Origin: Desulfurella acetivorans A63 | Lineage (GTDB): Bacteria > Campylobacterota_A > Desulfurellia > Desulfurellales > Desulfurellaceae | Length of the DNA: 64,000 nucleotides | Direction of reading: 5' to 3' | NCBI GenBank assembly: GCA_000517565.1 | Contig: CP007051.1 | Coordinates: 1,341,949 to 1,405,948, forward strand | Shown here: positions 1 through 64,000 of the stretch, one piece after another | How the letters are laid out: each line of letters starts with the position of its first letter | Position numbering within the stretch: the first letter of the stretch is position 1 | Notes under the pieces: generated by a model | Databases searched by the model: none | What the model saw: only the letters and a program-made list of their open reading frames with translations | Told to the model about the DNA's origin: nothing | Position numbers and translations under genes: made by a program

Positions 1-2
1 CT

Positions 3-1592
3 CTAACAATTTTAGATAAAAATATAAATTTTGACAATATTACAATTGATTCTATAAAAAAATCCGAACCAGATCTTGAATTGCTTACGAAACTCTTTAA
101 ACAATACAATTTTAAAAGCCTTATGGATAAGCTTGTACCTAATAAAAACAATAATAAAAATTGTAATCAAGCTAATTTATTTGATGAGCAACTACCTTCT
201 TATCAAACGGACGATTCAGTTTTGCTTGAGCTTGCAGCTTATTTAATCCAGCCAAAAACTGCAGGCAATATTGATAAATGTGCCTTATTTATAGACAAAG
301 GACTCTACGAAAAGGTATCAGAAATGACCTATAGCCAAAAAGTCTCTTATCTTAAGCCTATTTTTCTAGATTTTATAAAAAAACTCGGTCTGGAATTCTT
401 GTTATTTGAAGTTGAGCTTCCCTTATCAAAAATTTTAAAGAAAATGGAAAAAGAGGGTATCGGCGTAGATATAGAAAAATTAAAGCAATATAGAGAAACT
501 ATCAATAAACTAATACAGGAAAAACGCTCTTCAATTGAAAGCATAACTGGTTCAATCAACATAAATTCACCAAAAGAACTTCAAGTGGCGCTTTTTGAAA
601 AACTTGGTTTAAAACCAACCAAAAAAAACAAAACAGGTTTTTCAACGGATTCTGATACTTTAGAACAACTTGACCATCCAGTAGCAAAATTAATTATAGA
701 ATACAGGATACTAACCAAACTTTTATCCACATATATTGAACCTCTAATTAAAAATGCAGACAAAAATAATCGTATACATACAACATTCAATCAAACCCTA
801 ACGCTAACCGGTAGACTATCATCTTCAAACCCCAATATGCAAAATCTTCCTCTTGACAACCCATTTGTTAATATCAGAGAAGCTATTGTTGCAAAAAAAG
901 ATTTCAGTTTAATCTGTGCAGATTATTCTCAAATTGAATTAAGAGTTTTGGCTGAACTTTCTAAAGATCCGATACTGCTTGAAATTTTTAAAAAAGATTT
1001 AGATATACACACACAAACAGCTGTAGAATTATTTAATATTTTGCCGGAAATGGTAGATTCACACACAAGAAGAATTGCAAAAACAATTAATTTTGGTATT
1101 ATTTATGGGATGGGTGCACAAAGCTTAGCAAAAACGCTTTCAATTCCGGCACAAAAAGCAAGTGAGTATATACAACGCTATTTCGAAAGGTTTTCAAAAG
1201 CAAAAGAATTTATAGATGAAACACTTAAAGAAACAAAAAATTTAGGCTACACACAAACATACTTCAATAGAAGACGCTACTTTGAAAATATAAACAGTCC
1301 TAATAAGAAATTAGCCGAATTTGAAAAACGGGCTGCAGTAAATGCCAAAATTCAAGGCACAGCAGCTGATATTATAAAAATTGCTATGGTTAAATTAGAT
1401 AAAGCACTTGAAAATTTTGATGCAAAAATCATTTTGCAAATACATGATGAACTATTAATTGAATGCAGTGATGCTCAAGTTGAAGAAGTAAAAGATATTG
1501 TAAAAAATTCAATGGAAAAAGTTGTAAATTTTGAAGTACCACTAAAAGTTAACATTGGCATAGGCAAAAATTGGCACGAGGCTAAAGCTTAA
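3..1592 (+). CDS. polA: DNA polymerase I, C-terminal part (5' end outside window)
   Basis: Replication and repair polymerase. The frame is open from base 3, so the N-terminus (5' nuclease domain) lies outside the window. The end of the 5' nuclease domain (FKSLMDKL) is followed after only about 85 residues by the polymerase domain. Family A motifs are all present: TGRLSSSNPNMQNLP, motif A DYSQIELRVLAEL, motif B RRIAKTINFGIIYG and motif C QIHDELLIE. The segment where the 3'-5' exonuclease normally sits is much shorter than in E. coli or Geobacillus, and no DxE exonuclease motif is visible, so proofreading is probably absent. An internal TTG at 81 could be mistaken for a start. The gene ends 2 bases before hemE. 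Confidence 0.95.
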   Translation, partial: LTILDKNINFDNITIDSIKKSEPDLELLTKLFKQYNFKSLMDKLVPNKNNNKNCNQANLFDEQLPSYQTDDSVLLELAAYLIQPKTAGNIDKCALFIDKGLYEKVSEMTYSQKVSYLKPIFLDFIKKLGLEFLLFEVELPLSKILKKMEKEGIGVDIEKLKQYRETINKLIQEKRSSIESITGSININSPKELQVALFEKLGLKPTKKNKTGFSTDSDTLEQLDHPVAKLIIEYRILTKLLSTYIEPLIKNADKNNRIHTTFNQTLTLTGRLSSSNPNMQNLPLDNPFVNIREAIVAKKDFSLICADYSQIELRVLAELSKDPILLEIFKKDLDIHTQTAVELFNILPEMVDSHTRRIAKTINFGIIYGMGAQSLAKTLSIPAQKASEYIQRYFERFSKAKEFIDETLKETKNLGYTQTYFNRRRYFENINSPNKKLAEFEKRAAVNAKIQGTAADIIKIAMVKLDKALENFDAKIILQIHDELLIECSDAQVEEVKDIVKNSMEKVVNFEVPLKVNIGIGKNWHEAKA

Positions 1593-1594
1593 AA

Positions 1595-2566
1595 ATGTTT
1601 TTTTTGGATAGGTTAAATGGTATAAAAGGACAAGATACGCCTGTATGGCTAATGAGACAGGCAGGCAGGGCGCTAAAAGAATACCGCGATCTAAGACGAA
1701 ATTACTCTTTTTTGCAAATGTGTACAACACCTGAGCTTATAGCAAAAACTACACTTCTTCCAATTGAAACACTTAATGTTGATGCTGCAATATTGTTTTC
1801 TGATATATTGATTCCTCTTTTGGCTTTGAATGCCAAAATTTTCTATCACGAAGGAACATCACCTGTTGTTGATATTGATATCAATAATTTATACTATGAT
1901 GGTTTATTCAATAAATTAAACTTTGTTTTTGAAGGTATAAAACTAATAAAAACATTGACAAAAAAACCACTAATAGGTTTTGCAGCCGCTCCTTTTACAT
2001 TGTATTGCTATCTTTTTAACGATGCAAAATTCTATTCGCCTAAAGCTTTTATTTACCAGGAAACAGAAAAATTCAAAAACATCATGGAAATTTTAACTAA
2101 TCTCACAATTGATTATTTAAATGCTCAACTTCAAAGCGGTTGTGATTGCTTTCAGTTATTTGATAGTTGGGCTGGTATATTGGCTGCCAAAACTTATAAA
2201 GATTATATCTTTGAATATAATTTCAAAATATTAGAATCTATTAAAAAACCATCTATTTACTTTGCTCACTCAGCAAATCATTTATTGGATTATATTTTAA
2301 AATTACCTTCAAGTGCGTATAGTTTTGATTGGAAAGTAGAACTTGACCAAATCTCACAAAAAACCAACAAGTGTCTTCAAGGTAACCTTGACAATACAAT
2401 CTTGCTCACAGACAAAAATACAATAAAAAAACATACTTTAGAATTACTCAATAGCATGAAAGGTAAACTGTATATTTTTAATTTAGGCCACGGCGTGCTT
2501 CCACAAACACCCCAAGATAATTTAAAATTTTTAGTAGATACAATACATGAATATAACAATTGCTAA
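1595..2566 (+). CDS. hemE: uroporphyrinogen decarboxylase
   Basis: Cytoplasmic enzyme that decarboxylates the four acetate side chains of uroporphyrinogen III to give coproporphyrinogen III. The N-terminal signature PVWLMRQAGR, the FAAAPFTL segment and the C-terminal FNLGHGVLPQTP motif are diagnostic. The length (323 residues) is close to the family norm. The ATG lies 2 bases after the polA stop; a GAGG about 14 bases upstream inside polA is a distant ribosome site, so coupling to polA is likely. The 3' end overlaps hemH by 20 bases, so hemE-hemH-hemG look like one transcript. The neighbouring siroheme genes at 21-23 kb draw on the same uroporphyrinogen pool. Confidence 0.95.
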   Translation: MFFLDRLNGIKGQDTPVWLMRQAGRALKEYRDLRRNYSFLQMCTTPELIAKTTLLPIETLNVDAAILFSDILIPLLALNAKIFYHEGTSPVVDIDINNLYYDGLFNKLNFVFEGIKLIKTLTKKPLIGFAAAPFTLYCYLFNDAKFYSPKAFIYQETEKFKNIMEILTNLTIDYLNAQLQSGCDCFQLFDSWAGILAAKTYKDYIFEYNFKILESIKKPSIYFAHSANHLLDYILKLPSSAYSFDWKVELDQISQKTNKCLQGNLDNTILLTDKNTIKKHTLELLNSMKGKLYIFNLGHGVLPQTPQDNLKFLVDTIHEYNNC

Positions 2567-3383
2567 TTTAGGTTATATTTCAAAAAAAACCGAATGTTTT
2601 AGCTTTTTGCATAATATGTTTGACGACCCATACATATCAAATATTCAAAATGCCTTAATTCGAAAAATATTTGCAACGCTTATGCTAAGCAGAGCTTTTT
2701 CAAGCTGCAAAATATTAAAAGTTGCACCCTCACCATTGCTTGAAATAACAAAATCCCAGGCAAATAAATTGCAAAAAATCCTTAATACTAAAGTAAATTA
2801 TTGTTTTTCTTATTCAAAACCATTTTGTAAAGATAAAAACACAATAATGTTTCCATTATACACGATCTATTCTAAAACACTATATGGTATTTTGTTTGAA
2901 AAAAAACCAAAAAAAATCCTTCCGCCTTTGTGTAGTTTTGCCAAATTTATTGATTTCTACATACAAAAGCTTAAAGCTACACTAAATGAAATTTATCCTG
3001 ATGCGGTAATTTTTTCTAACCACAGTTTACCTTTAAAACTTGCCAAAAAAGATTCCTACGAAAAAGACACATATATCTTTTGCAATTTTTTGGCAAAAAA
3101 CCTTAACTTAAAAGAATATTATGTGTCTTTTCAATCAAAGCTTGGACCCATTGCTTGGCTTGAGCCTACAACAACTGACACACTTAAAAACCTTAAAAAC
3201 AAAACTGTTCTTATTGTACCAGTAAGTTTTGTTACAGACAACACGGAAACAATTTATGAGATAGATTATACATATGCTCAATTTGCAAAAAAAATGAATA
3301 TTAATTTATTTAGGTTTAAATGTTTTAATGACGATGACGACTTCATAGAAGTTTTATCAAGTATAGTATCGAGGTATATATGA
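2547..3383 (+). CDS. hemH: ferrochelatase
   Basis: Inserts iron into the final porphyrin of heme synthesis. The family pattern is visible though divergent: N-terminal ANLGY in place of the usual VNLGGP, the catalytic-histidine segment FSNHSLP, FQSKLGPIAWLEP, and the C-terminal VPVSFVTDNTETIYEID containing the conserved glutamate. At 278 residues it is somewhat shorter than typical enzymes of about 310, mainly in the N-terminal half. The ATG overlaps the end of hemE, and its TGA stop overlaps the hemG ATG (ATGA), indicating translational coupling. Confidence 0.88.
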   Translation: MNITIANLGYISKKTECFSFLHNMFDDPYISNIQNALIRKIFATLMLSRAFSSCKILKVAPSPLLEITKSQANKLQKILNTKVNYCFSYSKPFCKDKNTIMFPLYTIYSKTLYGILFEKKPKKILPPLCSFAKFIDFYIQKLKATLNEIYPDAVIFSNHSLPLKLAKKDSYEKDTYIFCNFLAKNLNLKEYYVSFQSKLGPIAWLEPTTTDTLKNLKNKTVLIVPVSFVTDNTETIYEIDYTYAQFAKKMNINLFRFKCFNDDDDFIEVLSSIVSRYI

Positions 3384-4714
3384 AAGCAATTGTAATTGGT
3401 GCTGGCATTTCTGGGCTTTCGTGCGCTTATTTACTTAAAAAAGAGGGTTTTGACGTAACCGTCCTTGAAAAAGAAACACAAAACGGCGGTAAAATTCAGA
3501 CAATTCAAGAAAATGGTCTTTTAATAGAAGCAGGTCCAAACGGCTTTTTATACAATGAAACTACAATTAAATTTATTGAACAAACAGGCTTTTTAAAAAA
3601 TCTCATAAAAGCCAAACAATCATCAAACAAAAAATTTATATATGATGGCAGGCTATACGAAATACCAACAAAACAACAAAAATTATTGATAGATAACTTT
3701 TTAAGCACAAAATCAAAACTTGCTTTGCTTAAAGAACCATTTGTAAAGCCAAACCCAGAAGATGAAACTGTGGCAGAATTTGTAACAAGGCGCCTTGGCA
3801 AAGAATTTTTAGATAAATTGATTGGTCCAATGTCTCTTGGGATATACGCAGCAGACCCTTATAGTATGAGCATAACTTCGAATTTTAAGCGTATAAAAGA
3901 AATTGAATTGAAATACGGCTCACTTATCAAAGGTTTGGTAAGTTTGATGAAACAAAAAAAAGCAAATACCTCTTCAGCAAGTGGTCAATTTACAAAAGAG
4001 CTTTATTCTTTTAAAGAAGGTATGCAATCTTTTACTGATCATATAGCTAAATCTGTTAATGTTTTAAATAAACAAAATGTTGTTTCTATAGAAAAAGCCT
4101 CAAAGTATGTCGTGTATACAAATATTGACAGGTTTGAAGCAGATATTGTCGTATTTGCTGCACCATCATTTGAGATAGCAAAAATTATACAAAATCTTGA
4201 TAATAAGCTATCAAAATCTCTTGTAAACATCCCTTATTCGCCAATTGTACTTGTTGCTTTAGCTTTTAGCAAAAAATTTGCAAACAAAGTAGTTGATTCT
4301 TATGGATATTTATTTGATTTAAACAAGATTGACAAAACCATTGGTGTACTCTTTGATTCAAGCATTTTTGAAAACAGAAGCCCAGAAGATAGATTTTTAG
4401 TAAGAATGTTTTTAGGTGGTGCGCTGAGGCCTTCTGTTGTACAAAAAAGTAATTTTGAGATTTTACAAATTGCTTTAGCCGAACTGCAACGCAGTGCAAA
4501 AATTTTCGCTCCTTTTGAATATTACAAAATAATAAAATACACATCTGCAATACCCCAATATTTATTAAATCACACAGAAATTATAAAACAAATACAAGAA
4601 TTCGAATCCAGAAATACTGGCTTATACTTTCTTGGCAATGCTTTTTATGGTGTTGGGTTCAATGATTGTATAAGCAATTCTTATAATTTAATTAAAACTA
4701 TAAAGTCGATTTAA
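3380..4714 (+). CDS. hemG: protoporphyrinogen/coproporphyrinogen oxidase, HemY type
   Basis: FAD-dependent oxidase that aromatises the porphyrinogen ring before iron insertion. The N-terminus has the Rossmann fingerprint GAGISGLSCAYLL followed by VLEKE and GGKIQT. The C-terminal FAD segment (FLGNAFYGVGFNDCI) matches the HemY/PPO amine-oxidase-like family, with full length of 444 residues. The start codon is fixed by the 4-base overlap with hemH. HemY-type enzymes usually use oxygen, so its presence beside dsr genes raises the question of which acceptor it uses here. I cannot tell protoporphyrinogen from coproporphyrinogen preference; the hemE-hemH neighbourhood fits either. Confidence 0.88.
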   Translation: MKAIVIGAGISGLSCAYLLKKEGFDVTVLEKETQNGGKIQTIQENGLLIEAGPNGFLYNETTIKFIEQTGFLKNLIKAKQSSNKKFIYDGRLYEIPTKQQKLLIDNFLSTKSKLALLKEPFVKPNPEDETVAEFVTRRLGKEFLDKLIGPMSLGIYAADPYSMSITSNFKRIKEIELKYGSLIKGLVSLMKQKKANTSSASGQFTKELYSFKEGMQSFTDHIAKSVNVLNKQNVVSIEKASKYVVYTNIDRFEADIVVFAAPSFEIAKIIQNLDNKLSKSLVNIPYSPIVLVALAFSKKFANKVVDSYGYLFDLNKIDKTIGVLFDSSIFENRSPEDRFLVRMFLGGALRPSVVQKSNFEILQIALAELQRSAKIFAPFEYYKIIKYTSAIPQYLLNHTEIIKQIQEFESRNTGLYFLGNAFYGVGFNDCISNSYNLIKTIKSI

Positions 4715-4726
4715 TTAGAAAAATTA

Positions 4727-4754
4727 TTGCATTAAAATAACAAGATTGTATAAT
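4727..4754 (+). promoter_or_regulatory. sigma-70 type promoter of the rhodanese gene
   Basis: TTGCAT, a 16-base spacer, then a perfect TATAAT at 4749-4754, placed 33 bases before the rhodanese ATG at 4788 with a strong AAGGAGG ribosome site at 4774-4780. The combination suggests strong expression independent of the heme operon upstream. Confidence 0.6.
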
Positions 4755-4787
4755 ATATGTAACAAATTACTACAAGGAGGTTTTAGT

Positions 4788-5252
4788 ATGAAGCGTTTGT
4801 TAGTTTTGTTTGCTTTAATTGGTTTTATTGCATCTGTGCCTATTAAGTATGCTTACAGCCTTACGCCTCTGGCTGAAAAAAAGATCAAAGAGGCTAAAAC
4901 TTGTGTTCACAATGTAAGCGTACAGGAAGCCAAAGAGCTTATAAAAAATGGCGCAATAGTTTTGGATGCAAGGGAGTATCCTGAGTATACTGCTGGGCAC
5001 ATACCAGGTGCAATCTGGGCACCAAGAGGATTAATTGATTTCCAAGGACCTACATGGTTTCCAGATAAAAACAAAACTTACCTTGTTTATTGCAAAACTG
5101 GCGGAAGAGGTGTCATAGTTGCATATGAGCTAAAAGAATTGGGTTATGACAATGTAGTAAACTTAGATGGCGGATTTAATGCATGGGAAAAAGCAGGTGA
5201 GCCTGTAGAAAAAGGTGCACCAGAAGGACCTGGCAAAGGTATAAAAAAATAA
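4788..5252 (+). CDS. exported single-domain rhodanese-like sulfurtransferase
   Basis: Small periplasmic sulfurtransferase of 154 residues. Residues 1-24 form a signal peptide (MKRLLVLFALIGFIASVPIKY). One rhodanese domain follows, with VLDAREYPEYTAGHIPGA and the active-site loop CKTGGRG, whose cysteine would carry the persulfide; LDGGFNAW closes the domain. The C-terminus is short and rich in glycine and proline. The start at 4788 is chosen because it follows AAGGAGG and begins the signal peptide; the in-frame TTG at 4746 does neither. It has its own promoter and terminator. A role in periplasmic sulfur transfer during sulfur or thiosulfate metabolism is inferred. Confidence 0.9.
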   Translation: MKRLLVLFALIGFIASVPIKYAYSLTPLAEKKIKEAKTCVHNVSVQEAKELIKNGAIVLDAREYPEYTAGHIPGAIWAPRGLIDFQGPTWFPDKNKTYLVYCKTGGRGVIVAYELKELGYDNVVNLDGGFNAWEKAGEPVEKGAPEGPGKGIKK

Positions 5253-5273
5253 AACAATAAGTACCCCCTATTT

Positions 5274-5304
5274 AAAAACACCCAAGTAATACTTGGGTGT
5301 TTTT
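5274..5304 (+). terminator. rho-independent terminator after the rhodanese gene
   Basis: Stem AAAAACACCCAAGTA paired with TACTTGGGTGTTTTT, a one-base to few-base loop, ending in a T run. It lies 22 bases after the rhodanese stop codon. Confidence 0.85.
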
Positions 5305-5334
5305 ACAAAATTGTAAAAGTGTTTACAATTTTGT
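5305..5334. repeat. perfect 13-bp inverted repeat upstream of amtB
   Basis: ACAAAATTGTAAA (5305-5317), loop AGTG, TTTACAATTTTGT (5322-5334). It follows the rhodanese terminator directly and precedes amtB by about 100 bases. It may be a second weak terminator or an operator for amtB; the sequence alone does not decide. Confidence 0.7.
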
Positions 5335-5432
5335 TATTAGTCTTTTAATTTATAAACATTAAAATCTTCCGAAAGTCCAATTATATAAACATAGGAATAA
5401 ATATTGCTATGATTGGGTTCAGGAGGTTTAAA

Positions 5433-6728
5433 ATGTTTATAAAATCCTTTTATAGATTTTTTGGCGTTTTACTTTTTCTTTTAATGCCAAGCATTGCGTT
5501 GGCGCAAAACCACCCTTTAAATCAGGCAAACACTGCATGGATGCTTATATCAACAGCACTTGTATTATCAATGATACCTGTTGGGCTTGGCTTGTTTTAT
5601 GGTGGAATGGTACGCTCAAAAAATATATTAAATACTATTGGCATGTCTTTTGTATCACTTGCAATAGTCAGTTTATTGTGGATAATTATTGGCTATAGCT
5701 TAGCCTTTGGGCCTGATATAGATGGACTGATTGGAAGTCTTAAATATATATTTTTGAACAATATCACAATTAACTCTGTTACACAAACAATACCAACATA
5801 CCTATACTGCACATTTGAACTATCATTTGCAGCAGTTACATTAGCGTTAATTAGCGGAAGTGTTATTGAAAGGATAAAGTTTTCTTCCTGGATTGTATTT
5901 GGCAGCTTGTGGGTTTTGCTTGTTTATGCACCTATTGCACATTGGGTATGGGGTGGTGGTTTTCTGCAAAAAATGGGTGTACTTGACTTTGCTGGCGGTC
6001 TTGTTGTTGAAGCAAACTCAGGCATTTCTGCATTAGTCTTAGCATTAATTGTAGGAAAAAGAAGAGACTTTAAAAAAACAATAATGCCACCTTCATCAAT
6101 AGCCCTAAGCATAATTGGTGCTGGTCTTTTATGGATTGGATGGTTTGGGTTTAATGCAGGAAGCGCCATTGCATCAAATAATCTTGCAAGCTATGTTTTT
6201 TTAACAACCAATATTGCTGCATCAGCAGGTGCTTTGAGTTGGATGTTCGCTGAATGGATGTCGCATAAACATCCTACAATGCTTGGTGCGGCAAGTGGTG
6301 CAGTAGCTGGACTTGTAGGTATAACGCCAGCTTGCGGTTATGTAAGCGTAGTATCAAGCTTATTAATAGGCATTATTGCTGGAATTATAAGCTGGATAGG
6401 AGTATCTTATGTAAAGTATAAGTTTTCTTATGATGATTCGCTTGATGTGTTTGGCGTGCATGGACTAAATGGTATTTTTGGGATTTTAGCAGTTGGCCTT
6501 TTGGCAACTAAATCTGTAAGTCCAAAAAATGGTTTACTATTAGGAAATTTTCACACGTTTTTTATAGAATTTTTGGCTATTATTATAATTATAGCTTACT
6601 CGGCTTTAGGGACTTTTTTATTGGCAAAATTAACCTCAATTTTAACTCATGGATTAAGAGTATCAGAAGAAGATGAACAAAAAGGACTGGATATTGCAAC
6701 ACATACAGAACAAGGCTTTGATATTTAA
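5433..6728 (+). CDS. amtB: ammonium transporter
   Basis: Inner-membrane ammonium channel of the Amt/Mep/Rh family, 431 residues. A signal peptide (to about residue 24, ending SIALAQ) precedes TAWMLISTALVL and the usual series of about 11 membrane helices. Family motifs GLGLFYGGMVRSKN, GLVGITPACGYV and DVFGVHGLNGIFG are clear. The second pore histidine is present (His343), but the first twin-histidine position reads GGLVVEANSG, with Glu193. Glu at this site is known from yeast Mep1/Mep3. The start at 5433 follows AGGAGG (5421-5426); the upstream ATG at 5409 has no such site. No glnK partner follows; the next gene is a tRNA. Confidence 0.95.
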   Translation: MFIKSFYRFFGVLLFLLMPSIALAQNHPLNQANTAWMLISTALVLSMIPVGLGLFYGGMVRSKNILNTIGMSFVSLAIVSLLWIIIGYSLAFGPDIDGLIGSLKYIFLNNITINSVTQTIPTYLYCTFELSFAAVTLALISGSVIERIKFSSWIVFGSLWVLLVYAPIAHWVWGGGFLQKMGVLDFAGGLVVEANSGISALVLALIVGKRRDFKKTIMPPSSIALSIIGAGLLWIGWFGFNAGSAIASNNLASYVFLTTNIAASAGALSWMFAEWMSHKHPTMLGAASGAVAGLVGITPACGYVSVVSSLLIGIIAGIISWIGVSYVKYKFSYDDSLDVFGVHGLNGIFGILAVGLLATKSVSPKNGLLLGNFHTFFIEFLAIIIIIAYSALGTFLLAKLTSILTHGLRVSEEDEQKGLDIATHTEQGFDI

Positions 6729-6735
6729 TTTAAAA

Positions 6736-6763
6736 TTGACAAAACATTAAATTTAGCTAAAAT
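6736..6763 (+). promoter_or_regulatory. promoter of tRNA-Ala
   Basis: Consensus TTGACA (6736-6741), 16-base spacer, TAAAAT (6758-6763). The predicted start is about 5 bases before the tRNA. Confidence 0.65.
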
Positions 6764-6774
6764 TAAAAGTGCTT

Positions 6775-6850
6775 GGGGCTATAGCTCAGCTGGGAGAGCG
6801 CTTGGCTGGCAGCCAAGAGGTCAGGGGTTCGATCCCCCTTAGCTCCACCA
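6775..6850 (+). tRNA. tRNA-Ala (anticodon GGC)
   Basis: Cloverleaf of 76 bases with acceptor GGGGCTA pairing TAGCTCC, anticodon stem CTTGG/CCAAG around loop CTGGCAG, T arm GGGG-TTCGATC-CCCC, and an encoded CCA at 6848-6850. The anticodon GGC reads GCC/GCU alanine codons. Confidence 0.95.
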
Positions 6851-6913
6851 AAGTTTAATAGTGCATTTTATAAAGTGCGGCAAAGTAAAGGTCCTTTTTT
6901 AAATTACAATATG

Positions 6914-7703
6914 TTAGATTTTAACAATATTTCCTAAAAATAAGAAAAAACCCAAAAATAAAATTATCCATCCCTGGTATACTCTTAAAGTTTTTAAATC
7001 TAAAGCAGATGAAATATAAGCACCTATCTGAGAACCGGATACCGCACCAATAAATAAAAAAATAGCGTACAACAACCAAACAGACGAATAAGCGTTTGTA
7101 TTTGTTAAATGTACAATAAACCCAATCAAAGAAGTAACTGTCATTATCATAATCAAAGTGGAAAAAGCTTTTCTTGGAGAAATTTCTTCCACAGCAACCA
7201 AATATGTTCCCATTATGCCACCTATCCCTACACCAAAAAATCCTGACGCAAAACCAGCTAAAAATGAAATGAAACGTAAAAGATTGTTATGTTTAATGAT
7301 GTTTGTAGTGCTTTGACCATTAAATTTTAGTAAATTTTTTTTAGCACTCACCAAAGAAAAAATACCTATTATTATTACCCATAATGGAAATATGATTGCA
7401 AATTGTTGAGTTTTTATAAATTTATTAACAATTGAACCTATAATAATACCAGGCAAAATAAAACTAATAATAACTACAAATAATTTATAATCAATTGTTT
7501 TTTGTTTTATAAAAGCATATGTGCCCCCAATTGAACTTACTACAATTGTAAACAAGCTTAAACCACTTGCTATAATTGAGCTTAAATGTAAATAATAAAT
7601 AAAAAGGCACCAATATGATTCCACCACCAATACCTATTATATTGCCCAATATAGAAACCACTATTGACACTATTAAAACTGCCAAACAATTTAAAATTAT
7701 CAT
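6914..7703 (-). pseudogene. TauE/SafE-family permease, frameshifted
   Basis: Remnant or mis-sequenced gene for a membrane permease of the TauE/SafE family, often annotated as sulfite or sulfonate exporters. The ATG at 7703 follows a TAGGAGA site, and the first 38 residues read GIGIGGGIILVPF-type TauE sequence. The frame is then lost; the rest of the protein (SGLSLFTIVVSSIGG, the second repeat GFASGFFGVGIGGIMGTY, and the C-terminus) continues in another frame. The shift falls between about 7590 and 7605, near a run of five T on the coding strand. Repaired length would be about 263 residues, the family norm, so apart from one single-base indel nothing is missing. Confidence 0.8.
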
Positions 7704-8056
7704 CTTATTTTCTCCTAAAATTACATAAAATTTTTGCAATTTTAAATATTTCAATTTTTAAAAACAAAATCTCAAACTTCAATAGTATTCTAAAATTAAA
7801 AAATGCTACTATTTTTAAAAGAATATGCCTTCCAACTTAAAAGTAACTATTTTTTTGCCTAATAGCTAACTTAACCAATATAACAATGTTTTGTCTTTGT
7901 CAATAAAAATAGAAACAGAAAAGTTAGCCAACAATATCTTTTTAATAAAAGATTTATAAAATATAATTAAACAATCGACAGCGATAAAAAAATTTTATTT
8001 GTTATGCTTTTATAACCGAAAATTAGCATTCAATATCCTCAATATAAGAAAATACA

Positions 8057-8088
8057 TACAAGGATTAATCACCCGATTAATCCTTGTA
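8057..8088. repeat. perfect 14-bp inverted repeat (hairpin)
   Basis: TACAAGGATTAATC, loop ACCC, GATTAATCCTTGTA. It lies inside the gene-free region with T-rich sequence on its right side (8096-8117), so it could terminate a plus-strand transcript, but no gene precedes it on that strand. Confidence 0.75.
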
Positions 8089-8361
8089 CATAACATTTTT
8101 ATTACATGATTTTTTTACTTGACAAATTAAAAAGATTATTGTATTAGTGAAATTAGCGGTTTGACAGTAAGCAATATTGGATTTAGATTTGTCAAAAAGT
8201 CTGTCAATAACCAAGTTCTTTTAAAAGAAAATAGGCGCTATCCCCTACAAATTTGAATGCAACAAAAATGTTTTTAAAACAAAAGAATCGTTATGTCTAA
8301 TATAAAAGTATCAAATTTAAGAATGCTGTTATCATAACCTTTATAAAAGGTGACTGTTGCA

Positions 8362-8511
8362 TTCTTTCCCGTTTTGAAGGGAATTACGGGCATCTTGCCG
8401 CAAGCTAGGTGTTAGCTTTGTTGGCAATTTGGGAGTTTGTTGTTCTTTCCTGTTTTGAAGACAATTACGGGCGTCTTATTGTAAGCTAGGTATTGGCTTT
8501 GCTGGCAATCT
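8362..8511. repeat. two tandem degenerate copies of a ~69-base hairpin element
   Basis: Copy 1 is 8362-8430 and copy 2 is 8443-8511 (period 81 bases); about 57 of 69 positions agree. Both keep a 5' pairing (CCCG/CGGG in copy 1, CCTG/CGGG with a G-U pair in copy 2) and a 3' stem around AAGCTA...TAGCTT (copy 1) or AAGCTA...TGGCTT (copy 2, again G-U compatible). The G+C content is visibly higher than in the flanks. A T run follows copy 2. It does not resemble a CRISPR or tRNA. Confidence 0.7.
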
Positions 8512-8624
8512 AATATTTTTTTATAAGCTTTGAATAAAATTTGTTATGTTTTCGTTATTGCAAAAGCGTTAACTTTTGAAGAATCTGATAACTAAATCTC
8601 CTGAAAAATAAACTATAAAAAAAC

Positions 8625-8653
8625 TTGACAAATTTAGTAAAAAAAATTAAACT
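8625..8653 (+). promoter_or_regulatory. possible promoter of the ODP gene
   Basis: TTGACA (8625-8630), 17-base spacer, TAAACT (8648-8653). The -10 match is partial. A GGGG ribosome site lies just before the ATG at 8693. Confidence 0.4.
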
Positions 8654-8692
8654 AAAATAGTTATTAAAATTAATGAAATACAGGGGATTTGT

Positions 8693-9466
8693 ATGGGTAA
8701 TAATACATTATTATTTTCAAATGGCATACATCAAAACATATTACTTGAGGATTTTGGTAGAGGACAGATGGTGCAAGCTAATGTTCATTTAATTGTTGAT
8801 AACAAAAAAAGTATTATATTGGATCCAGGAGGTCATAAAGTATTTAAACATGTTCTAACGGAAATTGGCGCAATAAGTGGTATTGGTAACATTGAATATA
8901 TTTTTTTGTCCCATCAGGATCCTGATATTGTGTCTGCAATCAACGGCTGGCTAATGACATTACCAAAAACAAAAGCATTAATTTCAAATTTATGGATGAG
9001 GTTTTTGCCTCATATTGGCGTTGATTCACTATTTGTAAACAAATTAATTGGGATTGACGATAAAGGCGCTAAAATAAAACTGGCTGAGAATTGTGAGCTC
9101 TACATATTACCCGCTCATTTTTTACATTCGCCAGGAAATTTTCAAATATACGATCCAATATCAAAAATTCTATATAGCGGCGACCTTGGTGCATCTTTGG
9201 GTCAGGATTATATATATGTGGATAATTTTGAAAATCATACTCAATATATGATTGGTTTTCACAAAAGATATATGTCAAGCAAAATAGCAATTCAAAAATG
9301 GATTAATATGGCAAAACAATTAGATATAGATCTCATTGCTCCCCAGCACGGTGCTTTTATAAAAGGTAAAGAAAATATAGAAAAGTTTTACGCATGGCTT
9401 GAAAATCTTGAACTCGACATAGACAATATGCACTATGAAATACCGCAGGATTTTTTAAATGTTTAG
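8693..9466 (+). CDS. metallo-beta-lactamase-fold di-iron protein (ODP-like)
   Basis: Protein of 257 residues, all of it a flavodiiron-type metallo-beta-lactamase domain without the flavodoxin domain. Metal ligands can be followed: HQDPD (His74, Asp76, Asp78), HSPGNF (His145), SGDLGA (Asp164) and PQHGAF near the C-terminus. The HQDPDI version, rather than the HxExD of flavodiiron reductases, matches the oxygen-binding di-iron proteins (ODP) described as oxygen sensors in chemotaxis. No chemotaxis gene is adjacent; the nearby genes are an ABC transporter and a diguanylate cyclase. The substrate or partner is therefore unknown, and oxygen sensing or reactive nitrogen handling are the best guesses. 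It overlaps the end of fetB, convergently, by 12 bases. Confidence 0.8.
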   Translation: MGNNTLLFSNGIHQNILLEDFGRGQMVQANVHLIVDNKKSIILDPGGHKVFKHVLTEIGAISGIGNIEYIFLSHQDPDIVSAINGWLMTLPKTKALISNLWMRFLPHIGVDSLFVNKLIGIDDKGAKIKLAENCELYILPAHFLHSPGNFQIYDPISKILYSGDLGASLGQDYIYVDNFENHTQYMIGFHKRYMSSKIAIQKWINMAKQLDIDLIAPQHGAFIKGKENIEKFYAWLENLELDIDNMHYEIPQDFLNV

Positions 9467-10233
9467 TTGAGTAAAAGAGTTAAAAAATTTCTTTTGCTCA
9501 AAAGAAAGTAATATATATACCGAAAGACAAATTGCTGTATTAATGGCTATAAGTATTATCATCTGGTATTTTACAGCTTCTATTGGGTTTACACCAGAAA
9601 GTATTTGACCTGTCATCATACCAGGAAGACTAACAATACCCATAGCACTAACGCTTGCAAGTTGTGGCATAAGGCTTGAGCGAAAAGCTCTTTGTTTAAA
9701 TTCGATGGTAGCTTCTCTGGCTGTTGCACCAAGTGAAAGTAATTCTTCTATATATTGTTTGTTTTGGTGTATTTCACTAAAAAAACGCTCTATTGCAATA
9801 GTTGTAGAGTTCATTGAGTTTCCAACAATCATGCCTGCCAATGGGATAAAATACCTCGCTTCGAACGGATTTTTAAGTCCAATACTAACAAAAGACATAA
9901 AAAGTGTAACAACAAACCCTGCAATAAAAATAGCGCCAAATATAATTATATTTGCATGTGAAATTTTACTTTTGTTCTTTCTTTGACAATATTTGCTGCA
10001 AATAAAACCATTATTGCATAATAGATTAAAATGACGAATGCGTTATTTATCTGGAATATAAATTTTAGAATATATCCAATTAGTAAAAGTTGTACGCTCA
10101 TTCTGACAAATGAATATATAATATCTTTTGTTAGCTTAAGGTTTTCTGTATAATTAACAAAAAAAGCTACAAAAAGCATGAAGTAAGATATAATAAGCTG
10201 CACTAATGAAATAGTTTCAACTTGCGATTGCAT
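9455..10233 (-). pseudogene. fetB: FetB-like ABC transporter permease, frameshifted
   Basis: Permease of the FetB/YbbM (UPF0014) family, partner of the ATPase just upstream, implicated in iron export in E. coli. The start at 10233 follows AAGGAT and overlaps the ATPase gene by 17 bases. The N-terminal half (VETISLVQLIISYFML ... RMSVQLLLIGYILKFIF) is in one frame and the C-terminal half (FIPLAGMIVGNSMNS, LSLGATAREA, GIVSLPGMMTGQIL) in another. The frame changes between about 9957 and 9978, where A4 runs occur on the coding strand. One indel restores a protein of about 258 residues, the normal size. It may be a true pseudogene or a sequencing error. Confidence 0.82.
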
Positions 10234-10855
10234 AACGATCCTTAATTTCAATTTTTTGTGTACAAAATTCTTTTATAGATTCTGTGTGAAAAGAACTTAC
10301 TATAAGTTTTTTTTCGGATAGGGATTTTAATAATTGTAGTGTTTTTTGCTCCATTTTAGCATCAAGAGCGCTTGTGGGTTCATCCAGCAATAAACACTCG
10401 GGATCAAGCAATAAAGCTCTTATAATTGCAATGCGTAATTTTTCACCACCTGAAAGTTGATTGATGTTTTTTTCTGCAGCATCCTGTAATTCAAAATATT
10501 CAAGTAAATCATTTAGTTTTTTATCGTCAAAAACTTTATTTGCATTGAATTTAAAACTAAATGGCAATCTAATACAATCCATTACATTCATCTGACCAAG
10601 GATGGGCATTTGAGGTACATAAATACACTTTGACCTAAACTCAGGAATGTTAAATTCATAAATTGATACACCCTTATAAAAAATTTCACCGCTAGATGGT
10701 TTCTCTAAAGCACACATTATTCTTAAAATTGTTGATTTTCCACTACCCGATGCTCCTTTAAGCCATACCAATCCAGAGTATTCAAGCTTGAATGTTGTAT
10801 TTTCTATGATTTTTTTGCCATTTTTTTCCATACTTACATGTTTTAATTCAAACAT
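10217..10855 (-). CDS. fetA: FetA-like ABC transporter ATP-binding protein
   Basis: Cytoplasmic ATPase of 212 residues for the FetB-type permease that follows. Walker A GASGSGKST, Q-loop VPQMP, signature LSGGEKLRIAIIRALL, Walker B CLLLDEPTSALD and H-loop SSFHTE are all intact. The short form without extra C-terminal domain matches FetA/YbbL. The ATG follows a promoter by only 7 bases and has no ribosome site, so the transcript is probably leaderless. Because its permease gene is frameshifted, the transporter may be inactive in this strain. Confidence 0.88.
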   Translation of the reverse strand: MFELKHVSMEKNGKKIIENTTFKLEYSGLVWLKGASGSGKSTILRIMCALEKPSSGEIFYKGVSIYEFNIPEFRSKCIYVPQMPILGQMNVMDCIRLPFSFKFNANKVFDDKKLNDLLEYFELQDAAEKNINQLSGGEKLRIAIIRALLLDPECLLLDEPTSALDAKMEQKTLQLLKSLSEKKLIVSSFHTESIKEFCTQKIEIKDRYAIAS

Positions 10856-10862
10856 TTTTCAA

Positions 10863-10891
10863 ATTTTATCATTTTCTTATTGATTTATCAA
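10863..10891 (-). promoter_or_regulatory. promoter of fetA, apparently leaderless
   Basis: On the minus strand: TTGATA (10891-10886), 17-base spacer, TAAAAT (10868-10863), then 7 bases to the ATG. Transcription would begin at or next to the start codon. Confidence 0.55.
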
Positions 10892-10939
10892 AATAATTTT
10901 TATATACTTTTGCAATCAAATATAGATTTGAGGTGTACA

Positions 10940-11524
10940 ATGCAAAATGAGGTGGATAATTATGTGCAATTTTTAAGTCGTTTATGCAGCGAATTTGAAA
11001 AAAGACATGCTAATTTGAACCAATATTATGCAATGGTCGACAATCTTATAGATATGGCTTACAAAGACCACTTAACCAAACTTTATAATAGAAGATACTT
11101 TGAAGATTCCTTAAATAAAGAAATATGCAGGTTTGAGCGTTATGGGCATATATTTTCTCTTTGTATGTTGGATATAGATGGTTTTAAACAAATAAATGAC
11201 ACATATGGCCACCTAAAAGGAGACGAAGTATTAAAAAGATTTGCTACTTTCTTAACAAACAACTCACGCACAAGTGATATTATATGCAGGTGGGGTGGAG
11301 ATGAATTTGCTGTAATTTTGCCCAATACCTCATTTAATAAAATTGAAGCTTACATTAAAAAATTTGTTTATGCAATTAAAACTCAAACAGACAGTTTATT
11401 AATCCATGCAACAATCGGAGCAACATCAATTAGGTTAAACGATAATAAAAAATCTCTCATTGAAAGAGCAGACGAGGCTTTATACATTGCAAAAAAAGAA
11501 AAGAAAACATACTATGTAATATAG
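10940..11524 (+). CDS. GGDEF-domain diguanylate cyclase
   Basis: Soluble protein of 194 residues that would make cyclic di-GMP from two GTP. A short N-terminal helical segment (about 40 residues) is followed by a complete GGDEF domain: DHLTKLYNRRYFED, DIDGFKQINDTYGHLKGDEVL, and the active site RWGGDEFAVILP. RTSD five residues before GGDEF is the inhibitory I-site, so product feedback is expected. The start at 10940 follows GAGGTG; upstream in-frame starts lack a ribosome site. No sensor domain is recognisable. The 3' end overlaps the convergent membrane-protein gene by 13 bases. Confidence 0.92.
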   Translation: MQNEVDNYVQFLSRLCSEFEKRHANLNQYYAMVDNLIDMAYKDHLTKLYNRRYFEDSLNKEICRFERYGHIFSLCMLDIDGFKQINDTYGHLKGDEVLKRFATFLTNNSRTSDIICRWGGDEFAVILPNTSFNKIEAYIKKFVYAIKTQTDSLLIHATIGATSIRLNDNKKSLIERADEALYIAKKEKKTYYVI

Positions 11525-12171
11525 TTATCTGAAAAAATCTCATACATAGAACCAATTAGTACTGGAAACAAAATAAGCCAACCTATAATTGATATTGTTG
11601 CAATAAAAGCTAGCGGCAGGTATATTATAAACAAAAATACTAAAGGAAAAAAATTTTTTAAACAAACAACTATGCTCTTTCCAATAGCTTCAAGCACACT
11701 CATTTTTTTGATTGTAATAAAAGGCATAGCAAGCATAAGAACAAAGTTTATAACAATATCCACTAACATAATTATAAAAATGGGTATATAATTTATTGAA
11801 TTTATGTGTTTATAGTTGTTAACAAGATCTTTTATATTTACAAACTGAACCAAAAAATAAGATACTATAAAACTTGAAAGCAAAAAAATGATACTAAGTA
11901 ATATTAAATTATATAAATTATTTGTAAAACCATCAAACAGATTGTCAAATATAATCTTTTGAGAGTTTTTTATCTTGTCAAAACTCATAAACATTCCGGC
12001 TACTAAAATTAATTGAATTACATATAAAAATATTGATAAAAGCAATATTTTCATGAGATATGAGACTGTAATGGTAAGAAATATAAATGCTGTTTGCAAA
12101 ACAAAAGTTACGCCAGCTTTTTTAAAAAGCTCGAAACCTTGCGCAAGCCAATTAAATGCTTTCGAAAACAT
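11512..12171 (-). CDS. hypothetical integral membrane protein
   Basis: Protein of 219 residues with about six hydrophobic segments and a short amphipathic N-terminus (FNWLAQGFELFKKAG). The pattern of paired long hydrophobic helices with a polar central loop resembles the BPSS1780/YciC-like group of uncharacterised membrane proteins, but I do not recognise a specific family. No catalytic or binding motif is visible. The gene has a perfect TATAAT six bases before its ATG and no ribosome site, so it appears leaderless and independent of dsrN, in whose 3' end its promoter lies. Confidence 0.7.
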   Translation of the reverse strand: MFSKAFNWLAQGFELFKKAGVTFVLQTAFIFLTITVSYLMKILLLSIFLYVIQLILVAGMFMSFDKIKNSQKIIFDNLFDGFTNNLYNLILLSIIFLLSSFIVSYFLVQFVNIKDLVNNYKHINSINYIPIFIIMLVDIVINFVLMLAMPFITIKKMSVLEAIGKSIVVCLKNFFPLVFLFIIYLPLAFIATISIIGWLILFPVLIGSMYEIFSDNYIT

Positions 12172-12177
12172 GTTTTA

Positions 12178-12205
12178 ATTATACGATAATTAATTCAAGA
12201 ATCAA
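12178..12205 (-). promoter_or_regulatory. promoter of the membrane-protein gene, apparently leaderless
   Basis: Minus strand: TTGATT (12205-12200), 16-base spacer, TATAAT (12183-12178), 6 bases to the ATG at 12171. It overlaps the end of dsrN. Confidence 0.6.
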
Positions 12206-13558
12206 GTTTATTTTCTTTTATCCAATTATAAAAGAAATCGCTTTTCTCGTCAAAAATATGAGAAAATCCTGCCATCACATTATCTTTGAGAGCATAATCA
12301 CAAACTCCATTAATCCCATAACCTCTTATCACATCAAAAAAACATTCAATATCTTTAAATTCAGTAAAGAAACCATGGTGAAATTCATGCGCATATATTT
12401 TTTTATTTTCTATAAAACTATGCTTTTTTTTGGGGGATAGTATTGTATAGCCATGACCTTTTGGCTTATTTGAAAGTTGGGTTTCCAAATTAAATATACC
12501 ACACATTTTAGCCTTATTTTCATTGTACTCAATACTATTTGTTAAATACATCAAACCACCGCATTCGGCAAATATTGGTAAACCTTCTTTAGAAGCCTTT
12601 TTTATTTGATTTCTAAGATCAAAATTTTTTTGTAGCTGATCTAAAAATAACTCAGGAAAACCACCTCCAATATAAATTGCATCGGCTAATGGAATAGACT
12701 CATCTTTTATTGGAGAAAATTTTTTTATTTCTACACCCATGGATTGTAAGTTTTGTAAATTTTGTTTGTAGTAAAAATTAAATGCTTCGTCAAAAGCAAT
12801 AGCAATAACAACCTGTTTTTTTAGTTTTCTAATAGGCACATTATAATTCTCAACATGAAGTTTTGGAGCATTGTAAGCAATCTTAGTAATCTGTGTTACA
12901 TCGAGATAGTTTTCTAAATTAGATGTTATATTTTCTATTAATTCTTGTTTTTTTTCTTCTTGTAATACTGAGGTTAGGCCTAGATGCCTTTGGGTTATTG
13001 ATACGCTTTGGGCTGGTAGAGTACCTAAGATAGGTAAATCTGTATAATTTTTGATTGCTTCTATTAATTTTTTTTCTTGCCTTACAGATTGAATTTTGTT
13101 TAAAATAACACCAGATATAAAAACATCTTTATCAAAATCCACTATTCCTTTTAACAAAGCAACCAAACTTCTACCTAATTCACTTACATCTACTACTATT
13201 ACTACTGGCGTTTTTGTAATCTTAGCTAAACTGGCATTGCTCGTTTTGCCATCCAAATAAATATCATCAAACAAACCATGGTTTCCTTCAATTAAAAAAA
13301 GCTGCATTTACTTTGATCTATTTTGTTAACAAAATAACTATATATTTGATCTTTTAAAAAGAAAAAATCTAAATTAAAACAAGGATTGTTACTTGCAAGT
13401 TCAAGCCACATTGGATCTATATAGTCGGGCCCTTTTTTAAATGTTAAAAGTTTATATTTTCTGGATAAAATCTTCGATAATGCAATTGAAATGGTTGTTT
13501 TTCCAGAACTTTTTTTAAAAGCACTTATGTATATGCGAGGAGCACTAATTTCTTTCAT
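12195..13558 (-). pseudogene. dsrN: DsrN-like siroheme amidase (CbiA/CobB family), frameshifted
   Basis: ATP-dependent amidotransferase of the cobyrinate a,c-diamide synthase family. In dsr loci such a homologue, DsrN, amidates siroheme for sulfite reductase, and the position next to siroheme synthase supports that over cobalamin synthesis. The N-terminal P-loop region (FKKSSGKTTISIAL, FKKGPDYIDP) ends out of frame at a T7 run (13294-13300, written as A on the plus strand). An eighth T would restore SFF-LIEGNHGLFD, the family's EGxxGLFDG site. The rest, including the glutaminase ECGGLMYL with the nucleophile cysteine, is intact to 12195. Repaired length is about 454 residues. An internal ATG at 13307 could start the second fragment. 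Confidence 0.8.
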
Positions 13559-14096
13559 TTTTAAAAAAACCTTTTATTGTACTATCCATTGTTTTGGCAT
13601 CAACTTTTCTTAATGAACTTACGGTTTCGATTAATTTTTCTATATTATCCGGTAAACAAGATAAAATGTGTTTTTTTAAAGCTTTTGATACTGCCGGTGC
13701 TTTCGATGAAGTATTTATACCTATTACTAAGTCTTTTTTGTGTATAATAGAACCAAATATAAAACTGCAATATTTAGGACTATCCACAGTATTTACCAGT
13801 ATTTTTCTGTTTTTACAAATCATAGCAATCTTTTCCTGCAATGCTAAATCATTTATTGCAACAATAATTAAAAAAACATTATCTTTAATATCTGTTTCAT
13901 CAAATGCTTTAATTTTTAAATTAAGTTTGTTTAACTCAAAAAGATTCTCAATTTCTTTAATTGCATTTTTAGCAATAACAGTTATTTTGGGGCCAAAGGG
14001 CAGTAAAGTTTCAATCTTTCTATAAGCTACTTCTCCTGCCCCTATTACTATTATCTCTTTGTCTTTAAGGTCAACAAAAATAGGAAAATAAGCCAT
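13545..14096 (-). CDS. precorrin-2 dehydrogenase / sirohydrochlorin ferrochelatase (CysG N-domain, Met8-like)
   Basis: Bifunctional enzyme of 183 residues that oxidises precorrin-2 with NAD and inserts iron to give siroheme, the prosthetic group of DsrAB. The NAD-binding fingerprint VIGAGEVAYRKIETLLPFG and the NTVDSPKYCSFIFGSII segment, with the conserved aspartate, identify the family. It is the stand-alone form without a methyltransferase domain; that activity is encoded at 22255-23523. The start lies 4 bases after the upstream DsrE-like stop with no clear ribosome site, suggesting coupling, and the 3' end overlaps dsrN by 14 bases. Confidence 0.9.
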   Translation of the reverse strand: MAYFPIFVDLKDKEIIVIGAGEVAYRKIETLLPFGPKITVIAKNAIKEIENLFELNKLNLKIKAFDETDIKDNVFLIIVAINDLALQEKIAMICKNRKILVNTVDSPKYCSFIFGSIIHKKDLVIGINTSSKAPAVSKALKKHILSCLPDNIEKLIETVSSLRKVDAKTMDSTIKGFFKNERN

Positions 14097-14100
14097 AAAT

Positions 14101-14523
14101 TTACGTAAATATTATCTGTGCATCATCTGAAAATGTATAAAACTGTCCAACAGATATTATACCATCTACTTCCGGGCAAAAATCTTCTTCTTTTATACCC
14201 CATAAATCAACAGTAGCACGACATGCATAAATTTTTGCTCCTGAGTCATGTATCATTTCAACAAACTCTCTGATTGTTGGAAAATCAAATTTCTCCATTG
14301 CCTGTTTCATGGTTTCTATTGTGAGTTCCGGGTGTGTTTTGTTTATTAGCGGCAAATTATCCATTTTTGAATCTATTATAGCATCCAAGCCAAATGATGT
14401 AAAAAACAACATTACATCAATACCTTCCATCCTGGCACCATTTGCCATAATAAAACCAGGTAAAACTTCTTCAAAACCATTTCTTGATATAATTATAGAT
14501 ATCTTTTTTAACTTTCTTTCCAT
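14101..14523 (-). CDS. DsrE/DsrF-like sulfurtransferase family protein (DsrE2-like)
   Basis: Protein of 140 residues. The first part (ISIIISRNGFEEVLPGFIMANGA, then DVMLFFTSFGLDAI) and the C-terminal IYACRATVDLWGI are typical of DsrE2-like proteins of the DsrE superfamily. The cysteine of YACRAT is the candidate sulfur carrier. No membrane helices are seen. A GGAGGA site precedes the ATG. It lies in line with dsrK and the siroheme genes, so a role in passing sulfur to or from the dsr system is inferred. DsrE-type carriers are best known from sulfur oxidisers and tRNA thiolation, so the exact substrate is open. Confidence 0.85.
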   Translation of the reverse strand: MERKLKKISIIISRNGFEEVLPGFIMANGARMEGIDVMLFFTSFGLDAIIDSKMDNLPLINKTHPELTIETMKQAMEKFDFPTIREFVEMIHDSGAKIYACRATVDLWGIKEEDFCPEVDGIISVGQFYTFSDDAQIIFT

Positions 14524-14538
14524 TTTTCCTCCTACATT

Positions 14539-14889
14539 TTATGTTCTAACATAAGCATAACCTTCGGCTTGACGCTTAATGATTTCTAAAATACCGGCTT
14601 TAGTTATGCCAACCTCTTCAATTAAGTCTTCTTTGCGTAAATTCAAGTTATTTAAAGAATTATTGCACATTAAAAATACCACACCCATTTCATGCAATTT
14701 CTTTATATCAGTGTATATTTCCTGATCAAACATGTTTTTTACAAATAGCAAAGGACCTTTGTAGTTAGCCACAACCACTATATCGCATTGGCTTTTTGGG
14801 ATTTCTTTTAAAAGGTTATTAATGTTTCCTATTGCTATTTTTAAGGGTTCTATTGCATCAAGTTCAATATGAAACAAAACTTTGTACAT
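14539..14889 (-). CDS. DsrE superfamily protein, second copy
   Basis: Protein of 116 residues of the DsrE/DsrF-like fold: KVLFHIELDAIEPLKIAIGNINNLL, then DIVVVANYKGPLLFV, then GVVFLMCNNSLNNLNL, in which the cysteine occupies the position of the carrier cysteine in the family. It follows dsrK by 9 bases with GGAGT before its ATG and precedes the DsrE2-like gene. The pair might act together as a relay. Function is assigned only at superfamily level. Confidence 0.8.
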   Translation of the reverse strand: MYKVLFHIELDAIEPLKIAIGNINNLLKEIPKSQCDIVVVANYKGPLLFVKNMFDQEIYTDIKKLHEMGVVFLMCNNSLNNLNLRKEDLIEEVGITKAGILEIIKRQAEGYAYVRT

Positions 14890-14898
14890 AAATACTCC

Positions 14899-16369
14899 TT
14901 ACAGTACAATTGCAGCGCTTACCAGCTGATGTATACCGCCAACCCAGTCTCTTTCAAAACCATAAAGAGGAAACATTGCGTAAAACTGTGTTTTGCATAT
15001 TGCACAAATTGTAGCAAAAAAGTTTACATTATTTTTATCAACAACTTCCTTGAAAGCCTGCATCCTTGGCATTACACCATTTATGCGTGTTTGCATAATT
15101 TCGTCTGTTAAAAGTCCGGCGCCTGCACCGCAGCAGAATGTTTTTGCTTTTATTGCTCCTTCCTGCATATCTACAAAATTATTACATACAGATTTAATTA
15201 AATCCCTTGGTATGCTAAATTGGTCTCCTGGTTGGGTGCCCATACGAGATGCCCTTGCTACATTGCATGGATCGTGATAGGTTACTGTTTTATCGTCGTT
15301 TGCGCTTTTATCTATTTTAATTACACCATCTCTAATAAGGCCAAGTGTGAAATCGCATATATGGGATGGCTGCGGGTATTTTGGGTCCAGAAAATCAAAT
15401 GGTCCATTCATTGTATTTGAGTAATTATAAGCTGCTCTCCAGGCATGACCGCACTCGCCTATAATAACACGCTTTACTTTGAGCCTTTTTGCTTCTTCCC
15501 AGATACGTTTGTTTATCTCTTTGGTATTTGTGTAACTTCCTATAAACATACCAAAGTTTGCAGCCTCAGATGCATAAGATGATAATGTATAACTAATACC
15601 TGCTTTGTAAAATACCTTCGCATAACCAAACATTGACTCAATATGCGGTATGGCAAAAAAATCAGCAGACGGCGGCACAAGCAAAACTTCTGCGCCTTCT
15701 TCATCAATTGGTATTTTTATGTCTTTACCTGTTTCATCTTTTAAATCTTCTTCAAATTCTGCAATTGTATTTTTTAATGCGTTTGCATCTATGCCAATAT
15801 TGTTACCTGTTCTGTAAACTTGTGTTATTGTGTTTGTAGCATACTTTTCACCAACACCAATAGAGTTCATTATTTCTCTTGCAGCCATTGTAATTTCTGC
15901 TGTATCTAATACCATAAGGGCAAAAATAAGAGCATCTTCTGCATTCCGAACACTGGTAAAAATAAGACATCCATTGTTTTAATACATGTTCGCTAAATGG
16001 CTCTCCTTTTGAGCTAAACGGTGTAAAATAGTACCTGTAAACCTTGCGCATAAGCTCTGCTCTGCCAACAGGTGTATTGTTGATATCGCCACTACCTAAG
16101 AAAAACTGGCACTTATCCGTGCAAGCACCGCATCTTACACATATATCCATGTATGTCTTTAGTGCCTTATTGTTGTCTAAAAGTTCTTTAAACACACCAA
16201 CTGCCTTATCTTGCCAGCCTTCTTGAAGTTTCTTTGGAAATCCCAAAGTTTCCATATCTTCTTCAAGGGCTAAAAAAGTAAATTCACTAGCCTGATTGCC
16301 TTTTCTTAAAAGTTTTGGGGTCTGAATTTTGCCCGTAAGTTTATGAATATGGTAGTGTTCTTTTGACAT
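14899..16369 (-). pseudogene. dsrK: DsrK, iron-sulfur subunit of the DsrMK menaquinol oxidoreductase, frameshifted
   Basis: Cytoplasmic HdrD-like subunit that would pass electrons from DsrM to DsrC. The N-terminal fragment carries two [4Fe-4S] motifs (CVRCGACTDKC and CSECRRCSYFCPYGI). The C-terminal fragment carries HEVG-type and CCG sequences, including TFCCGAGAGLLTDE and ATICAICKTQF, as in subunits that bind the catalytic iron-sulfur cofactor. The frame breaks at about 15905-15910, just after CPYGI. Removing one base from the coding string GGTATTAGATACA would give GI-DTAEITMAAREI and a continuous protein of about 489 residues. The break is not in a long homopolymer. The gene starts 11 bases before the dsrM stop side, in operon order dsrM-dsrK. 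Confidence 0.88.
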
Positions 16370-16380
16370 TTTGCCTCTCC

Positions 16381-17151
16381 TTAAATTGTTAACCTTGTTG
16401 TTCTTTCATCTGTATATCTATTTTCCCTTACATCATCATTCATAGCAAGTGTTGGAGAAAAGAATATACCTACAAAGTGCATAATTTTACTAAATGGTAT
16501 GTAGGCAAGCAGTATTAACACTAAAGTATAGTGTAGCAGGAAAAATGGATTGTGTGGTATATCAACTGGCTGGAAAATAAATAGCTTATTAAAAAATGCG
16601 TCCAATTGCACCACACTTTTTTCAAGCGCAGCTGGACTTTGGAATACTATCTCAGACAATCCTGCTATTGTAATTAGCATCAACAATACAAGTATAAAAT
16701 AATCTGATAGTACACTTATAAATTTAACCCTTTCTACAAATATTCGCCTTAAAAACAAATAAACCAAACTTATAAGCATAAGTGTACCAAACACAAGACC
16801 TATGGGTACAAGTAAATTATACCATGCTGGAGGATTGCCGTGATAAAAATCATACACATAATGCCTTAAAACATGCTGAATAAGCACTATAGCCAAACTT
16901 ACGTGAAATACATACCCTCCAACCCAGGTACTTTTGTTTGACCTATAAAGGCTTTTAAAGAAAAAAACCTCCCCAAGTACCCTAAAAAACGCTCCTGTTT
17001 TGGTTTTAGGTGCTGGGGTAAGAGGTATTTTTACGGGCATAGGCGTTTTAGCGTAAACTATTATTTTCCAAACCACACCAATAATCAAAATTGCAAAAGC
17101 AGCATATGTCAAAATAACGTACATAAAACTCACAAAATCTAAATTATCCAT
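16381..17151 (-). CDS. dsrM: DsrM, cytochrome b subunit of the DsrMK complex
   Basis: Membrane subunit of 256 residues in the NarI/DsrM family that oxidises menaquinol and feeds electrons to DsrK. About five to six membrane helices are visible. Histidines placed as heme b ligands occur in HVSLAIVLIQHVLRH and in HNPFFLLHYTLVLILLAY ... MHFVG. The start at 17151 follows GGAGGGG; the upstream in-frame codon is not needed. It is intact, unlike its partner DsrK. No dsrJ, dsrO or dsrP is present, so this is the minimal DsrMK form. Confidence 0.9.
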   Translation of the reverse strand: MDNLDFVSFMYVILTYAAFAILIIGVVWKIIVYAKTPMPVKIPLTPAPKTKTGAFFRVLGEVFFFKSLYRSNKSTWVGGYVFHVSLAIVLIQHVLRHYVYDFYHGNPPAWYNLLVPIGLVFGTLMLISLVYLFLRRIFVERVKFISVLSDYFILVLLMLITIAGLSEIVFQSPAALEKSVVQLDAFFNKLFIFQPVDIPHNPFFLLHYTLVLILLAYIPFSKIMHFVGIFFSPTLAMNDDVRENRYTDERTTRLTI

Positions 17152-17173
17152 ATATCCCCTCCAAAAGCAAAAC

Positions 17174-17202
17174 AAAAGGCGAAAAAAAGATTTTCGCCTT
17201 TT
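17174..17202 (-). terminator. intrinsic terminator or attenuator between dsrC and dsrM
   Basis: Stem AAAAGGCGAAAA / TTTTCGCCTTTT with a 5-base loop, followed on the minus strand by a T-rich tract (GTTTTGCTTTT). It lies 9 bases after dsrC and before the dsrM ribosome site, so it should reduce read-through from dsrABDLC into dsrMK. Confidence 0.75.
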
Positions 17203-17211
17203 TATATGGTT

Positions 17212-17553
17212 TTATACACAGCCTGTTGGTTTTGATAAGCCTGCATACCTAACAAGCTGCCTTGCTGGGCCTTCTGGAAATAAAACATATATGTGCTTGT
17301 TGCCTTCCCTGACATTTGGTAAATTGCAAATTTCTGCAACCTGTTTTGCTACAGCTCTAATGGAAGGGGCAACCTGGTATTCTTTGTAGTACTCTCTTAC
17401 ATAATCAATCAATTTCCAATGTTCTTCTTTTAGTTCTATGCCATCCTGTTTTGCCATAAACTCTGCAAGTTCTTTGCTCCAATCTTCCTGATGCTGGATA
17501 TAGCCTTCATCATCTATCTCTATTTTTTTTCCGTTAAAATCTAAAAAAGCCAT
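17212..17553 (-). CDS. dsrC: DsrC/TusE-family sulfur-carrier protein lacking CysB
   Basis: Protein of 113 residues with the DsrC fold: EIDDEGYIQHQEDWSKELAE, HWKLIDYVREYYKE, APSIRAVAK. It ends in KPTGCV, so the penultimate cysteine (CysA, Cys112) is present. In DsrC of sulfite reducers a second cysteine (CysB) sits 11 positions earlier; here that position is Val101 (codon GTT at 17253-17251), in QLVRYAGLSKPTGCV. The cysteine pattern is therefore that of TusE, though the gene lies in a dsr operon between dsrL and dsrM. An AAAGGAGG site precedes the ATG. Without CysB the intramolecular DsrC trisulfide described for sulfite reducers could not form. Confidence 0.92.
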   Translation of the reverse strand: MAFLDFNGKKIEIDDEGYIQHQEDWSKELAEFMAKQDGIELKEEHWKLIDYVREYYKEYQVAPSIRAVAKQVAEICNLPNVREGNKHIYVLFPEGPARQLVRYAGLSKPTGCV

Positions 17554-17566
17554 AAAACCTCCTTTT

Positions 17567-18971
17567 TTACATTTTTTCTATATAGCCACATGGACAATTT
17601 TCAAAACACTTCATACACCCATCACATGTTTCAAGATGAAATTCATAATGCTGACCCTTTGGTAATTTCTTTACAGCTCCATGAGAACAATATGTAAAGC
17701 AATTACCGCAGTCAAAACAAAGTCCGCAACTCATGCAACGCTTGGTTTCTTCAATAAACTCTTCCATTGACAAAGCATTCATGAAAGGTTCAAAATCTTT
17801 AACACGCTCATTTGGTTCTCTAAACGTTCTTTCATGGCGCGGTTTTGTTTCGTATAAATCTAAATGCATCTTGTCTGATTCGATAACTTTTCTTGTATCC
17901 TGTTCTATAATTTTTTTTACCTGTTATATGTTCAATTATATTTGCTGCTGCGGCAAAACCATGCCCAATTGCCGTAGTTACATACATCAACCTCGGACCC
18001 ACTACATCGCCACCTGCAAATACTTCTTCGTAAGCATCGAGGGCTTCTCTTGAAGCTTTTTTATCAAAAGTCTCTTTGTCTGGCACAGTTCTTCTATAGG
18101 CGAATGTGACGTTTGCACCCCATCTCTTGCTTATCATAGCAGCATCTGCTGCCGTATCTGCGCCAACTACCACAACATCTTTACCTATATCCAATTTCTC
18201 ACCATTTGCAAAACGGTATAAAAACTCAAGTCCGCTATAAACACCTTTTATGCTATCAATATTTTCTAATCTAGGTTTTTCTGGTTTGTATGCACCTACT
18301 GCAAGGTAAATACAATCAAATTCTTTCTTTAATTCTTAAATATCTAGATCTTTGCCTAATGCCTTGGAGCATTTAATTTCTACTCCAAGATCAACAATCC
18401 TTTGTATTTCTGCATTTACAATTTCTTTTGGTAATCTGAAATTAGGTATACCATAGTATAAAAAACCACCGGGTTTTTCTTCTTTTTCAAATATGGTTAC
18501 CTTTACACCTCTTCTTGCAAGGTGGTATGCACAGGATAAGCCAGATGGCCCAGAGCCTATAATTGCTACTTTTGCATCGTATGTCTCATCAAGTTTTTTT
18601 AAAGGTAACTTATGTTTTAGTGCAAAATCGCCAATAAACATTTCGCAGGCATTGATATTTACGGCACTATCCTTGTCTTTTCTATTGCATCTTGATTCGC
18701 AAGGATGGGGGCAAACCCTACCTGTAGTTGAAGGTAGAGGGTTTGTTTGAGCAATAATATAGAAAGCGCCCTCCAGCGCTTCTTCATAGGTTCTGCCGTA
18801 ATCTTGTGCCTGAGCAATATACTGGAGAAATTCCCTAACCTGTTCTCCATTTGGACATGTATCAGAACAAGGAGGGCGCTTTTCTACGTATATTGGCCTA
18901 TCAGAAGAATATTCTGTGCCAGTTGGTTTACTGAAACTTTCAATACTTTTTTTAACCTTTACTACAGCCAT
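17567..18971 (-). pseudogene. dsrL: DsrL-like NAD(P)H-dependent iron-sulfur flavoprotein, with stop codon and frameshift
   Basis: Homologue of the glutamate synthase small subunit, arranged as in DsrL. An N-terminal iron-sulfur region (CSDTCPNGEQVREFLQY, CPHPCESRC) is followed by an FAD fingerprint (IIGSGPSGLSCAYHLARRG), then a nucleotide-binding VVVGADTAADAAM, and a C-terminal ferredoxin pair (CMSCGLCFDCGNCFTYC and CDGCMKCFENCPCG). It would supply electrons from a pyridine nucleotide to DsrAB or DsrC. Two lesions are seen. An in-frame TAA at 18338-18336 splits GKDLDI from ELKKEFDCIYLAVGA in the same frame. A frameshift occurs at an A8 run (T8 at 17911-17918), where one A fewer would join ITGKK to IIEQDTRK. 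Repaired length is about 467 residues. Confidence 0.85.
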
Positions 18972-18980
18972 AAAAGCTCC

Positions 18981-19223
18981 TTATTGTGTTTGATCTTCAG
19001 GCAAAGTCAGAAAGCTCCCTCCTGCGTAACCATAAATCAATTCACCGTTATCTGTAAGTTCTTTTATAGCGGCTTTTGCATCTTTTCTTGTTATATTCTC
19101 GCTTTGAAAGTTTTGCTCAACTTCTTTTTCTAAATCCTGAGGTTTAAATCTTTTTTTGCCGTGGTATTCCTTTACTAGATTAACCACAAATTCCTTTATC
19201 TTTTGTTTTTGCTCATCAGTCAT
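18981..19223 (-). CDS. dsrD: DsrD, small winged-helix protein of the dsr operon
   Basis: Protein of 80 residues with the winged-helix pattern of DsrD: KIKEFVVNLVKEYHGKKRF, then KDAKAAIKELTDNGELIYGYAGGSFL. DsrD accompanies dsrAB in organisms that use the enzyme reductively, and has been reported to activate DsrAB. Its presence therefore argues that this locus descends from a reductive pathway. The start at 19223 follows AAGGAGG; an in-frame codon further upstream lacks a site. It lies 47 bases after dsrB. Confidence 0.85.
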   Translation of the reverse strand: MTDEQKQKIKEFVVNLVKEYHGKKRFKPQDLEKEVEQNFQSENITRKDAKAAIKELTDNGELIYGYAGGSFLTLPEDQTQ

Positions 19224-19270
19224 GGTAGCCTCCTTACAATCGTGCATAGTTCGAGTAATTCATCGTTGCT

Positions 19271-20323
19271 TCACCTAATCCTGAAATCATCAATATGGTA
19301 TTTTGTAAACTCAAAGCCCGTTATTTTAAAGAATTTCGGCCATCCAATCCTATCAATCCATTCTGCTACACGTTCTCCTTTTCTTGCACCTTCTTTGTAT
19401 GCTTCAAGTATTGTCCTTACGGCTTCGATAACTTCTGGCCATCTTGGCGGATTATTTGGAAGCCATGGCACTACCAGTTTTGAAAAAGTTGGCTTGGTTC
19501 TTGCATTTGAAACTTTGCCCCCAATAAATATTGCCACTCCATCATTTAGAGGATCAGCTATAGGAAGCGCAGGGCAAACTGTATAGCAGTTACCGCAATA
19601 AACGCATCTATCTTCATCGATTTCCACAGAAGGCTTACCATCTATAGTTTTTGGCCTTACTGCATCTACCGGACACGCCGCTATTGTACTTGGTATCTCG
19701 CACAAATCCTTTACCCTATCTGCCATAACTCTTGGTGGTCTTCTGTGCATTCCCACAATTGCAATATCAGAAGCACCCACAGAACCACACATATTAAGAC
19801 AACACGCAAATGCCATTCTTACCTTTGCGGGTAATTTGTCTGAAACAAAATAATCATAAAACTCATCCATTAAGGCTTTAACTACACCTGATGCATAACT
19901 TGCAGATGTATGGCAATGTAGCCAACCTTGAGTATGTACAATATTGCCAAGCGAATGATCGATCCCACCAACTGGAAAACCCAATGCCTGTACTTCTTTA
20001 ATTAAGGGTTCAATATTTTCTTCTTTATCAAGAAGAAATTCTAAGTTATTTCTCGTTGTAAATTTTAAGTAACCGCCGCAATACTTATCTGCAAGATCAG
20101 ATATTTCCCTTACAAAATCACTGCTAACTATCCTTGTTGAGCCTACCCTTACAGTATAGAGCTTCTCACCAGACTCTGAGACATGAACCATAACACCTGG
20201 TTTTAAAATCTCATGATACAACCACTTACCATAATTTCTTTTAATTATAGGCGGTAAAAAATCTTCATAGTGTGGTGGACCTATATCTGTAATTCTTACT
20301 GTTCCTTTATCTACATCTGGCAT
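19271..20323 (-). CDS. dsrB: dissimilatory sulfite reductase subunit beta
   Basis: Catalytic subunit of 350 residues, full length. DsrB features include the N-terminal [12 protein letters not shown], the [10 protein letters not shown] segment, the siroheme/iron-sulfur cysteine motif [22 protein letters not shown], and an inserted ferredoxin domain (CPVDAV ... [16 protein letters not shown]). With DsrA it reduces sulfite, and the product sulfur is taken up by DsrC. The ATG follows GGAGG, which overlaps the dsrA stop codon. The reading frame is clean, in contrast to several neighbours. Confidence 0.95.
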
Positions 20324-20326
20324 AGT

Positions 20327-21433
20327 TTAACCCTCCTTTCCTTCTTCTTCATCATCTGGCACTAAATATTCTTCAAATTTGATAAATGGATTTGCCCTTG
20401 GATACTCTACCATTTCTGGTAGTGGATCCAAACCTATAGCTTCAAGGAAATTCCCTACGCCTACCCTTTGGATTAATTCTCCTACACGTTCTCTGTTTGT
20501 ACCGTATTCATCCCAGAAATCCCATATCTTTTGAATCAAGTCTTTTAAGAAAGCGTAATCTTCTTCTTTGTCTTTATTTACATCGTAAAAAGGTATAAGT
20601 ATAAACCCAAGCCTTGGATCCTGGACCATAGGTACTTTAGCACCTATTCTAATTTGCGCACCTTTTTCTAATCCAGGTCTTAGAGCTTTTGGCATAGAGT
20701 TAATGCAATGCATGCATTTTACGCAGTTTGAATCATCGATAGTTAATTTGCCATCAGTATAATCCATGCAATGAGTAGGACATTTATCAACTACATACTT
20801 TTTAATATCAAATTTCTTTGCGTATTCTGCAACTTCCTTTTGGTCAATTCTGATATTGGCTTTCCATACACCCACAATAGATAAATCAGACCTGGCACCA
20901 GATGCTATGCAATCGTTTGGGCAACCTGCACATTTGATCTTAAACTTATAGTTAAATGTTGGCCTGTGCATCTCGTTTTGGAATTCTCTTGTTAAGTTAT
21001 CTGTGATGTGGAGTGTATCGTAGGTTGCCCACTCGCAACGAGCTGGTCCCACGCAACAGCTTGGTGTTCTGAGTGCTGAACCACTGCCACCAAGATCAAA
21101 ACCTAAGTGAGTACATTTTTGAAATAGCTCTTCTGCTTCTTCCTGTTTAAAACCAAGTATCTGGATATCACCTGTTGAACCATGAAAGTTAAATAAACCA
21201 CCTGCGTGTTCATCACAAATATCCGCCAGCTTCCTCAATACATCCGATGTGTAAAAAAAACCTTCAATCTGATTTAATCTAGCCGTATGATATTCTTTAA
21301 CACCTGGATATTCATCTGGTTCATCAGAAAACCTACCAACTATACCTCCACCATAACCTCTAACACCTGCCATACCCCCATGTTTCCAGTGAGGTATTCT
21401 GTCTTGATAGGATTTTTCCAGTTGACCTATCAA
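20327..21433 (-). CDS. dsrA: dissimilatory sulfite reductase subunit alpha, N-terminus missing
   Basis: Alpha subunit; 368 residues are visible. Signatures: HWKHGGMAGVRGYGGGIVGR, NFHGSTGDIQ, LRTPSCCVGPARCEW, KIKCAGCPNDCIASGARSD, and a ferredoxin domain with CPTHCMD and CVKCMHCINSMPKAL. The first usable codon is a TTG at 21433 within what is normally residue 45-55 of DsrA. Four codons further upstream in frame is a TAG, and no other frame in the A/T-rich upstream sequence encodes the missing PLLDELEKGPWPSF-type N-terminus. No ribosome site precedes the TTG. Either the protein starts unusually late or the 5' end of the gene has been lost. Confidence 0.88.
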   Translation of the reverse strand: MIGQLEKSYQDRIPHWKHGGMAGVRGYGGGIVGRFSDEPDEYPGVKEYHTARLNQIEGFFYTSDVLRKLADICDEHAGGLFNFHGSTGDIQILGFKQEEAEELFQKCTHLGFDLGGSGSALRTPSCCVGPARCEWATYDTLHITDNLTREFQNEMHRPTFNYKFKIKCAGCPNDCIASGARSDLSIVGVWKANIRIDQKEVAEYAKKFDIKKYVVDKCPTHCMDYTDGKLTIDDSNCVKCMHCINSMPKALRPGLEKGAQIRIGAKVPMVQDPRLGFILIPFYDVNKDKEEDYAFLKDLIQKIWDFWDEYGTNRERVGELIQRVGVGNFLEAIGLDPLPEMVEYPRANPFIKFEEYLVPDDEEEGKEG

Positions 21434-21538
21434 ATTTAGATACTAATAAAAGTCAATGAAAAAAATTAAAATAAAATTATTTTTATTTTTTTATATTTTT
21501 ATTCCTTTAAAACAATCATAATTAAAACATTACTTAAT

Positions 21539-21557
21539 AAGTTAATCTTAATAACTT
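21539..21557. promoter_or_regulatory. palindromic operator-like site upstream of dsrA
   Basis: AAGTTA, 7-base spacer, TAACTT, about 105 bases before the dsrA frame. A direct repeat TTATTAAG overlaps it. No regulator can be named. The whole 21434-21646 gap is extremely A/T-rich and holds no other gene. Confidence 0.35.
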
Positions 21558-21646
21558 ATAATTTTTTATTATAATTATTGATTTTTTGTTGAAATTATAT
21601 AACTTTGTTATATTATAAAGGAGACCTAAAAGGTGCAATCACTTTT

Positions 21647-22270
21647 TTAAAGCAAATTTAATAAATTTGCAATAATTTGCTTGAAATCTTTACTGCTAAA
21701 TTGATAGAATTGTTTTTTGTGATTAAAAAAATTGTTTAAATCTTTATCATTTGCAAGAACAATTTTATTTTTTAAACTACTTATCCCATATATGTCTTTA
21801 AAATAGAAAAATTGTTCTGTATTATTAAAATAAATTATATCAAAAGGAGGTAACTCATGCTGTTTATAAACACAACCTTGTAACTTTATTTTAATTATGT
21901 TATTTAATTTAGATAATTTTTTAATAAATCCATTGTTGGAGTTATAATTGTATACATAACAAATTTCAAGTTGTCTAATTGAATCAATTTTCTTAATACT
22001 TTGTAGACAATATTTCTTAAAAAAATCAAAAACTTCACTTGAATTGGTTATGAGTGTTGGTAAAAGGCGTATATCCATCTCTTTATCTTGAAAAAATTTA
22101 ATTAAAGCCTCAGCAATTTTTAAATCACAAACTGCTATAGCATTGCAATTAGATATTTTTTTTAGAAGCTCATTGTTGATATTGTAATTAACACTAAAAT
22201 CATAATCAATTGGCTTTGCTCCTATATCTTTAAAATTAAAGTACAACTTATAATCTATGGGCGCGGGCAA
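21647..22270 (-). CDS. hemD: uroporphyrinogen-III synthase-like protein
   Basis: Protein of 207 residues placed directly after the SUMT domain protein, a position usually held by hemD, often as a CobA-HemD fusion. HemD proteins are weakly conserved. Here the late segments FDIIYFNNTEQFFYFKDIYG (family: the aDaivftS..av..f motif) and the spacing of two Rossmann-like halves fit the assignment. The start is probably the TTG at 22270, overlapping the upstream stop by 16 bases with AAAGGG before it. The two frames lie so close that a former fusion is easy to imagine. The assignment rests more on context than on motifs. Confidence 0.65.
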   Translation of the reverse strand: MPAPIDYKLYFNFKDIGAKPIDYDFSVNYNINNELLKKISNCNAIAVCDLKIAEALIKFFQDKEMDIRLLPTLITNSSEVFDFFKKYCLQSIKKIDSIRQLEICYVYNYNSNNGFIKKLSKLNNIIKIKLQGCVYKQHELPPFDIIYFNNTEQFFYFKDIYGISSLKNKIVLANDKDLNNFFNHKKQFYQFSSKDFKQIIANLLNLL

Positions 22271-23523
22271 TAAAACCCTTTTATCCTGAAGGATGCCATT
22301 TTTTTATAATAAAAGCTGGATATATCTCCTACAATAAATATACCTGGAGGATTATCGTAAAATAATCGACTTTTTAACTCGTTAACTTTACAAGTTATAT
22401 CAGACAAAGTTCCTCTTATTTCAAATTCTTTATCTGTGCCTATGCTAAATATAAGAGCAACTTTAGTTTGAGGCGAATAACCTTCGTTTATTAAAGAACT
22501 ACTTATTTTATCAATAACTTTTACTCCCATAAAAAAAACCAATGGCAAAGTAGTTAATTCATTTTTGCTAAACTCAGCAGCAGCCCCTTTATGTTTAATG
22601 GCAGATAAAACGCAAAAACCTCTATTTACTTCCCTTCGTGTTAAAATAATACCGCTTCTTATAGACAAAGCATTTATAGTACTTATACCAGGCACAATAT
22701 TAAAATTAATTTTTAAATCTTCCAATACTTTTATTTCCTCAGCAAGTCTGCCAAAAATTGAAGGATCTCCTCCCTTTAGTCTGCCTACTCTAAAACCCAT
22801 TCGAGCATATGTACTTATTAAATCAGTGATTTTTGATTGATTTAATTTGTGATGCTCGCATCTTTTTCCCACATCTACTAAAATTGCATTATCTGGAAGA
22901 AAATCTAATAAATCATGGTCCATCAAGTTATCAAATAAACATACTTCTAAATGTTTTATAGTATCAATAGCTTCTTGTGTTGCGTATTTTTTATCACTTA
23001 CACCTGCTCCAATAAAATATACGCTTTTTATAAAAAACTGACGCAATAATGTAAAACTTTCATCATTTTTTCTAAATTCAACGCAGGCAAAACCTTCAAA
23101 CAAAGGTTTTTGCATATCGGCTATGTTAATTTTTTCAGTATAAAATTCATATTTACTATCATATGCAACATAACCTGGAAGCATAACTGTACTATAATCA
23201 GCTATTAATTGATCAATGCTTTTAAACTCCCTAATAAATGAAATGGTTGCATTATTAAATCTTTTTTTACAATAAAGCCATTGGCTATTAGTCACAACAC
23301 CAATTTTTTCTATATTGGTTTGTTTTGAAATTAAAAGATCAAATTCATTATTTTCGTATAAATTTACAAAAAACCAGTCTAAAAAATCTAACTTAAAATC
23401 CAAACAATTTTTTGCATCAATTACTGCACAATCAATAATTTTTTCATGCAAGAAAGAAGCTATTTGTTCCATAGAATTACAATCTTGAAAATCAAAACTG
23501 AATTCTAAATACTTACCAAACAA
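22255..23523 (-). CDS. cobA: fusion of a degenerate HemC-like domain and uroporphyrinogen-III C-methyltransferase
   Basis: Protein of 422 residues. Residues about 167-415 are a full SUMT domain: VYFIGAGVSDKKYATQEA, VDVGKRCEHHKLNQ, GRLKGGDPSIFGR and VPGIST. It methylates uroporphyrinogen III to precorrin-2 for siroheme. Residues 1-160 look like the middle of porphobilinogen deaminase (IGVVTNSQWLY for GTSSLRR, then LFEGFACVEFRKND for GQGALAIECR). However, the catalytic HSLKD is replaced by IDAKN (residues 35-39) and the substrate-binding arginines are missing, so this part should be inactive as HemC. The start is uncertain: TTG at 23523, with the frame open about 19 codons further. Confidence 0.8.
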   Translation of the reverse strand: MFGKYLEFSFDFQDCNSMEQIASFLHEKIIDCAVIDAKNCLDFKLDFLDWFFVNLYENNEFDLLISKQTNIEKIGVVTNSQWLYCKKRFNNATISFIREFKSIDQLIADYSTVMLPGYVAYDSKYEFYTEKINIADMQKPLFEGFACVEFRKNDESFTLLRQFFIKSVYFIGAGVSDKKYATQEAIDTIKHLEVCLFDNLMDHDLLDFLPDNAILVDVGKRCEHHKLNQSKITDLISTYARMGFRVGRLKGGDPSIFGRLAEEIKVLEDLKINFNIVPGISTINALSIRSGIILTRREVNRGFCVLSAIKHKGAAAEFSKNELTTLPLVFFMGVKVIDKISSSLINEGYSPQTKVALIFSIGTDKEFEIRGTLSDITCKVNELKSRLFYDNPPGIFIVGDISSFYYKKMASFRIKGFYCPRP

Positions 23524-23634
23524 ATTTAGTTTTTCTTTAATAAATATAATGAGCTTTAAAAGGATTAGCCAAACTGATTAAACTTTTTAGTTTCATAAAG
23601 AAGAATTTAGCATATTGTATATTTTTAGTCAAAC

Positions 23635-23661
23635 TAGACCAAAGGCAAAGCCTTTGGTCTA
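23635..23661 (-). terminator. hairpin at the end of the micro-protein gene cluster
   Basis: TAGACCAAAGGC / GCCTTTGGTCTA, a perfect 12-bp stem with a 3-base loop; the stop codon of the last small gene is part of the stem. The T run after it on the minus strand is weak. Confidence 0.65.
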
Positions 23662-23745
23662 TTGTTTATCAGGTGTTAGCCAAATAAATAATGCAAAAAG
23701 CCAACCAACAACTGCACAGCCTATCAAATAGTTAACTAAAGACAT
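23659..23745 (-). CDS. 28-residue single-helix membrane micro-protein
   Basis: The ATG at 23745 follows a strong AAGGAGGAAC site, and the frame encodes 28 residues ending in TPDKQ. Residues 4-23 (VNYLIGCAVVGWLFALFIWL) form one membrane helix. It is the last of four genes in a row on the minus strand, separated by 16 bases from the previous one. The size recalls CydX-type subunits of cytochrome bd, and cydAB lies nearby on the other strand, but the sequence does not match CydX as I know it. Function unknown. Confidence 0.6.
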   Translation of the reverse strand: MSLVNYLIGCAVVGWLFALFIWLTPDKQ

Positions 23746-23761
23746 ACTTGTTCCTCCTTTA

Positions 23762-23848
23762 TTAAAAGGGTCCCTGCATTCCAGCTGGCAAAGACCATAA
23801 AATTGCAGGAATAGCAAATGTATACAAAGCTGCAAATGTTACTACCAT
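23762..23848 (-). CDS. 28-residue membrane micro-protein
   Basis: Its ATG (23848-23846) overlaps the stop of the 132-residue membrane gene, so translation is probably coupled. The predicted peptide is mostly one hydrophobic helix (VVTFAALYTFAIPAILWSL), followed by PAGMQGPF. It has no ribosome site of its own, which makes it less certain than the neighbouring micro-protein. Function unknown. Confidence 0.5.
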   Translation of the reverse strand: MVVTFAALYTFAIPAILWSLPAGMQGPF

Positions 23849-24240
23849 CCTACAAGTTTTTCGTCCATTCTACCTTGCATAAGCAAACCTGCTAAATTCA
23901 TCGCCACAAACCACACAAAAGCAATTGACGCATGATAAACCCAGCTAACTTTTAAACCATTTAATAGCCAAAACAATGCATAAGCAAGCGTAAGCCACCC
24001 AATCAAAATAGCAATCCCGCCAAGAGATTTTTTAGGTAGCGAAAAAATTTCCAATATACCCAAAACCATAAAAAAGAAAGCATACATGCCGGCAAGACCT
24101 GCAACAAAATTTGTTATTGGCCCAAGTCCTTCATTGGAAATCATAGCTATTAAAAAAGGCCACCACATTACACCAACAACCAAAGTTATTACTCCTACAG
24201 TTTTTTCATTAGCTTTTTTTCTTTCAGAGTCTAGATGCAT
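23842..24240 (-). CDS. hypothetical four-helix membrane protein
   Basis: Protein of 132 residues with a charged N-terminus (MHLDSERKKANEK) and four hydrophobic segments, rich in Trp, Phe and Gly: VGVITLVVGVMWWPFL, FVAGLAGMYAFFFMVLGI, GGIAILIGWLTLAYALFWLL and ASIAFVWFVAMNLAGLLM. I do not recognise a family with confidence; there is only a faint likeness to small channel proteins. The ATG follows AAGGA, which overlaps the stop codon of the preceding gene. It belongs to a four-gene unit of small membrane proteins facing the Rrf2-cydAB unit. Confidence 0.75.
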   Translation of the reverse strand: MHLDSERKKANEKTVGVITLVVGVMWWPFLIAMISNEGLGPITNFVAGLAGMYAFFFMVLGILEIFSLPKKSLGGIAILIGWLTLAYALFWLLNGLKVSWVYHASIAFVWFVAMNLAGLLMQGRMDEKLVGW

Positions 24241-24246
24241 AAATCC

Positions 24247-24414
24247 TTAAGACAATAAAGCAAATGCACCTAAATAAATAATTGGAGCAATCCATTTACC
24301 CACTACTGACTGAGCTTGATCAGCAGCATAGGCATGACAAAAAAAGGTCAAAAAAAATAAAAAACACATGACAGATGTTAGAAAACTTTTAGACAATAAA
24401 CCTTTTTGACTCAT
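24247..24414 (-). CDS. 55-residue exported or membrane small protein
   Basis: First gene of the micro-protein unit. The ATG at 24414 follows a strong AAGGAGGTGA site. Residues 1-31 look like a signal peptide (core VMCFLFFLTFFCHAYA), after which ADQAQSVVGKWIAPIIYLGAFALLS gives a short periplasmic part and a second hydrophobic segment. No family is recognised. The next gene begins 7 bases after its stop. The promoter region upstream shares an 18-bp element with the divergent rrf2 promoter. Confidence 0.65.
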   Translation of the reverse strand: MSQKGLLSKSFLTSVMCFLFFLTFFCHAYAADQAQSVVGKWIAPIIYLGAFALLS

Positions 24415-24453
24415 ATCGAGTCACCTCCTTTAGTTAAAGATTTTTATTATTTT

Positions 24454-24500
24454 GTAATTTACGTAAGTTACTAATTATATAATTTAGTAATATTTTTTAT
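24454..24500. promoter_or_regulatory. control region of the micro-protein unit: palindromes and shared 18-bp element
   Basis: It contains a near-palindrome around TTACGTAA (24454-24471), an inverted repeat TTACTAA (24468-24474) / TTAGTAA (24484-24490), and TTTAGTAATATTTTTTAT (24483-24500), which recurs exactly at the rrf2 promoter. On the minus strand TTGACA (24506-24501) could be the -35 element, so the repeats would cover the core promoter. Confidence 0.5.
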
Positions 24501-24683
24501 TTGTCAAGAAAATAATTTAATATCGTTTTAAAATATTATTAGTTTTTCTAATTTAATTTTACTTGATTTTTTATTATAAATAAAGGACTTTTGATTAATT
24601 TTTTTAAATTTATACTTTGAATCATATTAAATAATTGTTACAAAAAATTTTAAGTTAAATTAGAATTTTTTTGCATTTTAATC

Positions 24684-24712
24684 TTGACTTTTTTAGTAAT
24701 ATTTTTTATATT
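24684..24712 (+). promoter_or_regulatory. promoter of the Rrf2 gene with the shared 18-bp element
   Basis: TTGACT (24684-24689), 17-base spacer, TATATT (24707-24712), 6 bases to the ATG at 24719: an apparently leaderless start. The spacer is filled by the second copy of TTTAGTAATATTTTTTAT (24692-24709), suggesting an operator for autoregulation. Confidence 0.55.
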
Positions 24713-24718
24713 TTAACT

Positions 24719-25123
24719 ATGAATATTATTTCAAGGGAAATTGATTACGCGATAAGGATATTGAGTTTGCTTTCAAATATCGAAAGCGCAACAGTTGAAG
24801 AAATTAGCAAAATACTCTATATTCCAAAGCCATTTGCACATAAAATTGTCAATAAACTTGTTAGGAAAAATTATCTTTTGTCTTCTCAAGGAAGAGGCGG
24901 ATACATTGAATTTAATAAAGATTTGGATACAAGTAGAATAAGTGTACTTGATATAATTAAGGACTTGGGTGGCTATAAACATGTTAATTTATGTACAGAT
25001 GATCCAAGCGCCTGCGAATTAAACCCATACTGTAGCTTCACATACCATTTGCAAAAATTAGAACTTTGTATTAATAAAGCTTTAGATGACTTAAAATTGA
25101 AAGATATAATCTTTAGAATTTGA
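24719..25123 (+). CDS. Rrf2-family transcriptional regulator with three cysteines
   Basis: Winged-helix regulator of 134 residues. The N-terminal DYAIRILSLLS and the recognition-helix region IPKPFAHKIVNKLVRKNYLLSSQGRGG-type sequence are typical of Rrf2. A cluster-binding loop has three cysteines, CTDDPSACELNPYC (spacing C-x6-C-x5-C), similar to IscR and NsrR, so a redox- or NO-sensitive iron-sulfur cluster is likely. The start at 24719 fits the family's N-terminus; no ribosome site precedes it. cydA follows 13 bases after its stop, behind GGAGGT. It probably controls cydAB and possibly the divergent micro-protein unit. Confidence 0.9.
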   Translation: MNIISREIDYAIRILSLLSNIESATVEEISKILYIPKPFAHKIVNKLVRKNYLLSSQGRGGYIEFNKDLDTSRISVLDIIKDLGGYKHVNLCTDDPSACELNPYCSFTYHLQKLELCINKALDDLKLKDIIFRI

Positions 25124-25136
25124 GGAGGTAAGGTTT

Positions 25137-26444
25137 ATGGATGCAGAGTTATTGTCTAGGATACAGTTTGGCGTTACTGCAGGCTTTCACTTTATTTATC
25201 CACCGCTTACGATCGGTTTGGGTACACTAATTGCAATAATTGAGTATATGTACCTTAAAACCAACGATGAAATTTACAGAAAAATGGCGGATTTTTGGGC
25301 TAAACTTTTTGCCATTAACTTTGTTATTGGCGTTGCAACAGGCATTGTAATGGAATTTGAATTTGGTACAAACTGGTCAAATTACTCAAGGTTTGTAGGA
25401 GATATATTTGGGGCGCCATTGGCTGCTGAAGGTGTTTTTGCATTTTTCTTAGAAAGTACATTTTTAGGTTTATATTTGGTTGGAAAAAATAGATTATCCA
25501 GATTTATGAGGTTTTTTTCATTTTTGATGGTTGCTTTCGGCTCAACACTATCTGCTTTGTGGATTTTAATTGCAAACTCATGGCAACAAACACCCGCTGG
25601 ATATAAGGTGGAGGGTGGCAGGGCTGTTTTGACAAACTTCTGGGAAGCAGTTTTTAACCCAACAATGCCTTCTATGTTTTTGCATACAGTAGATGCCTCA
25701 TATATTACGGGTGCGATATTCATGGCTGGCATTAGTGCGTATTTTCTGATAAAAGGAAAAAATTTAGAACTAGCTAAAAGATCATTGAAATTAGCTGTAA
25801 TTTTTGGCGTAATAGTATCAATTTTACAGCTTTTCCCGTTTGGCGATGAAAGTGCAAGGGTAGTTGCAAAAACTCAACCAGAAAAGTTAGCATCTTTTGA
25901 AGGTTTATTTAAAACACAAAGTAAAGCACCATTGCTCGTTTTTGGCATACCTGATCCTTCACAAAATAAAATGCTTGTCGAAATAGGAATACCAGGCGCT
26001 TTAAGTTTTTTAGCTGATCATAATGTCAATGCTGTTGTTAAAGGTATTGATGCATTTCCAAAAGATGACTTACCGCCTATGACTTTAACTTTTTATTCCT
26101 TTCACTTAATGGTAGCCCTTGGAACACTCTTTATATTAACTTTTTTAGTCGGCGTGTTTTTGCTTTACAAGAAAAAATTGTTTACAACAAAACCATACTT
26201 ATCAGCATTATGGGCATTTATACCTTTGCCTTACATTGCAAACGAACTTGGCTGGATAACAACAGAAGTAGGCAGGCAACCATGGGCAGTCTATGGTCTG
26301 CTTAGAACAAAAGATGCATTTAGCCCACTACCGGCTGGTGATGTAGCGGTGTCTTTAATAGGATTTACATTAGTTTATGCGGTTTTGTTTGGTATATTTT
26401 TATATTTAACCATACATACCGTAAAAACTTTTAAAATGGATTAA
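25137..26444 (+). CDS. cydA: cytochrome bd oxidase subunit I
   Basis: Quinol oxidase subunit of 435 residues with about nine membrane helices. Heme ligands can be placed: the histidine in AGFHFIYPP, the histidine in SMFLHTVDASY and the methionine in SFHLMVALG. The glutamates of EFEFGTNW and FFLES and the GRQPW motif are also present. The quinol-binding loop is short, so this is the short-Q-loop form. The enzyme reduces oxygen to water and would serve oxygen protection in an anaerobe. AGGAGGT precedes the ATG and cydB follows 11 bases downstream; the Rrf2 gene is first in the unit. Confidence 0.95.
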   Translation: MDAELLSRIQFGVTAGFHFIYPPLTIGLGTLIAIIEYMYLKTNDEIYRKMADFWAKLFAINFVIGVATGIVMEFEFGTNWSNYSRFVGDIFGAPLAAEGVFAFFLESTFLGLYLVGKNRLSRFMRFFSFLMVAFGSTLSALWILIANSWQQTPAGYKVEGGRAVLTNFWEAVFNPTMPSMFLHTVDASYITGAIFMAGISAYFLIKGKNLELAKRSLKLAVIFGVIVSILQLFPFGDESARVVAKTQPEKLASFEGLFKTQSKAPLLVFGIPDPSQNKMLVEIGIPGALSFLADHNVNAVVKGIDAFPKDDLPPMTLTFYSFHLMVALGTLFILTFLVGVFLLYKKKLFTTKPYLSALWAFIPLPYIANELGWITTEVGRQPWAVYGLLRTKDAFSPLPAGDVAVSLIGFTLVYAVLFGIFLYLTIHTVKTFKMD

Positions 26445-26455
26445 GGAGGCTTACA

Positions 26456-27463
26456 ATGGATCTTAATATAATATGGTTTTTTCTTGTTGGCATATTAATA
26501 ATTGGATATGCTATTTTAGATGGTTTTGATTTAGGGGTAGGCTCAGTATATTTATTTGCAAAATTCCAAGAGCGCGACATTGCTTTAAACTCCATAGCAC
26601 CTGTTTGGGACGGAAATGAAGTATGGCTAATAACAGGTGGTGGTGCTTTATTTGCGGCATTTCCAATGGTTTATGCTACAGCGTTTAGCGGATTCTATCT
26701 GGCTTTAATTTTGTTATTGTTTGCTTTGATATTTAGGGCTGTCTCTTTAGAGCTTAGAAATCATTTTCAAAAAGAATCCACAAAAACTTTATTTGATTGG
26801 ATTTTTTCTATATCAAGTATAGTTGCTATAGTTCTTTTTGGCGTAGCTGTAGGAAATGTGCTATCTGGTCTTGATTTAAACAAAAATGGCGATTATATAG
26901 GTACTTTTTTTGATCTACTTAACCCTTATTCTATTTTAGTCGGCGTTTTAGCTTTTTTTATGCTATCCTATCAAGGAACAGTTTGGTTATTTTTAAAAAC
27001 TGAAGGTGAATTTCAACAAAAAGTAAAAAATTGGGCAAAGGTTTACTGGAGCGGTTATTTTATTTTATTTTTAATTTGCACGCTATTAACCTATGTATTG
27101 CACAATAATTTGTTTACTAACTACCTTACACATCCAATAATGTTTGCTATTCCTATTCTTACACTTTTATTTATGCTTGCATCAATCATAAGAATTCAAA
27201 GAAACCAGCCTCTATGTGCAATAATTGCAAGTTCGCTATCCATTGCTATGGTTATATTAACAGCTTATTTAAGCCTCTTTCCTAACCTTATCATTGCAAA
27301 AAATCCCGCATACAATTTGAATATTTACAATGCTGCATCTTCCCAATTAACACTTCAAACCATGTTAATTATAGCATTAATTGGCATGCCTTTAGTATTG
27401 ATTTATACAATATACTCGTATAGAATATTTCACGGTAAAACAAAAATTGAAGAAGGCTACTGA
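26456..27463 (+). CDS. cydB: cytochrome bd oxidase subunit II
   Basis: Partner of CydA, 335 residues with eight to nine membrane helices. The N-terminus (LDGFDLGVGSVY, PVWDGNEVWLITGGGALFAAFP) is diagnostic for CydB, and FRAVSLELRNH follows in the usual place. AAGGAGG precedes the ATG. A perfect hairpin begins directly after the stop codon. No cydX-like frame follows on this strand, and no cydCD is present in the window. Confidence 0.95.
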   Translation: MDLNIIWFFLVGILIIGYAILDGFDLGVGSVYLFAKFQERDIALNSIAPVWDGNEVWLITGGGALFAAFPMVYATAFSGFYLALILLLFALIFRAVSLELRNHFQKESTKTLFDWIFSISSIVAIVLFGVAVGNVLSGLDLNKNGDYIGTFFDLLNPYSILVGVLAFFMLSYQGTVWLFLKTEGEFQQKVKNWAKVYWSGYFILFLICTLLTYVLHNNLFTNYLTHPIMFAIPILTLLFMLASIIRIQRNQPLCAIIASSLSIAMVILTAYLSLFPNLIIAKNPAYNLNIYNAASSQLTLQTMLIIALIGMPLVLIYTIYSYRIFHGKTKIEEGY

Positions 27464-27491
27464 TAACAAGAGGGTTAAAGCCCTCTTGTTA
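27464..27491 (+). terminator. perfect 11-bp hairpin after cydB
   Basis: TAACAAGAGGG, 6-base loop, CCCTCTTGTTA. There is no T run after the stem, and the next gene's GGGAGG site follows at once, so it may only stabilise the upstream mRNA or attenuate read-through. Confidence 0.55.
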
Positions 27492-27508
27492 CATTGGGAG
27501 GTTTTTTA

Positions 27509-28060
27509 ATGGATAGAAACGAGGCCTATAATTTGCTTAACGAGTATACTAAATCTGAATCACTACTAAAGCATGCCCTGGCAGTGGAGCAAGCAATGCG
27601 ATCATATGCGCAAAAATTTGGTGAAGATGAAGATAAATGGGCAATAGTCGGTCTTCTGCATGATTTTGACTATGAAAAACATCCCTCCAAAGAGGAACAC
27701 CCCTATGTTGGTGCAGAAATTTTAAGGCAAAAAAATTATCCAGAAGATGTCATAAAAGCAATACTATCTCATGCAACCTACACTGGTGTAGCTAGGGATA
27801 CATTAATGGCTAAAACATTATTTGCAGTTGATGAGTTGTGCGGGTTTATCTTAGCTTGCGCATATGTAATGCCAGATAAAAAAATTGCAAGCCTTTCTGT
27901 AAAAAGTGTAAAGAAAAAACTTAAAGACAAGGCATTTGCAAAAGGTGTAAACAGAGATGATATATACACTGCTGCCAATGAACTTGGTGTAAATTTGGAT
28001 GAACATATCGATTTTTTAATTAAATCTTTAAATAAAATTTCTGATAAATTAGGTGTGTGA
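27509..28060 (+). CDS. HD-domain phosphohydrolase
   Basis: Protein of 183 residues in the HDIG/HD superfamily. Metal-binding histidines and aspartates appear in order: LLKHALAVEQ, LLHDFDYEKHP, HPYVGAEIL and SHATYTG. It resembles the stand-alone HD hydrolases widespread in anaerobes, whose substrates are mostly unknown. The ATG at 27509 follows GGGAGG; an in-frame TTG at 27494 is not used. It overlaps the next small gene by 8 bases. Confidence 0.85.
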   Translation: MDRNEAYNLLNEYTKSESLLKHALAVEQAMRSYAQKFGEDEDKWAIVGLLHDFDYEKHPSKEEHPYVGAEILRQKNYPEDVIKAILSHATYTGVARDTLMAKTLFAVDELCGFILACAYVMPDKKIASLSVKSVKKKLKDKAFAKGVNRDDIYTAANELGVNLDEHIDFLIKSLNKISDKLGV

Positions 28061-28331
28061 CTTAAACGATCTTGAGATTGAAGTTTTAAAATACCACAAA
28101 CAAAAAGGTTGCGACTACTCAAAATCTTTAGCAAAAGCACTAAACATAAAACTATGCGAAGCATTTAAAGTGCATAAAAAATTGCTAGAGTTAGGCTATC
28201 TTGAAAAGGTAAAATCAAGGTTTACAAAATACAAGATTGATAACAAAACTAAACTAATAAAACACAGAAACCATACCTATTATCAACTAAGTCATAATGG
28301 TAAACAGTTTCTAAAAGAATTGATAAGCTAG
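28053..28331 (+). CDS. small winged-helix-like DNA-binding protein
   Basis: Protein of 92 residues starting with GTG, overlapping the HD gene by 8 bases. The arrangement LEIEVLKYHKQKG, SKSLAKALNIKLCEAFKVHKKLLELGYLEKV, and YYQLSHNGKQFLKEL suggests a MarR/PadR-like winged helix in which the last helix follows a GxxFL turn. No ligand domain is visible. The target is unknown; the nearest candidates are the HD gene and the ribosomal operon that follows behind its own promoter. Confidence 0.65.
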   Translation: MCDLNDLEIEVLKYHKQKGCDYSKSLAKALNIKLCEAFKVHKKLLELGYLEKVKSRFTKYKIDNKTKLIKHRNHTYYQLSHNGKQFLKELIS

Positions 28332-28338
28332 TATTTTA

Positions 28339-28367
28339 TTGACAAAAAATACGAAATTTAGTAAAAA
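28339..28367 (+). promoter_or_regulatory. promoter of the rplU-rpmA-obgE operon
   Basis: TTGACA (28339-28344), 17-base spacer, TAAAAA (28362-28367), 29 bases before the rplU ATG with GAAGGAGG between. I see no leader hairpin. Confidence 0.5.
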
Positions 28368-28396
28368 TAAGGGTTGATATTTGAAGGAGGCAGTTT

Positions 28397-28696
28397 ATGT
28401 TTGCTGTAATTGAAACTGGTTCAAAACAATATATCGTAAAAGAAGGAGATATTTTAAAGGTAGAAAAATTAAATGCATCAAAAGGTAATGAAATTGAATT
28501 TGATAAAGTTTTAATGGTTGATGGTAAAGTAGGTAATCCTTATGTAGAAAATGCTAAAGTGAAAGCTACGGTTATTACTCAAGGTAAAGCAAAAAAAATT
28601 ATTGTTTTTAAATTTAAAAGAAGAAAAGGCTTTAAGAAAAAGATTGGCCACAGACAACATTTTACACAAGTAAAAATTACGCAGATTTTAGCTTAA
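28397..28696 (+). CDS. rplU: 50S ribosomal protein L21
   Basis: Protein of 99 residues; MFAVIETGSKQYIVKEGD and the C-terminal KRRKGFKKKIGHRQHFTQVKI are unmistakable for L21, which binds 23S rRNA. It is the first gene of an operon with rpmA (15 bases downstream) and obgE, an arrangement conserved in many bacteria. GAAGGAGG precedes the ATG. Confidence 0.97.
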   Translation: MFAVIETGSKQYIVKEGDILKVEKLNASKGNEIEFDKVLMVDGKVGNPYVENAKVKATVITQGKAKKIIVFKFKRRKGFKKKIGHRQHFTQVKITQILA

Positions 28697-28711
28697 CAAG
28701 GAGGCAAATAA

Positions 28712-28960
28712 ATGGCACATAAAAAAGGACTTGGCAGTAGTAAAAACGGAAGGGATTCTATTGGCAAAAGACTTGGTGTAAAAAGATCAGATGGTCAATT
28801 TGTCAATGCCGGCGAAATAATTGTTAGGCAAAGAGGAAGCCATTTTCATCCAGGTCTCAATACAAAATTAGGAAAAGACTACACTTTGTTTGCCCTTAAA
28901 AGCGGCACAGTAAAATTTGGAGAAAAATTAGGAAAAAAGATAGTTAGTGTAATAGCCTAA
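28712..28960 (+). CDS. rpmA: 50S ribosomal protein L27
   Basis: Protein of 82 residues beginning [15 protein letters not shown], followed by [22 protein letters not shown]. The basic N-terminus reaches the peptidyl-transferase centre in known ribosomes. There is no Firmicutes-type N-terminal cleavage extension. It lies between rplU and obgE, 4 bases before the latter. Confidence 0.97.
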
Positions 28961-28964
28961 CAAA

Positions 28965-29927
28965 ATGTTCATAGATTATGCAAAAATCACAATAAAATCG
29001 GGTAATGGTGGAGATGGTTGTGTAAGCTTTAGAAGGGAAAAGTTTGTAGCAAAAGGCGGACCTGATGGTGGCGATGGTGGCAAAGGCGGTAACATTGTTT
29101 TTAAAGCAACAAAACACGAAAATACACTTCTAAAATTTCGTTTTCAAAAGTTTTTCAAAGCACAAAACGGTCAAAGCGGTTCTTCAAATAATAAAACGGG
29201 TAAAAACGGAGAGGATTTAGTAATAGAAGTTCCAATAGGCACAGTAATAAAAGACATTCATGGAAATATATTGGCTGACCTAGATGCAGATAAAAAGGAA
29301 TTTATTGCAAGTTTTGGTGGTGAAGGCGGCAAAGGAAACTCTCATTTTGCCACTTCAACAAATCAAACACCAAGGATTGCTACCAAAGGCAAAAAAACAC
29401 AAGAACAAGAAATTATACTTGAACTAAAACTCCTAGCAGATGTTGGGTTAGTAGGGTTTCCAAACGCAGGAAAGTCAAGTTTGTTGAGAGCAATTTCAAA
29501 TGCCACACCGATAGTTGCCCCTTACCCTTTTACAACGCTTGTGCCTCATTTAGGTTACGTTCTTCACAATGATAAAAGTTTTGTTGTTGCTGATATTCCT
29601 GGCCTAATTGAAGGTGCAAGTCAAGGCAAAGGTATGGGTATACAGTTTTTGCGACATATTGAGCGTACTAAGATTTTAGTATTTATTTTAGATATTACAG
29701 ACAATCCAAAATCACGCTTTGATATTCTAATTAAAGAACTTGAACATTATGGCTTAAATCTGCAAAGTAAAAAATTTGCAATTGCTTTAAATAAGATTGA
29801 TATTCTAGCAAATATAGATAAAGAAAACTTTAAAAAACAATTTACACCTTATGATTTTTTTTTTATAAGCGCACTAAAGAAAACAAATATAAAGGAGCTC
29901 CTTGATTGGATAACCAAGAATATATAG
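28965..29927 (+). CDS. obgE: Obg family GTPase (CgtA)
   Basis: Ribosome-assembly GTPase of 320 residues. A glycine-rich Obg fold (GGDGCVSFRREKFVAKGGPDGG) comes first, then the GTPase domain with GFPNAGKSS (G1), PFTTLVPHLG (G2), DIPGLIEGAS (G3) and NKID (G4). The C-terminal OCT domain of some relatives is absent, giving the short form. The last 22 bases overlap proB. Confidence 0.96.
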   Translation: MFIDYAKITIKSGNGGDGCVSFRREKFVAKGGPDGGDGGKGGNIVFKATKHENTLLKFRFQKFFKAQNGQSGSSNNKTGKNGEDLVIEVPIGTVIKDIHGNILADLDADKKEFIASFGGEGGKGNSHFATSTNQTPRIATKGKKTQEQEIILELKLLADVGLVGFPNAGKSSLLRAISNATPIVAPYPFTTLVPHLGYVLHNDKSFVVADIPGLIEGASQGKGMGIQFLRHIERTKILVFILDITDNPKSRFDILIKELEHYGLNLQSKKFAIALNKIDILANIDKENFKKQFTPYDFFFISALKKTNIKELLDWITKNI

Positions 29928-31027
29928 ATATAAACAGATATAAAAGGATTGTTATTAAGGTTGGTAGTGCTATTGTAGCAAATAACAACGATATAGATAT
30001 TAATAAGATTAATGAAATAGCTCAAGATGTTTCTTTTTTAATAAATCAAAATAAAGAAGTACTTATTGTATCTAGCGGTGCTGTTGCATGCGGTATGAAA
30101 ATTCTAAAAATTAAGAAAAAACCCGAAAACCTACCTCTTAGACAGGCTTTGGCAAGTATCGGACAACCTTACTTGATGAGCTTATATACTAAAGCATTTG
30201 CACACTATTCACTAAATGTATCGCAAGTTTTGATAAGTATTGAAGATATATTAAGCAGAAAGCGCTATTTAAATGCCAAAAATACATTTGAAGCACTCTT
30301 TGGTTTAAAGATAATACCCATAGTAAACGAAAATGATTCGGTTGCAGTTAAAGAATTAATGTTTGGTGACAATGATAGCCTTTCGGCTCATATTTTAAAT
30401 CTTGTTGAAGGTAATTTGCTTATAATTTTAACAGATGTAGATGGCGTATTTGATAAAGACCCAAAATTATATCCAGATAGCACACTTATAAAAACAATTA
30501 CCAATGAAGAACCTTTATTAAAAAACCTAAAAGGTAAAAGTAAGCTTGGAGAAGGCGGTATTGCCAGCAAGATAAAAGCAGCTCTAACTGCATCAAAAGG
30601 GGGCAAAACTGCTGTCATTATTAATGGTAAAAAAACAAATCCTATAAAAAGCTTATTTTTAGACAAAAATTTCCTTTATACAATTTTTTTACCGAAAGAC
30701 TATGTAAAATCAAAAGTATACTGGATCAATAATTGTTTAAGTTTGGGCAAACTATATATTGACCAAGGCGCATTCGAAAGTATAAAACGGCGCAAAGGCC
30801 TTTTGGCAAAAGGTATAAAAAATATTGAAGGTGTTTTTTTAAAAGGTAATGTTGTAGATATTGTTTTCGAAGGTAAACCTGTGGCAAAAGGTATTGTAAA
30901 CTATGATTCTACCGATATTGAAAAAATAAAAGGCATTCATTCAAAAGAAATTAACAAAATATTGGGCCATAAAACTCAAGATGATGTAATAAGCACAGAT
31001 AATATAATAATATTAGAAAATAACTAA
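29906..31027 (+). CDS. proB: glutamate 5-kinase
   Basis: First enzyme of proline synthesis, 373 residues. The kinase domain has IVIKVGSAIV, VSSGAVACGM, NENDSVAV and LTDVDGVF; a PUA domain of about 100 residues forms the C-terminus (KGLLAKGIKNIEGVF). The start is probably the TTG at 29906, inside the end of obgE and 8 bases after AAGGAG; the lysine in IVIKVGS needs this early start. proA follows 10 bases later, so both steps to glutamate semialdehyde are made together. Confidence 0.94.
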   Translation: MDNQEYIDINRYKRIVIKVGSAIVANNNDIDINKINEIAQDVSFLINQNKEVLIVSSGAVACGMKILKIKKKPENLPLRQALASIGQPYLMSLYTKAFAHYSLNVSQVLISIEDILSRKRYLNAKNTFEALFGLKIIPIVNENDSVAVKELMFGDNDSLSAHILNLVEGNLLIILTDVDGVFDKDPKLYPDSTLIKTITNEEPLLKNLKGKSKLGEGGIASKIKAALTASKGGKTAVIINGKKTNPIKSLFLDKNFLYTIFLPKDYVKSKVYWINNCLSLGKLYIDQGAFESIKRRKGLLAKGIKNIEGVFLKGNVVDIVFEGKPVAKGIVNYDSTDIEKIKGIHSKEINKILGHKTQDDVISTDNIIILENN

Positions 31028-31037
31028 AGGAGTGTCT

Positions 31038-32270
31038 ATGTTGAATTACATTGATAATCTATGTCAAAAAGCAAAAAAAGCATCTCAAACAATTTTAAGT
31101 GAAGAAAAAATCAATGCTTGTTTAGAAAAAATTGCTTACAATATAGGTATGAAAAAAAACCAGATTATAGAAGAAAACTTAAAAGATATTCAATCAAGTA
31201 ATCTATCTAAAGCCCTAACAGATAGGCTTACTTTGAATGAAAAAAGAATTGATTCAATAATTGAGTCTTTGCATACTATAATAAACCTTAAAAGCCCAGT
31301 AGGTGAAATTATAAAAGGTTGGAAGCTAAAAAACGACCTTGAAATAGAAAAAGTACGTGTTCCTATTGGAACAATAGCAATAATATATGAAGCAAGACCA
31401 AATGTAACGGTTGATGCGTTTGCATTGTGTTTCAAAAGTTCGAATTCATGCGTGCTAAGGGGTGGAAAAGAAGCGTTTAACACAAATAAATACTTAAGCT
31501 CACTAATTAGGCAAACACTTGAATCATTCAATATAAACCCCGATTTTTTAACATTTATAGACAAAACAGAAAGACAAGCTATTGAACATTTAATTAAAAT
31601 GGACAAGTATATAGATCTGTTAATCCCGCGAGGTGGAGAATCACTTATAACATTTATCTCTAAAAACGCTACAGTGCCAGTAATTCAGCATTACAAAGGC
31701 TTGTGTCATCTCTATATTGACGAAAGCGCAAATATTGATATGGCATTAAATATTGCATACAATGCAAAAGTTCAAAGACCATCCGTTTGCAATGCCATAG
31801 AAACGCTTTTGGTCCACAAAAATATTGCAAGTGAGTTTTTGCCTGCTCTAGCAAAAAAATTTGAAAATATTGTTGAACTTAGAGGATGTGAAAACACGCT
31901 TAAAATTTTACCTAATATAAAACAAGCAACTCAAGAAGATTGGCAAACAGAGTATTTAGATTACATACTATCCATTAAAATCGTTGATAGCACAGACCAG
32001 GCAATAGAGCATATAAATGAGTACGGCTCAAAACACTCAGAAGCAATTGTAACGCAAAATTACACAAATGCAGAAGATTTTTTGAATAAAGTTGATGCTG
32101 CTTGTGTTTATGTTAATGCTTCTACACGTTTTAGTGATGGTGGTGAGTTTGGTTTTGGAGCAGAAATAGGTATAAGTACTTCAAAATTGCATGCGCGGGG
32201 CCCAATGGCTTTGGAAGAGCTTACAACATACAAATATAAAATTAGAGGAAATGGTCAAATAAGATCATGA
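31038..32270 (+). CDS. proA: gamma-glutamyl phosphate reductase
   Basis: NADPH-dependent reductase of 410 residues, aldehyde dehydrogenase superfamily. VPIGTIAIIYEARPNVTVDA, LRGGKEAFNTN and LIPRGGESLI are diagnostic, and the catalytic cysteine lies in RPSVCNAIETLLVH. The ATG at 31038 follows AAGGAG; a GTG six bases upstream overlaps that site. The stop overlaps the nadD start (ATGA). Confidence 0.96.
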   Translation: MLNYIDNLCQKAKKASQTILSEEKINACLEKIAYNIGMKKNQIIEENLKDIQSSNLSKALTDRLTLNEKRIDSIIESLHTIINLKSPVGEIIKGWKLKNDLEIEKVRVPIGTIAIIYEARPNVTVDAFALCFKSSNSCVLRGGKEAFNTNKYLSSLIRQTLESFNINPDFLTFIDKTERQAIEHLIKMDKYIDLLIPRGGESLITFISKNATVPVIQHYKGLCHLYIDESANIDMALNIAYNAKVQRPSVCNAIETLLVHKNIASEFLPALAKKFENIVELRGCENTLKILPNIKQATQEDWQTEYLDYILSIKIVDSTDQAIEHINEYGSKHSEAIVTQNYTNAEDFLNKVDAACVYVNASTRFSDGGEFGFGAEIGISTSKLHARGPMALEELTTYKYKIRGNGQIRS

Positions 32271-32896
32271 GGATAGCTTTTTTTGGTGGCACATTCAATC
32301 CTATACATATTGGTCATTTAATCAGTGCAATTGAAATTAAAGAGTATTTTTTCATTGACAAATTTGTATTCATACCAACAGGTATACCACCTCACAAAAA
32401 GATTGTTGATCTAAGTGCAAAAGACAGGTACGATATGGTTGCCTTAAGTGTAGCTGGTCTTGAGGGCTTTGAAGTAAGTGATATCGAAATAAACTCAAAA
32501 GAAATTAGCTATACTGTAGATACAATTGATTTGTTAAAAAAACAATACAAAAATGATGAACTGTTTTATTGCATAGGTGCAGATGCATTTTTGAGTATCG
32601 ATACATGGAAGGGCTATAGAGAATTACTTAATAAAATAACTTTTATTATTATAACAAGGCCCAAATATAGTATTGAACAAATAAAATTAAAATATAACTG
32701 GATAAAATTTATTGAAGCAAAAAAAATTGCAAAATACCCCCCAAGACACCAAAGTGCTTATATTTATTACCGAAAAATAGACATATCTTCAAGTCAGATT
32801 AGAAAACGTGTTAAAGAAAAAAAAACCATCAGGTATTTTGTGCCCTACGATGTAGAAAAAATGATTTTAGAAAAGAGGTTTTACCTTAATGAATAA
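32267..32896 (+). CDS. nadD: nicotinate-nucleotide adenylyltransferase
   Basis: NAD biosynthesis enzyme of 209 residues. The nucleotidyltransferase signature FGGTFNPIHIGHL, FIPTGIPPHK and the C-terminal ISSSQIRKRV are complete. It shares an ATGA overlap with proA and overlaps rsfS by 8 bases. The order proA-nadD-rsfS-rlmH is common in bacteria. Confidence 0.96.
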   Translation: MRIAFFGGTFNPIHIGHLISAIEIKEYFFIDKFVFIPTGIPPHKKIVDLSAKDRYDMVALSVAGLEGFEVSDIEINSKEISYTVDTIDLLKKQYKNDELFYCIGADAFLSIDTWKGYRELLNKITFIIITRPKYSIEQIKLKYNWIKFIEAKKIAKYPPRHQSAYIYYRKIDISSSQIRKRVKEKKTIRYFVPYDVEKMILEKRFYLNE

Positions 32897-33203
32897 AATT
32901 TTAGATATATTGTGCGAAAAAAAAATTGAACACATTAAAATTATTGACATGAAAAATATACAGGTTTTATTTGATTATTTTGTTATAGGCACAAGTAGTT
33001 CTTTAAATCAATCCCTTGCTTGTGTGGATGAGCTTGAAAAATTAAGTATAATTAACCATGTGGAAAGTGATGAAAAGGGTGACTGGATACTTATAGACTG
33101 CGGACTGATTATTATTCATTTATTCAGTGAATCAAAAAGAAAAGAAATAGACTTAGAGTATTTATGGAAAGATATGCCAATTGATACTTTCGAATGCAAG
33201 TAA
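32889..33203 (+). CDS. rsfS: ribosomal silencing factor RsfS
   Basis: Protein of 104 residues of the RsfS/Iojap family, which binds L14 and blocks subunit joining in starvation. DYFVIGTSSSLNQSLACVDEL and GDWILIDCGLIIIHLFSESKR match the family. It overlaps nadD and rlmH on either side, by 8 and 10 bases. Confidence 0.94.
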   Translation: MNKILDILCEKKIEHIKIIDMKNIQVLFDYFVIGTSSSLNQSLACVDELEKLSIINHVESDEKGDWILIDCGLIIIHLFSESKRKEIDLEYLWKDMPIDTFECK

Positions 33204-33616
33204 AGTTTATTTTTGTGGGGAAAAAACTTAAGTTAGATAGTTTCTGTGAAGTTTATATAAAACGTATAAAAGCATTTTGCAGTGCCGAAATGATTTACAT
33301 TAAACCTTCAACGCTTAAATTAGAAGCCTTGTTTATACAAAAAAAGATAAAACCAGATGATTTTGTATTTATACTCGATGAAAACGGCAAACAACTAAAT
33401 TCGTACGAATTTGCAAATCTTATCGAAACAATTAATAAACCTATGGTATTTGTAGTGGGTGGTGCTTTTGGAATAGATAAAAAATATTTTAAAGATGCTT
33501 TTTTTCTTTCTCTTTCAAAACTCACACTTCCACACCAAATTGCAAGATTAATCTTGTGCGAAAGCGTTTATAGAAGTTTTACAATAATTAAAAATTTACC
33601 ATATCACAAAGAATGA
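33194..33616 (+). CDS. rlmH: 23S rRNA (pseudouridine1915-N3)-methyltransferase
   Basis: SPOUT-class methyltransferase of 140 residues. The knot region reads FVVGGAFGIDKKYF, followed by LSLSKLTLPHQIARLILCESVYRSFTIIKNLPYHKE, the family's C-terminal signature. Overlaps: 10 bases with rsfS and 4 with tsaE (ATGA). Confidence 0.95.
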   Translation: MQVKFIFVGKKLKLDSFCEVYIKRIKAFCSAEMIYIKPSTLKLEALFIQKKIKPDDFVFILDENGKQLNSYEFANLIETINKPMVFVVGGAFGIDKKYFKDAFFLSLSKLTLPHQIARLILCESVYRSFTIIKNLPYHKE

Positions 33617-34029
33617 TTTATAATATAAAAACACTATCTCAAACAAAAAAAATTGCACAAGAATTTGCACAAATAATAAAAAACAAAAACCAGGCTATTA
33701 TTTTTTTAAAAGGAGACTTAGGAAGTGGTAAAACAACTTTTGTCAGATTTGTTTTGCATTATCTAGGTATTAAAGATTTCAAAGGAAGCCCATCCTTTAC
33801 TATCGCACATGAATATTACACAAAAGAAAAAAAAGTAATACATATGGATTTATATAGAATTCAAACAAAAGAAGAGCTTCTTAATGCGGGAATTTTTGAA
33901 TACTTTGATCAAGTAGCAATTTTTTTTATAGAATGGCCGAATTTACTTGAAATTAAACCCGATATTGTGATAGAATTTAATTCAACAATAAAACAAAGGA
34001 GTATCGGGATTGATTGGGCCACAAACTAA
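33613..34029 (+). CDS. tsaE: tRNA threonylcarbamoyladenosine biosynthesis ATPase TsaE
   Basis: ATPase of 138 residues needed for t6A modification of tRNAs reading ANN codons. Walker A is KGDLGSGKTTFVR, with SPSFTIAHEY and HMDLYRI following; the Walker B-like FIEWP is present. No tsaB or tsaD is in the window. It overlaps rlmH by 4 bases and aroE by 20. Confidence 0.95.
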   Translation: MIYNIKTLSQTKKIAQEFAQIIKNKNQAIIFLKGDLGSGKTTFVRFVLHYLGIKDFKGSPSFTIAHEYYTKEKKVIHMDLYRIQTKEELLNAGIFEYFDQVAIFFIEWPNLLEIKPDIVIEFNSTIKQRSIGIDWATN

Positions 34030-34804
34030 ATTATACGCGATAATCGGTAAACCAATAAAGCATAGCTTATCACCGAAGTTACACAATGCTATGTTTGAAA
34101 AATATGGTATTGATGCCGTTTACTTAGCTTTTAAAGTAAATAATATAAAACAAGCTGTAGAAGGCGTTAAAGGTCTTGGTATTAAAGGTTTAAACGTTAC
34201 ATTACCTTTCAAAAACGAAGTGATTAAATTCTTAGATTCTATCGAGAGTCAAGCAAAAATTATTGGATCAATAAACACAATTAAAAATTCAAACGGGACG
34301 CTTTTGGGTTACAATACAGACTACCTTGGCTTTTTTGAAACCATAAAAGATATAGATTGCAATAAAAGCATCTGCATATTAGGTTCTGGCGGAGCATCTG
34401 CTGCTTGCATTTATGCCTTTTATAAAAAGGGCGTTAAATCTTTAAATATTTACAATAGAACATTTGCAAATGCTTTTAAACTTAAAGAGCAATTTGGAAA
34501 CTTAATAACACTTAATTTAATAGAAAAAAAAGATATATATAAAAATGAAATTATTGTAAACACAACATCAGCTGGCATATTAGGTAGCGAAGATATCATT
34601 GATCTAAATTTATTAAACAAAAATAGTTTATTAATAGATATTGTTTATAAATCTGAGCTTATAAAGAAAGCTGCGGCTGTTGGGATAAATGGCATAGATG
34701 GTACAAAAATGTTTATCTATCAGGCATACCATGCATTTAAAATCTGGACTGACATTGAGTTTGATATAAACCATGCATTTGAGGTTATAAATGGCCCAAG
34801 CTAA
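34010..34804 (+). CDS. aroE: shikimate dehydrogenase
   Basis: NADPH-dependent enzyme of aromatic amino-acid synthesis, 264 residues. IIGKPIKHSLSPKLHN, GLNVTLPFKNEV (with the catalytic lysine), NTDYLGF and the Rossmann motif ILGSGGASAACIYAF are all present. The start is a TTG at 34010 after AAGGAG, inside the end of tsaE. Its end overlaps pilB by 14 bases. Confidence 0.95.
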   Translation: MIGPQTKLYAIIGKPIKHSLSPKLHNAMFEKYGIDAVYLAFKVNNIKQAVEGVKGLGIKGLNVTLPFKNEVIKFLDSIESQAKIIGSINTIKNSNGTLLGYNTDYLGFFETIKDIDCNKSICILGSGGASAACIYAFYKKGVKSLNIYNRTFANAFKLKEQFGNLITLNLIEKKDIYKNEIIVNTTSAGILGSEDIIDLNLLNKNSLLIDIVYKSELIKKAAAVGINGIDGTKMFIYQAYHAFKIWTDIEFDINHAFEVINGPS

Positions 34805-36488
34805 CAGGCAATTACTTGGCACAACGCTTTTATATGAAAATAAAATCACACAAGAACAGCTCGAAAAAGCTTTACAAAAACAAGCTCAAACAGGTGAACG
34901 ACTAGGCAAAATACTTATAGAAGAACATTTTATAACAGAAGATGAGCTTTTGGAGTTTTTATCTAAAAAATATGGCTTAGAAACAATTGACCTCTCCAAA
35001 ATTCAACCTCAAAAAGAAGCAATTAATGCCCTACCTAGCGATGTTGTTAGAAAACATTGTATATTTCCATTTGCAATAACTAATAATACATTAAAAATAG
35101 CTTTGTTTAATGCTGAAAATGTTTTTTTAATAGACGAAATACGTTTTCTAACCGGCAAAAAAATATCCGTTTATCTTGCTAAAGAAAGCCAGATTAATGA
35201 ATACTTGATAAGATATTATGGTACAGCAAAAGACCTGGAAGTGCTTGTAAAACATGTGACTGATAATTTTGATGATTCCGTAGAACAAATAGAAAGTCTT
35301 GACTTTGATGAAGCTGTAAATTTTGATGAAGCACCAATTATTAAGCTTGCAAATAGTATATTAGAATCTGCTGTTAAAGAAGGAGCATCAGATATACATT
35401 TAGAGCCATATGAAAATATATTTAGAGTTAGGTTTAGAATTGATGGCAAAGCAAAAACAGTTAATACACCGCCAAAAACAATTGCGTCAAACCTTATTAC
35501 GCGCTTTAAAATTATGTCAAAATTAAATATTGCAGAAAAAAGACTACCCCAAGACGGTAGAATCAGAATAAAAGCACTTGGAAAACTAATTGATTTAAGA
35601 GTATCCACTGTGCCAACTGTTTTTGGTGAAAAACTTGTTATGCGATTGCTTGATAGAGAAAATATTAAAGTTTCGCTTGATAATTTAAACATGAGACAGC
35701 TTGATTTGCAAAGATTTAGAAATGCAATAAACTTACCAAACGGTGTGGTTATTGTTACAGGTCCAAAGGGTTCGGGTAAATCCACTACGCTTTATGCAGC
35801 TTTAAATGAATTAAACAGAGACGATAGAAACATTATGTCTGTTGAAGACCCTGTAGAATATAACTTGGAAGGCATTAATCAGGTGCAGGTAAAAGAAGAC
35901 ATAGGCTTAACTTTTAGCAGTGCCTTAAGAGCATTTTTAAGACAGGATCCAGATATAATTATGGTTGGTGAAATAAGAGATACAGAAACTGCAGAAATTG
36001 CAATAAGAGCTGCACTTACTGGCCATCTTGTGTTGTCTACACTTCATACAAATGACTCAGTTTCAGCAATCACAAGGCTTGTAGATATGGGTATAGATAG
36101 ATACTTAATTGCAAGCTCACTCAGATTAGTATTAGCCCAAAGACTGGTCAGAAAAATTTGCCCTTATTGCAAACAACCAATTAATTTACCTAAAGAGGTT
36201 TTATTAAAAGCAGGCTTTTTAGAATCAGATTTAGATAATTTAAAGATCTTTAAAGGAAAAGGTTGCTCTCATTGTTTAGATACCGGCTACAAAGGTAGGA
36301 TGGCAATATTTGAAGTCCTACCGATAACAGATGAAATAAGAGAAATGATAATAAACGGTAAACCTGAAAACGATATAAGACAAAAAGCACTTGAGCAAGG
36401 CATGCTTACTTTAAAACAAGATGGTTTACAAAAAGTCAAGCAAGGAGTAACGACGCTTGAAGAAGTTTTAAGCGTAGCTATAAATTAA
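34791..36488 (+). CDS. pilB: type IV pilus / type II secretion assembly ATPase
   Basis: Hexameric ATPase of 565 residues driving pilus extension. The N-terminal T2SSE domain (TLLYENKITQEQLEKAL) is followed by EGASDIHLEPYEN, Walker A GPKGSGKST, the Asp box, Walker B DPDIIMVGEIRD and the His box TGHLVLSTLHTNDS. A zinc tetracysteine CPYCK ... CSHC is present. GAGG precedes the ATG. pilT and pilC follow within 12 and 1 bases, so this is the motor set of a type IV pilus; pilins and secretin are not in the window. A GspE role cannot be excluded, but pilT favours pili. Confidence 0.93.
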   Translation: MAQANRQLLGTTLLYENKITQEQLEKALQKQAQTGERLGKILIEEHFITEDELLEFLSKKYGLETIDLSKIQPQKEAINALPSDVVRKHCIFPFAITNNTLKIALFNAENVFLIDEIRFLTGKKISVYLAKESQINEYLIRYYGTAKDLEVLVKHVTDNFDDSVEQIESLDFDEAVNFDEAPIIKLANSILESAVKEGASDIHLEPYENIFRVRFRIDGKAKTVNTPPKTIASNLITRFKIMSKLNIAEKRLPQDGRIRIKALGKLIDLRVSTVPTVFGEKLVMRLLDRENIKVSLDNLNMRQLDLQRFRNAINLPNGVVIVTGPKGSGKSTTLYAALNELNRDDRNIMSVEDPVEYNLEGINQVQVKEDIGLTFSSALRAFLRQDPDIIMVGEIRDTETAEIAIRAALTGHLVLSTLHTNDSVSAITRLVDMGIDRYLIASSLRLVLAQRLVRKICPYCKQPINLPKEVLLKAGFLESDLDNLKIFKGKGCSHCLDTGYKGRMAIFEVLPITDEIREMIINGKPENDIRQKALEQGMLTLKQDGLQKVKQGVTTLEEVLSVAIN

Positions 36489-36500
36489 AAGAGGTATTTT

Positions 36501-37589
36501 ATGAAACCAAAAGACTTAGTTGAACTTTTAAGGCATATCTGTTCAATCAAAGCCAGTGATTTACACATAACAGTAGGCTCTCCGCCAAGAGCAAGGGTAA
36601 ATGGCGATCTTGTAAATTTAGATTATGACATGTTAACTCCTACAGATACACGCGATTTGTGCTACAGCGTAATGAACGAGCTAAATAGAAAACGCTTTGA
36701 AGAAAATTTTGATGTGGATTTCTCTTTTGGCGTACCAGAACTTGCACGATTTAGGGCAAATGTATTTATGCAAAGAGGCTCTGTTGCTGGAGCATTCAGG
36801 ATAATACCGCAAGAAATTCCAGATTTTAACACTTTAGGCCTACCTCCAATAATAAAAGAATTTGCTAATTTACCAAAAGGACTGGTTTTGGTTACAGGAC
36901 CAACAGGCTCAGGTAAATCTACCACCTTGGCTGCACTTTTAAATTTGATTAATAAATCCAGACCCGTTCACATTATTACGCTTGAAGATCCAATTGAATT
37001 TACATACAAGCACGATAAAGCTCTTGTTAACCAAAGGGAAATTGGCACTGATGCATCAAGTTTTGCTCAAGGCTTAAAACACATTATGCGACAGGACCCG
37101 GATGTCATTTTAATTGGTGAAATGAGGGATGCAGAAACAATAGCAGCAGCACTTACTGTAGCCGAAACTGGACACCTGGTATTTGCCACACTTCATACAA
37201 ATTCTGCAGCAGAAACAATAACAAGGATTGTGGATGTTTTTCCGGCTTCTCAGCAAGAACAAGTCAGAGTTCAACTTTCTACTTCATTGCAAGGCATTGT
37301 AACACAAGCATTATTAAAGAAAAAAGATAATTCTGGTAGAGTTGTAGCAGTTGAAATTTTGGTGCCAAATGCCGCTATAAGGAATTTAATTAGAGAAAAC
37401 AAAATTCCCCAAATATACTCAACAATGCAAATTGGCCAAGAAAAAACCGGTATGAAAATATTTAACCAATCATTGTTTGAACTCTACTCAAAAGGTTTAA
37501 TATCCTACAATGAAGCACTTAATGCATCATTAAATAAAGATGAACTCAAAAACATGATGGACAGAATAAAAATAAACATGAGAGGTTAA
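36501..37589 (+). CDS. pilT: type IV pilus retraction ATPase
   Basis: Retraction motor of 362 residues. ASDLHITVGSPPRARVNG opens the protein; GPTGSGKSTTLAALL is Walker A, DPDVILIGEMRDAETI Walker B with the AIRNLIRE motif late in the protein (residues about 290-300), typical of PilT rather than PilB. GAGG lies before the ATG. Its presence suggests twitching or retractable pili. Confidence 0.95.
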   Translation: MKPKDLVELLRHICSIKASDLHITVGSPPRARVNGDLVNLDYDMLTPTDTRDLCYSVMNELNRKRFEENFDVDFSFGVPELARFRANVFMQRGSVAGAFRIIPQEIPDFNTLGLPPIIKEFANLPKGLVLVTGPTGSGKSTTLAALLNLINKSRPVHIITLEDPIEFTYKHDKALVNQREIGTDASSFAQGLKHIMRQDPDVILIGEMRDAETIAAALTVAETGHLVFATLHTNSAAETITRIVDVFPASQQEQVRVQLSTSLQGIVTQALLKKKDNSGRVVAVEILVPNAAIRNLIRENKIPQIYSTMQIGQEKTGMKIFNQSLFELYSKGLISYNEALNASLNKDELKNMMDRIKINMRG

Positions 37590-37590
37590 A

Positions 37591-38796
37591 ATGGCATACT
37601 TTAGATGGAAAGGCACCATAAATAATGTAAAACGTAAAGGTGAAGTCATAGCAGATAGCAAAGAAGCTGCTATAATGAAATTAAAAAAACAAAATATTGA
37701 TGTCTTATCCATAAAACAATCAGCTCCACCCCTTGAGTTAGATTTTTTAAATAAGGTAAAACCTAAAGATTTAATGATTATGACAAAACAACTATCAATT
37801 ATGCTAAATGCTGGTATACCTATAGTATCTGCCTTTAATATATTAATAGAGCAAGTAAAAAATACAAAACTTAAAAAAATAATTACAGATATTAAAGAAA
37901 AAGTTGAAGCAGGCTCTTCATTTTCAAGCGCTTTAAGGGAACATAAAGATATCTTTTCTGATTTATACATAAATATGGTAGAATCAGGTGAAGCAAGCGG
38001 AAATTTGGATGTTGTATTACAAAGACTTGTTATCACAATGGAAAAAGATCTGGCGCTAAAACGCAAACTTAAAGGTGCTTTGATTTATCCAGCCATGGTA
38101 AGCATTGTAGCAGTTGCAGTTATTGCATTGATATTAACGTTTGTAATACCTACATTTAGCAAAATGTATGCAGATAGCGGCATGCAATTACCACTGCTGA
38201 CGCGCATTGTAATTGGCGTTAGTAATTTTTTAAGAGACTATATTATTGTTATTCTTTTAATTCTTTCAATAATCATTGGGGCTTTTGTTATTGCAAAAAA
38301 GAAAAGTATAAAATTTAGAACGTATGTAGACTCACTCATGCTTAAATTACCTTTACTTGGTACACTTATTTTAAAGACATCTATTGCCAGATTTTCTTCT
38401 ATTTTATCAATGCTTACTTCAGGTGGCGTAAGCATCCTGGAAGCTATAGATATAGGTGCAAAAACTTCAGGCAATCTTGTTATAGAAAATACTTTAACGA
38501 AGGTCAAAGAAGCGGTAAAAGAAGGATCAAATTTGTCTGAGCCTATAGCAAAAGCTGGGATTTTTCCGGATATGGTATCACAGATGATTTCTGTTGGCGA
38601 AGAAACTGGAAAGCTAGAAGATATGCTTGTTAAAGTATCACAATACTACGAAGAAGAAGTGGACAATAGTGTAAAAAATCTAACAACAATGTTAGAACCT
38701 ATAATTATAGTAGTATTGGGAGTCATAGTGGGAACTCTTGTTATAGCAATGTATCTACCTATATTCAAGATTGGTCAAGCAATTAAGGGTGGATAG
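37591..38796 (+). CDS. pilC: type IV pilus inner-membrane platform protein
   Basis: Polytopic protein of 401 residues of the GspF/PilC family that couples the ATPases to the pilus. Two GspF domains are seen, KPKDLMIMTKQLSIMLNAGIP and FSSILSMLTSGGVSILEA, with membrane helices near residues 165-190, 215-235 and 370-390. It starts one base after pilT and ends in a 14-base convergent overlap with cysK. Confidence 0.94.
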   Translation: MAYFRWKGTINNVKRKGEVIADSKEAAIMKLKKQNIDVLSIKQSAPPLELDFLNKVKPKDLMIMTKQLSIMLNAGIPIVSAFNILIEQVKNTKLKKIITDIKEKVEAGSSFSSALREHKDIFSDLYINMVESGEASGNLDVVLQRLVITMEKDLALKRKLKGALIYPAMVSIVAVAVIALILTFVIPTFSKMYADSGMQLPLLTRIVIGVSNFLRDYIIVILLILSIIIGAFVIAKKKSIKFRTYVDSLMLKLPLLGTLILKTSIARFSSILSMLTSGGVSILEAIDIGAKTSGNLVIENTLTKVKEAVKEGSNLSEPIAKAGIFPDMVSQMISVGEETGKLEDMLVKVSQYYEEEVDNSVKNLTTMLEPIIIVVLGVIVGTLVIAMYLPIFKIGQAIKGG

Positions 38797-39703
38797 AGAG
38801 TGTGCTTAAATAGCGCTCTGCGCTATCGCAAACCATAAACACGATATTTTTATCTTTATACTCACTTTTATTTGCAAGCCTGTAAGCAACTGCGAAATTT
38901 GCTCCGCTTGATATGCCAGCCAAAATACCTTCTTTTTTAGATAAGTAAATAGCGTATTCTATTGCTTCCTCATCTTTTACTAACTCGATTTTATCAATCA
39001 AACTTAAATCTAGATTTTTTGGTACAAATCCAGCACCAATACCTTGTATTGAGTGAGGCATAGGTTTAAAATCAATGTTTTTTAAGCGGGAGCTTATAGC
39101 TGGGCTATTTTCTGGCTCAACTGCTACAATTATGCAATCTTTTTTTGTTTTTTTTAAAAATTTTGAAACACCACTTATAGTACCACCTGTACCTACTCCA
39201 CTTACAAAAACATCAAATTTGCCATCTAAAGCATTAAAAATTTCGGGACCTGTAGTAAGTTCATGTGCTTTTGGGTTTGAAGGATTATTAAACTGATCCG
39301 GCATAAAAAATTTATTTGAAGTTTTTAAAATCTCATTTGCTTTTTCAATTGAGCCTTTCATACCTAAATGAGCGCTTGTTAAAATCACATTTGCTCTAAA
39401 TAATTCCATTAACTTAATGCGTTCTTTACTCATAGATTCAGGCATTACTATATTTACCTTAAAACCAAATAATTTACCCAAAAAAGATAAAGCAATGCCA
39501 GTATTCCCACTTGTAGGCTCAATAATTTCCATTCCTGGTTTTAGTTTGCCACTATCCAAAGCATCTTTAATCATAAAATATGCAGCCCTATCTTTAACCG
39601 AAAATGTAGCATTTTTTGTTTCTAATTTTACAAAAAGCCTTGCATTGGTTTTTAAACCAAGCTCCACTAATGGTGTTTTACCAATTGTATCTATAATTCG
39701 CAT
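38783..39703 (-). CDS. cysK: cysteine synthase (O-acetylserine sulfhydrylase)
   Basis: PLP enzyme of 306 residues that joins sulfide to O-acetylserine. GKTPLVEL, the PLP lysine in FSVKDRAAYFM, EPTSGNTGIALSF and GVGTGGTISGVSKFLK are all conserved. CysK and CysM cannot be separated safely by eye. GGAGGC precedes the ATG. It is a single gene, convergent with pilC. In a sulfide-producing organism it is the entry point of sulfur into biomass. Confidence 0.93.
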   Translation of the reverse strand: MRIIDTIGKTPLVELGLKTNARLFVKLETKNATFSVKDRAAYFMIKDALDSGKLKPGMEIIEPTSGNTGIALSFLGKLFGFKVNIVMPESMSKERIKLMELFRANVILTSAHLGMKGSIEKANEILKTSNKFFMPDQFNNPSNPKAHELTTGPEIFNALDGKFDVFVSGVGTGGTISGVSKFLKKTKKDCIIVAVEPENSPAISSRLKNIDFKPMPHSIQGIGAGFVPKNLDLSLIDKIELVKDEEAIEYAIYLSKKEGILAGISSGANFAVAYRLANKSEYKDKNIVFMVCDSAERYLSTLSIHP

Positions 39704-39749
39704 TTTGCCTCCAACAAGGCTTTACGCCTATTTAAAAAACTTAGCTTGC

Positions 39750-39832
39750 GTCATTCTCAAACGCTAGCAAAAAACCTCACGCACGCACGAATTGGTAAAG
39801 AAAGTAGATCCTTCGTTTACACTCAGGATGAC
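39750..39832. repeat. degenerate copy of a palindromic repeat (intergenic)
   Basis: Left arm GTCATTCTCA (39750-39759), right arm AGATCCTTCG ... CTCAGGATGAC (39805-39832). The terminal GTCATTCT/AGGATGAC pairing and the AGATCCTTCG core match the element inside hisIE at 40359-40437. It lies between cysK and hisIE, divergent genes. Confidence 0.75.
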
Positions 39833-39896
39833 TAACTTTGCTTACGCCAGCAAATTTTATAATTTATTGCGCTATGTGTCAAAATTTAAAAAACAC

Positions 39897-39925
39897 TTTA
39901 CAAGAAAGTATTTTTGAGATATTAT
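39897..39925 (+). promoter_or_regulatory. promoter of hisIE, apparently leaderless
   Basis: TTTACA (39897-39902), 17-base spacer, TATTAT (39920-39925), 6 bases to the ATG at 39932. There is no ribosome site. Confidence 0.5.
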
Positions 39926-39931
39926 AAAAAT

Positions 39932-40741
39932 ATGGAGCTAAGCCAGATAATCAAGTTTGACAAAGACGGGCTCGTGCCCGTTATTACTCAAGATTTTTAC
40001 AATAAAGATGTTTTAATGTTTGCATATGCAAATAAAGAAGCGCTGCAAAAAACTATTCAAACAGGTTATGCTCACTATTTTTCAAGAAGTAGAAAAAAAT
40101 TGTGGAAAAAAGGCGAAGAAAGTGGCAATGTACAAAAAATAAAACAAATCTTATTTGACTGCGATGAGGATTGTATACTTTACAAAGTTGAACAGGTGGG
40201 TTGTGCGTGCCATACTTTTCACAGAAGCTGTTTTTATAGAGAATATTTTAGAAATCAGATAATAGAAATCCAACCACAGCTTGATAAAAATTTTAAAGAA
40301 ACTATTTATAATGTTGAAAATGTCATTGTAAGCGATAGGAAAGAACTTCCCACGAAATGTCATTCTGAGCAAAGCGAAGAATCTCAAGTAGATCCTTCGC
40401 TAGAGCTAAGGATGACAGGGGACACGCTCAGGATGACCATTCTTGACGAACTTTACAAAACCATACTTCAAAGAAAAAAAGATATGCCTCAAAACTCTTA
40501 TACTGCTAAATTATTTTCAGATGGCCTGGAAAAAATTGCAAAAAAATTAAACGAAGAAACACTTGAGTTTCTTTTTGCACTAAAAGAAAACGACACATCA
40601 CACATAATTTACGAAGCAAGCGATTGTTTGTATCATTTGTTAGTTGCACTAGCATACAAAGAAATACCTTTTGATGCAATTTTGGAAGAATTAAAGCGTA
40701 GAAGAAACTTTTCTGGTGAATTCGAAAAAAAGACAAGATGA
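39932..40741 (+). CDS. hisI: bifunctional phosphoribosyl-AMP cyclohydrolase / phosphoribosyl-ATP pyrophosphatase
   Basis: Histidine biosynthesis steps 2 and 3, 269 residues. The HisI domain comes first: [26 protein letters not shown], and the metal site [25 protein letters not shown]-type sequence. HisE follows: [20 protein letters not shown] and [17 protein letters not shown]. The linker is unusually long because residues about 143-169 ([20 protein letters not shown] and on) are the translation of an inserted palindromic repeat. The start at 39932 matches the family N-terminus. The stop overlaps the glycosyltransferase gene (ATGA). Confidence 0.94.
40359..40437. repeat. palindromic repeat element inserted inside hisIE
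   Basis: GTCATTCTGAGC (from 40360), GCGAAGAATCT, short centre, AGATCCTTCGC, then AGCTAAGGATGAC and a second partial arm ACGCTCAGGATGACC. Arms pair with one mismatch each, giving a long hairpin. The element keeps the hisIE frame open. It is related to the copy at 39750-39832. Confidence 0.85.
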
Positions 40742-41778
40742 ATATAGCAATTATTTTAGATGAGCCGTGGAATAGCTCTTTAACTTTTTTAGGCAAAACT
40801 TTTTTAGAAATCTTAAGTAAATCTCACTTTGTATCACTAATATGCCAAAAAGACAGCTATATAGACAAATCCGTAAAATCAGATAAATACTACGTACAAA
40901 ACTTACGTACCAAAAATCCCATAGTTTTTTTTAAAAATCTAAATCAAATAAGAATGCATCTAAATGCAATAAAACCAGACATTGTACTTACAATTAGAGG
41001 AGATGCAACTTTTCAGGCATGTCTATTAAAAAATCACTTTAATTTTAAACTCATTAGAATTTTTGGTGAAAATAGAAAACCTTCTCTAAACAGACATTGC
41101 GTAGATTATGTTTTCTTAAGCACAAAAAGATATGAAAATATAGTTAAAATTCCTCATAGCATAATTAATGGTGTTGTCGATACAAAAAAATTCACATTTA
41201 AAAAAGAAGGTGCTCTAAGGATTAGAAAAGAATTTGGTATAGACAATTCGGATTTTGTTTTTGGGTTTATTGGTAGAACTTCAAAGGTAAAAGGCATATT
41301 TATGCTTTGCCAGGCATTTGCAAAACTTGAGTTTAGCGCAAAACTATTTATGCTTGTCTATGAAACAGAAATAAAAATTAGCGAGATCTTGGAAATAATA
41401 AAACAGCTAAACATAGAAAACCGTGTAATTATAGAAAGCAAACTTCGAGATGATGTAGAAGATATAATCAGCGCATTTGATGTGGGTGTTGTAAGTTCAA
41501 TTGATTCAGAGGCTATTGCAAGGACAACGCTGGAATTTCTTGCGTGCTCTAAGCCTTGTGTGGTAACAAATGTAGGGTGTTTAAGTGAAGTGGTTGACGA
41601 CTCATGCGGAATTATTTGCAAGCCAAATGTTTCAAGTCTACACCAAGCATTGACTTGCATACATGATAAAGATTTAAGCCTGATGGGAACATTTGCTTTA
41701 AAAAAAGCACAAAAGTATTCAATTGAAAGCTTGAGCGATCTGATAAATGATACGTTCAGTAATATATTTAAAAAATGA
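40738..41778 (+). CDS. family 4 glycosyltransferase
   Basis: Protein of 346 residues with the GT-B fold. The C-terminal half has [22 protein letters not shown] and the acceptor/donor region [34 protein letters not shown], with the EX7E-like glutamates of GT4 enzymes. A nucleotide-sugar-dependent transfer to lipopolysaccharide or another envelope glycan is likely, but the sugar cannot be named. It is linked to hisIE by an ATGA overlap, and argD follows. Confidence 0.85.
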
Positions 41779-41798
41779 TTAGTTTTTTAGGAGGCTAT

Positions 41799-42956
41799 AT
41801 GGATGTTTTTGAACAATCAGATAAATACACAGCAAATACTTACAAAAGAGCTAAAGTTTGTTTTGATCATGGAAAAGGAATATACTTATACGATAATAAT
41901 GGAAACGCTTATTTAGACTTTTTAGCAGGCATTGCTGTAAATATTCTCGGGCACTCACATGATATTGTAGTAAATGCAATTTGCGAACAAGCAAAAAAAC
42001 TCATACATGTATCAAACCTATATTACATAAAAGAACAGGCCGAAGCCGCACAGTTACTCGTTGAGCATTCATGTGCAGATAAGGTATTTTTTTGCAACTC
42101 AGGTGCAGAAGCAAACGAAGCGGCCATTAAACTTGCCCGTTTGTATGGAAAAAGCAAAAAAACAATACTGACATTTGAACATTCCTTTCATGGAAGAACA
42201 ATTACAACACTTGCGGCTACTGGTCAAAAAAAATACCAGGAAGGTTTTGAACCTATAACACAAGGCTTTGTGTACGCAAAATTTAACGATATAGATGATT
42301 TTTATAGCAAAATGAACCCAGATATATGCGCTGTAATGATAGAATTCATACAAGGAGAAGGTGGAATTAATCAAGCTGATGCTCAGTTTATTAAAGAAAT
42401 AACAGATTATTGTCAAAAAAATGACATATTGCTTATAGACGATGAAATTCAAACCGGGATGGGCAGGACTTCAAAGTTTTTTGCTTATGAGATGTATGAT
42501 TGCAAACCAGATATTATTACATTGGCAAAAGGATTAGCAGCTGGTGTACCAATTGGTGCTATGCTTGCAAAAGATTATGTTGCAAGCGCTTTTACGCCTG
42601 GTTCGCATGGTTCTACATTTGGAGGTAATCCACTTGCCACAAAAGTTTCAAGCGAAGTAATAAATTTTATATTTAACAACAATATTTTATCTCATGTAAA
42701 AGAAACAGGCGAGTATTTTATAAACCAGCTTTTGCACTTAAAAGAAAAAAAAGCCTCAATAAAATCTGTAAAAGGCATAGGTTTAATTGTTGGCATATCC
42801 ATTGACAAACCATGCGAAGAAATAGTAGAAAAAGCTTTGGAAAACAAAATTTTAATTGGCAAAGCTGGCAATGACACATTGAGGTTTGAGCCACCTTTGA
42901 TTGTTAAAAAAGAGCACATAGATAGACTCATTGAGTTTTTAGATTCTGCATTATGA
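41799..42956 (+). CDS. argD: acetylornithine aminotransferase
   Basis: PLP-dependent class III aminotransferase of 385 residues in arginine synthesis. FLAGIAVNILGHSH, CNSGAEANEAAIKLAR, FEHSFHGRT, LLIDDEIQTGMGRT and the lysine segment ITLAKGLAAGVPIGA are clear. The ATG at 41799 follows AGGAGG; the earlier in-frame ATG at 41775 lacks one. It overlaps pgpA by 4 bases. Succinyl-diaminopimelate activity is also possible for this family. Confidence 0.94.
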   Translation: MDVFEQSDKYTANTYKRAKVCFDHGKGIYLYDNNGNAYLDFLAGIAVNILGHSHDIVVNAICEQAKKLIHVSNLYYIKEQAEAAQLLVEHSCADKVFFCNSGAEANEAAIKLARLYGKSKKTILTFEHSFHGRTITTLAATGQKKYQEGFEPITQGFVYAKFNDIDDFYSKMNPDICAVMIEFIQGEGGINQADAQFIKEITDYCQKNDILLIDDEIQTGMGRTSKFFAYEMYDCKPDIITLAKGLAAGVPIGAMLAKDYVASAFTPGSHGSTFGGNPLATKVSSEVINFIFNNNILSHVKETGEYFINQLLHLKEKKASIKSVKGIGLIVGISIDKPCEEIVEKALENKILIGKAGNDTLRFEPPLIVKKEHIDRLIEFLDSAL

Positions 42957-43411
42957 AGTTTGAAGATGATATACAAAAAATTGCAGATATAATAGCTACA
43001 GTGTTTGGGATTGGCTATACCGCGTATGCACCAGGTACTATGGGCTCTTTATTTGGCATTTTAATATATATGTTTTTAAAAGAAACTTCATTGAGTATTT
43101 ATGCATTAACAGTATCATGTTTATTTGTAATAGGTACAATCGCCAGTGAAATTGTAGAAAGCGCCTATAATATAAAAGACCCTTCATTTATAATTATCGA
43201 TGAAGTGGTAGGCATGCTTGTTACGCTTATGTTTGTAGGTTATTCTTTTTGGGCTGTGTGGCTTGGATTTTTATTTTTTAGAATTATTGACATATCAAAA
43301 GTACCCCCACTGAATTTTTTAGAACGCATAAGCGGTGGTCTTGGGATAATGCTTGATGATTTAGTGGGCGGGTTTATGGCTGGCATTTTGCTCTATATTA
43401 TATTTAGATGA
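42953..43411 (+). CDS. pgpA: phosphatidylglycerophosphatase A
   Basis: Membrane phosphatase of 152 residues that makes phosphatidylglycerol. APGTMGSLFG, IIIDEVVGMLVTL and the C-terminal GGLGIMLDDLVGGFMAG are the conserved acidic metal-binding segments. About four membrane helices are present. The order pgpA-cinA-thpR is common in bacteria and helps to identify the next gene. Confidence 0.94.
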   Translation: MKFEDDIQKIADIIATVFGIGYTAYAPGTMGSLFGILIYMFLKETSLSIYALTVSCLFVIGTIASEIVESAYNIKDPSFIIIDEVVGMLVTLMFVGYSFWAVWLGFLFFRIIDISKVPPLNFLERISGGLGIMLDDLVGGFMAGILLYIIFR

Positions 43412-44403
43412 GTTATTCTGTAGTATTTTTAGATGTACCCTATTCCCATAACTATTACTTAAGTCGCATAAGAAATATTGGTGAAACTTGCTCTGTGACT
43501 TTATCTTGCACAAGCGATTTTAATGACATGCGCAAATCAATAGAGTTTGCATTCCAAAATTCAGATGGCTTATTCATTGTTTATTCAAAAAATTTATGGC
43601 ATAAGCTACAAAAAATTATGCTTGTTAGTTTTGAGCGTCCAAGCGTATTTAAAGAAGAAGCCTATATTGTAGCTTCTGGTTTCAAAAAATTATCAGATGG
43701 CATATTTTCAGATATTGTTTACGGAAAGCCTGTTGTTTTTGTGCCCCAAGAGTTAGATGACAGTTTTGATTTTTCTGAACTAAAAAAACTATTCAATATT
43801 AAAAGCCAGGTAATAGGTGTTTTTGAAGGAAATATTAACACACAAAACACAATTTTTTCCGATGAAGTTTTAAGCTATATAAAGCTTGAAAACACCAATA
43901 TGTTTGACTCAAAAATTCAAAAATCAAAAATATTTACATATAGTGCCCAGGATTGCAATCAAGCATTAATCGAAGTACTGGAAAAAACTTTAACAAAATT
44001 ATCCATTGCTGATTTGTCAACAAATGGTTGTTTTACAAGCAAATTAATGTCACAAGAAAAAAGTAAAAATTATATTGCACTTTGCATTGACAAATGCCCC
44101 ATAGAGTCTTTATCTTACTTTTTTGGTATAGATCAAAAATATATAGAAAAATATGGCTACTTTAGTCAATCAATCGCAAAAGAGATTTCAAACGCTTTGT
44201 TGCAATTTAGCAATTCAGATTGTTCTATTACAATTTTGAATAATAATCAATATAATAGGTTTTTATTTTTTGTATTGTATAAAGATGAAACTTTTGATAT
44301 GCTAATTAGAGAATTTTATGGTACGTATAATATTGTAAGGCAAAAAGTAACTAATTTTGCCATACTTTTTTTAAGAGAATTTATTCTATCAAGAAGTTTA
44401 TGA
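43408..44403 (+). CDS. highly degenerate CinA-like protein
   Basis: Protein of 331 residues between pgpA and thpR, the usual place of cinA. The C-terminal half still follows the CinA/PncC layout: LSIADLSTNGCFTSKLM for the family's SxAESCTGGLLA, KYGYFSQSIAKEISNALLQ for the YGAVSxExAxxMA helix, and IREFYGTYNIVRQKVTNFAILFL at the end. The residues that act in nicotinamide-nucleotide deamidase are changed: the ESCTGG serine is Leu, and the Tyr and Lys of the next motif are Cys and Pro. The N-terminal MoaB-like half shows no recognisable motif. It may be a retained non-enzymatic protein. Overlaps of 4 bases on both sides. Confidence 0.7.
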   Translation: MSYSVVFLDVPYSHNYYLSRIRNIGETCSVTLSCTSDFNDMRKSIEFAFQNSDGLFIVYSKNLWHKLQKIMLVSFERPSVFKEEAYIVASGFKKLSDGIFSDIVYGKPVVFVPQELDDSFDFSELKKLFNIKSQVIGVFEGNINTQNTIFSDEVLSYIKLENTNMFDSKIQKSKIFTYSAQDCNQALIEVLEKTLTKLSIADLSTNGCFTSKLMSQEKSKNYIALCIDKCPIESLSYFFGIDQKYIEKYGYFSQSIAKEISNALLQFSNSDCSITILNNNQYNRFLFFVLYKDETFDMLIREFYGTYNIVRQKVTNFAILFLREFILSRSL

Positions 44404-44939
44404 GAGCTTTTGTTGCAATAGAGTTACCACAAAATATTAAAGACAAATTAAATCTTTTAATGGAGCGCTTGCCAAAATCAAGCGGCATAAAATTTACAAA
44501 AATAGAAAACTTGCATATAACGGTTAAGTTCTTGGGAGAATTATTAGAAAGCAACATAGAAACAATTGCAAAATTTTTAGAAAATATTGCTTCAAAACAC
44601 AAAAAATTTGATATAAGACTTGATAACAGTGGTGTTTTTAAAAGCCTTAAAGACCCTAGAATCTTTTGGGTGGGCCAAGATAACAATATTGATTTTTTAA
44701 ACATTGCTTCAAGCCTTGACGCCCTATTTACAAAAGAAAACCATGTTTGCCATATTACACTTGCAAGGCTAAAGACTGTACAAATTTTCCAAGTAAAAAA
44801 TCTTATCGAAATTGCAAATAATTTTTTAAGCCAAAATACTTTGAACTTTAGTGTGGAAGAATTTTGCCTTTTTGAGAGTATATTAAAATCCCCAGCACCC
44901 ATTTATAGACAAATAAAAAAGTTCAAACTTAAAGCATAA
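44400..44939 (+). CDS. thpR: RNA 2',3'-cyclic phosphodiesterase (LigT family)
   Basis: Protein of 179 residues with the two HxTx motifs of the 2H phosphoesterase family: LHITVKFLGEL (about residue 40) and CHITLARLK (about residue 118). RAFVAIELPQNIKDKL opens the protein as in the family. It hydrolyses 2',3'-cyclic ends of RNA; the cellular role is not settled. It ends the argD-pgpA-cinA-thpR unit. Confidence 0.93.
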   Translation: MRAFVAIELPQNIKDKLNLLMERLPKSSGIKFTKIENLHITVKFLGELLESNIETIAKFLENIASKHKKFDIRLDNSGVFKSLKDPRIFWVGQDNNIDFLNIASSLDALFTKENHVCHITLARLKTVQIFQVKNLIEIANNFLSQNTLNFSVEEFCLFESILKSPAPIYRQIKKFKLKA

Positions 44940-44952
44940 ACTTATATTTTTA

Positions 44953-44981
44953 TTGACTTTTTTAGAAAAATGTAGTATTAA
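44953..44981 (+). promoter_or_regulatory. promoter of the TetR gene with an overlapping partial palindrome
   Basis: TTGACT (44953-44958), 17-base spacer, TATTAA (44976-44981). An imperfect palindrome TTAATTA ... TGATTAA (44978-44997) covers the -10 and start region and could be an autoregulatory TetR site. Confidence 0.5.
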
Positions 44982-45012
44982 TTATACGATTGATTAAAAA
45001 GTAGGGATGTTT

Positions 45013-45564
45013 ATGAGTACCAAAGAAAAAATTTTGGAAAAAGCCAGTGAATTGTTTGCTCAATATGGGTATCAGGAAACTTCTATCAGAAAAATTGCAA
45101 AAGAAGCAAAAGCCAATAGCGCAATGATAAGCTACTACTTTGGTAGTAAAAAAGCCCTTTATGAAAGTGTGTTGTCTACCAATATGGACGAATTTTTAGA
45201 AAGTGTATCTAGAATTAAAGCTAAAGATGAAAAAGAATTTTTAAAAAAGTTTATTAAGATTCATATCGGTGTCTTAAAGAAAAGAGGTAAATATATTTCA
45301 TACTTAATGTTGAAAGAAAGTGCAACAAATTTTGAACAAGTTAAATCTCTAAAAGATAAATATTTTGATCCACTAGCAAATATTATAACCAGGGTTTTTA
45401 AAACTGGAATCGAAAAAAAAATATTCAAACCTTACAATGAACAGATTATGCTTCAGCTACTTATAGGTATTAATGTTATGATTGCTTTAAAAAATCCCCA
45501 AAATAGTATAGAGGAATTATCAAACATTGCTTACGATGTTTTTATGCATGGTATATGCGCTTGA
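45013..45564 (+). CDS. TetR-family transcriptional regulator
   Basis: Repressor of 183 residues. The N-terminal helix-turn-helix (ILEKASELFAQYGYQETSIRKIAKEAKA, then ISYYFGSKKALYESVL) is classic. The ligand-binding C-terminal part resembles the CerR/YbiH-type regulators by overall length only. The start at 45013 follows TAGGGA; the ATG at 45007 would overlap that site. Located just before a four-gene ABC efflux operon on the same strand, it most likely controls that operon. Confidence 0.92.
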   Translation: MSTKEKILEKASELFAQYGYQETSIRKIAKEAKANSAMISYYFGSKKALYESVLSTNMDEFLESVSRIKAKDEKEFLKKFIKIHIGVLKKRGKYISYLMLKESATNFEQVKSLKDKYFDPLANIITRVFKTGIEKKIFKPYNEQIMLQLLIGINVMIALKNPQNSIEELSNIAYDVFMHGICA

Positions 45565-45719
45565 AAACTAACATGTTGTTTTACAATAATCATCATAGCA
45601 AAAATTCTTATGTTAATTATTATTGCAAAATAAATTCTTTGGATACGATAAAGGCAATATATACTCTTTGTTTACATTTGATTTACATTTCATTTATAAG
45701 CTATTTACACTTAACCTTT

Positions 45720-45746
45720 AATATCAAAATGAAAAATTTTGGTATT
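45720..45746. repeat. inverted repeat upstream of the efflux operon
   Basis: AATATCAAAAT, loop GAAAA, ATTTTGGTATT; 10 of 11 pairs match. Three TTTACA/TTTACAC repeats (45670-45709) lie just before it. The 45565-45793 gap contains no convincing gene, so the repeats are probably operator or leader structure for the permease gene at 45794. Confidence 0.55.
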
Positions 45747-45793
45747 AGGTGTATTTTTGTGAATCAGGCATATTTATTTAAAATGGAGATCAA

Positions 45794-46930
45794 ATGAAAG
45801 GACTTTTAAAAATCGCCCTTAAGCTTCTTGCAAACGATAGGGGTAAATTTTTTACACTTATTTTAGGCGTTACATTCGCAGTGTTTCTAATGAACCAGAT
45901 GACTTCTATGTTTGCCGGCATTATGAGAAAGTCCACATCAAATGTAATAAACATAGGCGCAAAAATGTGGGTTATGGATCCATCCGTAGAAAACGACAGA
46001 AGCTCAATCCCATTACCAGATTATGTGCTTGACTATGTAAGAAGTATAAAAGGTGTAGCTATGGCTGTGCCAATTTACTTTGGCTCTGGACTTGTAAAGC
46101 TGCCAGACGGCACCTACCAGGGCGCAAATATAATAGGTTTAGACGACACTACACTATTTGGCAGACCACCTATTATAAAAGGCAACCTAAATAAAATTTA
46201 CAATTCCGATGCTTTTATAGGTATTGTTGATTCTGATTACAGGAAAATTGGCTCACCAGGCATTGGTTCAGTTCTAAGCATAAACGATCACAGGGCAGTA
46301 ATTGTTGCACTGGCAAAACCAACAAGTGGTGGATTGTTTGGTACTCCCACTCTATATACAACATACACACGTGCTACGAAAGATTTACCGCAAACAAGGT
46401 ATTCTATGTCATACATACTACTAAATCCAAAAAGTAATGCCGATATTCCATACATACAAGAACAAGTTAAAAAACTTGGCTATAAAGCATTGACTCAAAA
46501 AGAATTTGAAAAAACAATAGAAAATTTCTATAAATACAAAACAGGTATGGGTACAAACATAATGATTATGACACTAATCAGCTTTATTGTAGGCTTATCC
46601 ATTGCAGGACAAACTTTTTATGCTTTTGTCCTTGAAAATTTAGAAAAGTTTGGGGCTCTAAAAGCAATAGGAGCAAAAAAGTACGAGCTTATGTCTATGA
46701 TACTGTTTCAAGCCTCAGTTACAAGCTTTATAGGATACGGCTTTGGCATCATGTTTTCATCACTTATAATCGCTTTCTCCAAAGCAAGGATACCAAACTA
46801 TGCAGCTATTGTTACCTACCAGAATATGCTTATTGCTTTTTTGATGGTGGTGGTAATTGCAGGATTTTCAAGCTACATTGGCATTAGAAAGGTTTTAAAG
46901 ATAGAGCCTTTTGATGTCTTTAGAGGATAA
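45794..46930 (+). CDS. ABC transporter permease (DevC/MacB-like, FtsX fold)
   Basis: Inner-membrane permease of 378 residues. One membrane helix near the N-terminus (FFTLILGVTFAVFLM), a periplasmic domain of about 230 residues, then three helices with LEKFGALKAIGAKKYELMSMILFQA, the FtsX-type signature. It forms a tripartite exporter with the ATPase, adaptor and outer-membrane protein that follow. GGAGAT precedes the ATG. The substrate is unknown; TetR control suggests a drug or membrane-active compound. Confidence 0.9.
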   Translation: MKGLLKIALKLLANDRGKFFTLILGVTFAVFLMNQMTSMFAGIMRKSTSNVINIGAKMWVMDPSVENDRSSIPLPDYVLDYVRSIKGVAMAVPIYFGSGLVKLPDGTYQGANIIGLDDTTLFGRPPIIKGNLNKIYNSDAFIGIVDSDYRKIGSPGIGSVLSINDHRAVIVALAKPTSGGLFGTPTLYTTYTRATKDLPQTRYSMSYILLNPKSNADIPYIQEQVKKLGYKALTQKEFEKTIENFYKYKTGMGTNIMIMTLISFIVGLSIAGQTFYAFVLENLEKFGALKAIGAKKYELMSMILFQASVTSFIGYGFGIMFSSLIIAFSKARIPNYAAIVTYQNMLIAFLMVVVIAGFSSYIGIRKVLKIEPFDVFRG

Positions 46931-46934
46931 ATTT

Positions 46935-47672
46935 ATGAAAGCAATATTGGAAGCTAAAAATATAGTCAAGTATTTTGGTGTTGATGAAAGCAAAACATAT
47001 GCGCTAAAGGGTGTGAATCTAACTGCTTACTACGGAGAAGTACTCTATATTGTAGGCCCATCAGGATCTGGCAAAACTACACTTTTGAGCATAATATCTG
47101 GCATTTTGCGACCAAATGAAGGCACAGTAATAGTAAAAGACAAAGACATATGGAAAATGAAAGATGATGAACTGGCTGATTTTCGCTTAAACCACATCGG
47201 TTTTGTTTTTCAAGATTACCACTTATTTCCAAAATTAACCACAACAGAAAATGTCAGTATACCTCTTTTTTTAAAAAGACAAAACTGGGATAAATCCTTA
47301 AAAGAAGCCAAATACTACCTCGATGTTATGGGCCTTGGCTCAAAAGCAGACCTTCCTGTCTATAAACTCTCAGGTGGCGAGCAACAGCGCGTTGCTATTG
47401 CAAGGGCTATTGTATCAAAACCAGATATATTGATATTTGATGAACCTACCGCATCACTTGATGGTGAAACAGGCAGACAAATTATATCGTTTGTAAAAGA
47501 ACATCTTTTAACTCAAGATAGAACAATCATTATAGTCACACATGATTCAAGAATATTTGAGTATGCAAACCGTATACTGCATATGGAAGATGGCAAATTA
47601 AAGCAAACTACAAACAATCATTTTGATACTGAAAAAAATAACACAAGCGTTACTCAGTTGGAGGCACAATGA
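46935..47672 (+). CDS. ABC transporter ATP-binding protein (LolD/MacB type)
   Basis: ATPase of 245 residues. Walker A GPSGSGKTT, Q-loop VFQDYHLFPKLT, signature KLSGGEQQRVAIARAI, Walker B ILIFDEPTASLD and H-loop VTHDSR are intact. The start at 46935 follows GAGGA, which overlaps the permease stop; an earlier in-frame ATG at 46911 lies inside the permease gene. The C-terminal 20 residues are polar and variable. It overlaps the adaptor gene by 4 bases. Confidence 0.93.
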   Translation: MKAILEAKNIVKYFGVDESKTYALKGVNLTAYYGEVLYIVGPSGSGKTTLLSIISGILRPNEGTVIVKDKDIWKMKDDELADFRLNHIGFVFQDYHLFPKLTTTENVSIPLFLKRQNWDKSLKEAKYYLDVMGLGSKADLPVYKLSGGEQQRVAIARAIVSKPDILIFDEPTASLDGETGRQIISFVKEHLLTQDRTIIIVTHDSRIFEYANRILHMEDGKLKQTTNNHFDTEKNNTSVTQLEAQ

Positions 47673-48754
47673 AAACAAAGATTATATTTTTAATAGCAAG
47701 TATTGGCATATTAATAGGCCTTGTAAGTGCTTATATTTACAACAAACGCACCACAGCTTTACCTCCTGTCCATGTAGAAAAAAACCCTTATGAAGCTGGC
47801 ATATATGCAACAGGTATTATTGAAAGTTACCAAACAAACGGTGAAAATATAAATATTTTTCCTGATGTATCTGGAAGGGTTGTTAAAATTTTTGTAAAAG
47901 ACGGCCAAAATGTCAAAAAAGGCGAACCTCTTTTTAAAATAGATGATACACAGCAAAAAAACATAACCCAGCAAGCCTACTATCAAATGCAAGCTGCCCT
48001 TGCCTATCTGCAAGAATTAAAAGCAGAACCTAGAAAAGAAACGCTTGAGGTATCAAAAGCTCAACTAGAATATGCAAAAGCCCAATTAAAGTCCGCAAAA
48101 GACCAGTGGGATAAAGTAGAAAAAGCTTTTAAGCTAAACCCAAATTCTGTAAGCAAAAGCTCTTATGATAGTGCAAGAGATTCATACGACACAGCACAGG
48201 CAAATTATCAGTTAGCTCTAAAACAGTATGAACTAACGAAAGCTGGAGCCTGGAGTTACGATATTAAAAACGCACAAAGCCAGTATGAATCAGCGCAAAA
48301 AGCTTACCTTGCAAACAAAGCACTCCTTGATAAATATACTGTTAAAGCTCCGGTAGATGGTGTTATACTAAAAATAGCCACAGCTGTTGGCAGCTATGTA
48401 TCGCCATCTGGATCATACGGCACATACACGCAAGGCTACGGTCCTGTTGTTGTGATGGGTAATATTGAAAAAGAAATGGAAGTTAGATGTTATGTTGATG
48501 AGATACTTGTCCCAAGACTCCCAAAACCTCAAGATATGCAGGCTATCGCCTATATAAGAGGCACAGATAAGAAAATACCACTTGAGTTTGTAAATTTGCA
48601 ACCATATACCACACCAAAAATAGAACTATCAAATCAAAGAACAGAACAGGTAGATGTAAGGGTATTGCCTATAGTATTTAAGTTTAGAGTACCAAAAGAT
48701 ATAACAATTTATCCTGGCATGCTAGTTGATGTGTATATAGGAGAAAAGAAATGA
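47669..48754 (+). CDS. HlyD-family periplasmic adaptor (membrane fusion protein)
   Basis: Protein of 361 residues anchored by one N-terminal helix (IFLIASIGILIGLVSAYIY). A lipoyl half-motif (VSGRVVKIFVKDGQNVKKGEPLFKID) is followed by a long coiled-coil hairpin (residues about 100-210, rich in Ala, Lys, Gln and Tyr), the second lipoyl half (VKAPVDGVILKI) and a beta-barrel domain. It bridges the permease and the outer-membrane channel. Overlaps of 4 bases on both sides. Confidence 0.92.
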   Translation: MKTKIIFLIASIGILIGLVSAYIYNKRTTALPPVHVEKNPYEAGIYATGIIESYQTNGENINIFPDVSGRVVKIFVKDGQNVKKGEPLFKIDDTQQKNITQQAYYQMQAALAYLQELKAEPRKETLEVSKAQLEYAKAQLKSAKDQWDKVEKAFKLNPNSVSKSSYDSARDSYDTAQANYQLALKQYELTKAGAWSYDIKNAQSQYESAQKAYLANKALLDKYTVKAPVDGVILKIATAVGSYVSPSGSYGTYTQGYGPVVVMGNIEKEMEVRCYVDEILVPRLPKPQDMQAIAYIRGTDKKIPLEFVNLQPYTTPKIELSNQRTEQVDVRVLPIVFKFRVPKDITIYPGMLVDVYIGEKK

Positions 48755-50151
48755 AGAACAAGATAATTTTAGCTTTGGGTTTGGCAACATTTTTATCATC
48801 GTGCGCGCTATACAGCTCGCCTAAAAATGTAAATGTGCAAATACCAGATCAGTTTAAGTACTCAACAAATTCAACTAACTCGACACTAAATCAAAGTTGG
48901 TGGGAAAATTTTAACGACCAAAAGCTAAATAATACAATTAAAACTGCTTTGGATAATAACCTAAACTACAAAATAGCCATAAAAAACATACAGATTGCAC
49001 AAACCTATGTAGGCCAAAACCAATCAGCATTGCTACCTACAATAAATGCTACCTACTCATCAACGCGTAATCAACCTTCAAAAAATGCATCCAATTCACC
49101 TTTCTCAAACTCTCAAATATACAATTTGCACCAGGCAGGTTTGTCTGCATCGTATGAGCTGGATGTGTGGCATCAAATCCAAAACAGTATAAATCAGGCA
49201 AAGGCCAATGTTAATCTTTCCAAAGCCGATGCAGATGTTGTAAAGCTTACACTTATATCAAATGTTGCCCAAACCTACTTTCAGCTTGCTGCACTTAACC
49301 TATCAATAGAAAATTTTACACAGCAGCTTGAAGCGGCAAAAGAAATACTAAAGTTAAACGAGGACAAATATAAAAGCGGTCTTATAAACATAGAGCCCGT
49401 TGAAGATGCAAAAACACAATTAGAAAATATAAAAACAGTTTTAAATAACCTCATTAAGCAAAAACAGCTGACGCAAAATACACTTGCATATTATTTAGGC
49501 AAATACCCAGAAGACTTTTCCTTAAACCCAAACACCAAGGATTTTATGATAGAATCGTACGCAAAGCTAATACCTCCTCAAATACCTTCAAGTATTTTAA
49601 CCCAAAGACCAGACGTTAAAGAAGCCATGTACAATGTACTCTCTTATGCATATGCTCAAAAACAGGCGCTTGCAAACTTTTTTCCCGTATTTAATTTAAC
49701 TGCAAATTATGGTTATGCCTCAACAAACCTTTCAAACTTTATAGAAAATGCAAGCAACGTCTGGAACTTTGGGTTAAATATCCTTGCACCACTGTTTAAC
49801 TATAAGAAAAATACAAGCATCTATGAGCGCTCAAAATTACAATATGAGCAAGCCGTACTTAACTACAGAAATACAGTGATAAACGCTTTTAAAGAAGTTG
49901 ATAATGCTTTAGCTTCGTATAAAAAAGATAGCCAGGCTCTCATAAGCTATCAAAAAAACTATCAATCCGCTAAAAATCTATACGATATATACAAAGCTCA
50001 ATACGAAGCAGGCACTGTTGACTACATCACATATCTAAACTACAAAATAAACTTACTCAATGCTTACTACAACCTGATAAACCAAAACTTGCTTGTAAAA
50101 GAAGATGTCATTAGTATATACAACGCGCTTGGTATAGGACTTTCAAATTAG
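48751..50151 (+). CDS. TolC-like outer-membrane efflux lipoprotein
   Basis: Protein of 466 residues of the NodT/OprM type. The lipobox LSSC at residues 16-19 predicts lipid attachment at Cys19. LNQSWWENFNDQKLNNTIKTALDNNLNYKIA is the typical start of the family, followed by two TolC repeats (GLSASYELDVWHQIQ and FGLNILAPLFNYKK). It forms the exit duct of the exporter. A terminator follows. Confidence 0.93.
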   Translation: MKNKIILALGLATFLSSCALYSSPKNVNVQIPDQFKYSTNSTNSTLNQSWWENFNDQKLNNTIKTALDNNLNYKIAIKNIQIAQTYVGQNQSALLPTINATYSSTRNQPSKNASNSPFSNSQIYNLHQAGLSASYELDVWHQIQNSINQAKANVNLSKADADVVKLTLISNVAQTYFQLAALNLSIENFTQQLEAAKEILKLNEDKYKSGLINIEPVEDAKTQLENIKTVLNNLIKQKQLTQNTLAYYLGKYPEDFSLNPNTKDFMIESYAKLIPPQIPSSILTQRPDVKEAMYNVLSYAYAQKQALANFFPVFNLTANYGYASTNLSNFIENASNVWNFGLNILAPLFNYKKNTSIYERSKLQYEQAVLNYRNTVINAFKEVDNALASYKKDSQALISYQKNYQSAKNLYDIYKAQYEAGTVDYITYLNYKINLLNAYYNLINQNLLVKEDVISIYNALGIGLSN

Positions 50152-50174
50152 CCAAAACCCCCTATTAAATAAAA

Positions 50175-50202
50175 TGGGCAACCTCTTTTGTAAGGTTGCC
50201 CA
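50175..50202 (+). terminator. terminator of the efflux operon
   Basis: TGGGCAACCT / AGGTTGCCCA, a 10-bp stem with an 8-base loop, followed by AGCTTTT. It lies 23 bases after the stop codon. Confidence 0.75.
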
Positions 50203-50220
50203 AGCTTTTAAATTTAGTAT

Positions 50221-50248
50221 TTGACTTTTTTAAAAAAGTGGTTATAAT
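50221..50248 (+). promoter_or_regulatory. promoter of tRNA-fMet
   Basis: TTGACT (50221-50226), 16-base spacer, perfect TATAAT (50243-50248), 13 bases before the tRNA. Confidence 0.65.
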
Positions 50249-50261
50249 AGTATCCTGTTGA

Positions 50262-50338
<77 letters not shown>

Positions 50339-50391
50339 AATTAAATCCCCAGTTTATTACTTAAGCTAATGTGATAATTATTTAAAGTAAT

Positions 50392-50420
50392 TTGACAATA
50401 AAAGCAATCTATAATAATAT
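50392..50420 (+). promoter_or_regulatory. promoter of the amino-acid permease gene
   Basis: TTGACA (50392-50397), 17-base spacer, TAATAT (50415-50420); GGGGG site before the ATG at 50453. Confidence 0.5.
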
Positions 50421-50452
50421 CAAAAATTAGTAAAATTTTTGACGGGGGTATT

Positions 50453-51853
50453 ATGGAGTTATTTAGAAAAAAAACTGTTGAAATGATTGAAGATGAAACA
50501 AGAGACGGTCAACCACATTCACTTAAAAAAGCACTTAACTGGTTTGACTTAATACTGCTTGGTATTGGTGGCATTATTGGCACAGGAATTTTTGTAATAA
50601 CTGGCGTTGCTGCTGCAAAGTATGCAGGACCTGCTCTTATTATATCATTTGTTATCGCTGGTCTTGCAAGTGCATTTACAGCTTTATCATATGCAGAATT
50701 TGCATCAAGCTTTCCCATTTCTGGTTCTACTTACAGTTATAGTTATCTAGCTTTAGGAGAAATTGTAGCCTGGGTTATTGGGTGGGATTTGATATTAGAA
50801 TACGCATTTGCCCTGCCTGCTATTGCACTTGGCTGGTCAGGCTACTTTACTGCGCTTTTGCATTCTTTAGGTATAAACGTGCCTGCTCAAATTGCAAACT
50901 CATCTTTTGCAGCAGCTGGCGGGGTAGTTAATGTTCCTGCTATGGGCATAATACTGTTTCTTACCTGGCTTGTTTATTTAGGCATAAGAGAAAGTGCTAC
51001 ATTCAATAACATAGCTGTTATATTCAAAGTATCTGTAATTCTATTTTTTATAGCAGTTGCCGTATGGCATATAAAGCCTGTAAACTGGCATCCATTTATG
51101 CCGTATGGATGGCATGGCGTAATGGCTGGTGCTGCAATTATATTTTTTGCCTATATTGGCTTTGATGCAGTATCAACAGCCGCAGAAGAATCAAAAAACC
51201 CTGCACGTGATATGCCTATTGGCATTATTGGCTCATTAGCTGTAAGCTCTATTTTGTACATAGCTGTAGTTGTAATATTGACTGGTATAATACCATACAA
51301 ACTACTAAACGATCCAGCACCAGTTGCAAAAGGTTTAGAATACCTCGGCATGAGTTTTGGATCCGGTCTTGTTTCGATTGGCGCACTCGTTGGTATTACA
51401 ACAGTGTTATTAGTAATGCTTTATGGACAGGTGAGAATTTTTTTTGCTATGTCAAGAGATGGTCTTTTGCCAGCTTTTTTTTCAAAACTGCATCCAAAAC
51501 ATAAAACGCCTTATTTAAGTACATGGTTTGTTGGAATAATTACTTCCATTCTGGCAGGTTTTTTGCCAATTGATGTTTTAGCTGAACTTGTAAATATTGG
51601 TACATTATTTGCATTTTTACTCGTTTCTCTTTCTGTAATAATTTTGCGATATACAAGACCAGAGTTAAATAGAAAATTTAAATGTCCATGGGTTCCCTTT
51701 ATCCCTATAATGGCAATTTTGTTTAGTGGATACCTTATGATATCTTTGCCAATTGAAACCTGGATAAGATTTATTGTATGGTTTATTATTGGCTTTATAA
51801 TTTACTTTACATATTCAAGATACAATAGCAGACTTGCTAAACTTCAGCAATAG
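50453..51853 (+). CDS. APC-family amino-acid permease (cationic amino-acid transporter type)
   Basis: Membrane transporter of 466 residues with about 12 helices. The N-terminal LILLGIGGIIGTGIFVITG is the conserved substrate-binding unwound helix, followed by GPALIISFVIAGLASAFTALSYAEFASSFP-type sequence and FIGFDAVSTAAEESKNP, typical of the YfnA/CAT group. It has its own promoter. Whether it imports a specific amino acid or exchanges amino acid for amine cannot be told. Convergent overlap of 17 bases with the next gene. Confidence 0.9.
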   Translation: MELFRKKTVEMIEDETRDGQPHSLKKALNWFDLILLGIGGIIGTGIFVITGVAAAKYAGPALIISFVIAGLASAFTALSYAEFASSFPISGSTYSYSYLALGEIVAWVIGWDLILEYAFALPAIALGWSGYFTALLHSLGINVPAQIANSSFAAAGGVVNVPAMGIILFLTWLVYLGIRESATFNNIAVIFKVSVILFFIAVAVWHIKPVNWHPFMPYGWHGVMAGAAIIFFAYIGFDAVSTAAEESKNPARDMPIGIIGSLAVSSILYIAVVVILTGIIPYKLLNDPAPVAKGLEYLGMSFGSGLVSIGALVGITTVLLVMLYGQVRIFFAMSRDGLLPAFFSKLHPKHKTPYLSTWFVGIITSILAGFLPIDVLAELVNIGTLFAFLLVSLSVIILRYTRPELNRKFKCPWVPFIPIMAILFSGYLMISLPIETWIRFIVWFIIGFIIYFTYSRYNSRLAKLQQ

Positions 51854-53723
51854 TATATTTATTTTTTCCTGTATTTTTTGATGTGTAAAGTAACTCATCA
51901 GCCACTTTTAGGTAATCTTCCTGCGAAGCATTGGTAATGCCCAAGCTGCAGGCAATACCAATGCTTATCCCCACACTCATTTGGTACGTATCAATAATAA
52001 ATGGTTTTTTTATAGTATTTAGTATTCTTTTTGCTATTTCTTCCAATTCCTCTTTAGTTTCAAAACTATCCGTAAAAAGCAAAAACTCATCTCCACCAAA
52101 TCGTGAAAGCGTATCTTCCTGTCTTACAACAGATTTTAATCGTCTAGCTACGGCTTTTAGGAGTCTATCACCTATATCATGACCAAATGTATCATTTATT
52201 GCCTTAAAACCATCTAAATCCATAGAAAATAAAGCTACATTGGTCTTAATTCTACGGGATTTAGCAATTGCTTGATTGAAACGTTCAATAAAAAAACTTC
52301 TATTATTTAAACCTGTAAGCTGATCATGGTATGCAAAGTATCTGGCTTTGCTTTTGCCAGATTCTTGAAGTTTTTCAAGTTTCATAAGTTTGAGTTTGTT
52401 TTTAAAATTATCCAGAAACTGCATTAAAATGTTAGATATTTCGCTTGAATGCAACACAATACCATTTTTACCTGCAATAATTAAACTTCCTATAATTTTA
52501 TTTTCAAAAACAACTGGGAATACTCCAACGAATTTAATACCACAATGCTTGTATATCTGATAATTTTTTGCATTAATTATACGTGCTTTAAGACTATTTT
52601 TTGCTAAATCTAAAAAATAAACACTGCAAAGTTTATCTGATAAAGCTTTTAATTCAAAACATTCCAAGCAATCTTTTTTTGCACTGTAAGATTTTATTTT
52701 CATTTCGTTTTTCTCTTTAAAATAAAAAATACAAAGGTCAATGTAGGGACTTTCTACAGATTTTTGTGAAATTTTATCAATAAGTGATCTAAATGAAATC
52801 TTATCAATCATTAAAGCATTAACATCATTTGAAATTTTAACAAATGAAATACTCATTTTTTTTAGTTTTTCAAAATACTGCAATTTGTAAAAAACCCAAA
52901 ACAAAATAAAACTAAATATAACAAAACTTGCTAAAATTATAAGAAAAAATGGCAAAAGGCTTTTAAAAAAATTTTCATAAATTTCTTTTTTTGAAATGCT
53001 AACAAACAGTATCCTTCCGGTATTTTGAATCTTAGCGTAAGACACAAGATGAGAAGCTGTCTTAAAATAGCCACTTGTGTGTTTTGATAGTTGTATATAA
53101 TCTTTATAATCAGGTAAATCTATTTTTTTTAAGCTGTCTTGAAGCTTACCGTCTTTTTTTAATATAAACACATTAAACGATTTATATTGGATATTTATTA
53201 AAGGTTTTACAAGCATCAAAACAGGGACTCTACCTACCAACATATAACCTTTAGAAAAAGGTATGCAATCTGCAACCATTAGCATATTATCTTCTCTAAA
53301 TGCAGTACTAACATTAATTCCACTTTTGCTACATATTGTTATTTGTTTTGCTAATTTGTCTTCAAATTTTTGAGGATAAGAATAGATTATTTGTTTATCG
53401 TGTGCAACAATCAATACAGCATAAATATCTGGGTTTTGATCCACAATATTTTTTGTCATTATAGGAATTTTATCTGTATAAAAATTTTCTTCAATAGAAT
53501 CTTTAAATGAAGTTTCTGCCATATGCAAGAGTTCTACGTATGTTTGTACAGCAAATGCACTTTGTTTGGCGATAGTCGAAAGTTCGAATTCAGTATTAAT
53601 TAAAACTTTTTCATAAAGCCTTACAAACACGATAAAAGCTATGATAAAAATAATTATGCTTATTGCAGCCCAGCTTAATATAAAATACCTTGATAATTGT
53701 GATTTAAAGATTTTTTTACTCAT
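51837..53723 (-). CDS. membrane-bound sensor diguanylate cyclase
   Basis: Protein of 628 residues. Two membrane helices (residues about 14-36 and 258-282) enclose a periplasmic sensor domain of about 220 residues, probably of the Cache class. A cytoplasmic GAF-like segment (about 300-425) with several cysteines (DCLECFELKALSDKLC) follows, then a GGDEF domain with RFGGDEFLLFTD. RQED five residues before GGDEF is an I-site. It would make cyclic di-GMP in response to an extracellular signal; the flagellar and pilus genes in this window are possible downstream processes. The start at 53723 gives a typical short cytoplasmic N-terminus. Confidence 0.9.
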   Translation of the reverse strand: MSKKIFKSQLSRYFILSWAAISIIIFIIAFIVFVRLYEKVLINTEFELSTIAKQSAFAVQTYVELLHMAETSFKDSIEENFYTDKIPIMTKNIVDQNPDIYAVLIVAHDKQIIYSYPQKFEDKLAKQITICSKSGINVSTAFREDNMLMVADCIPFSKGYMLVGRVPVLMLVKPLINIQYKSFNVFILKKDGKLQDSLKKIDLPDYKDYIQLSKHTSGYFKTASHLVSYAKIQNTGRILFVSISKKEIYENFFKSLLPFFLIILASFVIFSFILFWVFYKLQYFEKLKKMSISFVKISNDVNALMIDKISFRSLIDKISQKSVESPYIDLCIFYFKEKNEMKIKSYSAKKDCLECFELKALSDKLCSVYFLDLAKNSLKARIINAKNYQIYKHCGIKFVGVFPVVFENKIIGSLIIAGKNGIVLHSSEISNILMQFLDNFKNKLKLMKLEKLQESGKSKARYFAYHDQLTGLNNRSFFIERFNQAIAKSRRIKTNVALFSMDLDGFKAINDTFGHDIGDRLLKAVARRLKSVVRQEDTLSRFGGDEFLLFTDSFETKEELEEIAKRILNTIKKPFIIDTYQMSVGISIGIACSLGITNASQEDYLKVADELLYTSKNTGKNKYTIAEV

Positions 53724-53872
53724 ATATTTGGATTTCCTGTTTCTTAATTATATAGAAATAATAGTGGTTAAAAATTTATAGTTCCTTTTTATTACAAACA
53801 ATCCCCATCTCCACAAATTTTAACAAGTAAATTTATATAAATATATATCACTTTTCAATTTCGAACTATTAG

Positions 53873-54112
53873 CTATACCTTTTGGGTGCCAAATTTAATT
53901 TTAGATCCTGTAATCTGGCCTGCCACAGAAGCCACCAAAAACAACGGTATAAAGTAATAACTGATACCCAGCAAAATCCTCGGAAGTGCAATAAATGGAA
54001 TTGGTAAATGAATGTAGGCAAACCAGCGCCAGGAAAATTTTTTAACTTTTGATCTCAAGCGCCCAAAAGGAACGTTAATTAAAAAAGCAAAAATTGCAAG
54101 AAATATAAACAT
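53873..54112 (-). CDS. conserved small membrane protein of unknown function
   Basis: Protein of 79 residues with two hydrophobic stretches. FLINVPFGRLRSKVKKFSWRWFAYIHLPIPFI followed by GISYYFIPLFLVASVAGQITG resembles a widely distributed small membrane protein without assigned function. It stands alone between a diguanylate cyclase and a DsbC-like gene. No ribosome site is strong, but the composition and the conserved look support it as a gene. Confidence 0.7.
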   Translation of the reverse strand: MFIFLAIFAFLINVPFGRLRSKVKKFSWRWFAYIHLPIPFIALPRILLGISYYFIPLFLVASVAGQITGSKIKFGTQKV

Positions 54113-54172
54113 ATCTAAATTATAATTATTTTTATTATGAAATGCAAATTTTTTATATTTTCATTTTATGGT

Positions 54173-54200
54173 TTGCAAAAAATATTTTTTTGGATATAAT
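54173..54200 (+). promoter_or_regulatory. promoter of the DsbC-like gene
   Basis: TTGCAA (54173-54178), 16-base spacer, TATAAT (54195-54200), 30 bases before the ATG with GGAGGA between. Confidence 0.5.
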
Positions 54201-54230
54201 TTTGTTATCTTATTGTATTGGAGGAAAATT

Positions 54231-55037
54231 ATGAAAAAAATTTTTTTGAATTTTTTGGGTTTGGTTTTAATGTATTCTTTTGCAAATGCTGCACCAGATT
54301 ACACTGCAATAGCAAAAAAACTCGTGCCACCAAATGTTAATATTGAGCTAAAGCAAACAAACGATTTTCAAATATCAGGTTTTAAAACATTTATTGCTAC
54401 ACTAAAACCACAAAATGCCTCGGTTACTGTTTATAAGTATCTTTGGATATCAAACGATGGTAAATATGTTATACCAAATCTTTTAGCGTATACTAATAAT
54501 TCTATAGCTCAGATTGAGCCAAAAGTAAAAGAATCCTATAATACTGTAAATATTGAATGGTTTAATAGAGTTTTGTCAACACTAAACCCAGATTTGAAAA
54601 AAAGCTTTGGAAATGGAAAAACTGAAGTTTATATTTTATCTGACCCGTATTGTCCTTTCTGTAAAGAACAACTTGCCCAGGCAATTGAACTTGCAAAACA
54701 AAACAAAATTAAGCTTTATGTAATACCTTTTGATGTACATGGAGAAAAATCAACACAGGCTTCAATGCTGTTTTGGGATATAGAATCAAAATCAAATTTA
54801 GCTGACGCATTGGCAAAAGTGGAAGCTGCTCCATTTGAAGCTGTTGATAAAATTGTATCTCAAAACCAAAATTTGATTAAGCAACTAACACCAAAATATC
54901 AGGCAAAGCTTCATTATTTAAAAGAAGAGTTTTTTAAGCATAAATTAAACGGCACTCCATCAATTATTATAAGAAAAACAAATACAAAAGGTATTGTAAT
55001 TGTCGGTTTAACAAACTTAGCAAATTTTGTAAAATAA
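54231..55037 (+). CDS. periplasmic thiol-disulfide protein (DsbC/DsbG-like)
   Basis: Exported thioredoxin-fold protein of 268 residues. Signal peptide of about 20 residues (FLGLVLMYSFANA), an N-terminal domain of about 110 residues, then the active site SDPYCPFCKEQ (CPFC) and the cis-proline loop NGTPSIII. The layout with an N-terminal dimerisation-like region suggests a disulfide isomerase or reductase. The start at 54231 follows GGAGGA and starts the signal peptide; an upstream TTG is ignored. No dsbD-like partner is in the window. Confidence 0.85.
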   Translation: MKKIFLNFLGLVLMYSFANAAPDYTAIAKKLVPPNVNIELKQTNDFQISGFKTFIATLKPQNASVTVYKYLWISNDGKYVIPNLLAYTNNSIAQIEPKVKESYNTVNIEWFNRVLSTLNPDLKKSFGNGKTEVYILSDPYCPFCKEQLAQAIELAKQNKIKLYVIPFDVHGEKSTQASMLFWDIESKSNLADALAKVEAAPFEAVDKIVSQNQNLIKQLTPKYQAKLHYLKEEFFKHKLNGTPSIIIRKTNTKGIVIVGLTNLANFVK

Positions 55038-55040
55038 CTT

Positions 55041-58000
55041 ATGAAAAAAAAGCTATTAATAGCTTTTATTATCCTGATAACATTTATTGCTTTGATTCTG
55101 GCAGGTTATTTTAGCCTGCCTTTTTTTTTAAAAAGTCAATACTTTTTGCACCTTGTAGAAAATAAAACCCATATAAAAATAGACAAAATTGAAAATTACA
55201 AAATCTCTCAAACACTAACTACTATAAATGTCAACATATCGCAATTGGAAGTTAGCTCATCTAAATTTAAAGCAAATGCAAAACACTTATCCTATAAACT
55301 CAAATTAAGCGAATTAATTTCAAAAAAACCCACATTTGGCAATTTAAAAATACAACAGTTAAACTTAGTTGCATACCGTTCAAAAATTCCTGCAAAAACC
55401 AAAACAATTATAAAACCGCTCCCTTTATCCATAGAAATACAACATCTTAGTGCATCTTATGAAAATTATAAAATTGATGGTAAACTTGATCTAATTTTAA
55501 ACCTTCCAACAAAAAACAATAATTTTTATTTTGAGGGAAGCGTTAACAATAGCCCCACTACTTTATCTGGCGATATAAACCCAAGCAATTTGCATGTAAG
55601 CTTAAATATTAAAAAATTTTCACCCCAAAATTTTCCAGCATACTTAAAAGCAATTGACAATTCAAGTGCAAAAGCTACTTTAACGCTAAAAAACAATTTA
55701 GAGTTGCAAAGCGGTAATTTAAAGATCAGCGATATAAACTACAAAGGTTTAAAACTTAATAACCCAAGCGCTTCTTATTCTAAAGATGAGCTTTTCGTCA
55801 ATATACCTTATCTTACATACAAACAAAATATTTCGGGCAAAAGTGCAAAACTCAAGCTTAACACTAAAAATTATAATGGCAGTGTTGATTTGAGCAACAT
55901 AAACATTGCAAATTTAAATATTGAAAAACCAACAATTAATTTTAAATACAATAAAAATACACATGCATTTTTTATTGATACTTTAAGCAAAAACGGTTAT
56001 TTCATAAATGCAAAAGGCACTCTTAATACGAAAAACTTAGAAGAAAGCACTATAGCTGGTTTCTTTAAAACACCGTATATTGACTATAATCAAATAAAAC
56101 CGTTGTTACCAAAGCATATTCAGGAATATATATATTCTGGTCAGATAAAAGCAAAAAAAGTGACATTTAAAGGCAAAATTAAAGATAAAGAAAATTTAAT
56201 AGATACAGGTGAACTCGTTGCACAGAGTACCAGATTTATTGTAGAAAAAAACACCTACCCTTTTACTATAACATTTGCAAATATTCAAATTACACCAAAA
56301 GACGTAATCATTCATGGGACCGGTTATTGCGATAAAGTAAATTTAATAAGTTCAAAACTTGTAATTGCACGAAAAAAAGGCTATCCGGCAGATATGCACC
56401 TTGTACTAAATGGAGAATCTACAAAAAACACAGAAGATTTTTTGTACAAAGCAATTTTAAGCCACGAAGATGCAAAGTATATTGATTATGCAAAAGACAT
56501 CAGAGGTCCATTTACCGCAATAATTGACATAAAAAACTATTACTGGCACTCATTGCCTCATTTTTACTTCAATGTAAGTATTGATTCCAATTTAAGCTTG
56601 CAAGATAAAAAAATATCTCAAAAACCCATAAATTTAATAGGTAAATTTGATATACAAAGAAACAATCAAATACTTAGGGTTAGTGCGAATAACCTAAAGT
56701 TAGCCACTGACAATTCCTTTATCAATATTACTGGATATCTAGAACATTCAAATACTGTCTATTATAAAGCTACAATTAGAGCAAAAATAAATCCAGATGA
56801 AATTAGAGATATTTCATATTTGAAACCATATAAAAATTATTTGCCAACAAGCGAGGTAACAATAAAGCCCTTATCTATCTCTGGCAATTTGAAAAAAATC
56901 AATTTTGATGTCAACATTGAAGGCAAAAAACTATTTAAAGAACATGGTTTTGGTGTGGATGAGATTTCGGCAAAAGGCTACTGTGAAAAAAATCTAATCA
57001 GCTTTAACCCTGTAAAACTTGACGATACATTTTCGATTAACGGTTTATACAATACAAAAGCAAAATCATTCAATGGCAATATTAACTTAAAAAATTTCAA
57101 AATTTCAACAATTAAAAATTTAGTCAAACTACCTATCGATGAAGCAATTTTAAATGGAAGCGTCAAACTCGGGCTTGAAGATAAAAAATTACAATACATT
57201 TACTCAAATAATTTAATTGTATCAGATTTGGTTTATGGTAATGATGTTGTTGTCAAATCTGCCCATGTATCTTTTAATAAAAATTATGCAACAATAGAAA
57301 ATGGTAATGCACTTATCATGCAAAACCCCGTAAGTTTTACAGGTAATGTTAATTTAGAACCGCTTGTAATTAACTTAAATGCTAAAAGCCAAAAATTTAT
57401 AATAAAAAAAACAAAAAGCAAAACAAAAAGCTATATAGGAGATATTAAGTTTAAAATACCAAAAGTATCTATTTATGCGCAAGCTGACATTGACGAATTG
57501 ATAATCGAAGATTCAAAACCTCTTGTATTTAATAATGTTAATGCACACCTGGAGCTTGCAAGTAAACGCTATATTAGCCTGAAAGCACCATATACATCCA
57601 TATACATAGACATGGCTCAAAACACAATCAATGTCGAGGCTACAGATTCATATATTTTTGCACACTACATTGAAAGTAAAACAAAAAAACCATCAATAAC
57701 AACGCTTAAGGCTACACTTAACACACCGACTACAGATGAAATAGACTTAAAAAAACTAAATGGAACTATTAAATTTGTTTCCGAAAACGGAAATATTAAA
57801 AATTTTCCAGACATTTACAAAATATTAACGCTAGCGGATGTAGTTGGCTTGTTAACGGGTCAATTTGATACTAAAAAAGGTTTTTATTATACCAAAACGG
57901 TGGGTATTTTTGATTTAAAAGATGGCATATTAAAAACCCAAAAACCGCTAACTGTAAAAGGTACAGCAAATAACTTGTTTATAAACGGTAATGTCAATCT

Positions 58001-58289
58001 AACAAATTATCATGTTGATGCACTTTTTATGATAACTACATTTACTTTTTTGAATAGATTAATTTCAAGTATACCCATTATAGGACACATTCTTGGCGGA
58101 AAAGAAAAAAGCTTTACGGGTTTAAGCTTTAGAGTAGATGGTTATTTGGATGGAAAAATGAATCTATATCCTGTTCCCTGGGAAAGCTTAGGGAAAGGTT
58201 TTCTTGATATAATTACACGCACCATTACTTTACCAGCATATTTGCTTGGTGTGAATGGAAATACCAAAAACACTGAGAAGAAAAAATGA
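55041..58289 (+). CDS. large AsmA-like (bridge-like) envelope protein
   Basis: Protein of 1082 residues with one N-terminal membrane helix (LLIAFIILITFIALILAGYF) and a long periplasmic region of repeated short beta-strand patterns, many with the form NG-x-V/I-xLxN. The C-terminal part (NGTIKFVSENGNIKNFPDIYKILTLADVVGLLTG, TVKGTANNLFINGNVNLTNYHVDALFM, PIIGHILGGKEKSFTGLSFRVDG) matches the AsmA-like C-terminal domain of YhdP-type proteins. Such proteins are thought to carry phospholipids between the membranes. No ribosome site is clear, and the ATG lies 3 bases after the DsbC-like gene. It overlaps the activator gene by 4 bases. Confidence 0.85.
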   Translation: MKKKLLIAFIILITFIALILAGYFSLPFFLKSQYFLHLVENKTHIKIDKIENYKISQTLTTINVNISQLEVSSSKFKANAKHLSYKLKLSELISKKPTFGNLKIQQLNLVAYRSKIPAKTKTIIKPLPLSIEIQHLSASYENYKIDGKLDLILNLPTKNNNFYFEGSVNNSPTTLSGDINPSNLHVSLNIKKFSPQNFPAYLKAIDNSSAKATLTLKNNLELQSGNLKISDINYKGLKLNNPSASYSKDELFVNIPYLTYKQNISGKSAKLKLNTKNYNGSVDLSNINIANLNIEKPTINFKYNKNTHAFFIDTLSKNGYFINAKGTLNTKNLEESTIAGFFKTPYIDYNQIKPLLPKHIQEYIYSGQIKAKKVTFKGKIKDKENLIDTGELVAQSTRFIVEKNTYPFTITFANIQITPKDVIIHGTGYCDKVNLISSKLVIARKKGYPADMHLVLNGESTKNTEDFLYKAILSHEDAKYIDYAKDIRGPFTAIIDIKNYYWHSLPHFYFNVSIDSNLSLQDKKISQKPINLIGKFDIQRNNQILRVSANNLKLATDNSFINITGYLEHSNTVYYKATIRAKINPDEIRDISYLKPYKNYLPTSEVTIKPLSISGNLKKINFDVNIEGKKLFKEHGFGVDEISAKGYCEKNLISFNPVKLDDTFSINGLYNTKAKSFNGNINLKNFKISTIKNLVKLPIDEAILNGSVKLGLEDKKLQYIYSNNLIVSDLVYGNDVVVKSAHVSFNKNYATIENGNALIMQNPVSFTGNVNLEPLVINLNAKSQKFIIKKTKSKTKSYIGDIKFKIPKVSIYAQADIDELIIEDSKPLVFNNVNAHLELASKRYISLKAPYTSIYIDMAQNTINVEATDSYIFAHYIESKTKKPSITTLKATLNTPTTDEIDLKKLNGTIKFVSENGNIKNFPDIYKILTLADVVGLLTGQFDTKKGFYYTKTVGIFDLKDGILKTQKPLTVKGTANNLFINGNVNLTNYHVDALFMITTFTFLNRLISSIPIIGHILGGKEKSFTGLSFRVDGYLDGKMNLYPVPWESLGKGFLDIITRTITLPAYLLGVNGNTKNTEKKK

Positions 58290-59440
58290 AGGTGCTAATT
58301 GTAGATGATGATGAACAATTGAGAATTGCATTGTTTTCTACACTAAAACATTTAGGTCATGAATGTATTTTAGCTCAAAATGCCAAAGAGGCCTTAAATA
58401 TATTAAGAAAAGAATCATTTGACTTAATTTTAAGCGATCTTAAAATGCCAAAAGTAGATGGCATTGATCTTTTAAAACAGATAAAACAAAATAATATTAA
58501 CACTCCTTTTGTTATAATGACAGCATTTGGAACGATCGAAACAGCGGTTTTGGCTATAAAGCTTGGCGCATTTGATTTTATAGTAAAACCTTTTAGTAAA
58601 GAAACTATAGAAAAAATTCTTTCTTTAACATCCAGTTGCTTAAAATTTGATTGTACAAATAAAACTACATACGATGGAGACTATGTTTTTAAAAGCGAAA
58701 AGATGCAAAAAATACTTCAATTAATTAAAAAAGTGGCAAATACAGATGCCACAGTGTTATTAAGCGGAGAAACAGGCACAGGAAAAGAAGTGGTAGCAAA
58801 GCTCATACACGCATCATCAAATCGTTCAAAACAGCCTTTTATCAGTGTAAATTGTGCAAGCATACCTTCAAACCTTTTGGAATCAGAATTGTTCGGTTAT
58901 GAAAAAGGTGCTTTTAGCGGAGCTGTAAAAACCTACAAAGGAAAATTTGAACAAGCAAATGGTGGTACGCTGCTTTTAGATGAGATTAGCGAGATGCCTC
59001 TTGAGCTCCAAGCAAAATTACTTAGAGTACTCCAAGAAAAAGTTGTTGATAAATTAGGCTCAACAGAAAGTGTTAAAATAGATGTAAGAATTATTTGTAC
59101 AACCAACAGAAACTTAGCAGAACAGGTCAAAAATGGCTCTTTTAGAGAAGATCTTTTTTATAGAATAAATGTGTTTCCTATTTTTTTGAGTCCACTTAGA
59201 GAAAGAAGAGAAGATATACCCGATTTAATTAATTTCTTCATAAAAAAATACTCAAATAAATTCAAAAAAAATATAAATGGTATATCAAATAATGCCCTTG
59301 AAATACTCTTAAATTACAATTGGCCAGGTAATGTAAGGGAACTTGAAAATACAATAGAACGGGCAATTATTTTATCCAAAGGAGCATTGATAGATAAAGA
59401 AGATATATTTTTGCATGGAATTTGGAACAATTTTTGCTAG
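58286..59440 (+). CDS. sigma-54 activator response regulator lacking a DNA-binding domain (FlgR-like)
   Basis: Protein of 384 residues. The receiver domain (residues 1-115) has VDDD and the phosphorylation site Asp51 in LILSDLKMP. The AAA+ domain has Walker A GETGTGKE, the sigma-54 contact loop GAFSGA (usually GAFTGA), Walker B GGTLLLDEISEMP and the R-finger region. The sequence stops soon after NWPGNVRELENTIERA and KGALIDKEDIFLHG, so the usual C-terminal Fis-type helix-turn-helix is missing. H. pylori FlgR is known to lack it too. Its place before flgBC-fliE indicates control of flagellar genes. The cognate histidine kinase is not in the window. Confidence 0.9.
   Translation: MKVLIVDDDEQLRIALFSTLKHLGHECILAQNAKEALNILRKESFDLILSDLKMPKVDGIDLLKQIKQNNINTPFVIMTAFGTIETAVLAIKLGAFDFIVKPFSKETIEKILSLTSSCLKFDCTNKTTYDGDYVFKSEKMQKILQLIKKVANTDATVLLSGETGTGKEVVAKLIHASSNRSKQPFISVNCASIPSNLLESELFGYEKGAFSGAVKTYKGKFEQANGGTLLLDEISEMPLELQAKLLRVLQEKVVDKLGSTESVKIDVRIICTTNRNLAEQVKNGSFREDLFYRINVFPIFLSPLRERREDIPDLINFFIKKYSNKFKKNINGISNNALEILLNYNWPGNVRELENTIERAIILSKGALIDKEDIFLHGIWNNFC
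59422..59438 (+). promoter_or_regulatory. sigma-54 promoter for the flgB operon
   Basis: TTGGAACAATTTTTGCT: GG at 59424-59425 and GC at 59436-59437 separated by 10 bases, as in the -24/-12 consensus. It lies over the last codons of the activator gene, with flgB starting about 34 bases downstream. Confidence 0.75.
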
Positions 59441-59471
59441 CAATACATTAAGGTTGTTTTGGAGGTATGGT

Positions 59472-59861
59472 ATGATTTTTAATGATTCAACAATAAATTA
59501 TATACAGCTTGGCATGGATGTTGCTAGTTTAAGACAAAATGTCATAGCAAGCAATATTGCCAATATAGATACCCCAAATTATAAAGAAAAAATAGTCAAA
59601 TTTCACAATTTTTTAGATAGTAACCAATTACCTTTAGAAATAACAAACCCAAACCATATAAATCCACAAGAAAGCTTAAAAGATATGGTTGTTGTAAAAA
59701 GCAATTCTTACCTTGAAAGAAATGACAAAAATAACGTTAACCTAACCGAACAAGAAGCAGCATTAGCTAAAAATCAGATTCTGTATAACGCTTTAGCAGC
59801 ATTTGCCAAATATAAATTTGGTGAATATAAAAACATAATATCCTCATCTCAAGGAGCCTAA
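59472..59861 (+). CDS. flgB: flagellar basal-body rod protein FlgB
   Basis: Proximal rod subunit of 129 residues. The N-terminal rod motif LRQNVIASNIANIDTPNYKEK and the C-terminal helical NQILYNALAAFAKYKFG are conserved. The start at 59472 follows GGAGG; in-frame codons upstream lie inside the activator gene. First gene of the operon behind the sigma-54 promoter. Confidence 0.93.
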   Translation: MIFNDSTINYIQLGMDVASLRQNVIASNIANIDTPNYKEKIVKFHNFLDSNQLPLEITNPNHINPQESLKDMVVVKSNSYLERNDKNNVNLTEQEAALAKNQILYNALAAFAKYKFGEYKNIISSSQGA

Positions 59862-59864
59862 ACT

Positions 59865-60269
59865 ATGAGTTTTTTTGGGAGCTTACAAGTTGCTTCAAGT
59901 GGGATGCAAGCGCAACGCTTGAGGTTGGATATAATAGCAAGCAATATTGCAAACGCAAATACTGTAACCACTCAAGAAGGTGGACCCTATAAAAGAAAAG
60001 ATGTAGTTTTTGAAAGTGAAAAATTTTCTAAGTATTTGGAAGGCGTTAAAGTAGCAGACATTGTACGAGACGATACACCTCCAAAACTAGTTTATGACCC
60101 CACAAACCCACTGGCAAATTCAAAAGGCTATGTTGCATATCCAAATATTAACCCAATAGTTGAGATGGTTAATTTATTAGACGCTACAAATTCGTATCAG
60201 GCAAACATTTCAGCATTTAATGCAGCAAAACAAATGGCTCAAAGCATAATTAGTGTATTAAATGTTTGA
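59865..60269 (+). CDS. flgC: flagellar basal-body rod protein FlgC
   Basis: Rod subunit of 134 residues. ASSGMQAQRLRLDIIASNIANANTV is the rod-protein signature, and NPIVEMVNLLDATNSYQANISAFNAAKQM is the typical C-terminal helix. It lies 3 bases after flgB with AAGGAG before it. Confidence 0.95.
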   Translation: MSFFGSLQVASSGMQAQRLRLDIIASNIANANTVTTQEGGPYKRKDVVFESEKFSKYLEGVKVADIVRDDTPPKLVYDPTNPLANSKGYVAYPNINPIVEMVNLLDATNSYQANISAFNAAKQMAQSIISVLNV

Positions 60270-60310
60270 TTTTTGCAAAAAAAGTTATATTATTTATTAG
60301 GTGGTGTTGT

Positions 60311-60601
60311 ATGAAAATAGATTCAATAGTTACAAGTCCAAGAGTAAATAATATAGATGATCCTAATTCAAAAAAAGATAATCCTAGTTTTGCCGAACTC
60401 CTTGCTAAATCTTTAAATGAAGTTAATAACCTGCAAATAACAGCAGACAACGCCATAAAAGAAATTGCAACAGGAAAAATGGATAATATTCAAGATGCTG
60501 TAATGGCTATAGAAAAAGCAGACATATCTATGAGACTTTTATTGGAGGTTAAAAATAAAGCAGTTCAAGCATATAACCAAATAATGAATATGCAAGTTTA
60601 G
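60311..60601 (+). CDS. fliE: flagellar hook-basal body complex protein FliE
   Basis: Protein of 96 residues linking the MS ring to the rod. SFAELLAKSLNEVNNLQ, then DIQDAVMAIEKADISMRLLLEVKNKAVQAYNQIMNMQV, match FliE. The ATG at 60311 follows AGGTGGTG; the frame upstream is open but not protein-like. It is followed by fliF. Confidence 0.93.
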   Translation: MKIDSIVTSPRVNNIDDPNSKKDNPSFAELLAKSLNEVNNLQITADNAIKEIATGKMDNIQDAVMAIEKADISMRLLLEVKNKAVQAYNQIMNMQV

Positions 60602-60615
60602 CCTAGTATGACAAT

Positions 60616-62271
60616 ATGGACATAAAAAAGTTTCTTGAAGAAATAAAAATTTTTTATAATAGGATGTCAAAAAAGCAAAAAGTAGTTTTGTTTTCATCTT
60701 TTGCTGGATTAATTCTCATTTTGGTGTTTGTTTTTGTTATTGGCTCAAGAGTAAGTTATGGTGTATTGTTTTCCAATTTGAACGATAAAGATGCTTCAAG
60801 TATTATAAACTACCTTGATCAACAAAAAATTCCATACAAAATCGTTAATGGCAATACAATTGAAGTACCAAAAGATTCGGTATATAAATTGAGGCTAGAT
60901 TTAGCTGCAAAAGGTTTACCCAGTGGTGGAGTGGTGGGTTTTGAAATATTTGACAAACAAAATTTAAGTATGACCAGTTTCTTGGAAAATGTAGACTATA
61001 CAAGAGCTCTTGAAGGCGAGTTAACACGCACAATTGAAAATATATCAAGCGTAGATTCTGCAAGAGTTAACCTGGCTATACCAAAGCCTTCCGTTTTTGT
61101 AGATAAAGAACAGCCACCTACCGCTTCAATTGTGTTAAAATTAAACTCACAAATTAGCCACAATCAAGTGTACGCCATACAAAAGTTAGTGGCAGCAAGT
61201 GTGCCTAACCTAACACCAGACAATGTAACTATAGTAGATACAAATGGTAATTTACTTTCAAAAAAAGAAAATTCAGACGAGACAATAGCAAGCAGTGAAC
61301 TTCAATATAAACAATTGATTGAAAAAGAATACGCTCATAAAATAAAAGACTTACTTTTGCCAATAGTAGGTGAAAACCAGATAGTAACAACTGTAAATGT
61401 AGATTTAGATTTAAGCAAAGTTACACAAAAAAGCATTAAATATGATCCAAACAGCGTTGTAAGAAGTGAACAAAACGAAGAAGAAAAAAACTGGGCTCAA
61501 ACTAGTGCTGGCATACCAGGTGTAATTTCAAATATTGGAGCAAATCAACCAACTGCAACACCGCCTTCTACTACACCAACTACACAACAAACAACAACTC
61601 AACAAGGGCCTCTAGCTAGTGAAAAGACTAAAAGCACAATTAACTATGAAATTAGTCAAACTGAAACAAACGTTGTAGAACCTCTTGTAAAAATCAGGCG
61701 TGTGTCGGCTGCAGTTATTGTCGATGGAAATTACAAATACGATAAAAAAATAAAAAAAACCTTATATCAACCTTTATCCGCTGTGCAAATGGCTGATATT
61801 AGGAAAGCTGTTGAGCAAGCAATAGGGTTTGATCCAAAACGTGGTGATACTATTAGTGTTGTTAACATGCAATTTGAAAGTACAAAACCTAAACAGGTGA
61901 GTATGATGTCCAATTTAAACCAATTTTATCCTTTGTTAAAATACATTCTAGGCGCTATTTTGTTAATTTTGTTTTATTTTCTTTTCTTGCGAAAATTTAT
62001 TCAGAATGTATTATCATATAAAAAAGGAGAAATTGCCTACGAGCAGGCTCAGGCTGCTAAAGCATATGCTCAAGGCTCAGTAGAATCAAAAATTGAAGGT
62101 AAAAGCATAAAAGACCTCGAAGAAGAAATATCCAAAGAACTTGACAGCGAAAGTGCATTAAACGAAGAAGCCTTAAAAGATAAACTTATAGAAAAGAAAT
62201 TAAAAGAAGAAGTAGAAAGAAACCCTGAAGAAGCTTCTGCGGTTTTTAAAGCATATATTTCTTCAAAATGA
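60616..62271 (+). CDS. fliF: flagellar MS-ring protein FliF
   Basis: MS-ring subunit of 551 residues. Two membrane helices (residues about 24-44 and 435-457) bound a periplasmic region with the YscJ-type PYKIVNGNTIEVP, LDLAAKGLPSGG, and GVVGFEIFDKQNLSMTSF segments. A low-complexity Thr/Pro/Gln stretch (residues about 315-332) lies in the variable region. The C-terminal acidic tail would bind FliG, encoded next. Confidence 0.95.
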   Translation: MDIKKFLEEIKIFYNRMSKKQKVVLFSSFAGLILILVFVFVIGSRVSYGVLFSNLNDKDASSIINYLDQQKIPYKIVNGNTIEVPKDSVYKLRLDLAAKGLPSGGVVGFEIFDKQNLSMTSFLENVDYTRALEGELTRTIENISSVDSARVNLAIPKPSVFVDKEQPPTASIVLKLNSQISHNQVYAIQKLVAASVPNLTPDNVTIVDTNGNLLSKKENSDETIASSELQYKQLIEKEYAHKIKDLLLPIVGENQIVTTVNVDLDLSKVTQKSIKYDPNSVVRSEQNEEEKNWAQTSAGIPGVISNIGANQPTATPPSTTPTTQQTTTQQGPLASEKTKSTINYEISQTETNVVEPLVKIRRVSAAVIVDGNYKYDKKIKKTLYQPLSAVQMADIRKAVEQAIGFDPKRGDTISVVNMQFESTKPKQVSMMSNLNQFYPLLKYILGAILLILFYFLFLRKFIQNVLSYKKGEIAYEQAQAAKAYAQGSVESKIEGKSIKDLEEEISKELDSESALNEEALKDKLIEKKLKEEVERNPEEASAVFKAYISSK

Positions 62272-62280
62272 GGTTAGTCT

Positions 62281-63309
62281 ATGAGTGCTCAAGCACATGC
62301 GATAAATTCAATTGATGATTTAACTCCATACCAAAAAGCGGCTGTTTTATCAATTGCACTTGGAGACGAAATCTCTGCAAAATTATTTAAAAATTTAAGC
62401 AAAAATGAAATAGAAGCGATAAGTAAAGAAATTGCATTTATGAAAAAAATTGACCCAAATATATATAAAGCTGTTGTAAAAGAATTTTATCAGATGCTAA
62501 AAGCAAAAGAATACGCAACATCAGGTGGCATTGAGTATGCAAAAGAAATACTTGTTAAAACCCTAGGACCAGAAGAAGCTAGAAGAATAATCGATAAACT
62601 TATAAAGTTACTTGAATCAAATGTAGGTTTTGGCTACCTAGAAAATATTGACCCCAAACAACTTGTAAAATTTATACAAAATGAGCATCCGCAAACTATA
62701 GCTGTGATATTATCACATCTTGATCAATCGAAAGCTGCAGAAGTACTAAGTCTTTTACCTAAAGAAATACAAATTGATATTGTTGTTAGAATGGCTTCTT
62801 TAGAAAATATTTCACCAAATGTAATAAAGCGTGTTTCAGAAATGTTAGAAACAAAAATGGAAGATTTAAGTGGTAGTAATGTTGAAATTGGTGGTATAAG
62901 AGCCGTATCAGAAATTATAAATCGTATGGGAAGAACAGAATCAAAATCCCTAATTGACCAAATTTCAGAAAAAAATCCAGATCTTGCAAGTAAAATACGA
63001 GACATGATGTTTGTATTTGAAGATATCATAAAACTATCAAACTCCGATATACAAGAAATCTTAAAGCATATTGATAAAAAAGATTTGACTATAGCATTAA
63101 AAGGTGCACCAGAAGAGTTAAGCAAAAAGTTTTTTTCAAATATGTCAAGTAGAGCAGCAGAAACATTAAAAGAAGAAATGGAATTTTTAGGCCCTGTAAA
63201 AGTAAAAGATGTAGAGAGAGCCCAAAAAGCTATTGTTGATATTGTAAGGCGACTTGACGAAGAAGGTGTAATATCAATAAGTGGGGGCGGGGAGGAAATG
63301 CTTGAATGA
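62281..63309 (+). CDS. fliG: flagellar motor switch protein FliG
   Basis: Switch protein of 342 residues. LTPYQKAAVLSIALGDEISAKLFKNL opens the N-terminal domain, FIQNEHPQTIAVILSHLD is the EHPQT motif of the middle domain, and DIIKLSNSDIQEILKHIDKKDLTIALKGAPEEL carries the charged residues that contact the stator. It overlaps fliH by 4 bases. The C-terminal GGGEEMLE tail is unremarkable. Confidence 0.96.
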   Translation: MSAQAHAINSIDDLTPYQKAAVLSIALGDEISAKLFKNLSKNEIEAISKEIAFMKKIDPNIYKAVVKEFYQMLKAKEYATSGGIEYAKEILVKTLGPEEARRIIDKLIKLLESNVGFGYLENIDPKQLVKFIQNEHPQTIAVILSHLDQSKAAEVLSLLPKEIQIDIVVRMASLENISPNVIKRVSEMLETKMEDLSGSNVEIGGIRAVSEIINRMGRTESKSLIDQISEKNPDLASKIRDMMFVFEDIIKLSNSDIQEILKHIDKKDLTIALKGAPEELSKKFFSNMSSRAAETLKEEMEFLGPVKVKDVERAQKAIVDIVRRLDEEGVISISGGGEEMLE

Positions 63310-63932
63310 AAAACCTTCCCATTGAAGAATTTATACTTGAAGAATTTGATATTAATGAAACACCAAAAGAAATACAAAATGAACAAGAAGTACCAAAATC
63401 GCCAACAGAACCATTACCAAATACAGATGAAATTTACCAAAAAGCTTTTAAGGAAGGATACGAAAAAGGCAAAACAGAATACGAGCAAAATTGTCAACAA
63501 CAACTATTAAATGTAAAAAATGAGTATGAATCAAAATTGCAGGATTCAAAAATTCAATTAGAGCAATCAGTAAATTCAATTGATTTAAAAATTGGAGAAA
63601 TAAAAGACAAAATTAAGAATATTGAAAACGATATTGTTAACATAGCACTTGAAATTGCACAAAAAATAATAGAAAAAGAGATCCAAAATAAAGATACAAT
63701 TGTAAATTTGATTAAAAAATCACTATCATTTGCAAAATCTGATAAAGTAAAATTGAGAGTAAATGCAAATATAGCAAAACAAATAGATCAAGACTTTAAA
63801 AATATAGAAATTGTTGGGGATTACAATTTACCCATTGGTACAATAATTATCGAAGAAGATTCAAATATTATAGATGCAAGCATAAATACAAAACTGGAAG
63901 AATTAAAACGCAGTTTAATCAATGAATCATAA
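63306..63932 (+). CDS. fliH: flagellar export regulator FliH
   Basis: Protein of 208 residues that regulates the export ATPase FliI. A Glu/Pro/Lys-rich N-terminus (residues 1-60) is followed by AFKEGYEKGKTEYEQ, a coiled coil (about 60-115), and a C-terminal domain with VNIALEIAQKIIEKEI and PIGTIIIEEDSNIIDASI. Overlaps: 4 bases with fliG and 11 with fliI. Confidence 0.9.
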   Translation: MKNLPIEEFILEEFDINETPKEIQNEQEVPKSPTEPLPNTDEIYQKAFKEGYEKGKTEYEQNCQQQLLNVKNEYESKLQDSKIQLEQSVNSIDLKIGEIKDKIKNIENDIVNIALEIAQKIIEKEIQNKDTIVNLIKKSLSFAKSDKVKLRVNANIAKQIDQDFKNIEIVGDYNLPIGTIIIEEDSNIIDASINTKLEELKRSLINES

Positions 63933-64000
63933 CAAAATAAAGCAACTTCTAGATAAAAACAATTTTATAGTAAATTGTGGTAAAATTAAAGAAGTTGTAG
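63922..64000 (+). CDS. fliI: flagellar export ATPase FliI, N-terminal fragment (cut by window end)
   Basis: The frame begins with the ATG at 63922 inside the end of fliH and runs off the window after about 26 codons. NFIVNCGKIKEVV matches the beginning of FliI/F1-beta-like ATPases (family: GkVkeVvG). The position after fliH supports it. Confidence 0.75.
   Translation, partial: MNHNKIKQLLDKNNFIVNCGKIKEVV

Follow-up and report, generated by a model that had tools for sequence, protein, structure and literature searches.

Probable recent decay of a reductive-type dsr operon and its neighbours in Desulfurella acetivorans A63

The dsr locus of Desulfurella acetivorans A63 raises the question of whether broken reading frames in and around an operon for sulfite reduction reflect a poorly read stretch of the genome or a pathway that has lost selection. 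The locus lies in the window analysed here, a 64,000-base stretch (G000:C1:1341949-1405948) of the 1,819,992-base, two-contig A63 genome. In the window, as in the congeners G001 and G002, dsrD and dsrL come directly after dsrAB, and dsrC and dsrMK lie close by, which is the arrangement of a reductive-type dsr operon with a type 2 DsrL (DsrL-2). The DsrL of Desulfurella amilsii is likewise of type 2, an NADPH-dependent partner of reductive DsrAB (PMC7596348).

The comparison is based on three species-level Desulfurella genomes: A63; G002, a draft assembly with ~93-97% DNA identity to A63 across the window and about 96% at dsr; and G001, with 78-84% identity at dsr. The three were aligned over 97 kb that take in the window and its surroundings (~75 genes), and A63 was compared more widely with G001 through 170 reciprocal-best genes, which sample stretches of the A63 genome. 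A lesion was called when it was present in A63 and absent from both congeners in the three-genome alignment. The exception is the TauE lesion, judged against G002 alone; the gene is not at the corresponding locus in G001. For the upstream part of dsrA and the end of the cobA-type gene, G001 is the best reference, and the G002 contigs end or rearrange there. Wherever they are assembled in G001 and G002, the genes of the dsr region are intact.

By this standard, A63 has 13 lesions of its own in nine of the 19 genes of a block, spanning 7.6 to 24.3 kb (Table 1). All of the breaks reported in the initial annotation (TauE, fetB, dsrN, dsrK, two in dsrL and the N-terminus of dsrA) are borne out by the congener alignment. 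Its list was correct as far as it went, but it lacked the 279-bp dsrL deletion, the dsrB insertion and the lesions in the cobA-type and AmiS/UreI-like genes. The accompanying statement that no gene is interrupted in the other 49 kb fails for these last two, which adjoin the cluster, and otherwise stands. The bounds of the decayed region should be set wider, at about 6.9-24.4 kb.

Table 1. Genes of the block and their condition in A63 (positions in the window)
Gene	Position	Strand	Condition in A63 and comparison
TauE/SafE-family permease (PF01925)	6914..7754	-	-2 frameshift in T run near 7597
ODP-family metallo-beta-lactamase fold protein	8693..9466	+	Intact; full length in G002
fetB (UPF0014 permease)	9455..10251	-	-1 at 9961; intact 265/263 aa in G002/G001
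fetA-type ABC ATPase	10217..10855	-	Intact
dsrN	12195..13558	-	-1 at 13301 (T8 -> T7); 454 aa in both congeners
Met8/CysG-type precorrin-2 dehydrogenase	13545..14096	-	Intact; homolog PF13241
Two DsrE-family genes (PF13686, PF02635)	14101..14889	-	Both intact
dsrK	14899..16369	-	+1 at 15909 (GGTATAG -> GGTATTAG); 489/491 aa in congeners
dsrM	16381..17175	-	Frame intact; +1 immediately upstream of ATG
dsrC	17212..17553	-	Intact; second C-terminal cysteine missing, likewise in intact relatives
dsrL-2 pseudogene	17567..18971	-	TAA, 279-bp deletion, +1; 560 aa in both congeners
dsrD	18981..19247	-	Intact; homologs adjoin dsrAB in many loci
dsrB	19271..20323	-	+1 at 19281 near 3' end, replacing last ~14 residues
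dsrA remnant	20327..21433	-	5' end missing at 21435/21436; 406 aa in both congeners
Gene with uroporphyrinogen-III methyltransferase (cobA/SUMT-type) domain	21647..23523	-	+4 at 23546, -1 at 22299
AmiS/UreI-like membrane protein pseudogene	23842..24416	-	In-frame stop 24247-24249, -1 at 23847

The most heavily damaged gene is dsrL, in which the stop (18336-18338) replaces a GAA found in both G002 and G001, the deletion is in-frame at 18025/18026, and the third lesion is an additional A at 17918. At dsrA, a deletion of ~187 bp has removed upstream DNA, the RBS, the ATG and ~37 codons. Short direct repeats lie at the junctions of both large deletions (AAG in dsrL and a 5-6-bp microhomology, ATTTGA, at dsrA), and replication slippage would fit as the mechanism. 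In the TauE gene, a T7 run within a 280-aa open frame in G002 is T5 in A63. The cobA-type gene, a single 652-aa frame in G001, is broken in A63 on both sides of its methyltransferase domain, which remains open in a 422-aa frame. That domain is the sole Pfam domain of the gene, which was therefore rejected as a uroporphyrinogen-III synthase; loss of the synthase through this gene was also discarded, as a separate intact hemD-family gene is present at C1:10459. A CRISPR or other repeat array was sought at 8.0-8.7 kb, and just one imperfect 80-bp tandem pair was found.

The lesions are strongly clustered. No other A63 gene in the 97-kb three-way region is broken, and with the wider comparison included the count is nine of 19 genes in the block versus one of about 153 tested elsewhere (Fisher p about 3e-9 for this genome sample), the outside figure being a minimum, as a few short ORFs show small unexplained length differences. 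Lesion frequency in the block is thus higher than in the sampled remainder of the genome, as in a pseudogene cluster. Two split genes in the 170-gene comparison are on the G001 side. Apparently broken genes in G002 were considered as a sign of a hot region and dismissed, since those inspected (amt and the 25137 homolog) fall on N gaps.

The sole further A63 gene with several breaks in the wider comparison is narG, about 100 kb away from the block, which carries three nonsense codons as well as a 178-bp deletion and is intact in G001 and G002. The neighbouring narH-, narJ-, narI- and narK-like frames (named by eye) are open in A63. With both narG and dsr broken, two respiratory systems have decayed in one lineage, which would be consistent with a narrowing to elemental sulfur.

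A second signal comes from substitutions, counted per gene as changes unique to A63 or to G002 with G001 as the outgroup. In the broken genes, the ratio of amino-acid to silent changes is 47:83 (0.57) on the A63 branch and 24:100 (0.24) on the G002 branch (p=0.003), and the asymmetry persists when dsrA is left out of the broken genes (33:62 versus 19:84; p=0.01) or of the dsr genes (19:43 versus 9:69; p=0.006). The intact genes of the block are symmetric (15:32 in A63, 15:26 in G002; p=0.66), as are 62 genes outside it (292:815, or 0.36, versus 302:787, or 0.38; p=0.50); the raised nonsynonymous share is limited to the A63 branch and to broken genes. Two of the A63 differences, DsrB R87K and D143Y, affect residues that are invariant in 81 of 81 homologs, and DsrA G310D replaces a glycine present in 79 of 81. 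The initial annotation had proposed relaxed selection on sulfite reduction and on a TauE-type exporter. The intact congener orthologs, the lesion types unlike errors and this amino-acid excess all favour that proposal, although its scope was too narrow: the cobA-type gene, the AmiS/UreI-like gene and narG have decayed as well. Relaxation appears to be recent. A ratio of 0.57 lies well below the neutral expectation, which means that constraint operated along most of the A63 branch, and a rough mixture estimate, taking 0.24 as the constrained ratio and assuming ~2.7 as the neutral one, would put the end of constraint within the final ~13% of the branch since the split from G002.

These observations bear on two less biological readings. 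One is that errors of sequencing or assembly piled up in a poorly covered stretch, which might be suspected because seven of the 13 lesions are one-base indels, and three of these, like the TauE -2, lie in or beside A/T runs of 7-8 bases (TauE T7, dsrN T8, dsrL A7, cobA-type A7). This is very unlikely, however, given the deletions of 279, ~187 and (in narG) 178 bp, the 3-6 bp microhomology, the nonsense codons and the indels outside homopolymers; given, too, that no gene is broken in the other ~80 kb of the three-way comparison, that narG is damaged so far away, and that base-calling errors are not expected to produce an amino-acid substitution excess confined to broken genes. The expectation that intact frames in a close relative would mark the breaks as assembly errors is therefore misplaced: the frames are intact, yet neither deletions of this size nor a substitution signal that does not depend on the indels points to such errors. 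The other reading, that the decay arose in the laboratory, is suggested by the decades for which the strain has been cultured on elemental sulfur and by the lineage specificity of the cluster. It is very improbable, since a single island with 13 lesions and an excess of ~15 amino-acid changes has far more than decades would yield without a mutator, and, besides narG, no gene among ~153 elsewhere is broken. Intact relatives, lesion types, clustering and substitution excess together indicate a decay that is real, recent and lineage-specific.

The region also shows signs of exchange. Silent divergence between A63 and G002 is a mosaic along it (dS 0 to 0.8), a sign of recombination within the species complex, and single events therefore cannot be dated from per-gene dS. 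Codons ~38-91 of dsrA resemble other lineages, and the majority of the N-terminal differences in DsrA, which the initial annotation had taken for decay, match residues common in other DsrA proteins and look more like a recombined allele. The mosaic, these codons and the different context of the dsr block in G002, where it is beside a tyrosine recombinase gene, could also mean that the block reached A63 from another lineage as DNA that was already dead. We consider this improbable, as the gene order flanking the block in A63 matches that in G001 and the block has diverged from G002 to an extent typical of the genome. The donor in any transfer would thus have been a member of the species complex, and the decay itself would still need explaining.

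DsrC calls for a different interpretation. The absence of its second C-terminal cysteine had been listed among the signs of decay, a candidate that is ruled out by identical C-termini in intact relatives: G014 and each of the three Desulfurella genomes have GPARQLVRYAGLSKPTGCV at the end of the dsr-operon DsrC. L028-L032 and L034, loci whose DsrK is 65-68% identical to that of G001, likewise have a hydrophobic residue in place of this cysteine, and the remaining loci with a readable DsrC end retain the cysteine. Its absence is a clade trait rather than a lesion. Neither A63 nor its intact relatives have a canonical DsrC, a trisulfide carrier with two cysteines in the C-terminal arm.

Several genes, namely dsrC, dsrM, dsrD, both dsrE genes, Met8/CysG and fetA, retain open frames and a low dN/dS; dsrD and dsrM are among those for which the initial annotation had suggested this calculation. 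It may be that only DsrAB-dependent reduction was lost, and that DsrC, DsrM, DsrD and DsrE have been retained for some other role in sulfur handling. The A63 branch has no amino-acid change in dsrC and one in dsrM, and there is a second DsrC-family gene elsewhere in the genome. Short conserved genes, however, remain open by chance for a while, and the partner gene dsrK is broken; a retained role is rather unlikely.

For sulfite reduction itself, the minimal set of open DsrA, DsrB, DsrC, DsrM and DsrK is incomplete in A63: dsrA has no start, dsrK and dsrL are broken, and the dsrB C-terminus is altered. DsrL serves as electron donor and DsrN in siroheme amidation. A search of the A63 genome for a further NIR_SIR (siroheme sulfite/nitrite reductase) domain found none, and siroheme may thus have no other client. 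With the DsrA start, DsrL, DsrK, DsrN and the siroheme methyltransferase gene all broken, the pathway is very likely dead, as far as gene content can tell, although some of the proteins whose genes are still open may have a residual use. The TauE, fetB and AmiS-like genes are broken too, without a proven link to sulfite.

This picture agrees with reported physiology: thiosulfate respiration is absent in D. acetivorans and present in D. amilsii (PMC5317093). The same account ascribes the absence to missing DsrC and DsrMK, and we concur with it that dsrA and dsrB are found, that there is no functional DsrC/DsrMK and that thiosulfate is not respired. It differs in treating DsrAB as present and DsrC and DsrMK as not encoded, whereas in the DNA dsrC and dsrM are present and open, dsrK is frameshifted and dsrA has no start. 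A PhsA/PsrA-like molybdoenzyme frame (784 aa, C1:1220760; family assigned by eye only) is open. The operon of D. amilsii TR1 shares its order and families with that of A63 (dsrABDL C M K E E, Met8, dsrN, fetAB), as well as the DsrL-2 type and a DsrC without the second cysteine. In TR1, however, all frames are open and thiosulfate respiration is tied to Dsr, while A63 has five or more broken dsr genes.

The block bounded by the TauE and AmiS/UreI-like genes is thus very probably an island that was inactivated recently and is still decaying, with a reductive-type dsr operon at its core. The ancestor shared with G001 and G002 would have had a complete operon (dsrABDL-CM-K-N and siroheme-related genes), as D. 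amilsii does. Selection on the sulfite pathway presumably ceased in the A63 lineage, after which small indels, nonsense mutations and microhomology deletions would have built up in dsrA, dsrB, dsrK, dsrL and dsrN, with the siroheme-pathway methyltransferase gene and neighbouring transporters likewise hit. Loss of respiratory operons through pseudogenes is a general pattern in bacterial genome decay, and the A63 event is ordinary gene decay of this known kind. It shares with other cases the frameshifts, stops and deletions clustered in one pathway and the intact sister orthologs, and differs in its early stage, part of the operon being still open.

The published reading of A63, in which DsrAB is counted as present and DsrC and DsrMK as never encoded, is corrected accordingly, and the lesions offer a concrete genetic basis for the absence of thiosulfate respiration that has been reported. 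A survey in which dsrAB serves as the marker for sulfite reduction would count this strain wrongly. Tentatively, the type strain of the Desulfurella type species might be a natural Dsr-null, and nitrate-reductase-null, elemental-sulfur specialist. Sulfur disproportionation is stated for the genus Desulfurella, and the evidence for Dsr in this process is proteomic. A natural knock-out next to intact sisters lets the role of Dsr in sulfur disproportionation be tested; if A63 is Dsr-null and disproportionates sulfur, disproportionation in this group would need no sulfite reductase.

The narG gene is whole in both congeners, G001 and G002, and broken in D. acetivorans A63 (G000), where the nar-like frames adjoining the pseudogene are open. 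Two other genes are split in G001, and their counterparts in A63 are whole, at 466 and 433 aa.

Features compared in A63 and its congeners
Feature	Coordinates	Loci	Remarks
narG pseudogene	G000:C1:1250052-1253530	L110	178-bp deletion, three nonsense codons
Split gene in G001	G001:C18:731962-733360
Split gene in G001	G001:C18:164998-166297
dsr block of G002	G002:C89:88146-103397	L022, L023
dsrA, first ~54 retained codons	window 21250-21435
dsrC of dsr operon	window 17212-17553	L171, L162, L028-L032, L034	second C-terminal cysteine missing at these loci

In A63 and G001, the dsr block is flanked by a tRNA-Ala/amt region and a cobA-type gene. The block of G002 occupies a different genomic context, with a tyrosine-recombinase gene past dsrA and, at the opposite end, a short repeat that is found again elsewhere in both genomes. 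It is possible that the dsr block is a mobile island.

Because the first retained codons of A63 dsrA are far more divergent from G002 than the remainder of the gene and encode residues common in other lineages, their sequence suggests a recombined allele. Across the whole window, silent divergence between A63 and G002 ranges from 0 to 0.8 among neighbouring genes, and this unevenness is a strong sign of homologous recombination within Desulfurella.

The canonical DsrC trisulfide requires the second C-terminal cysteine. This residue is missing from the operon DsrC in Desulfurella and a related clade of MAGs, and is retained in all other clades sampled; its absence co-occurs with one DsrK type. 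Despite a DsrC of this kind, thiosulfate respiration in D. amilsii runs on the same operon type.

Follow-up and report, generated by a model that had tools for sequence, protein, structure and literature searches.

The dsrC gene and its neighbours

The analysed stretch of DNA, a window of 64,000 nucleotides from Desulfurella acetivorans, carries a dsr operon on its reverse strand. The dsrC gene (17212..17553 (-), stop codon included) encodes a protein of 113 amino acid residues, and the translation of 17553..17212 (-) ends in GPARQLVRYAGLSKPTGCV. The penultimate cysteine, CysA, is kept as Cys112, and a further cysteine is found at position 76. CysB is missing, and the residue 11 positions ahead of Cys112 is Val101 (codon 17251..17253 (-), GTT). 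When the protein was aligned to the solved DsrC of A. vinosum (1yx3, E 4e-34), Val101 was placed opposite CysB, which is the C of PAKQACRFAGL, and Cys112 opposite CysA. The first-pass annotation had claimed a DsrC with Val101 in place of CysB and with the last cysteine retained, and both the translation and the alignment uphold this.

The identity of the protein was tested with family profiles. It matched Pfam DsrC (PF04358) and NCBIfam TIGR03342 (122 bits, cut-off 53.5), did not reach the cut-off of the TusE equivalog (100 bits, cut-off 191) and failed the METABOLIC motif GPXKXXCXXXGXPXPXXCX. The best Foldseek match of its AlphaFold2 model (pLDDT 92) was 1yx3 with a TM of 0.82. In this model Val101 is located inside the last helix (96-103), which is followed by a loose tail of low confidence (pLDDT 48) that gives no basis for a distance between Cys76 and Cys112. 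With oxidative-type DsrC (TIGR03342/PF04358; for example A. vinosum, PDB 1yx3) the protein shares the fold, the length including the insertion before the C-terminal helix, CysA and an operon with dsrAB and dsrMK, but its clade has Val or Ala for CysB and the preceding residue is changed as well (QAC to QLV or QLA). RspA proteins have a DsrC-like fold and lack both C-terminal cysteines, whereas here CysA is kept. Single-cysteine dsrC/tusE genes borne by phages also keep the second cysteine alone, but these are found outside complete dsr operons and were interpreted as TusE (PMC8190135).

The gene is preceded by dsrL (17567..18971 (-), of the DsrL-2 type as judged by the D. amilsii relative) and followed by dsrM (16381..17145 (-)), which is intact with an uncertain start codon position; these are the neighbours that had been named before. 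Further upstream are a small DsrD-like gene (18981..19247 (-)), which has no Pfam or NCBIfam match and was assigned by its position and its similarity to genome G035, dsrB (19271..20323 (-)) and dsrA (20327..21433 (-)). Downstream of dsrM are dsrK (14899..16369 (-)), an intact gene for a DsrE-like protein (14539..14889 (-), Pfam DsrE), an intact gene for a DsrE2-like protein (14101..14523 (-), Pfam DrsE_2) and dsrN/cbiA (12195..13558 (-)). The DsrC is therefore encoded together with dsrAB and dsrMK, which are partly broken in the window strain. Taken together, the gene at 17553..17212 (-) is a true dsr-operon dsrC without CysB.

Two simple explanations, a read error at codon 101 and a canonical DsrC elsewhere in the genome, were raised with the original claim, and neither was borne out. 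Codon 101 is GTT in the window strain, GTT in the congener G002, GTA in the congener G001 and GTA in the MAG G014 of the same order. Since the valine is kept across a silent codon change, a read error is ruled out; the dsrC genes of the window strain and G001 are separated by 46 synonymous and 8 non-synonymous differences. A pair of compensating indels (AAGG/TGTT) masking a KAAC motif was rejected, because RQLV or KQLA is found in all relatives and the codons vary silently within the Desulfurellales. A two-cysteine DsrC was sought across the whole genome of the window strain and none was found. The single other DsrC homologue (C1:223047-223349) ends in GPAKKAAKIAGIKKPVGCV and likewise has no CysB. 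At this place (L041:9989-10770) it is directly followed by a DsrE2-like gene.

Decay of the operon in the window strain

Between 12195 and 21440, five genes that are all intact in two congeners are broken in the assembly of the window strain, which the first-pass annotation had not noted. The dsrA gene has lost its true start codon and leader together with the first 37 codons by a deletion of about 180 bp at a short repeat at about 21433, as compared with both congeners (junction at about 21433-21440). The C-terminus of dsrB is shifted by an additional C at about 19281. In dsrL, which is unbroken with 560 residues in the two congeners, one T has been gained at about 17911, and about 280-290 bp are deleted at about 18023-18025. 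The dsrK gene is broken by an additional A at about 15908, whereas in the congeners it is unbroken (489-491 residues) with all the Fe-S and CCG cysteines. The dsrN/cbiA gene has lost one A from a run at about 13301. The loss of one C at about 9961 has likewise shifted, as compared with the congeners, a membrane protein gene (9455-10251) that adjoins a gene for an ABC ATPase.

Sequencing errors throughout the genome were rejected as the reason for the broken genes of the operon: 5 of 15 open reading frames were flagged in the dsr region and 3 of 86 in a control stretch of 120 kb (Fisher p about 0.002), and two deletions come in addition. Because these two deletions are of considerable size, the data argue for a true decay of the dsr operon in this strain. 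A selective retention of dsrC within the decaying operon was rejected as well, since the intact genes are also short ones and chance suffices.

The state of dsrA, dsrB, dsrL, dsrK and dsrN could suggest that the loss of CysB is simply a part of this decay. The same valine is present in the MAG and in the two congeners with intact operons, so the loss predates the decay and this explanation is extremely improbable. For D. acetivorans, where dsrA is Desace_1402, it has been stated that thiosulfate is not respired and that DsrC and DsrMK are lacking (PMC5317093). The window shows otherwise, since it contains unbroken dsrC and dsrM genes as well as a dsrK gene, which is broken.

Distribution and ancestry of the CysB loss

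CysB was missing in 4/4 Desulfurellales that carry dsr genes and have a readable DsrC in the dsr operon, and the DsrC of the MAG G014 has one cysteine in total. The same trait was observed in a second lineage, the phylum of G035. DsrC is present in 23 of its 30 genomes, and dsrA passes the cut-off in 23. All 25 full DsrC sequences from the 23 genomes read GPAKQLA[KM][IV][AS]GLPKPTGCV with Ala at the CysB position, and each contains exactly one cysteine. This lineage is probably Ca. Acidulodesulfobacterales, because the order and content of the G035 operon (dsrN-A-B-D-L-C-M-K-E-F-H) fit the published group (PMC6776010). Downstream of the G035 operon are open reading frames that were read as sat, aprBA and qmo-like genes by sequence and order, with no profile test. 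The genome G087 has two places with dsrA and dsrC that belong to different subgroups (L164, which is G087:C168, and G087:C108), and both DsrC proteins are without CysB. In the class relative G020, dsrABDL is present on a contig that stops ahead of dsrC, and two short N-terminal DsrC fragments are located where contigs end. At least one of these two is not part of a dsr operon. One of the fragments adjoins a sulfide:quinone-reductase-like gene, and the fragments resemble the second DsrC homologue of the window strain. Among 28 loci with a CysB-less dsrC, 26 have dsrL before and dsrM after the gene, and the other two have one of both neighbours as far as the contig reaches.

For comparison, a search for dsrA was made in 386 genomes drawn from across families, which gave 27 carriers outside both CysB-less lineages. 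All 25 carriers with a full DsrC (20 families) had a copy with CysB. CysB was also present in 30/30 loci read from the phylum of G047 and in 15/15 dsr-type DsrC of the sister phylum of G329. Additional CysB-less DsrC-like copies were observed in some genomes (e.g. L193, L194 and L137), alongside a CysB copy. A second DsrC bearing CysB was looked for in the genomes of the CysB-less lineages and none was found. The first-pass annotation had presented the loss as a matter of one operon. It is a trait of a clade that comprises the Desulfurellales and the 23 genomes of the second lineage.

The ancestry of the loss was followed in a DsrC tree with 47 rows, which was repeated with the C-terminal 19 residues removed. 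The CysB-less proteins from dsr operons are united in a single clade (100/100), which lies within the oxidative-type DsrC and apart from the TusE-like proteins, and this clade also stands when the last 19 residues are cut off. Within it the Desulfurellales DsrC branch lies inside the second, probably Acidulodesulfobacterales, lineage (99/88). CysB was lost once within the oxidative-type DsrC, in common for both lineages, and has been kept lost since. The nested position of the Desulfurellales DsrC suggests that the dsr operon was passed between phyla. In a passage of PMC10504309 the two lineages are grouped together for several Dsr proteins with no remark on the cysteine.

The tree also bears on the question whether the gene only happens to be located in a dsr operon and encodes a TusE-like carrier that serves tRNA thiolation or sulfur trafficking. 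A TusE-like pattern had been noted for the window DsrC, and this holds for one residue: as in TusE, CysA is the only C-terminal cysteine and CysB is replaced, and genes for a DsrE-like and a DsrE2-like protein are close by. The protein as a whole, however, is on a separate branch with DsrC, scores well below the TusE equivalog cut-off and is encoded between dsrL and dsrM in an operon with dsrAB. A separate TusE-like copy adjoining a DsrE2-like gene exists in the genome, and under a TusE-like role 23 genomes of the second lineage would have dsrAB but no DsrC at all. We regard this possibility as very unlikely.

Possible function of a DsrC with one thiol

In the accepted scheme, sulfite is converted by DsrAB and DsrC to an intramolecular trisulfide between CysA and CysB of DsrC, which is then reduced by DsrMK (PMC5516251, PMC10504309). 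With only one cysteine in DsrC, as in nearly all members of the clade, an intramolecular disulfide or trisulfide is impossible. In A. vinosum, sulfur is bound by CysA only and CysB is dispensable for the loading (PMC3397948). For a one-cysteine DsrC working with DsrAB, no biochemistry was found in the literature searched.

As one of two options, it had been proposed that DsrMK cannot recycle this DsrC as usual. This appears not right or incomplete, since the catalytic cysteines of DsrMK are kept, including all Fe-S and CCG cysteines of DsrK. A cysteine that could compensate for CysB was sought in DsrA, B, L, M, K, D, E, F and H, and none was gained clade-wide; the differences were mostly losses or variants common to other DsrK. 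In DsrA an Asn replaces the Pro just before the conserved Y-K-x-K-x-K in 12/12 sequences of the CysB-less group and in 0/11 others (aligned loci including L040). G020, whose contig ends before dsrC, was counted in the former group and likewise has Asn. The solved DsrA chains also have Pro at this position, and PMC8190135 gives KxKxK as a motif for substrate binding. The Asn is possibly a co-adaptation to the CysB-less DsrC, but shared ancestry explains it as well.

Another cysteine might stand in for CysB, with Cys76 of the Desulfurella DsrC and a cysteine in one of the partner proteins as the candidates. Both congeners have Cys76, which could serve as a second thiol in that genus; this counts against a one-thiol mechanism there. 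The MAG G014 has Tyr at position 76, the DsrC of the second lineage has no Cys76 and only one cysteine in all, and no partner cysteine was gained throughout the clade. Such a substitution is improbable.

Most likely the DsrC is a one-thiol carrier. CysA would take the sulfur at the sirohaem of DsrAB, and DsrC would then leave DsrAB as DsrC-S-SH or as a mixed di- or trisulfide with another thiol, which may belong to a second DsrC or to a DsrE-type protein. DsrMK would reduce the persulfide or mixed sulfide and sulfide would be released. About four electrons per sulfite would then go to DsrAB, with DsrL-2/NADPH as the candidate donor, and about two would pass via DsrMK. The basis of this count is the trisulfide scheme, in which, as Santos et al. 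2015 reportedly describe, two electrons go to DsrAB and four via DsrMK. By this reasoned count, the need for four electrons at DsrAB would fit the NADPH-linked DsrL-2 of D. amilsii, which is an NADPH enzyme (PMC7596348). This fit is not a proof, because DsrL co-occurs with two-cysteine DsrC in peatland Acidobacteria (PMC6018796). A reductive role in D. amilsii is favoured because, according to work cited by PMC10504309, its Dsr proteins are linked with the respiration of thiosulfate.

The one-cysteine DsrC could instead work in the oxidative direction, where DsrE-type proteins load CysA with persulfide and DsrAB oxidises this directly to sulfite, so that the trisulfide step is skipped. The DsrC groups with the oxidative-type proteins, both in our tree and in PMC10504309, the second lineage has dsrEFH with the conserved DsrE cysteine after dsrK, and sulfide oxidation has also been proposed for Acidulodesulfobacterales (PMC6776010). 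The second lineage may thus run the pathway oxidatively, which counts against the reductive one-thiol mechanism. On the other side, dsrAB is of the reductive type in the published trees (PMC6776010, PMC10504309), a DsrD-like gene is present, and Desulfurella respires sulfur or thiosulfate with an operon that has only the DsrE-like and DsrE2-like genes and no dsrEFH. We consider the oxidative direction rather unlikely.

That the protein is a true DsrC that lost CysB once and is still in use as a one-thiol carrier, with DsrMK reducing its persulfide or mixed sulfide, is somewhat probable. The suggestion that the operon runs another chemistry was reasonable and is strengthened by the 23 further genomes with a one-cysteine DsrC. 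It applies to the relatives, and with the operon decayed no Dsr chemistry need take place in the window strain itself. More tentatively, two bacterial lineages may have a complete dissimilatory sulfite/sulfate system without the DsrC trisulfide, where a one-thiol DsrC would pass a persulfide or an intermolecular di- or trisulfide to DsrMK and the electron supply would move away from the quinone pool towards NADPH by way of DsrL-2, with less energy gained per sulfite.

According to PMC3397948, CysB is strictly conserved where the energy metabolism is based on sulfur and occurs only in organisms that have DsrAB; PMC8190135 likewise describes it as strictly conserved. Annotation software separates DsrC from TusE by CysB (PMC8851854), and at least one DsrC phylogeny was limited to two-cysteine sequences (PMC5516251). 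With CysB used as a filter in annotation and phylogeny, the CysB-less clade is excluded by design, and motif filters will score these bacteria as lacking DsrC. No earlier report of a CysB loss in organisms with dsrAB was found in the literature searched, and priority is not certain. The two-cysteine DsrC is assumed to be universal in sulfite and sulfate respirers; here a whole branch keeps the last cysteine only, so the accepted sulfur handover cannot operate there. In this clade half of the trisulfide mechanism has been deleted by nature, and since it includes a genus in cultivation (D. amilsii), whether the trisulfide is needed can be tested directly.

Follow-up and report, generated by a model that had tools for sequence, protein, structure and literature searches.

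A broken UreI-fold channel gene and a conserved microprotein at the head of a decaying dsr cluster in Desulfurella acetivorans A63

CydX, CcoQ, and KdpF are small subunits with a single transmembrane (TM) helix. We know of no dedicated single-helix partner for any channel of the UreI fold other than the candidate described here, and limited literature searches found no published report of a channel-microprotein pair. Channels for hydrosulfide or sulfite do occur beside sulfite reductases, as FNT-type channels with asrABC and as exporters of the TauE type. For DsrAB, we know of no settled answer as to how sulfite and sulfide cross the membrane. The locus discussed here lies in a window of 64,000 nucleotides from D. 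acetivorans A63 (the whole stretch that was analyzed, in whose numbering all window positions are given), where an earlier note had seen a unit of four tiny membrane proteins facing rrf2 and cydAB. Our overall reading, held with good confidence, is that the window carries a broken channel gene within a decaying dsr cluster, followed by a genuine microprotein, and that in relatives the channel would be a pore for a sulfur solute with the microprotein as its subunit.

Three small frames and one channel gene

All four frames are present on the minus strand, at 24414-24247 (55 aa), 24240-23842 (132 aa), 23848-23762 (28 aa), and 23745-23659 (28 aa), but they are not four genes. Structurally, frame 1 (24247-24414) is made up of a signal-peptide-like helix and most of TM1, and it aligns residue for residue with residues 1 to 55 of an intact 217-aa protein in the same-genus genome G002 (locus L012). 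It stops at an in-frame TAA where G002 has CAA and the second same-genus genome, G001, has CAG. Frame 2 (23842-24240) runs from TM2 to the start of TM6 and is 97% identical to G002 and 89% to G001, both of which stay open through both of its ends. Frame 3 (23762-23848) carries the remainder of TM6 and the conserved GPF end. Frames 1 and 2 share one reading frame with a single TAA between them, while frame 3 overlaps frame 2 and continues it after a 1-nt deletion near 23845, past which alone it is accessible. Over its conserved length, the window copy thus has no single open frame but one stop and one frame change, and the family profile recovers it as two pieces, the first with two stops and the second at frame 3.

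A protein search with frame 2 found a match in 7 of 61 genomes, the window's own included. The six others are G001 and G002, three genomes of the same order (G009, G010, and G014), and G035 from another phylum; each has an uninterrupted matching frame of 219 to 269 residues, and when these were read out the equivalents of frames 1, 2, and 3 lay within one protein in every case. Since the relatives have a single open frame and the window has one stop and one frame change, frames 1 to 3 are one broken gene, and the alignments show them to be the remains of a gene for one six-helix channel of the AmiS/UreI fold. The proposal of four separate tiny proteins is contradicted by the five same-order relatives and G035, whose frames read through without a stop. 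Frames 1 to 3 are separate in none of the six relatives, and frame 4 is conserved downstream. Good ribosome sites, claimed for three of the frames, are strong before frames 1 and 4, but none comparable was seen by eye before frames 2 and 3. Four independent genes were accordingly rejected as a candidate, on the uninterrupted frame in relatives and the TAA and 1-nt deletion in the window, and for the most part the earlier finding reflects an ordinary event in which one broken gene is taken for several small ones.

The products had also been said to match no known family, which does not hold for the channel. Frame 2 by itself scores 22.2 bits against PF02293 (AmiS/UreI; cut-off 25), and the intact G002 protein scores 29.8 bits (31.6 for the genome match). 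The G001 protein, at 25.1 bits, is also above the cut-off; G009 (21.8 bits) and the broken window copy (21 to 22.2 bits) are below it, and no PF02293 match at E<=0.001 was found in G010, G014, or G035. PF02293 matches 8 of 17 members of the group at E<=1 and leaves 9 of the 17 without a match, which indicates that the group is divergent. An AlphaFold2 model of the G002 protein made with 17 sequences (pLDDT 80.3, pTM 0.71) contains one signal-like helix at residues 9 to 33 followed by six TM helices. Foldseek ranks entries for the Helicobacter pylori urea channel UreI first, at E 1.8e-4 (3ux4) and 2.5e-4, with the next natural chain outside UreI at E 0.77, and the VIA Z scores to UreI (3ux4 and 6nsj) are 19.3 and 18.6 over 168 residues. 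Helix number, Foldseek E, and VIA Z of the model all agree with the six-helix UreI fold. The Z to UreI must be in part generic, as the succinate-acetate permease SatP (5zug, 5ys3) reaches 15.7 to 15.9 and a designed six-helix barrel 15.6. The SatP family (PF01184) is absent from the nine Pfam families listed at E<=1 for the 17 members. When PDB sequences were searched with a profile of the channel family, 0 matches came up at E<=10; tblastn with the intact channel gave no match among plasmids, and no amidase or urease was noted among channel neighbors scanned by eye. Together, the PF02293 match and the structural ranking point to a UreI-fold channel, a statement about fold and not cargo. The predicted structure and the profile scores thus support a six-helix channel that is AmiS/UreI-like but divergent, and that has an extra signal-peptide-like helix at its N-terminus.

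The microprotein and the distribution of the pair

Frame 4 (23659-23745, minus strand) is a different case. It encodes an intact single-TM microprotein of 28 aa behind a strong ribosome site, and an equivalent ORF is present in 18 of the 18 relatives with DNA downstream of the channel (17 relatives and locus L045; L032 was left out because the locus ends inside the channel, and the duplicate loci are L018 = L014, L022 = L015, L023 = L016, and L017 = L028). In these, the ORF lies 10 to 161 nt downstream of the channel gene, has 22 to 29 codons and a ribosome site, and encodes one hydrophobic stretch. A GW pair is invariant in all 19 sequences, window included, and all 13 microproteins from outside the window's order start with M-I/V-P-W. 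The pN/pS ratio is 0.22 over 11 pairs, some of which share members; one pair (L020/L021) is opposite, with 0 synonymous and 4 nonsynonymous changes. As a control, 342 other frames of at least 150 codons at the same loci were followed downstream, and none had an ORF of that size, hydrophobicity, and GW pair (3 of 345 did score, each being the microprotein itself reached through a frame overlapping the channel, hence 0 of 342). Frame 4 therefore combines a conserved ORF, a ribosome site, and a synonymous excess, as a coding microprotein would, and its conservation argues that it is a genuine single-TM microprotein. As a small membrane protein, the fourth member of the proposed unit thus stands: 18 of 18 relatives, a pN/pS of 0.22, and a control of 0 of 342 all speak for it. 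Neither Pfam nor NCBIfam matches the window's frame 4 up to E 10, nor do they place frame 3, also of 28 aa, in any family at that threshold, so that a microprotein conserved across distant lineages is without a matching model in either collection, judged by its window copy. The suggestion of a small membrane complex survives in altered form, in that the channel and microprotein of relatives may form one, but not a four-protein unit.

The gene order around the pair is informative. In the window, the channel is the first gene of a dsr cluster, followed by siroheme synthase and dsrA, B, D, L, C, M, and K; the names dsrD, dsrL, dsrM, and dsrK are presumed from position. In G014 (L016), the channel and microprotein genes are followed by the siroheme synthase fusion and then by dsrA, dsrB, dsrD-like, dsrL-like, dsrC, and dsrM, and the dsrA, dsrB, and dsrC homologues exceed their NCBIfam cut-offs (TIGR02064, TIGR02066, and TIGR03342). 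G001 has this order and extends it to dsrK, and the window has the matching gene set, partly broken, on the channel's strand. The channel thus has dsrA, dsrB, and dsrC as same-strand neighbors. Channel, microprotein, and siroheme synthase also stand together at contig ends in G010 (L014, G010:C3, 12682-14427) and G009 (L015, G009:C90, 1-2131), and no dsrA was found in either genome.

Beyond the genus and order of the window, the channel is carried by Thermosulfurimonas, a Thermodesulfobacteriaceae bin, bins labelled Proteobacteria, and two genomes of G035's phylum. Of the 19 other genomes with the channel, 14 also have dsrA (E below 1e-70). The remaining 5 of the 19 are without a good dsrA: G009, G010, and G099 have no match, G090 has a 37-residue piece, and G098 has a weak match that is probably unrelated. 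Among 25 genomes of the window's phylum, 4 have both genes (one of them being the window with its broken copy), 2 the channel only, 1 dsrA only, and 18 neither, giving p 0.0055 with relatedness ignored. In G035's phylum, dsrA occurs in 24 of 30 genomes and the channel in 2 of 30, which indicates that Dsr can do without the channel and that the latter is accessory. Of 148 genomes sampled from the phylum of T. dismutans, 1 has the channel, T. dismutans itself, and three further Thermosulfurimonas-type records carry it. A second, partial channel copy with an internal TGA was also seen at G091:C32:16237-16608, in a genome labelled Proteobacteria, and G101 has a channel piece of 42 residues.

Among the loci examined, physical linkage of channel and dsr is confined to the window's order; no dsr gene was found near the channel in L017, L019-L021, or L024-L033, except for a DsrC-family match in L019 (31% identity, 5 kb from the channel). 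At loci of the Thermosulfurimonas type, the pair is next to a molybdoenzyme operon identified by eye; it comes directly after the operon in L026 and L027 and directly before it in L024. In L026, the only such operon scanned, the catalytic subunit is nearest to PhsA (272.9 bits against a cut-off of 694) and to the thiosulfate reductase 2vpw. For T. dismutans, PMC4911364 describes thiosulfate and polysulfide reductases with Tat signals in addition to DsrABD. The channel-microprotein pair is conserved, and these neighborhoods and co-occurrences tie it to dissimilatory sulfur metabolism. An alternative is that in relatives the channel has a cargo like that of SatP (acetate or some other small organic acid) or of UreI and AmiS (urea or amides), its place beside dsr being incidental. 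The fold scores (Z 15.7 to 15.9 for SatP, 19.3 for UreI), the use of acetate by Desulfurellaceae (PMC5317093), and the restriction of dsr adjacency to the window's order among the loci examined are in keeping with such a cargo. Against it are the lack of a SatP-family Pfam match in 17 members at E<=1, the adjacency to dsr in the window, G001, and G014, the dsrA of 14 of the 19 other carriers, and the PhsA-like operon adjoining the pair in L026. We regard it as unlikely, and keep to a link with sulfur metabolism.

Decay of the dsr cluster

Each gene of the region in G001 was compared with the window, and the comparison shows the dsr cluster to be decaying in the window's genome while the flanking genes are intact. 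Within the cluster, channel included, 6 of 9 genes are disabled; over the whole stretch from 9.4 to 24.4 kb it is 8 of 15, and among the flanking genes 0 of 30. (Two flanking genes that differ only at an end are among the 30 intact ones; rows r5, r9, and r30 of the comparison were flagged only for start or end differences and counted as intact, the r30 homologue ending 9 codons early and r9 also having one stop relative to G002, and row r12, a wrong-strand frame, was left out of the counts.) The eight disabled genes are an ABC permease, a cobyrinate-synthase-like gene, dsrK, dsrL, dsrB at its C-terminus, dsrA at its start, siroheme synthase, and the channel. In G002, all eight have a single uninterrupted frame, in the case of siroheme synthase up to a contig end, and the lesions are therefore particular to the window's genome. 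Besides 1-nt indels, they include an insertion of 4 nt, two deletions (~276 and ~180 nt), and the channel stop, which arose by substitution.

All genes of the cluster lie on the minus strand. The siroheme synthase fusion (uroporphyrinogen-III methyltransferase; 21647-23523), an intact protein of 652 aa in G001, is broken by a 4-nt insertion near 23539 and a 1-nt deletion near 22299. Next, dsrA (20327-21433; TIGR02064 on the L016 homologue) has lost its start and the ~37 codons at its 5' end, by what appears to be a ~180-nt deletion, and dsrB (19271-20323) has its last ~13 codons altered by a 1-nt insertion near 19281. The dsrD-like gene (18981-19223) is intact, its L016 homologue matching no family model. 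The dsrL-like gene (17567-18971) is broken by a ~276-nt deletion near 18024 and a 1-nt insertion near 17911. Both dsrC (17212-17553; 113 aa; PF04358 and TIGR03342 on the L016 homologue) and dsrM (16381-17151; PF02665 on the L016 homologue) are intact, and dsrK (14899-16369) is broken by a 1-nt insertion near 15909, with PF02754 in its second piece. Further along, beyond dsrK, are the ABC-type permease gene at 9461-10245 and the cobyrinate-diamide-synthase-like gene at 12198-13558; both were named by eye, are frame-broken in the window, and have one open frame in G001 and G002. In L016, siroheme synthase (1021-3003) is itself a fusion, with a Pfam methyltransferase domain at residues 190 to 399, ~190 N-terminal residues that match no model, and a C-terminal part partly covered by NF005524 (191-546, below cut-off). 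In G002, a tyrosine-recombinase-like frame recognized by eye (L044, G002:C89, about 16000-17398) lies upstream of dsrA, in the place held by siroheme synthase in the window and G001, which suggests an insertion that split the G002 cluster.

Codon changes were assigned to branches with G001 as the outgroup, leaving out codons within 60 nt of lesions. On the window branch, 15 nonsynonymous and 51 synonymous changes fall in the six broken genes of the dsr cluster, and on that of G002 the counts are 4 and 63 (Fisher p 0.0065). This excess of amino-acid changes is modest after lesion masking. The window branch of dsrL has also acquired one more stop. In five control genes the counts are 12/56 versus 16/51 (p 0.40; cydA, which is split by a run of N in G002, was used without those codons), and the three intact dsr genes show 1/7 versus 0/11 (p 0.42). 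The channel itself has 0 nonsynonymous and 6 synonymous changes over 217 codons on the window branch, which is no sign of relaxed selection and implies that the break is recent or that the pieces still matter.

Could the interruptions be errors of sequencing or assembly, the channel and dsr genes being intact in the real organism? Some are 1-nt indels in single-base runs (near 17911, 22299, and 23845), a typical error, and with the lesions masked the codon changes give a modest signal (p 0.0065). However, 0 of 30 flanking genes in the same assembly are affected, and the TAA in the channel and the further stop in dsrL, together with the ~276-nt dsrL deletion, the ~180-nt deletion at the dsrA start, and the 4-nt insertion, are not of that kind. 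Intact flanks and varied lesions led us to reject error as the sole cause, and an organism with the whole cluster intact is improbable. It is still less probable that the channel is truly split into three translation-coupled polypeptides that reassemble with the microprotein into a working channel. The fragment frames overlap or almost touch, frame 1 keeps its ribosome site, and the window branch has those 0 nonsynonymous and 6 synonymous changes, but the breaks cut through TM1, at residue 56 in the helix spanning 38-61, and through TM6, at about residue 190 in the helix spanning 185-207, so that none of the fragments is a natural module. In addition, fragments 2 and 3 have no ribosome site convincing to the eye, five further genes of the cluster are broken, and in none of the six relatives examined is the channel split.

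Decay of the cluster leads us to infer from the genes that the channel no longer works in D. acetivorans A63. PMC5317093 assigns PhsA of this strain to Desace_1254 and DsrB to Desace_1401; the best PhsA-like gene in the window's genome scores 520 bits (cut-off 694) and lies 140.5 kb from dsrB. The same paper states that D. acetivorans encodes DsrAB but not DsrC or the DsrMKJOP subunits, and links their absence to its inability to respire thiosulfate. The statement that these are not encoded can be corrected, in that the window contains intact dsrC and dsrM genes as well as a dsrK gene with a frameshift. A disabled cluster, rather than missing genes, is thus offered as the genetic reason for the reported inability.

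The two ends of the pair carry possible control elements. A hairpin had been noted at the end of the unit, and one of 12 pairs does lie at 23635-23661 (minus strand), between the channel-microprotein pair and the siroheme synthase gene. It is present at the matching place in G002 and in G001, where the sequence differs and the structure is kept, and it may terminate transcription in part or mark a site of processing. Next, at 23632, comes a promoter-like site of the TTGACT type, so there may be two transcripts from one cluster, that of the pair and that of siroheme synthase and dsr. Upstream of the channel, a promoter-like site (TTGACA-17-AATTAT, 24479-24507, minus strand) is kept in the G002 alignment and mostly in G001, although such sites number 19 in 3.2 kb versus 16.7 expected. 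The promoter element that was thought to be shared with rrf2 is also real: an 18-base word, TTTAGTAATATTTTTTAT, occurs at 24483-24500 and again at 24692-24709, inside the spacers of both promoters. A shared word of at least 16 bases arises in 8 of 1000 Markov shuffles. The word is 16 bases in G002, and the longest in G001 is a different one of 14 bases, which suggests that the element is kept there only in part. The arrangement would allow for joint control of both promoters by the Rrf2 protein.

On the plus strand, an intact rrf2-type regulator gene (24719-25123) is followed by intact cydA (25137-26444) and cydB (26456-27463), named in the earlier note and by eye. The channel is tied to cydAB by position and the rrf2 promoter word only. 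In a tblastn search of 22 loci and the window, cydA matched only in L012, L013, and the window, which are the three Desulfurella loci; some of the loci are short, and the G014 contig starts 205 bases before the channel. Frame 4 is not CydX-like, having no family match and lying on the strand opposite to cydAB. The proposal of an accessory to cytochrome bd or a quinone enzyme is further weakened by the strand and cluster that the channel shares with dsr. It is scarcely credible that the four frames, controlled by Rrf2, supply accessory subunits to cytochrome bd or to some other quinone enzyme. In its favor are the divergent rrf2-cydAB adjoining in three genomes and the common word (18 bases in the window, 16 in G002). 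Against it, three frames are one channel, which refutes it for frames 1 to 3; the same-strand partners are dsr genes; cydA was found at only three Desulfurella loci among the 22 and the window; and cydAB is intact where the channel is broken. Oxidase subunits were also rejected as a candidate because the 28-aa frames match no family and cydA is absent from the other loci searched.

Proposed role and comparison with known systems

Taking the pair as part of dissimilatory sulfur metabolism, a role can be proposed for the intact channel of relatives. Thiosulfate would be reduced in the periplasm to sulfite and sulfide, with DsrAB in the cytoplasm. The channel may then be a pore, probably a UreI-like ring, for one of the small sulfur solutes in the Dsr pathway. 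Our first choice of solute would be sulfite/SO2 entering from the periplasmic thiosulfate reductase, and our second H2S leaving. Such a pore would pass the small, mostly uncharged form, SO2/H2SO3 inward or H2S outward, and this would be of use to a carrier that tolerates acid, as D. amilsii does (PMC5317093). The ring would be stabilized or gated by the microprotein, bound to it as a one-helix subunit. Ancestrally, the channel likely was a small-solute pore serving Dsr with the microprotein as a subunit, sulfite/SO2 or H2S being its putative substrate. A stronger version is that a new branch of the UreI fold is a sulfite/SO2 (or H2S) pore needing a subunit of ~25 residues, that the pair has passed among sulfur bacteria of distant lineages, and that it is being lost here together with dsr; we offer it tentatively, as a possibility short of an even chance. 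In either form, the channel-microprotein pair is a concrete, testable candidate for the passage of sulfite and sulfide serving DsrAB.

Compared with AmiS/UreI (PF02293; H. pylori UreI 3ux4 and 6nsj), the channel has the same six TM helices and finds there its best fold match, with a Pfam score above the cut-off for the two closest intact relatives. It differs from UreI in its 17-18% identity over the fold alignment, in the signal-peptide-like N-terminal helix of many members, in the TM microprotein downstream at all testable loci, and in having dsr or PhsA-like neighbors in some lineages. SatP (5zug, 5ys3) has a related six-helix fold (Z 15.7 to 15.9), but its fold score is below that of UreI and none of the 17 members has a SatP Pfam match. 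The microprotein resembles CydX, CcoQ, and KdpF, these being proteins of about 25 to 35 residues with one helix, encoded beside a large membrane partner; it differs in having no family match and in that its partner is a UreI-fold channel rather than an oxidase or pump. Lastly, the FNT-type channel with asrABC and the TauE-type exporters share with this locus a gene for a small-solute channel beside a sulfite reductase, although the channel here is of a different fold and family and its reductase is DsrAB rather than AsrABC.
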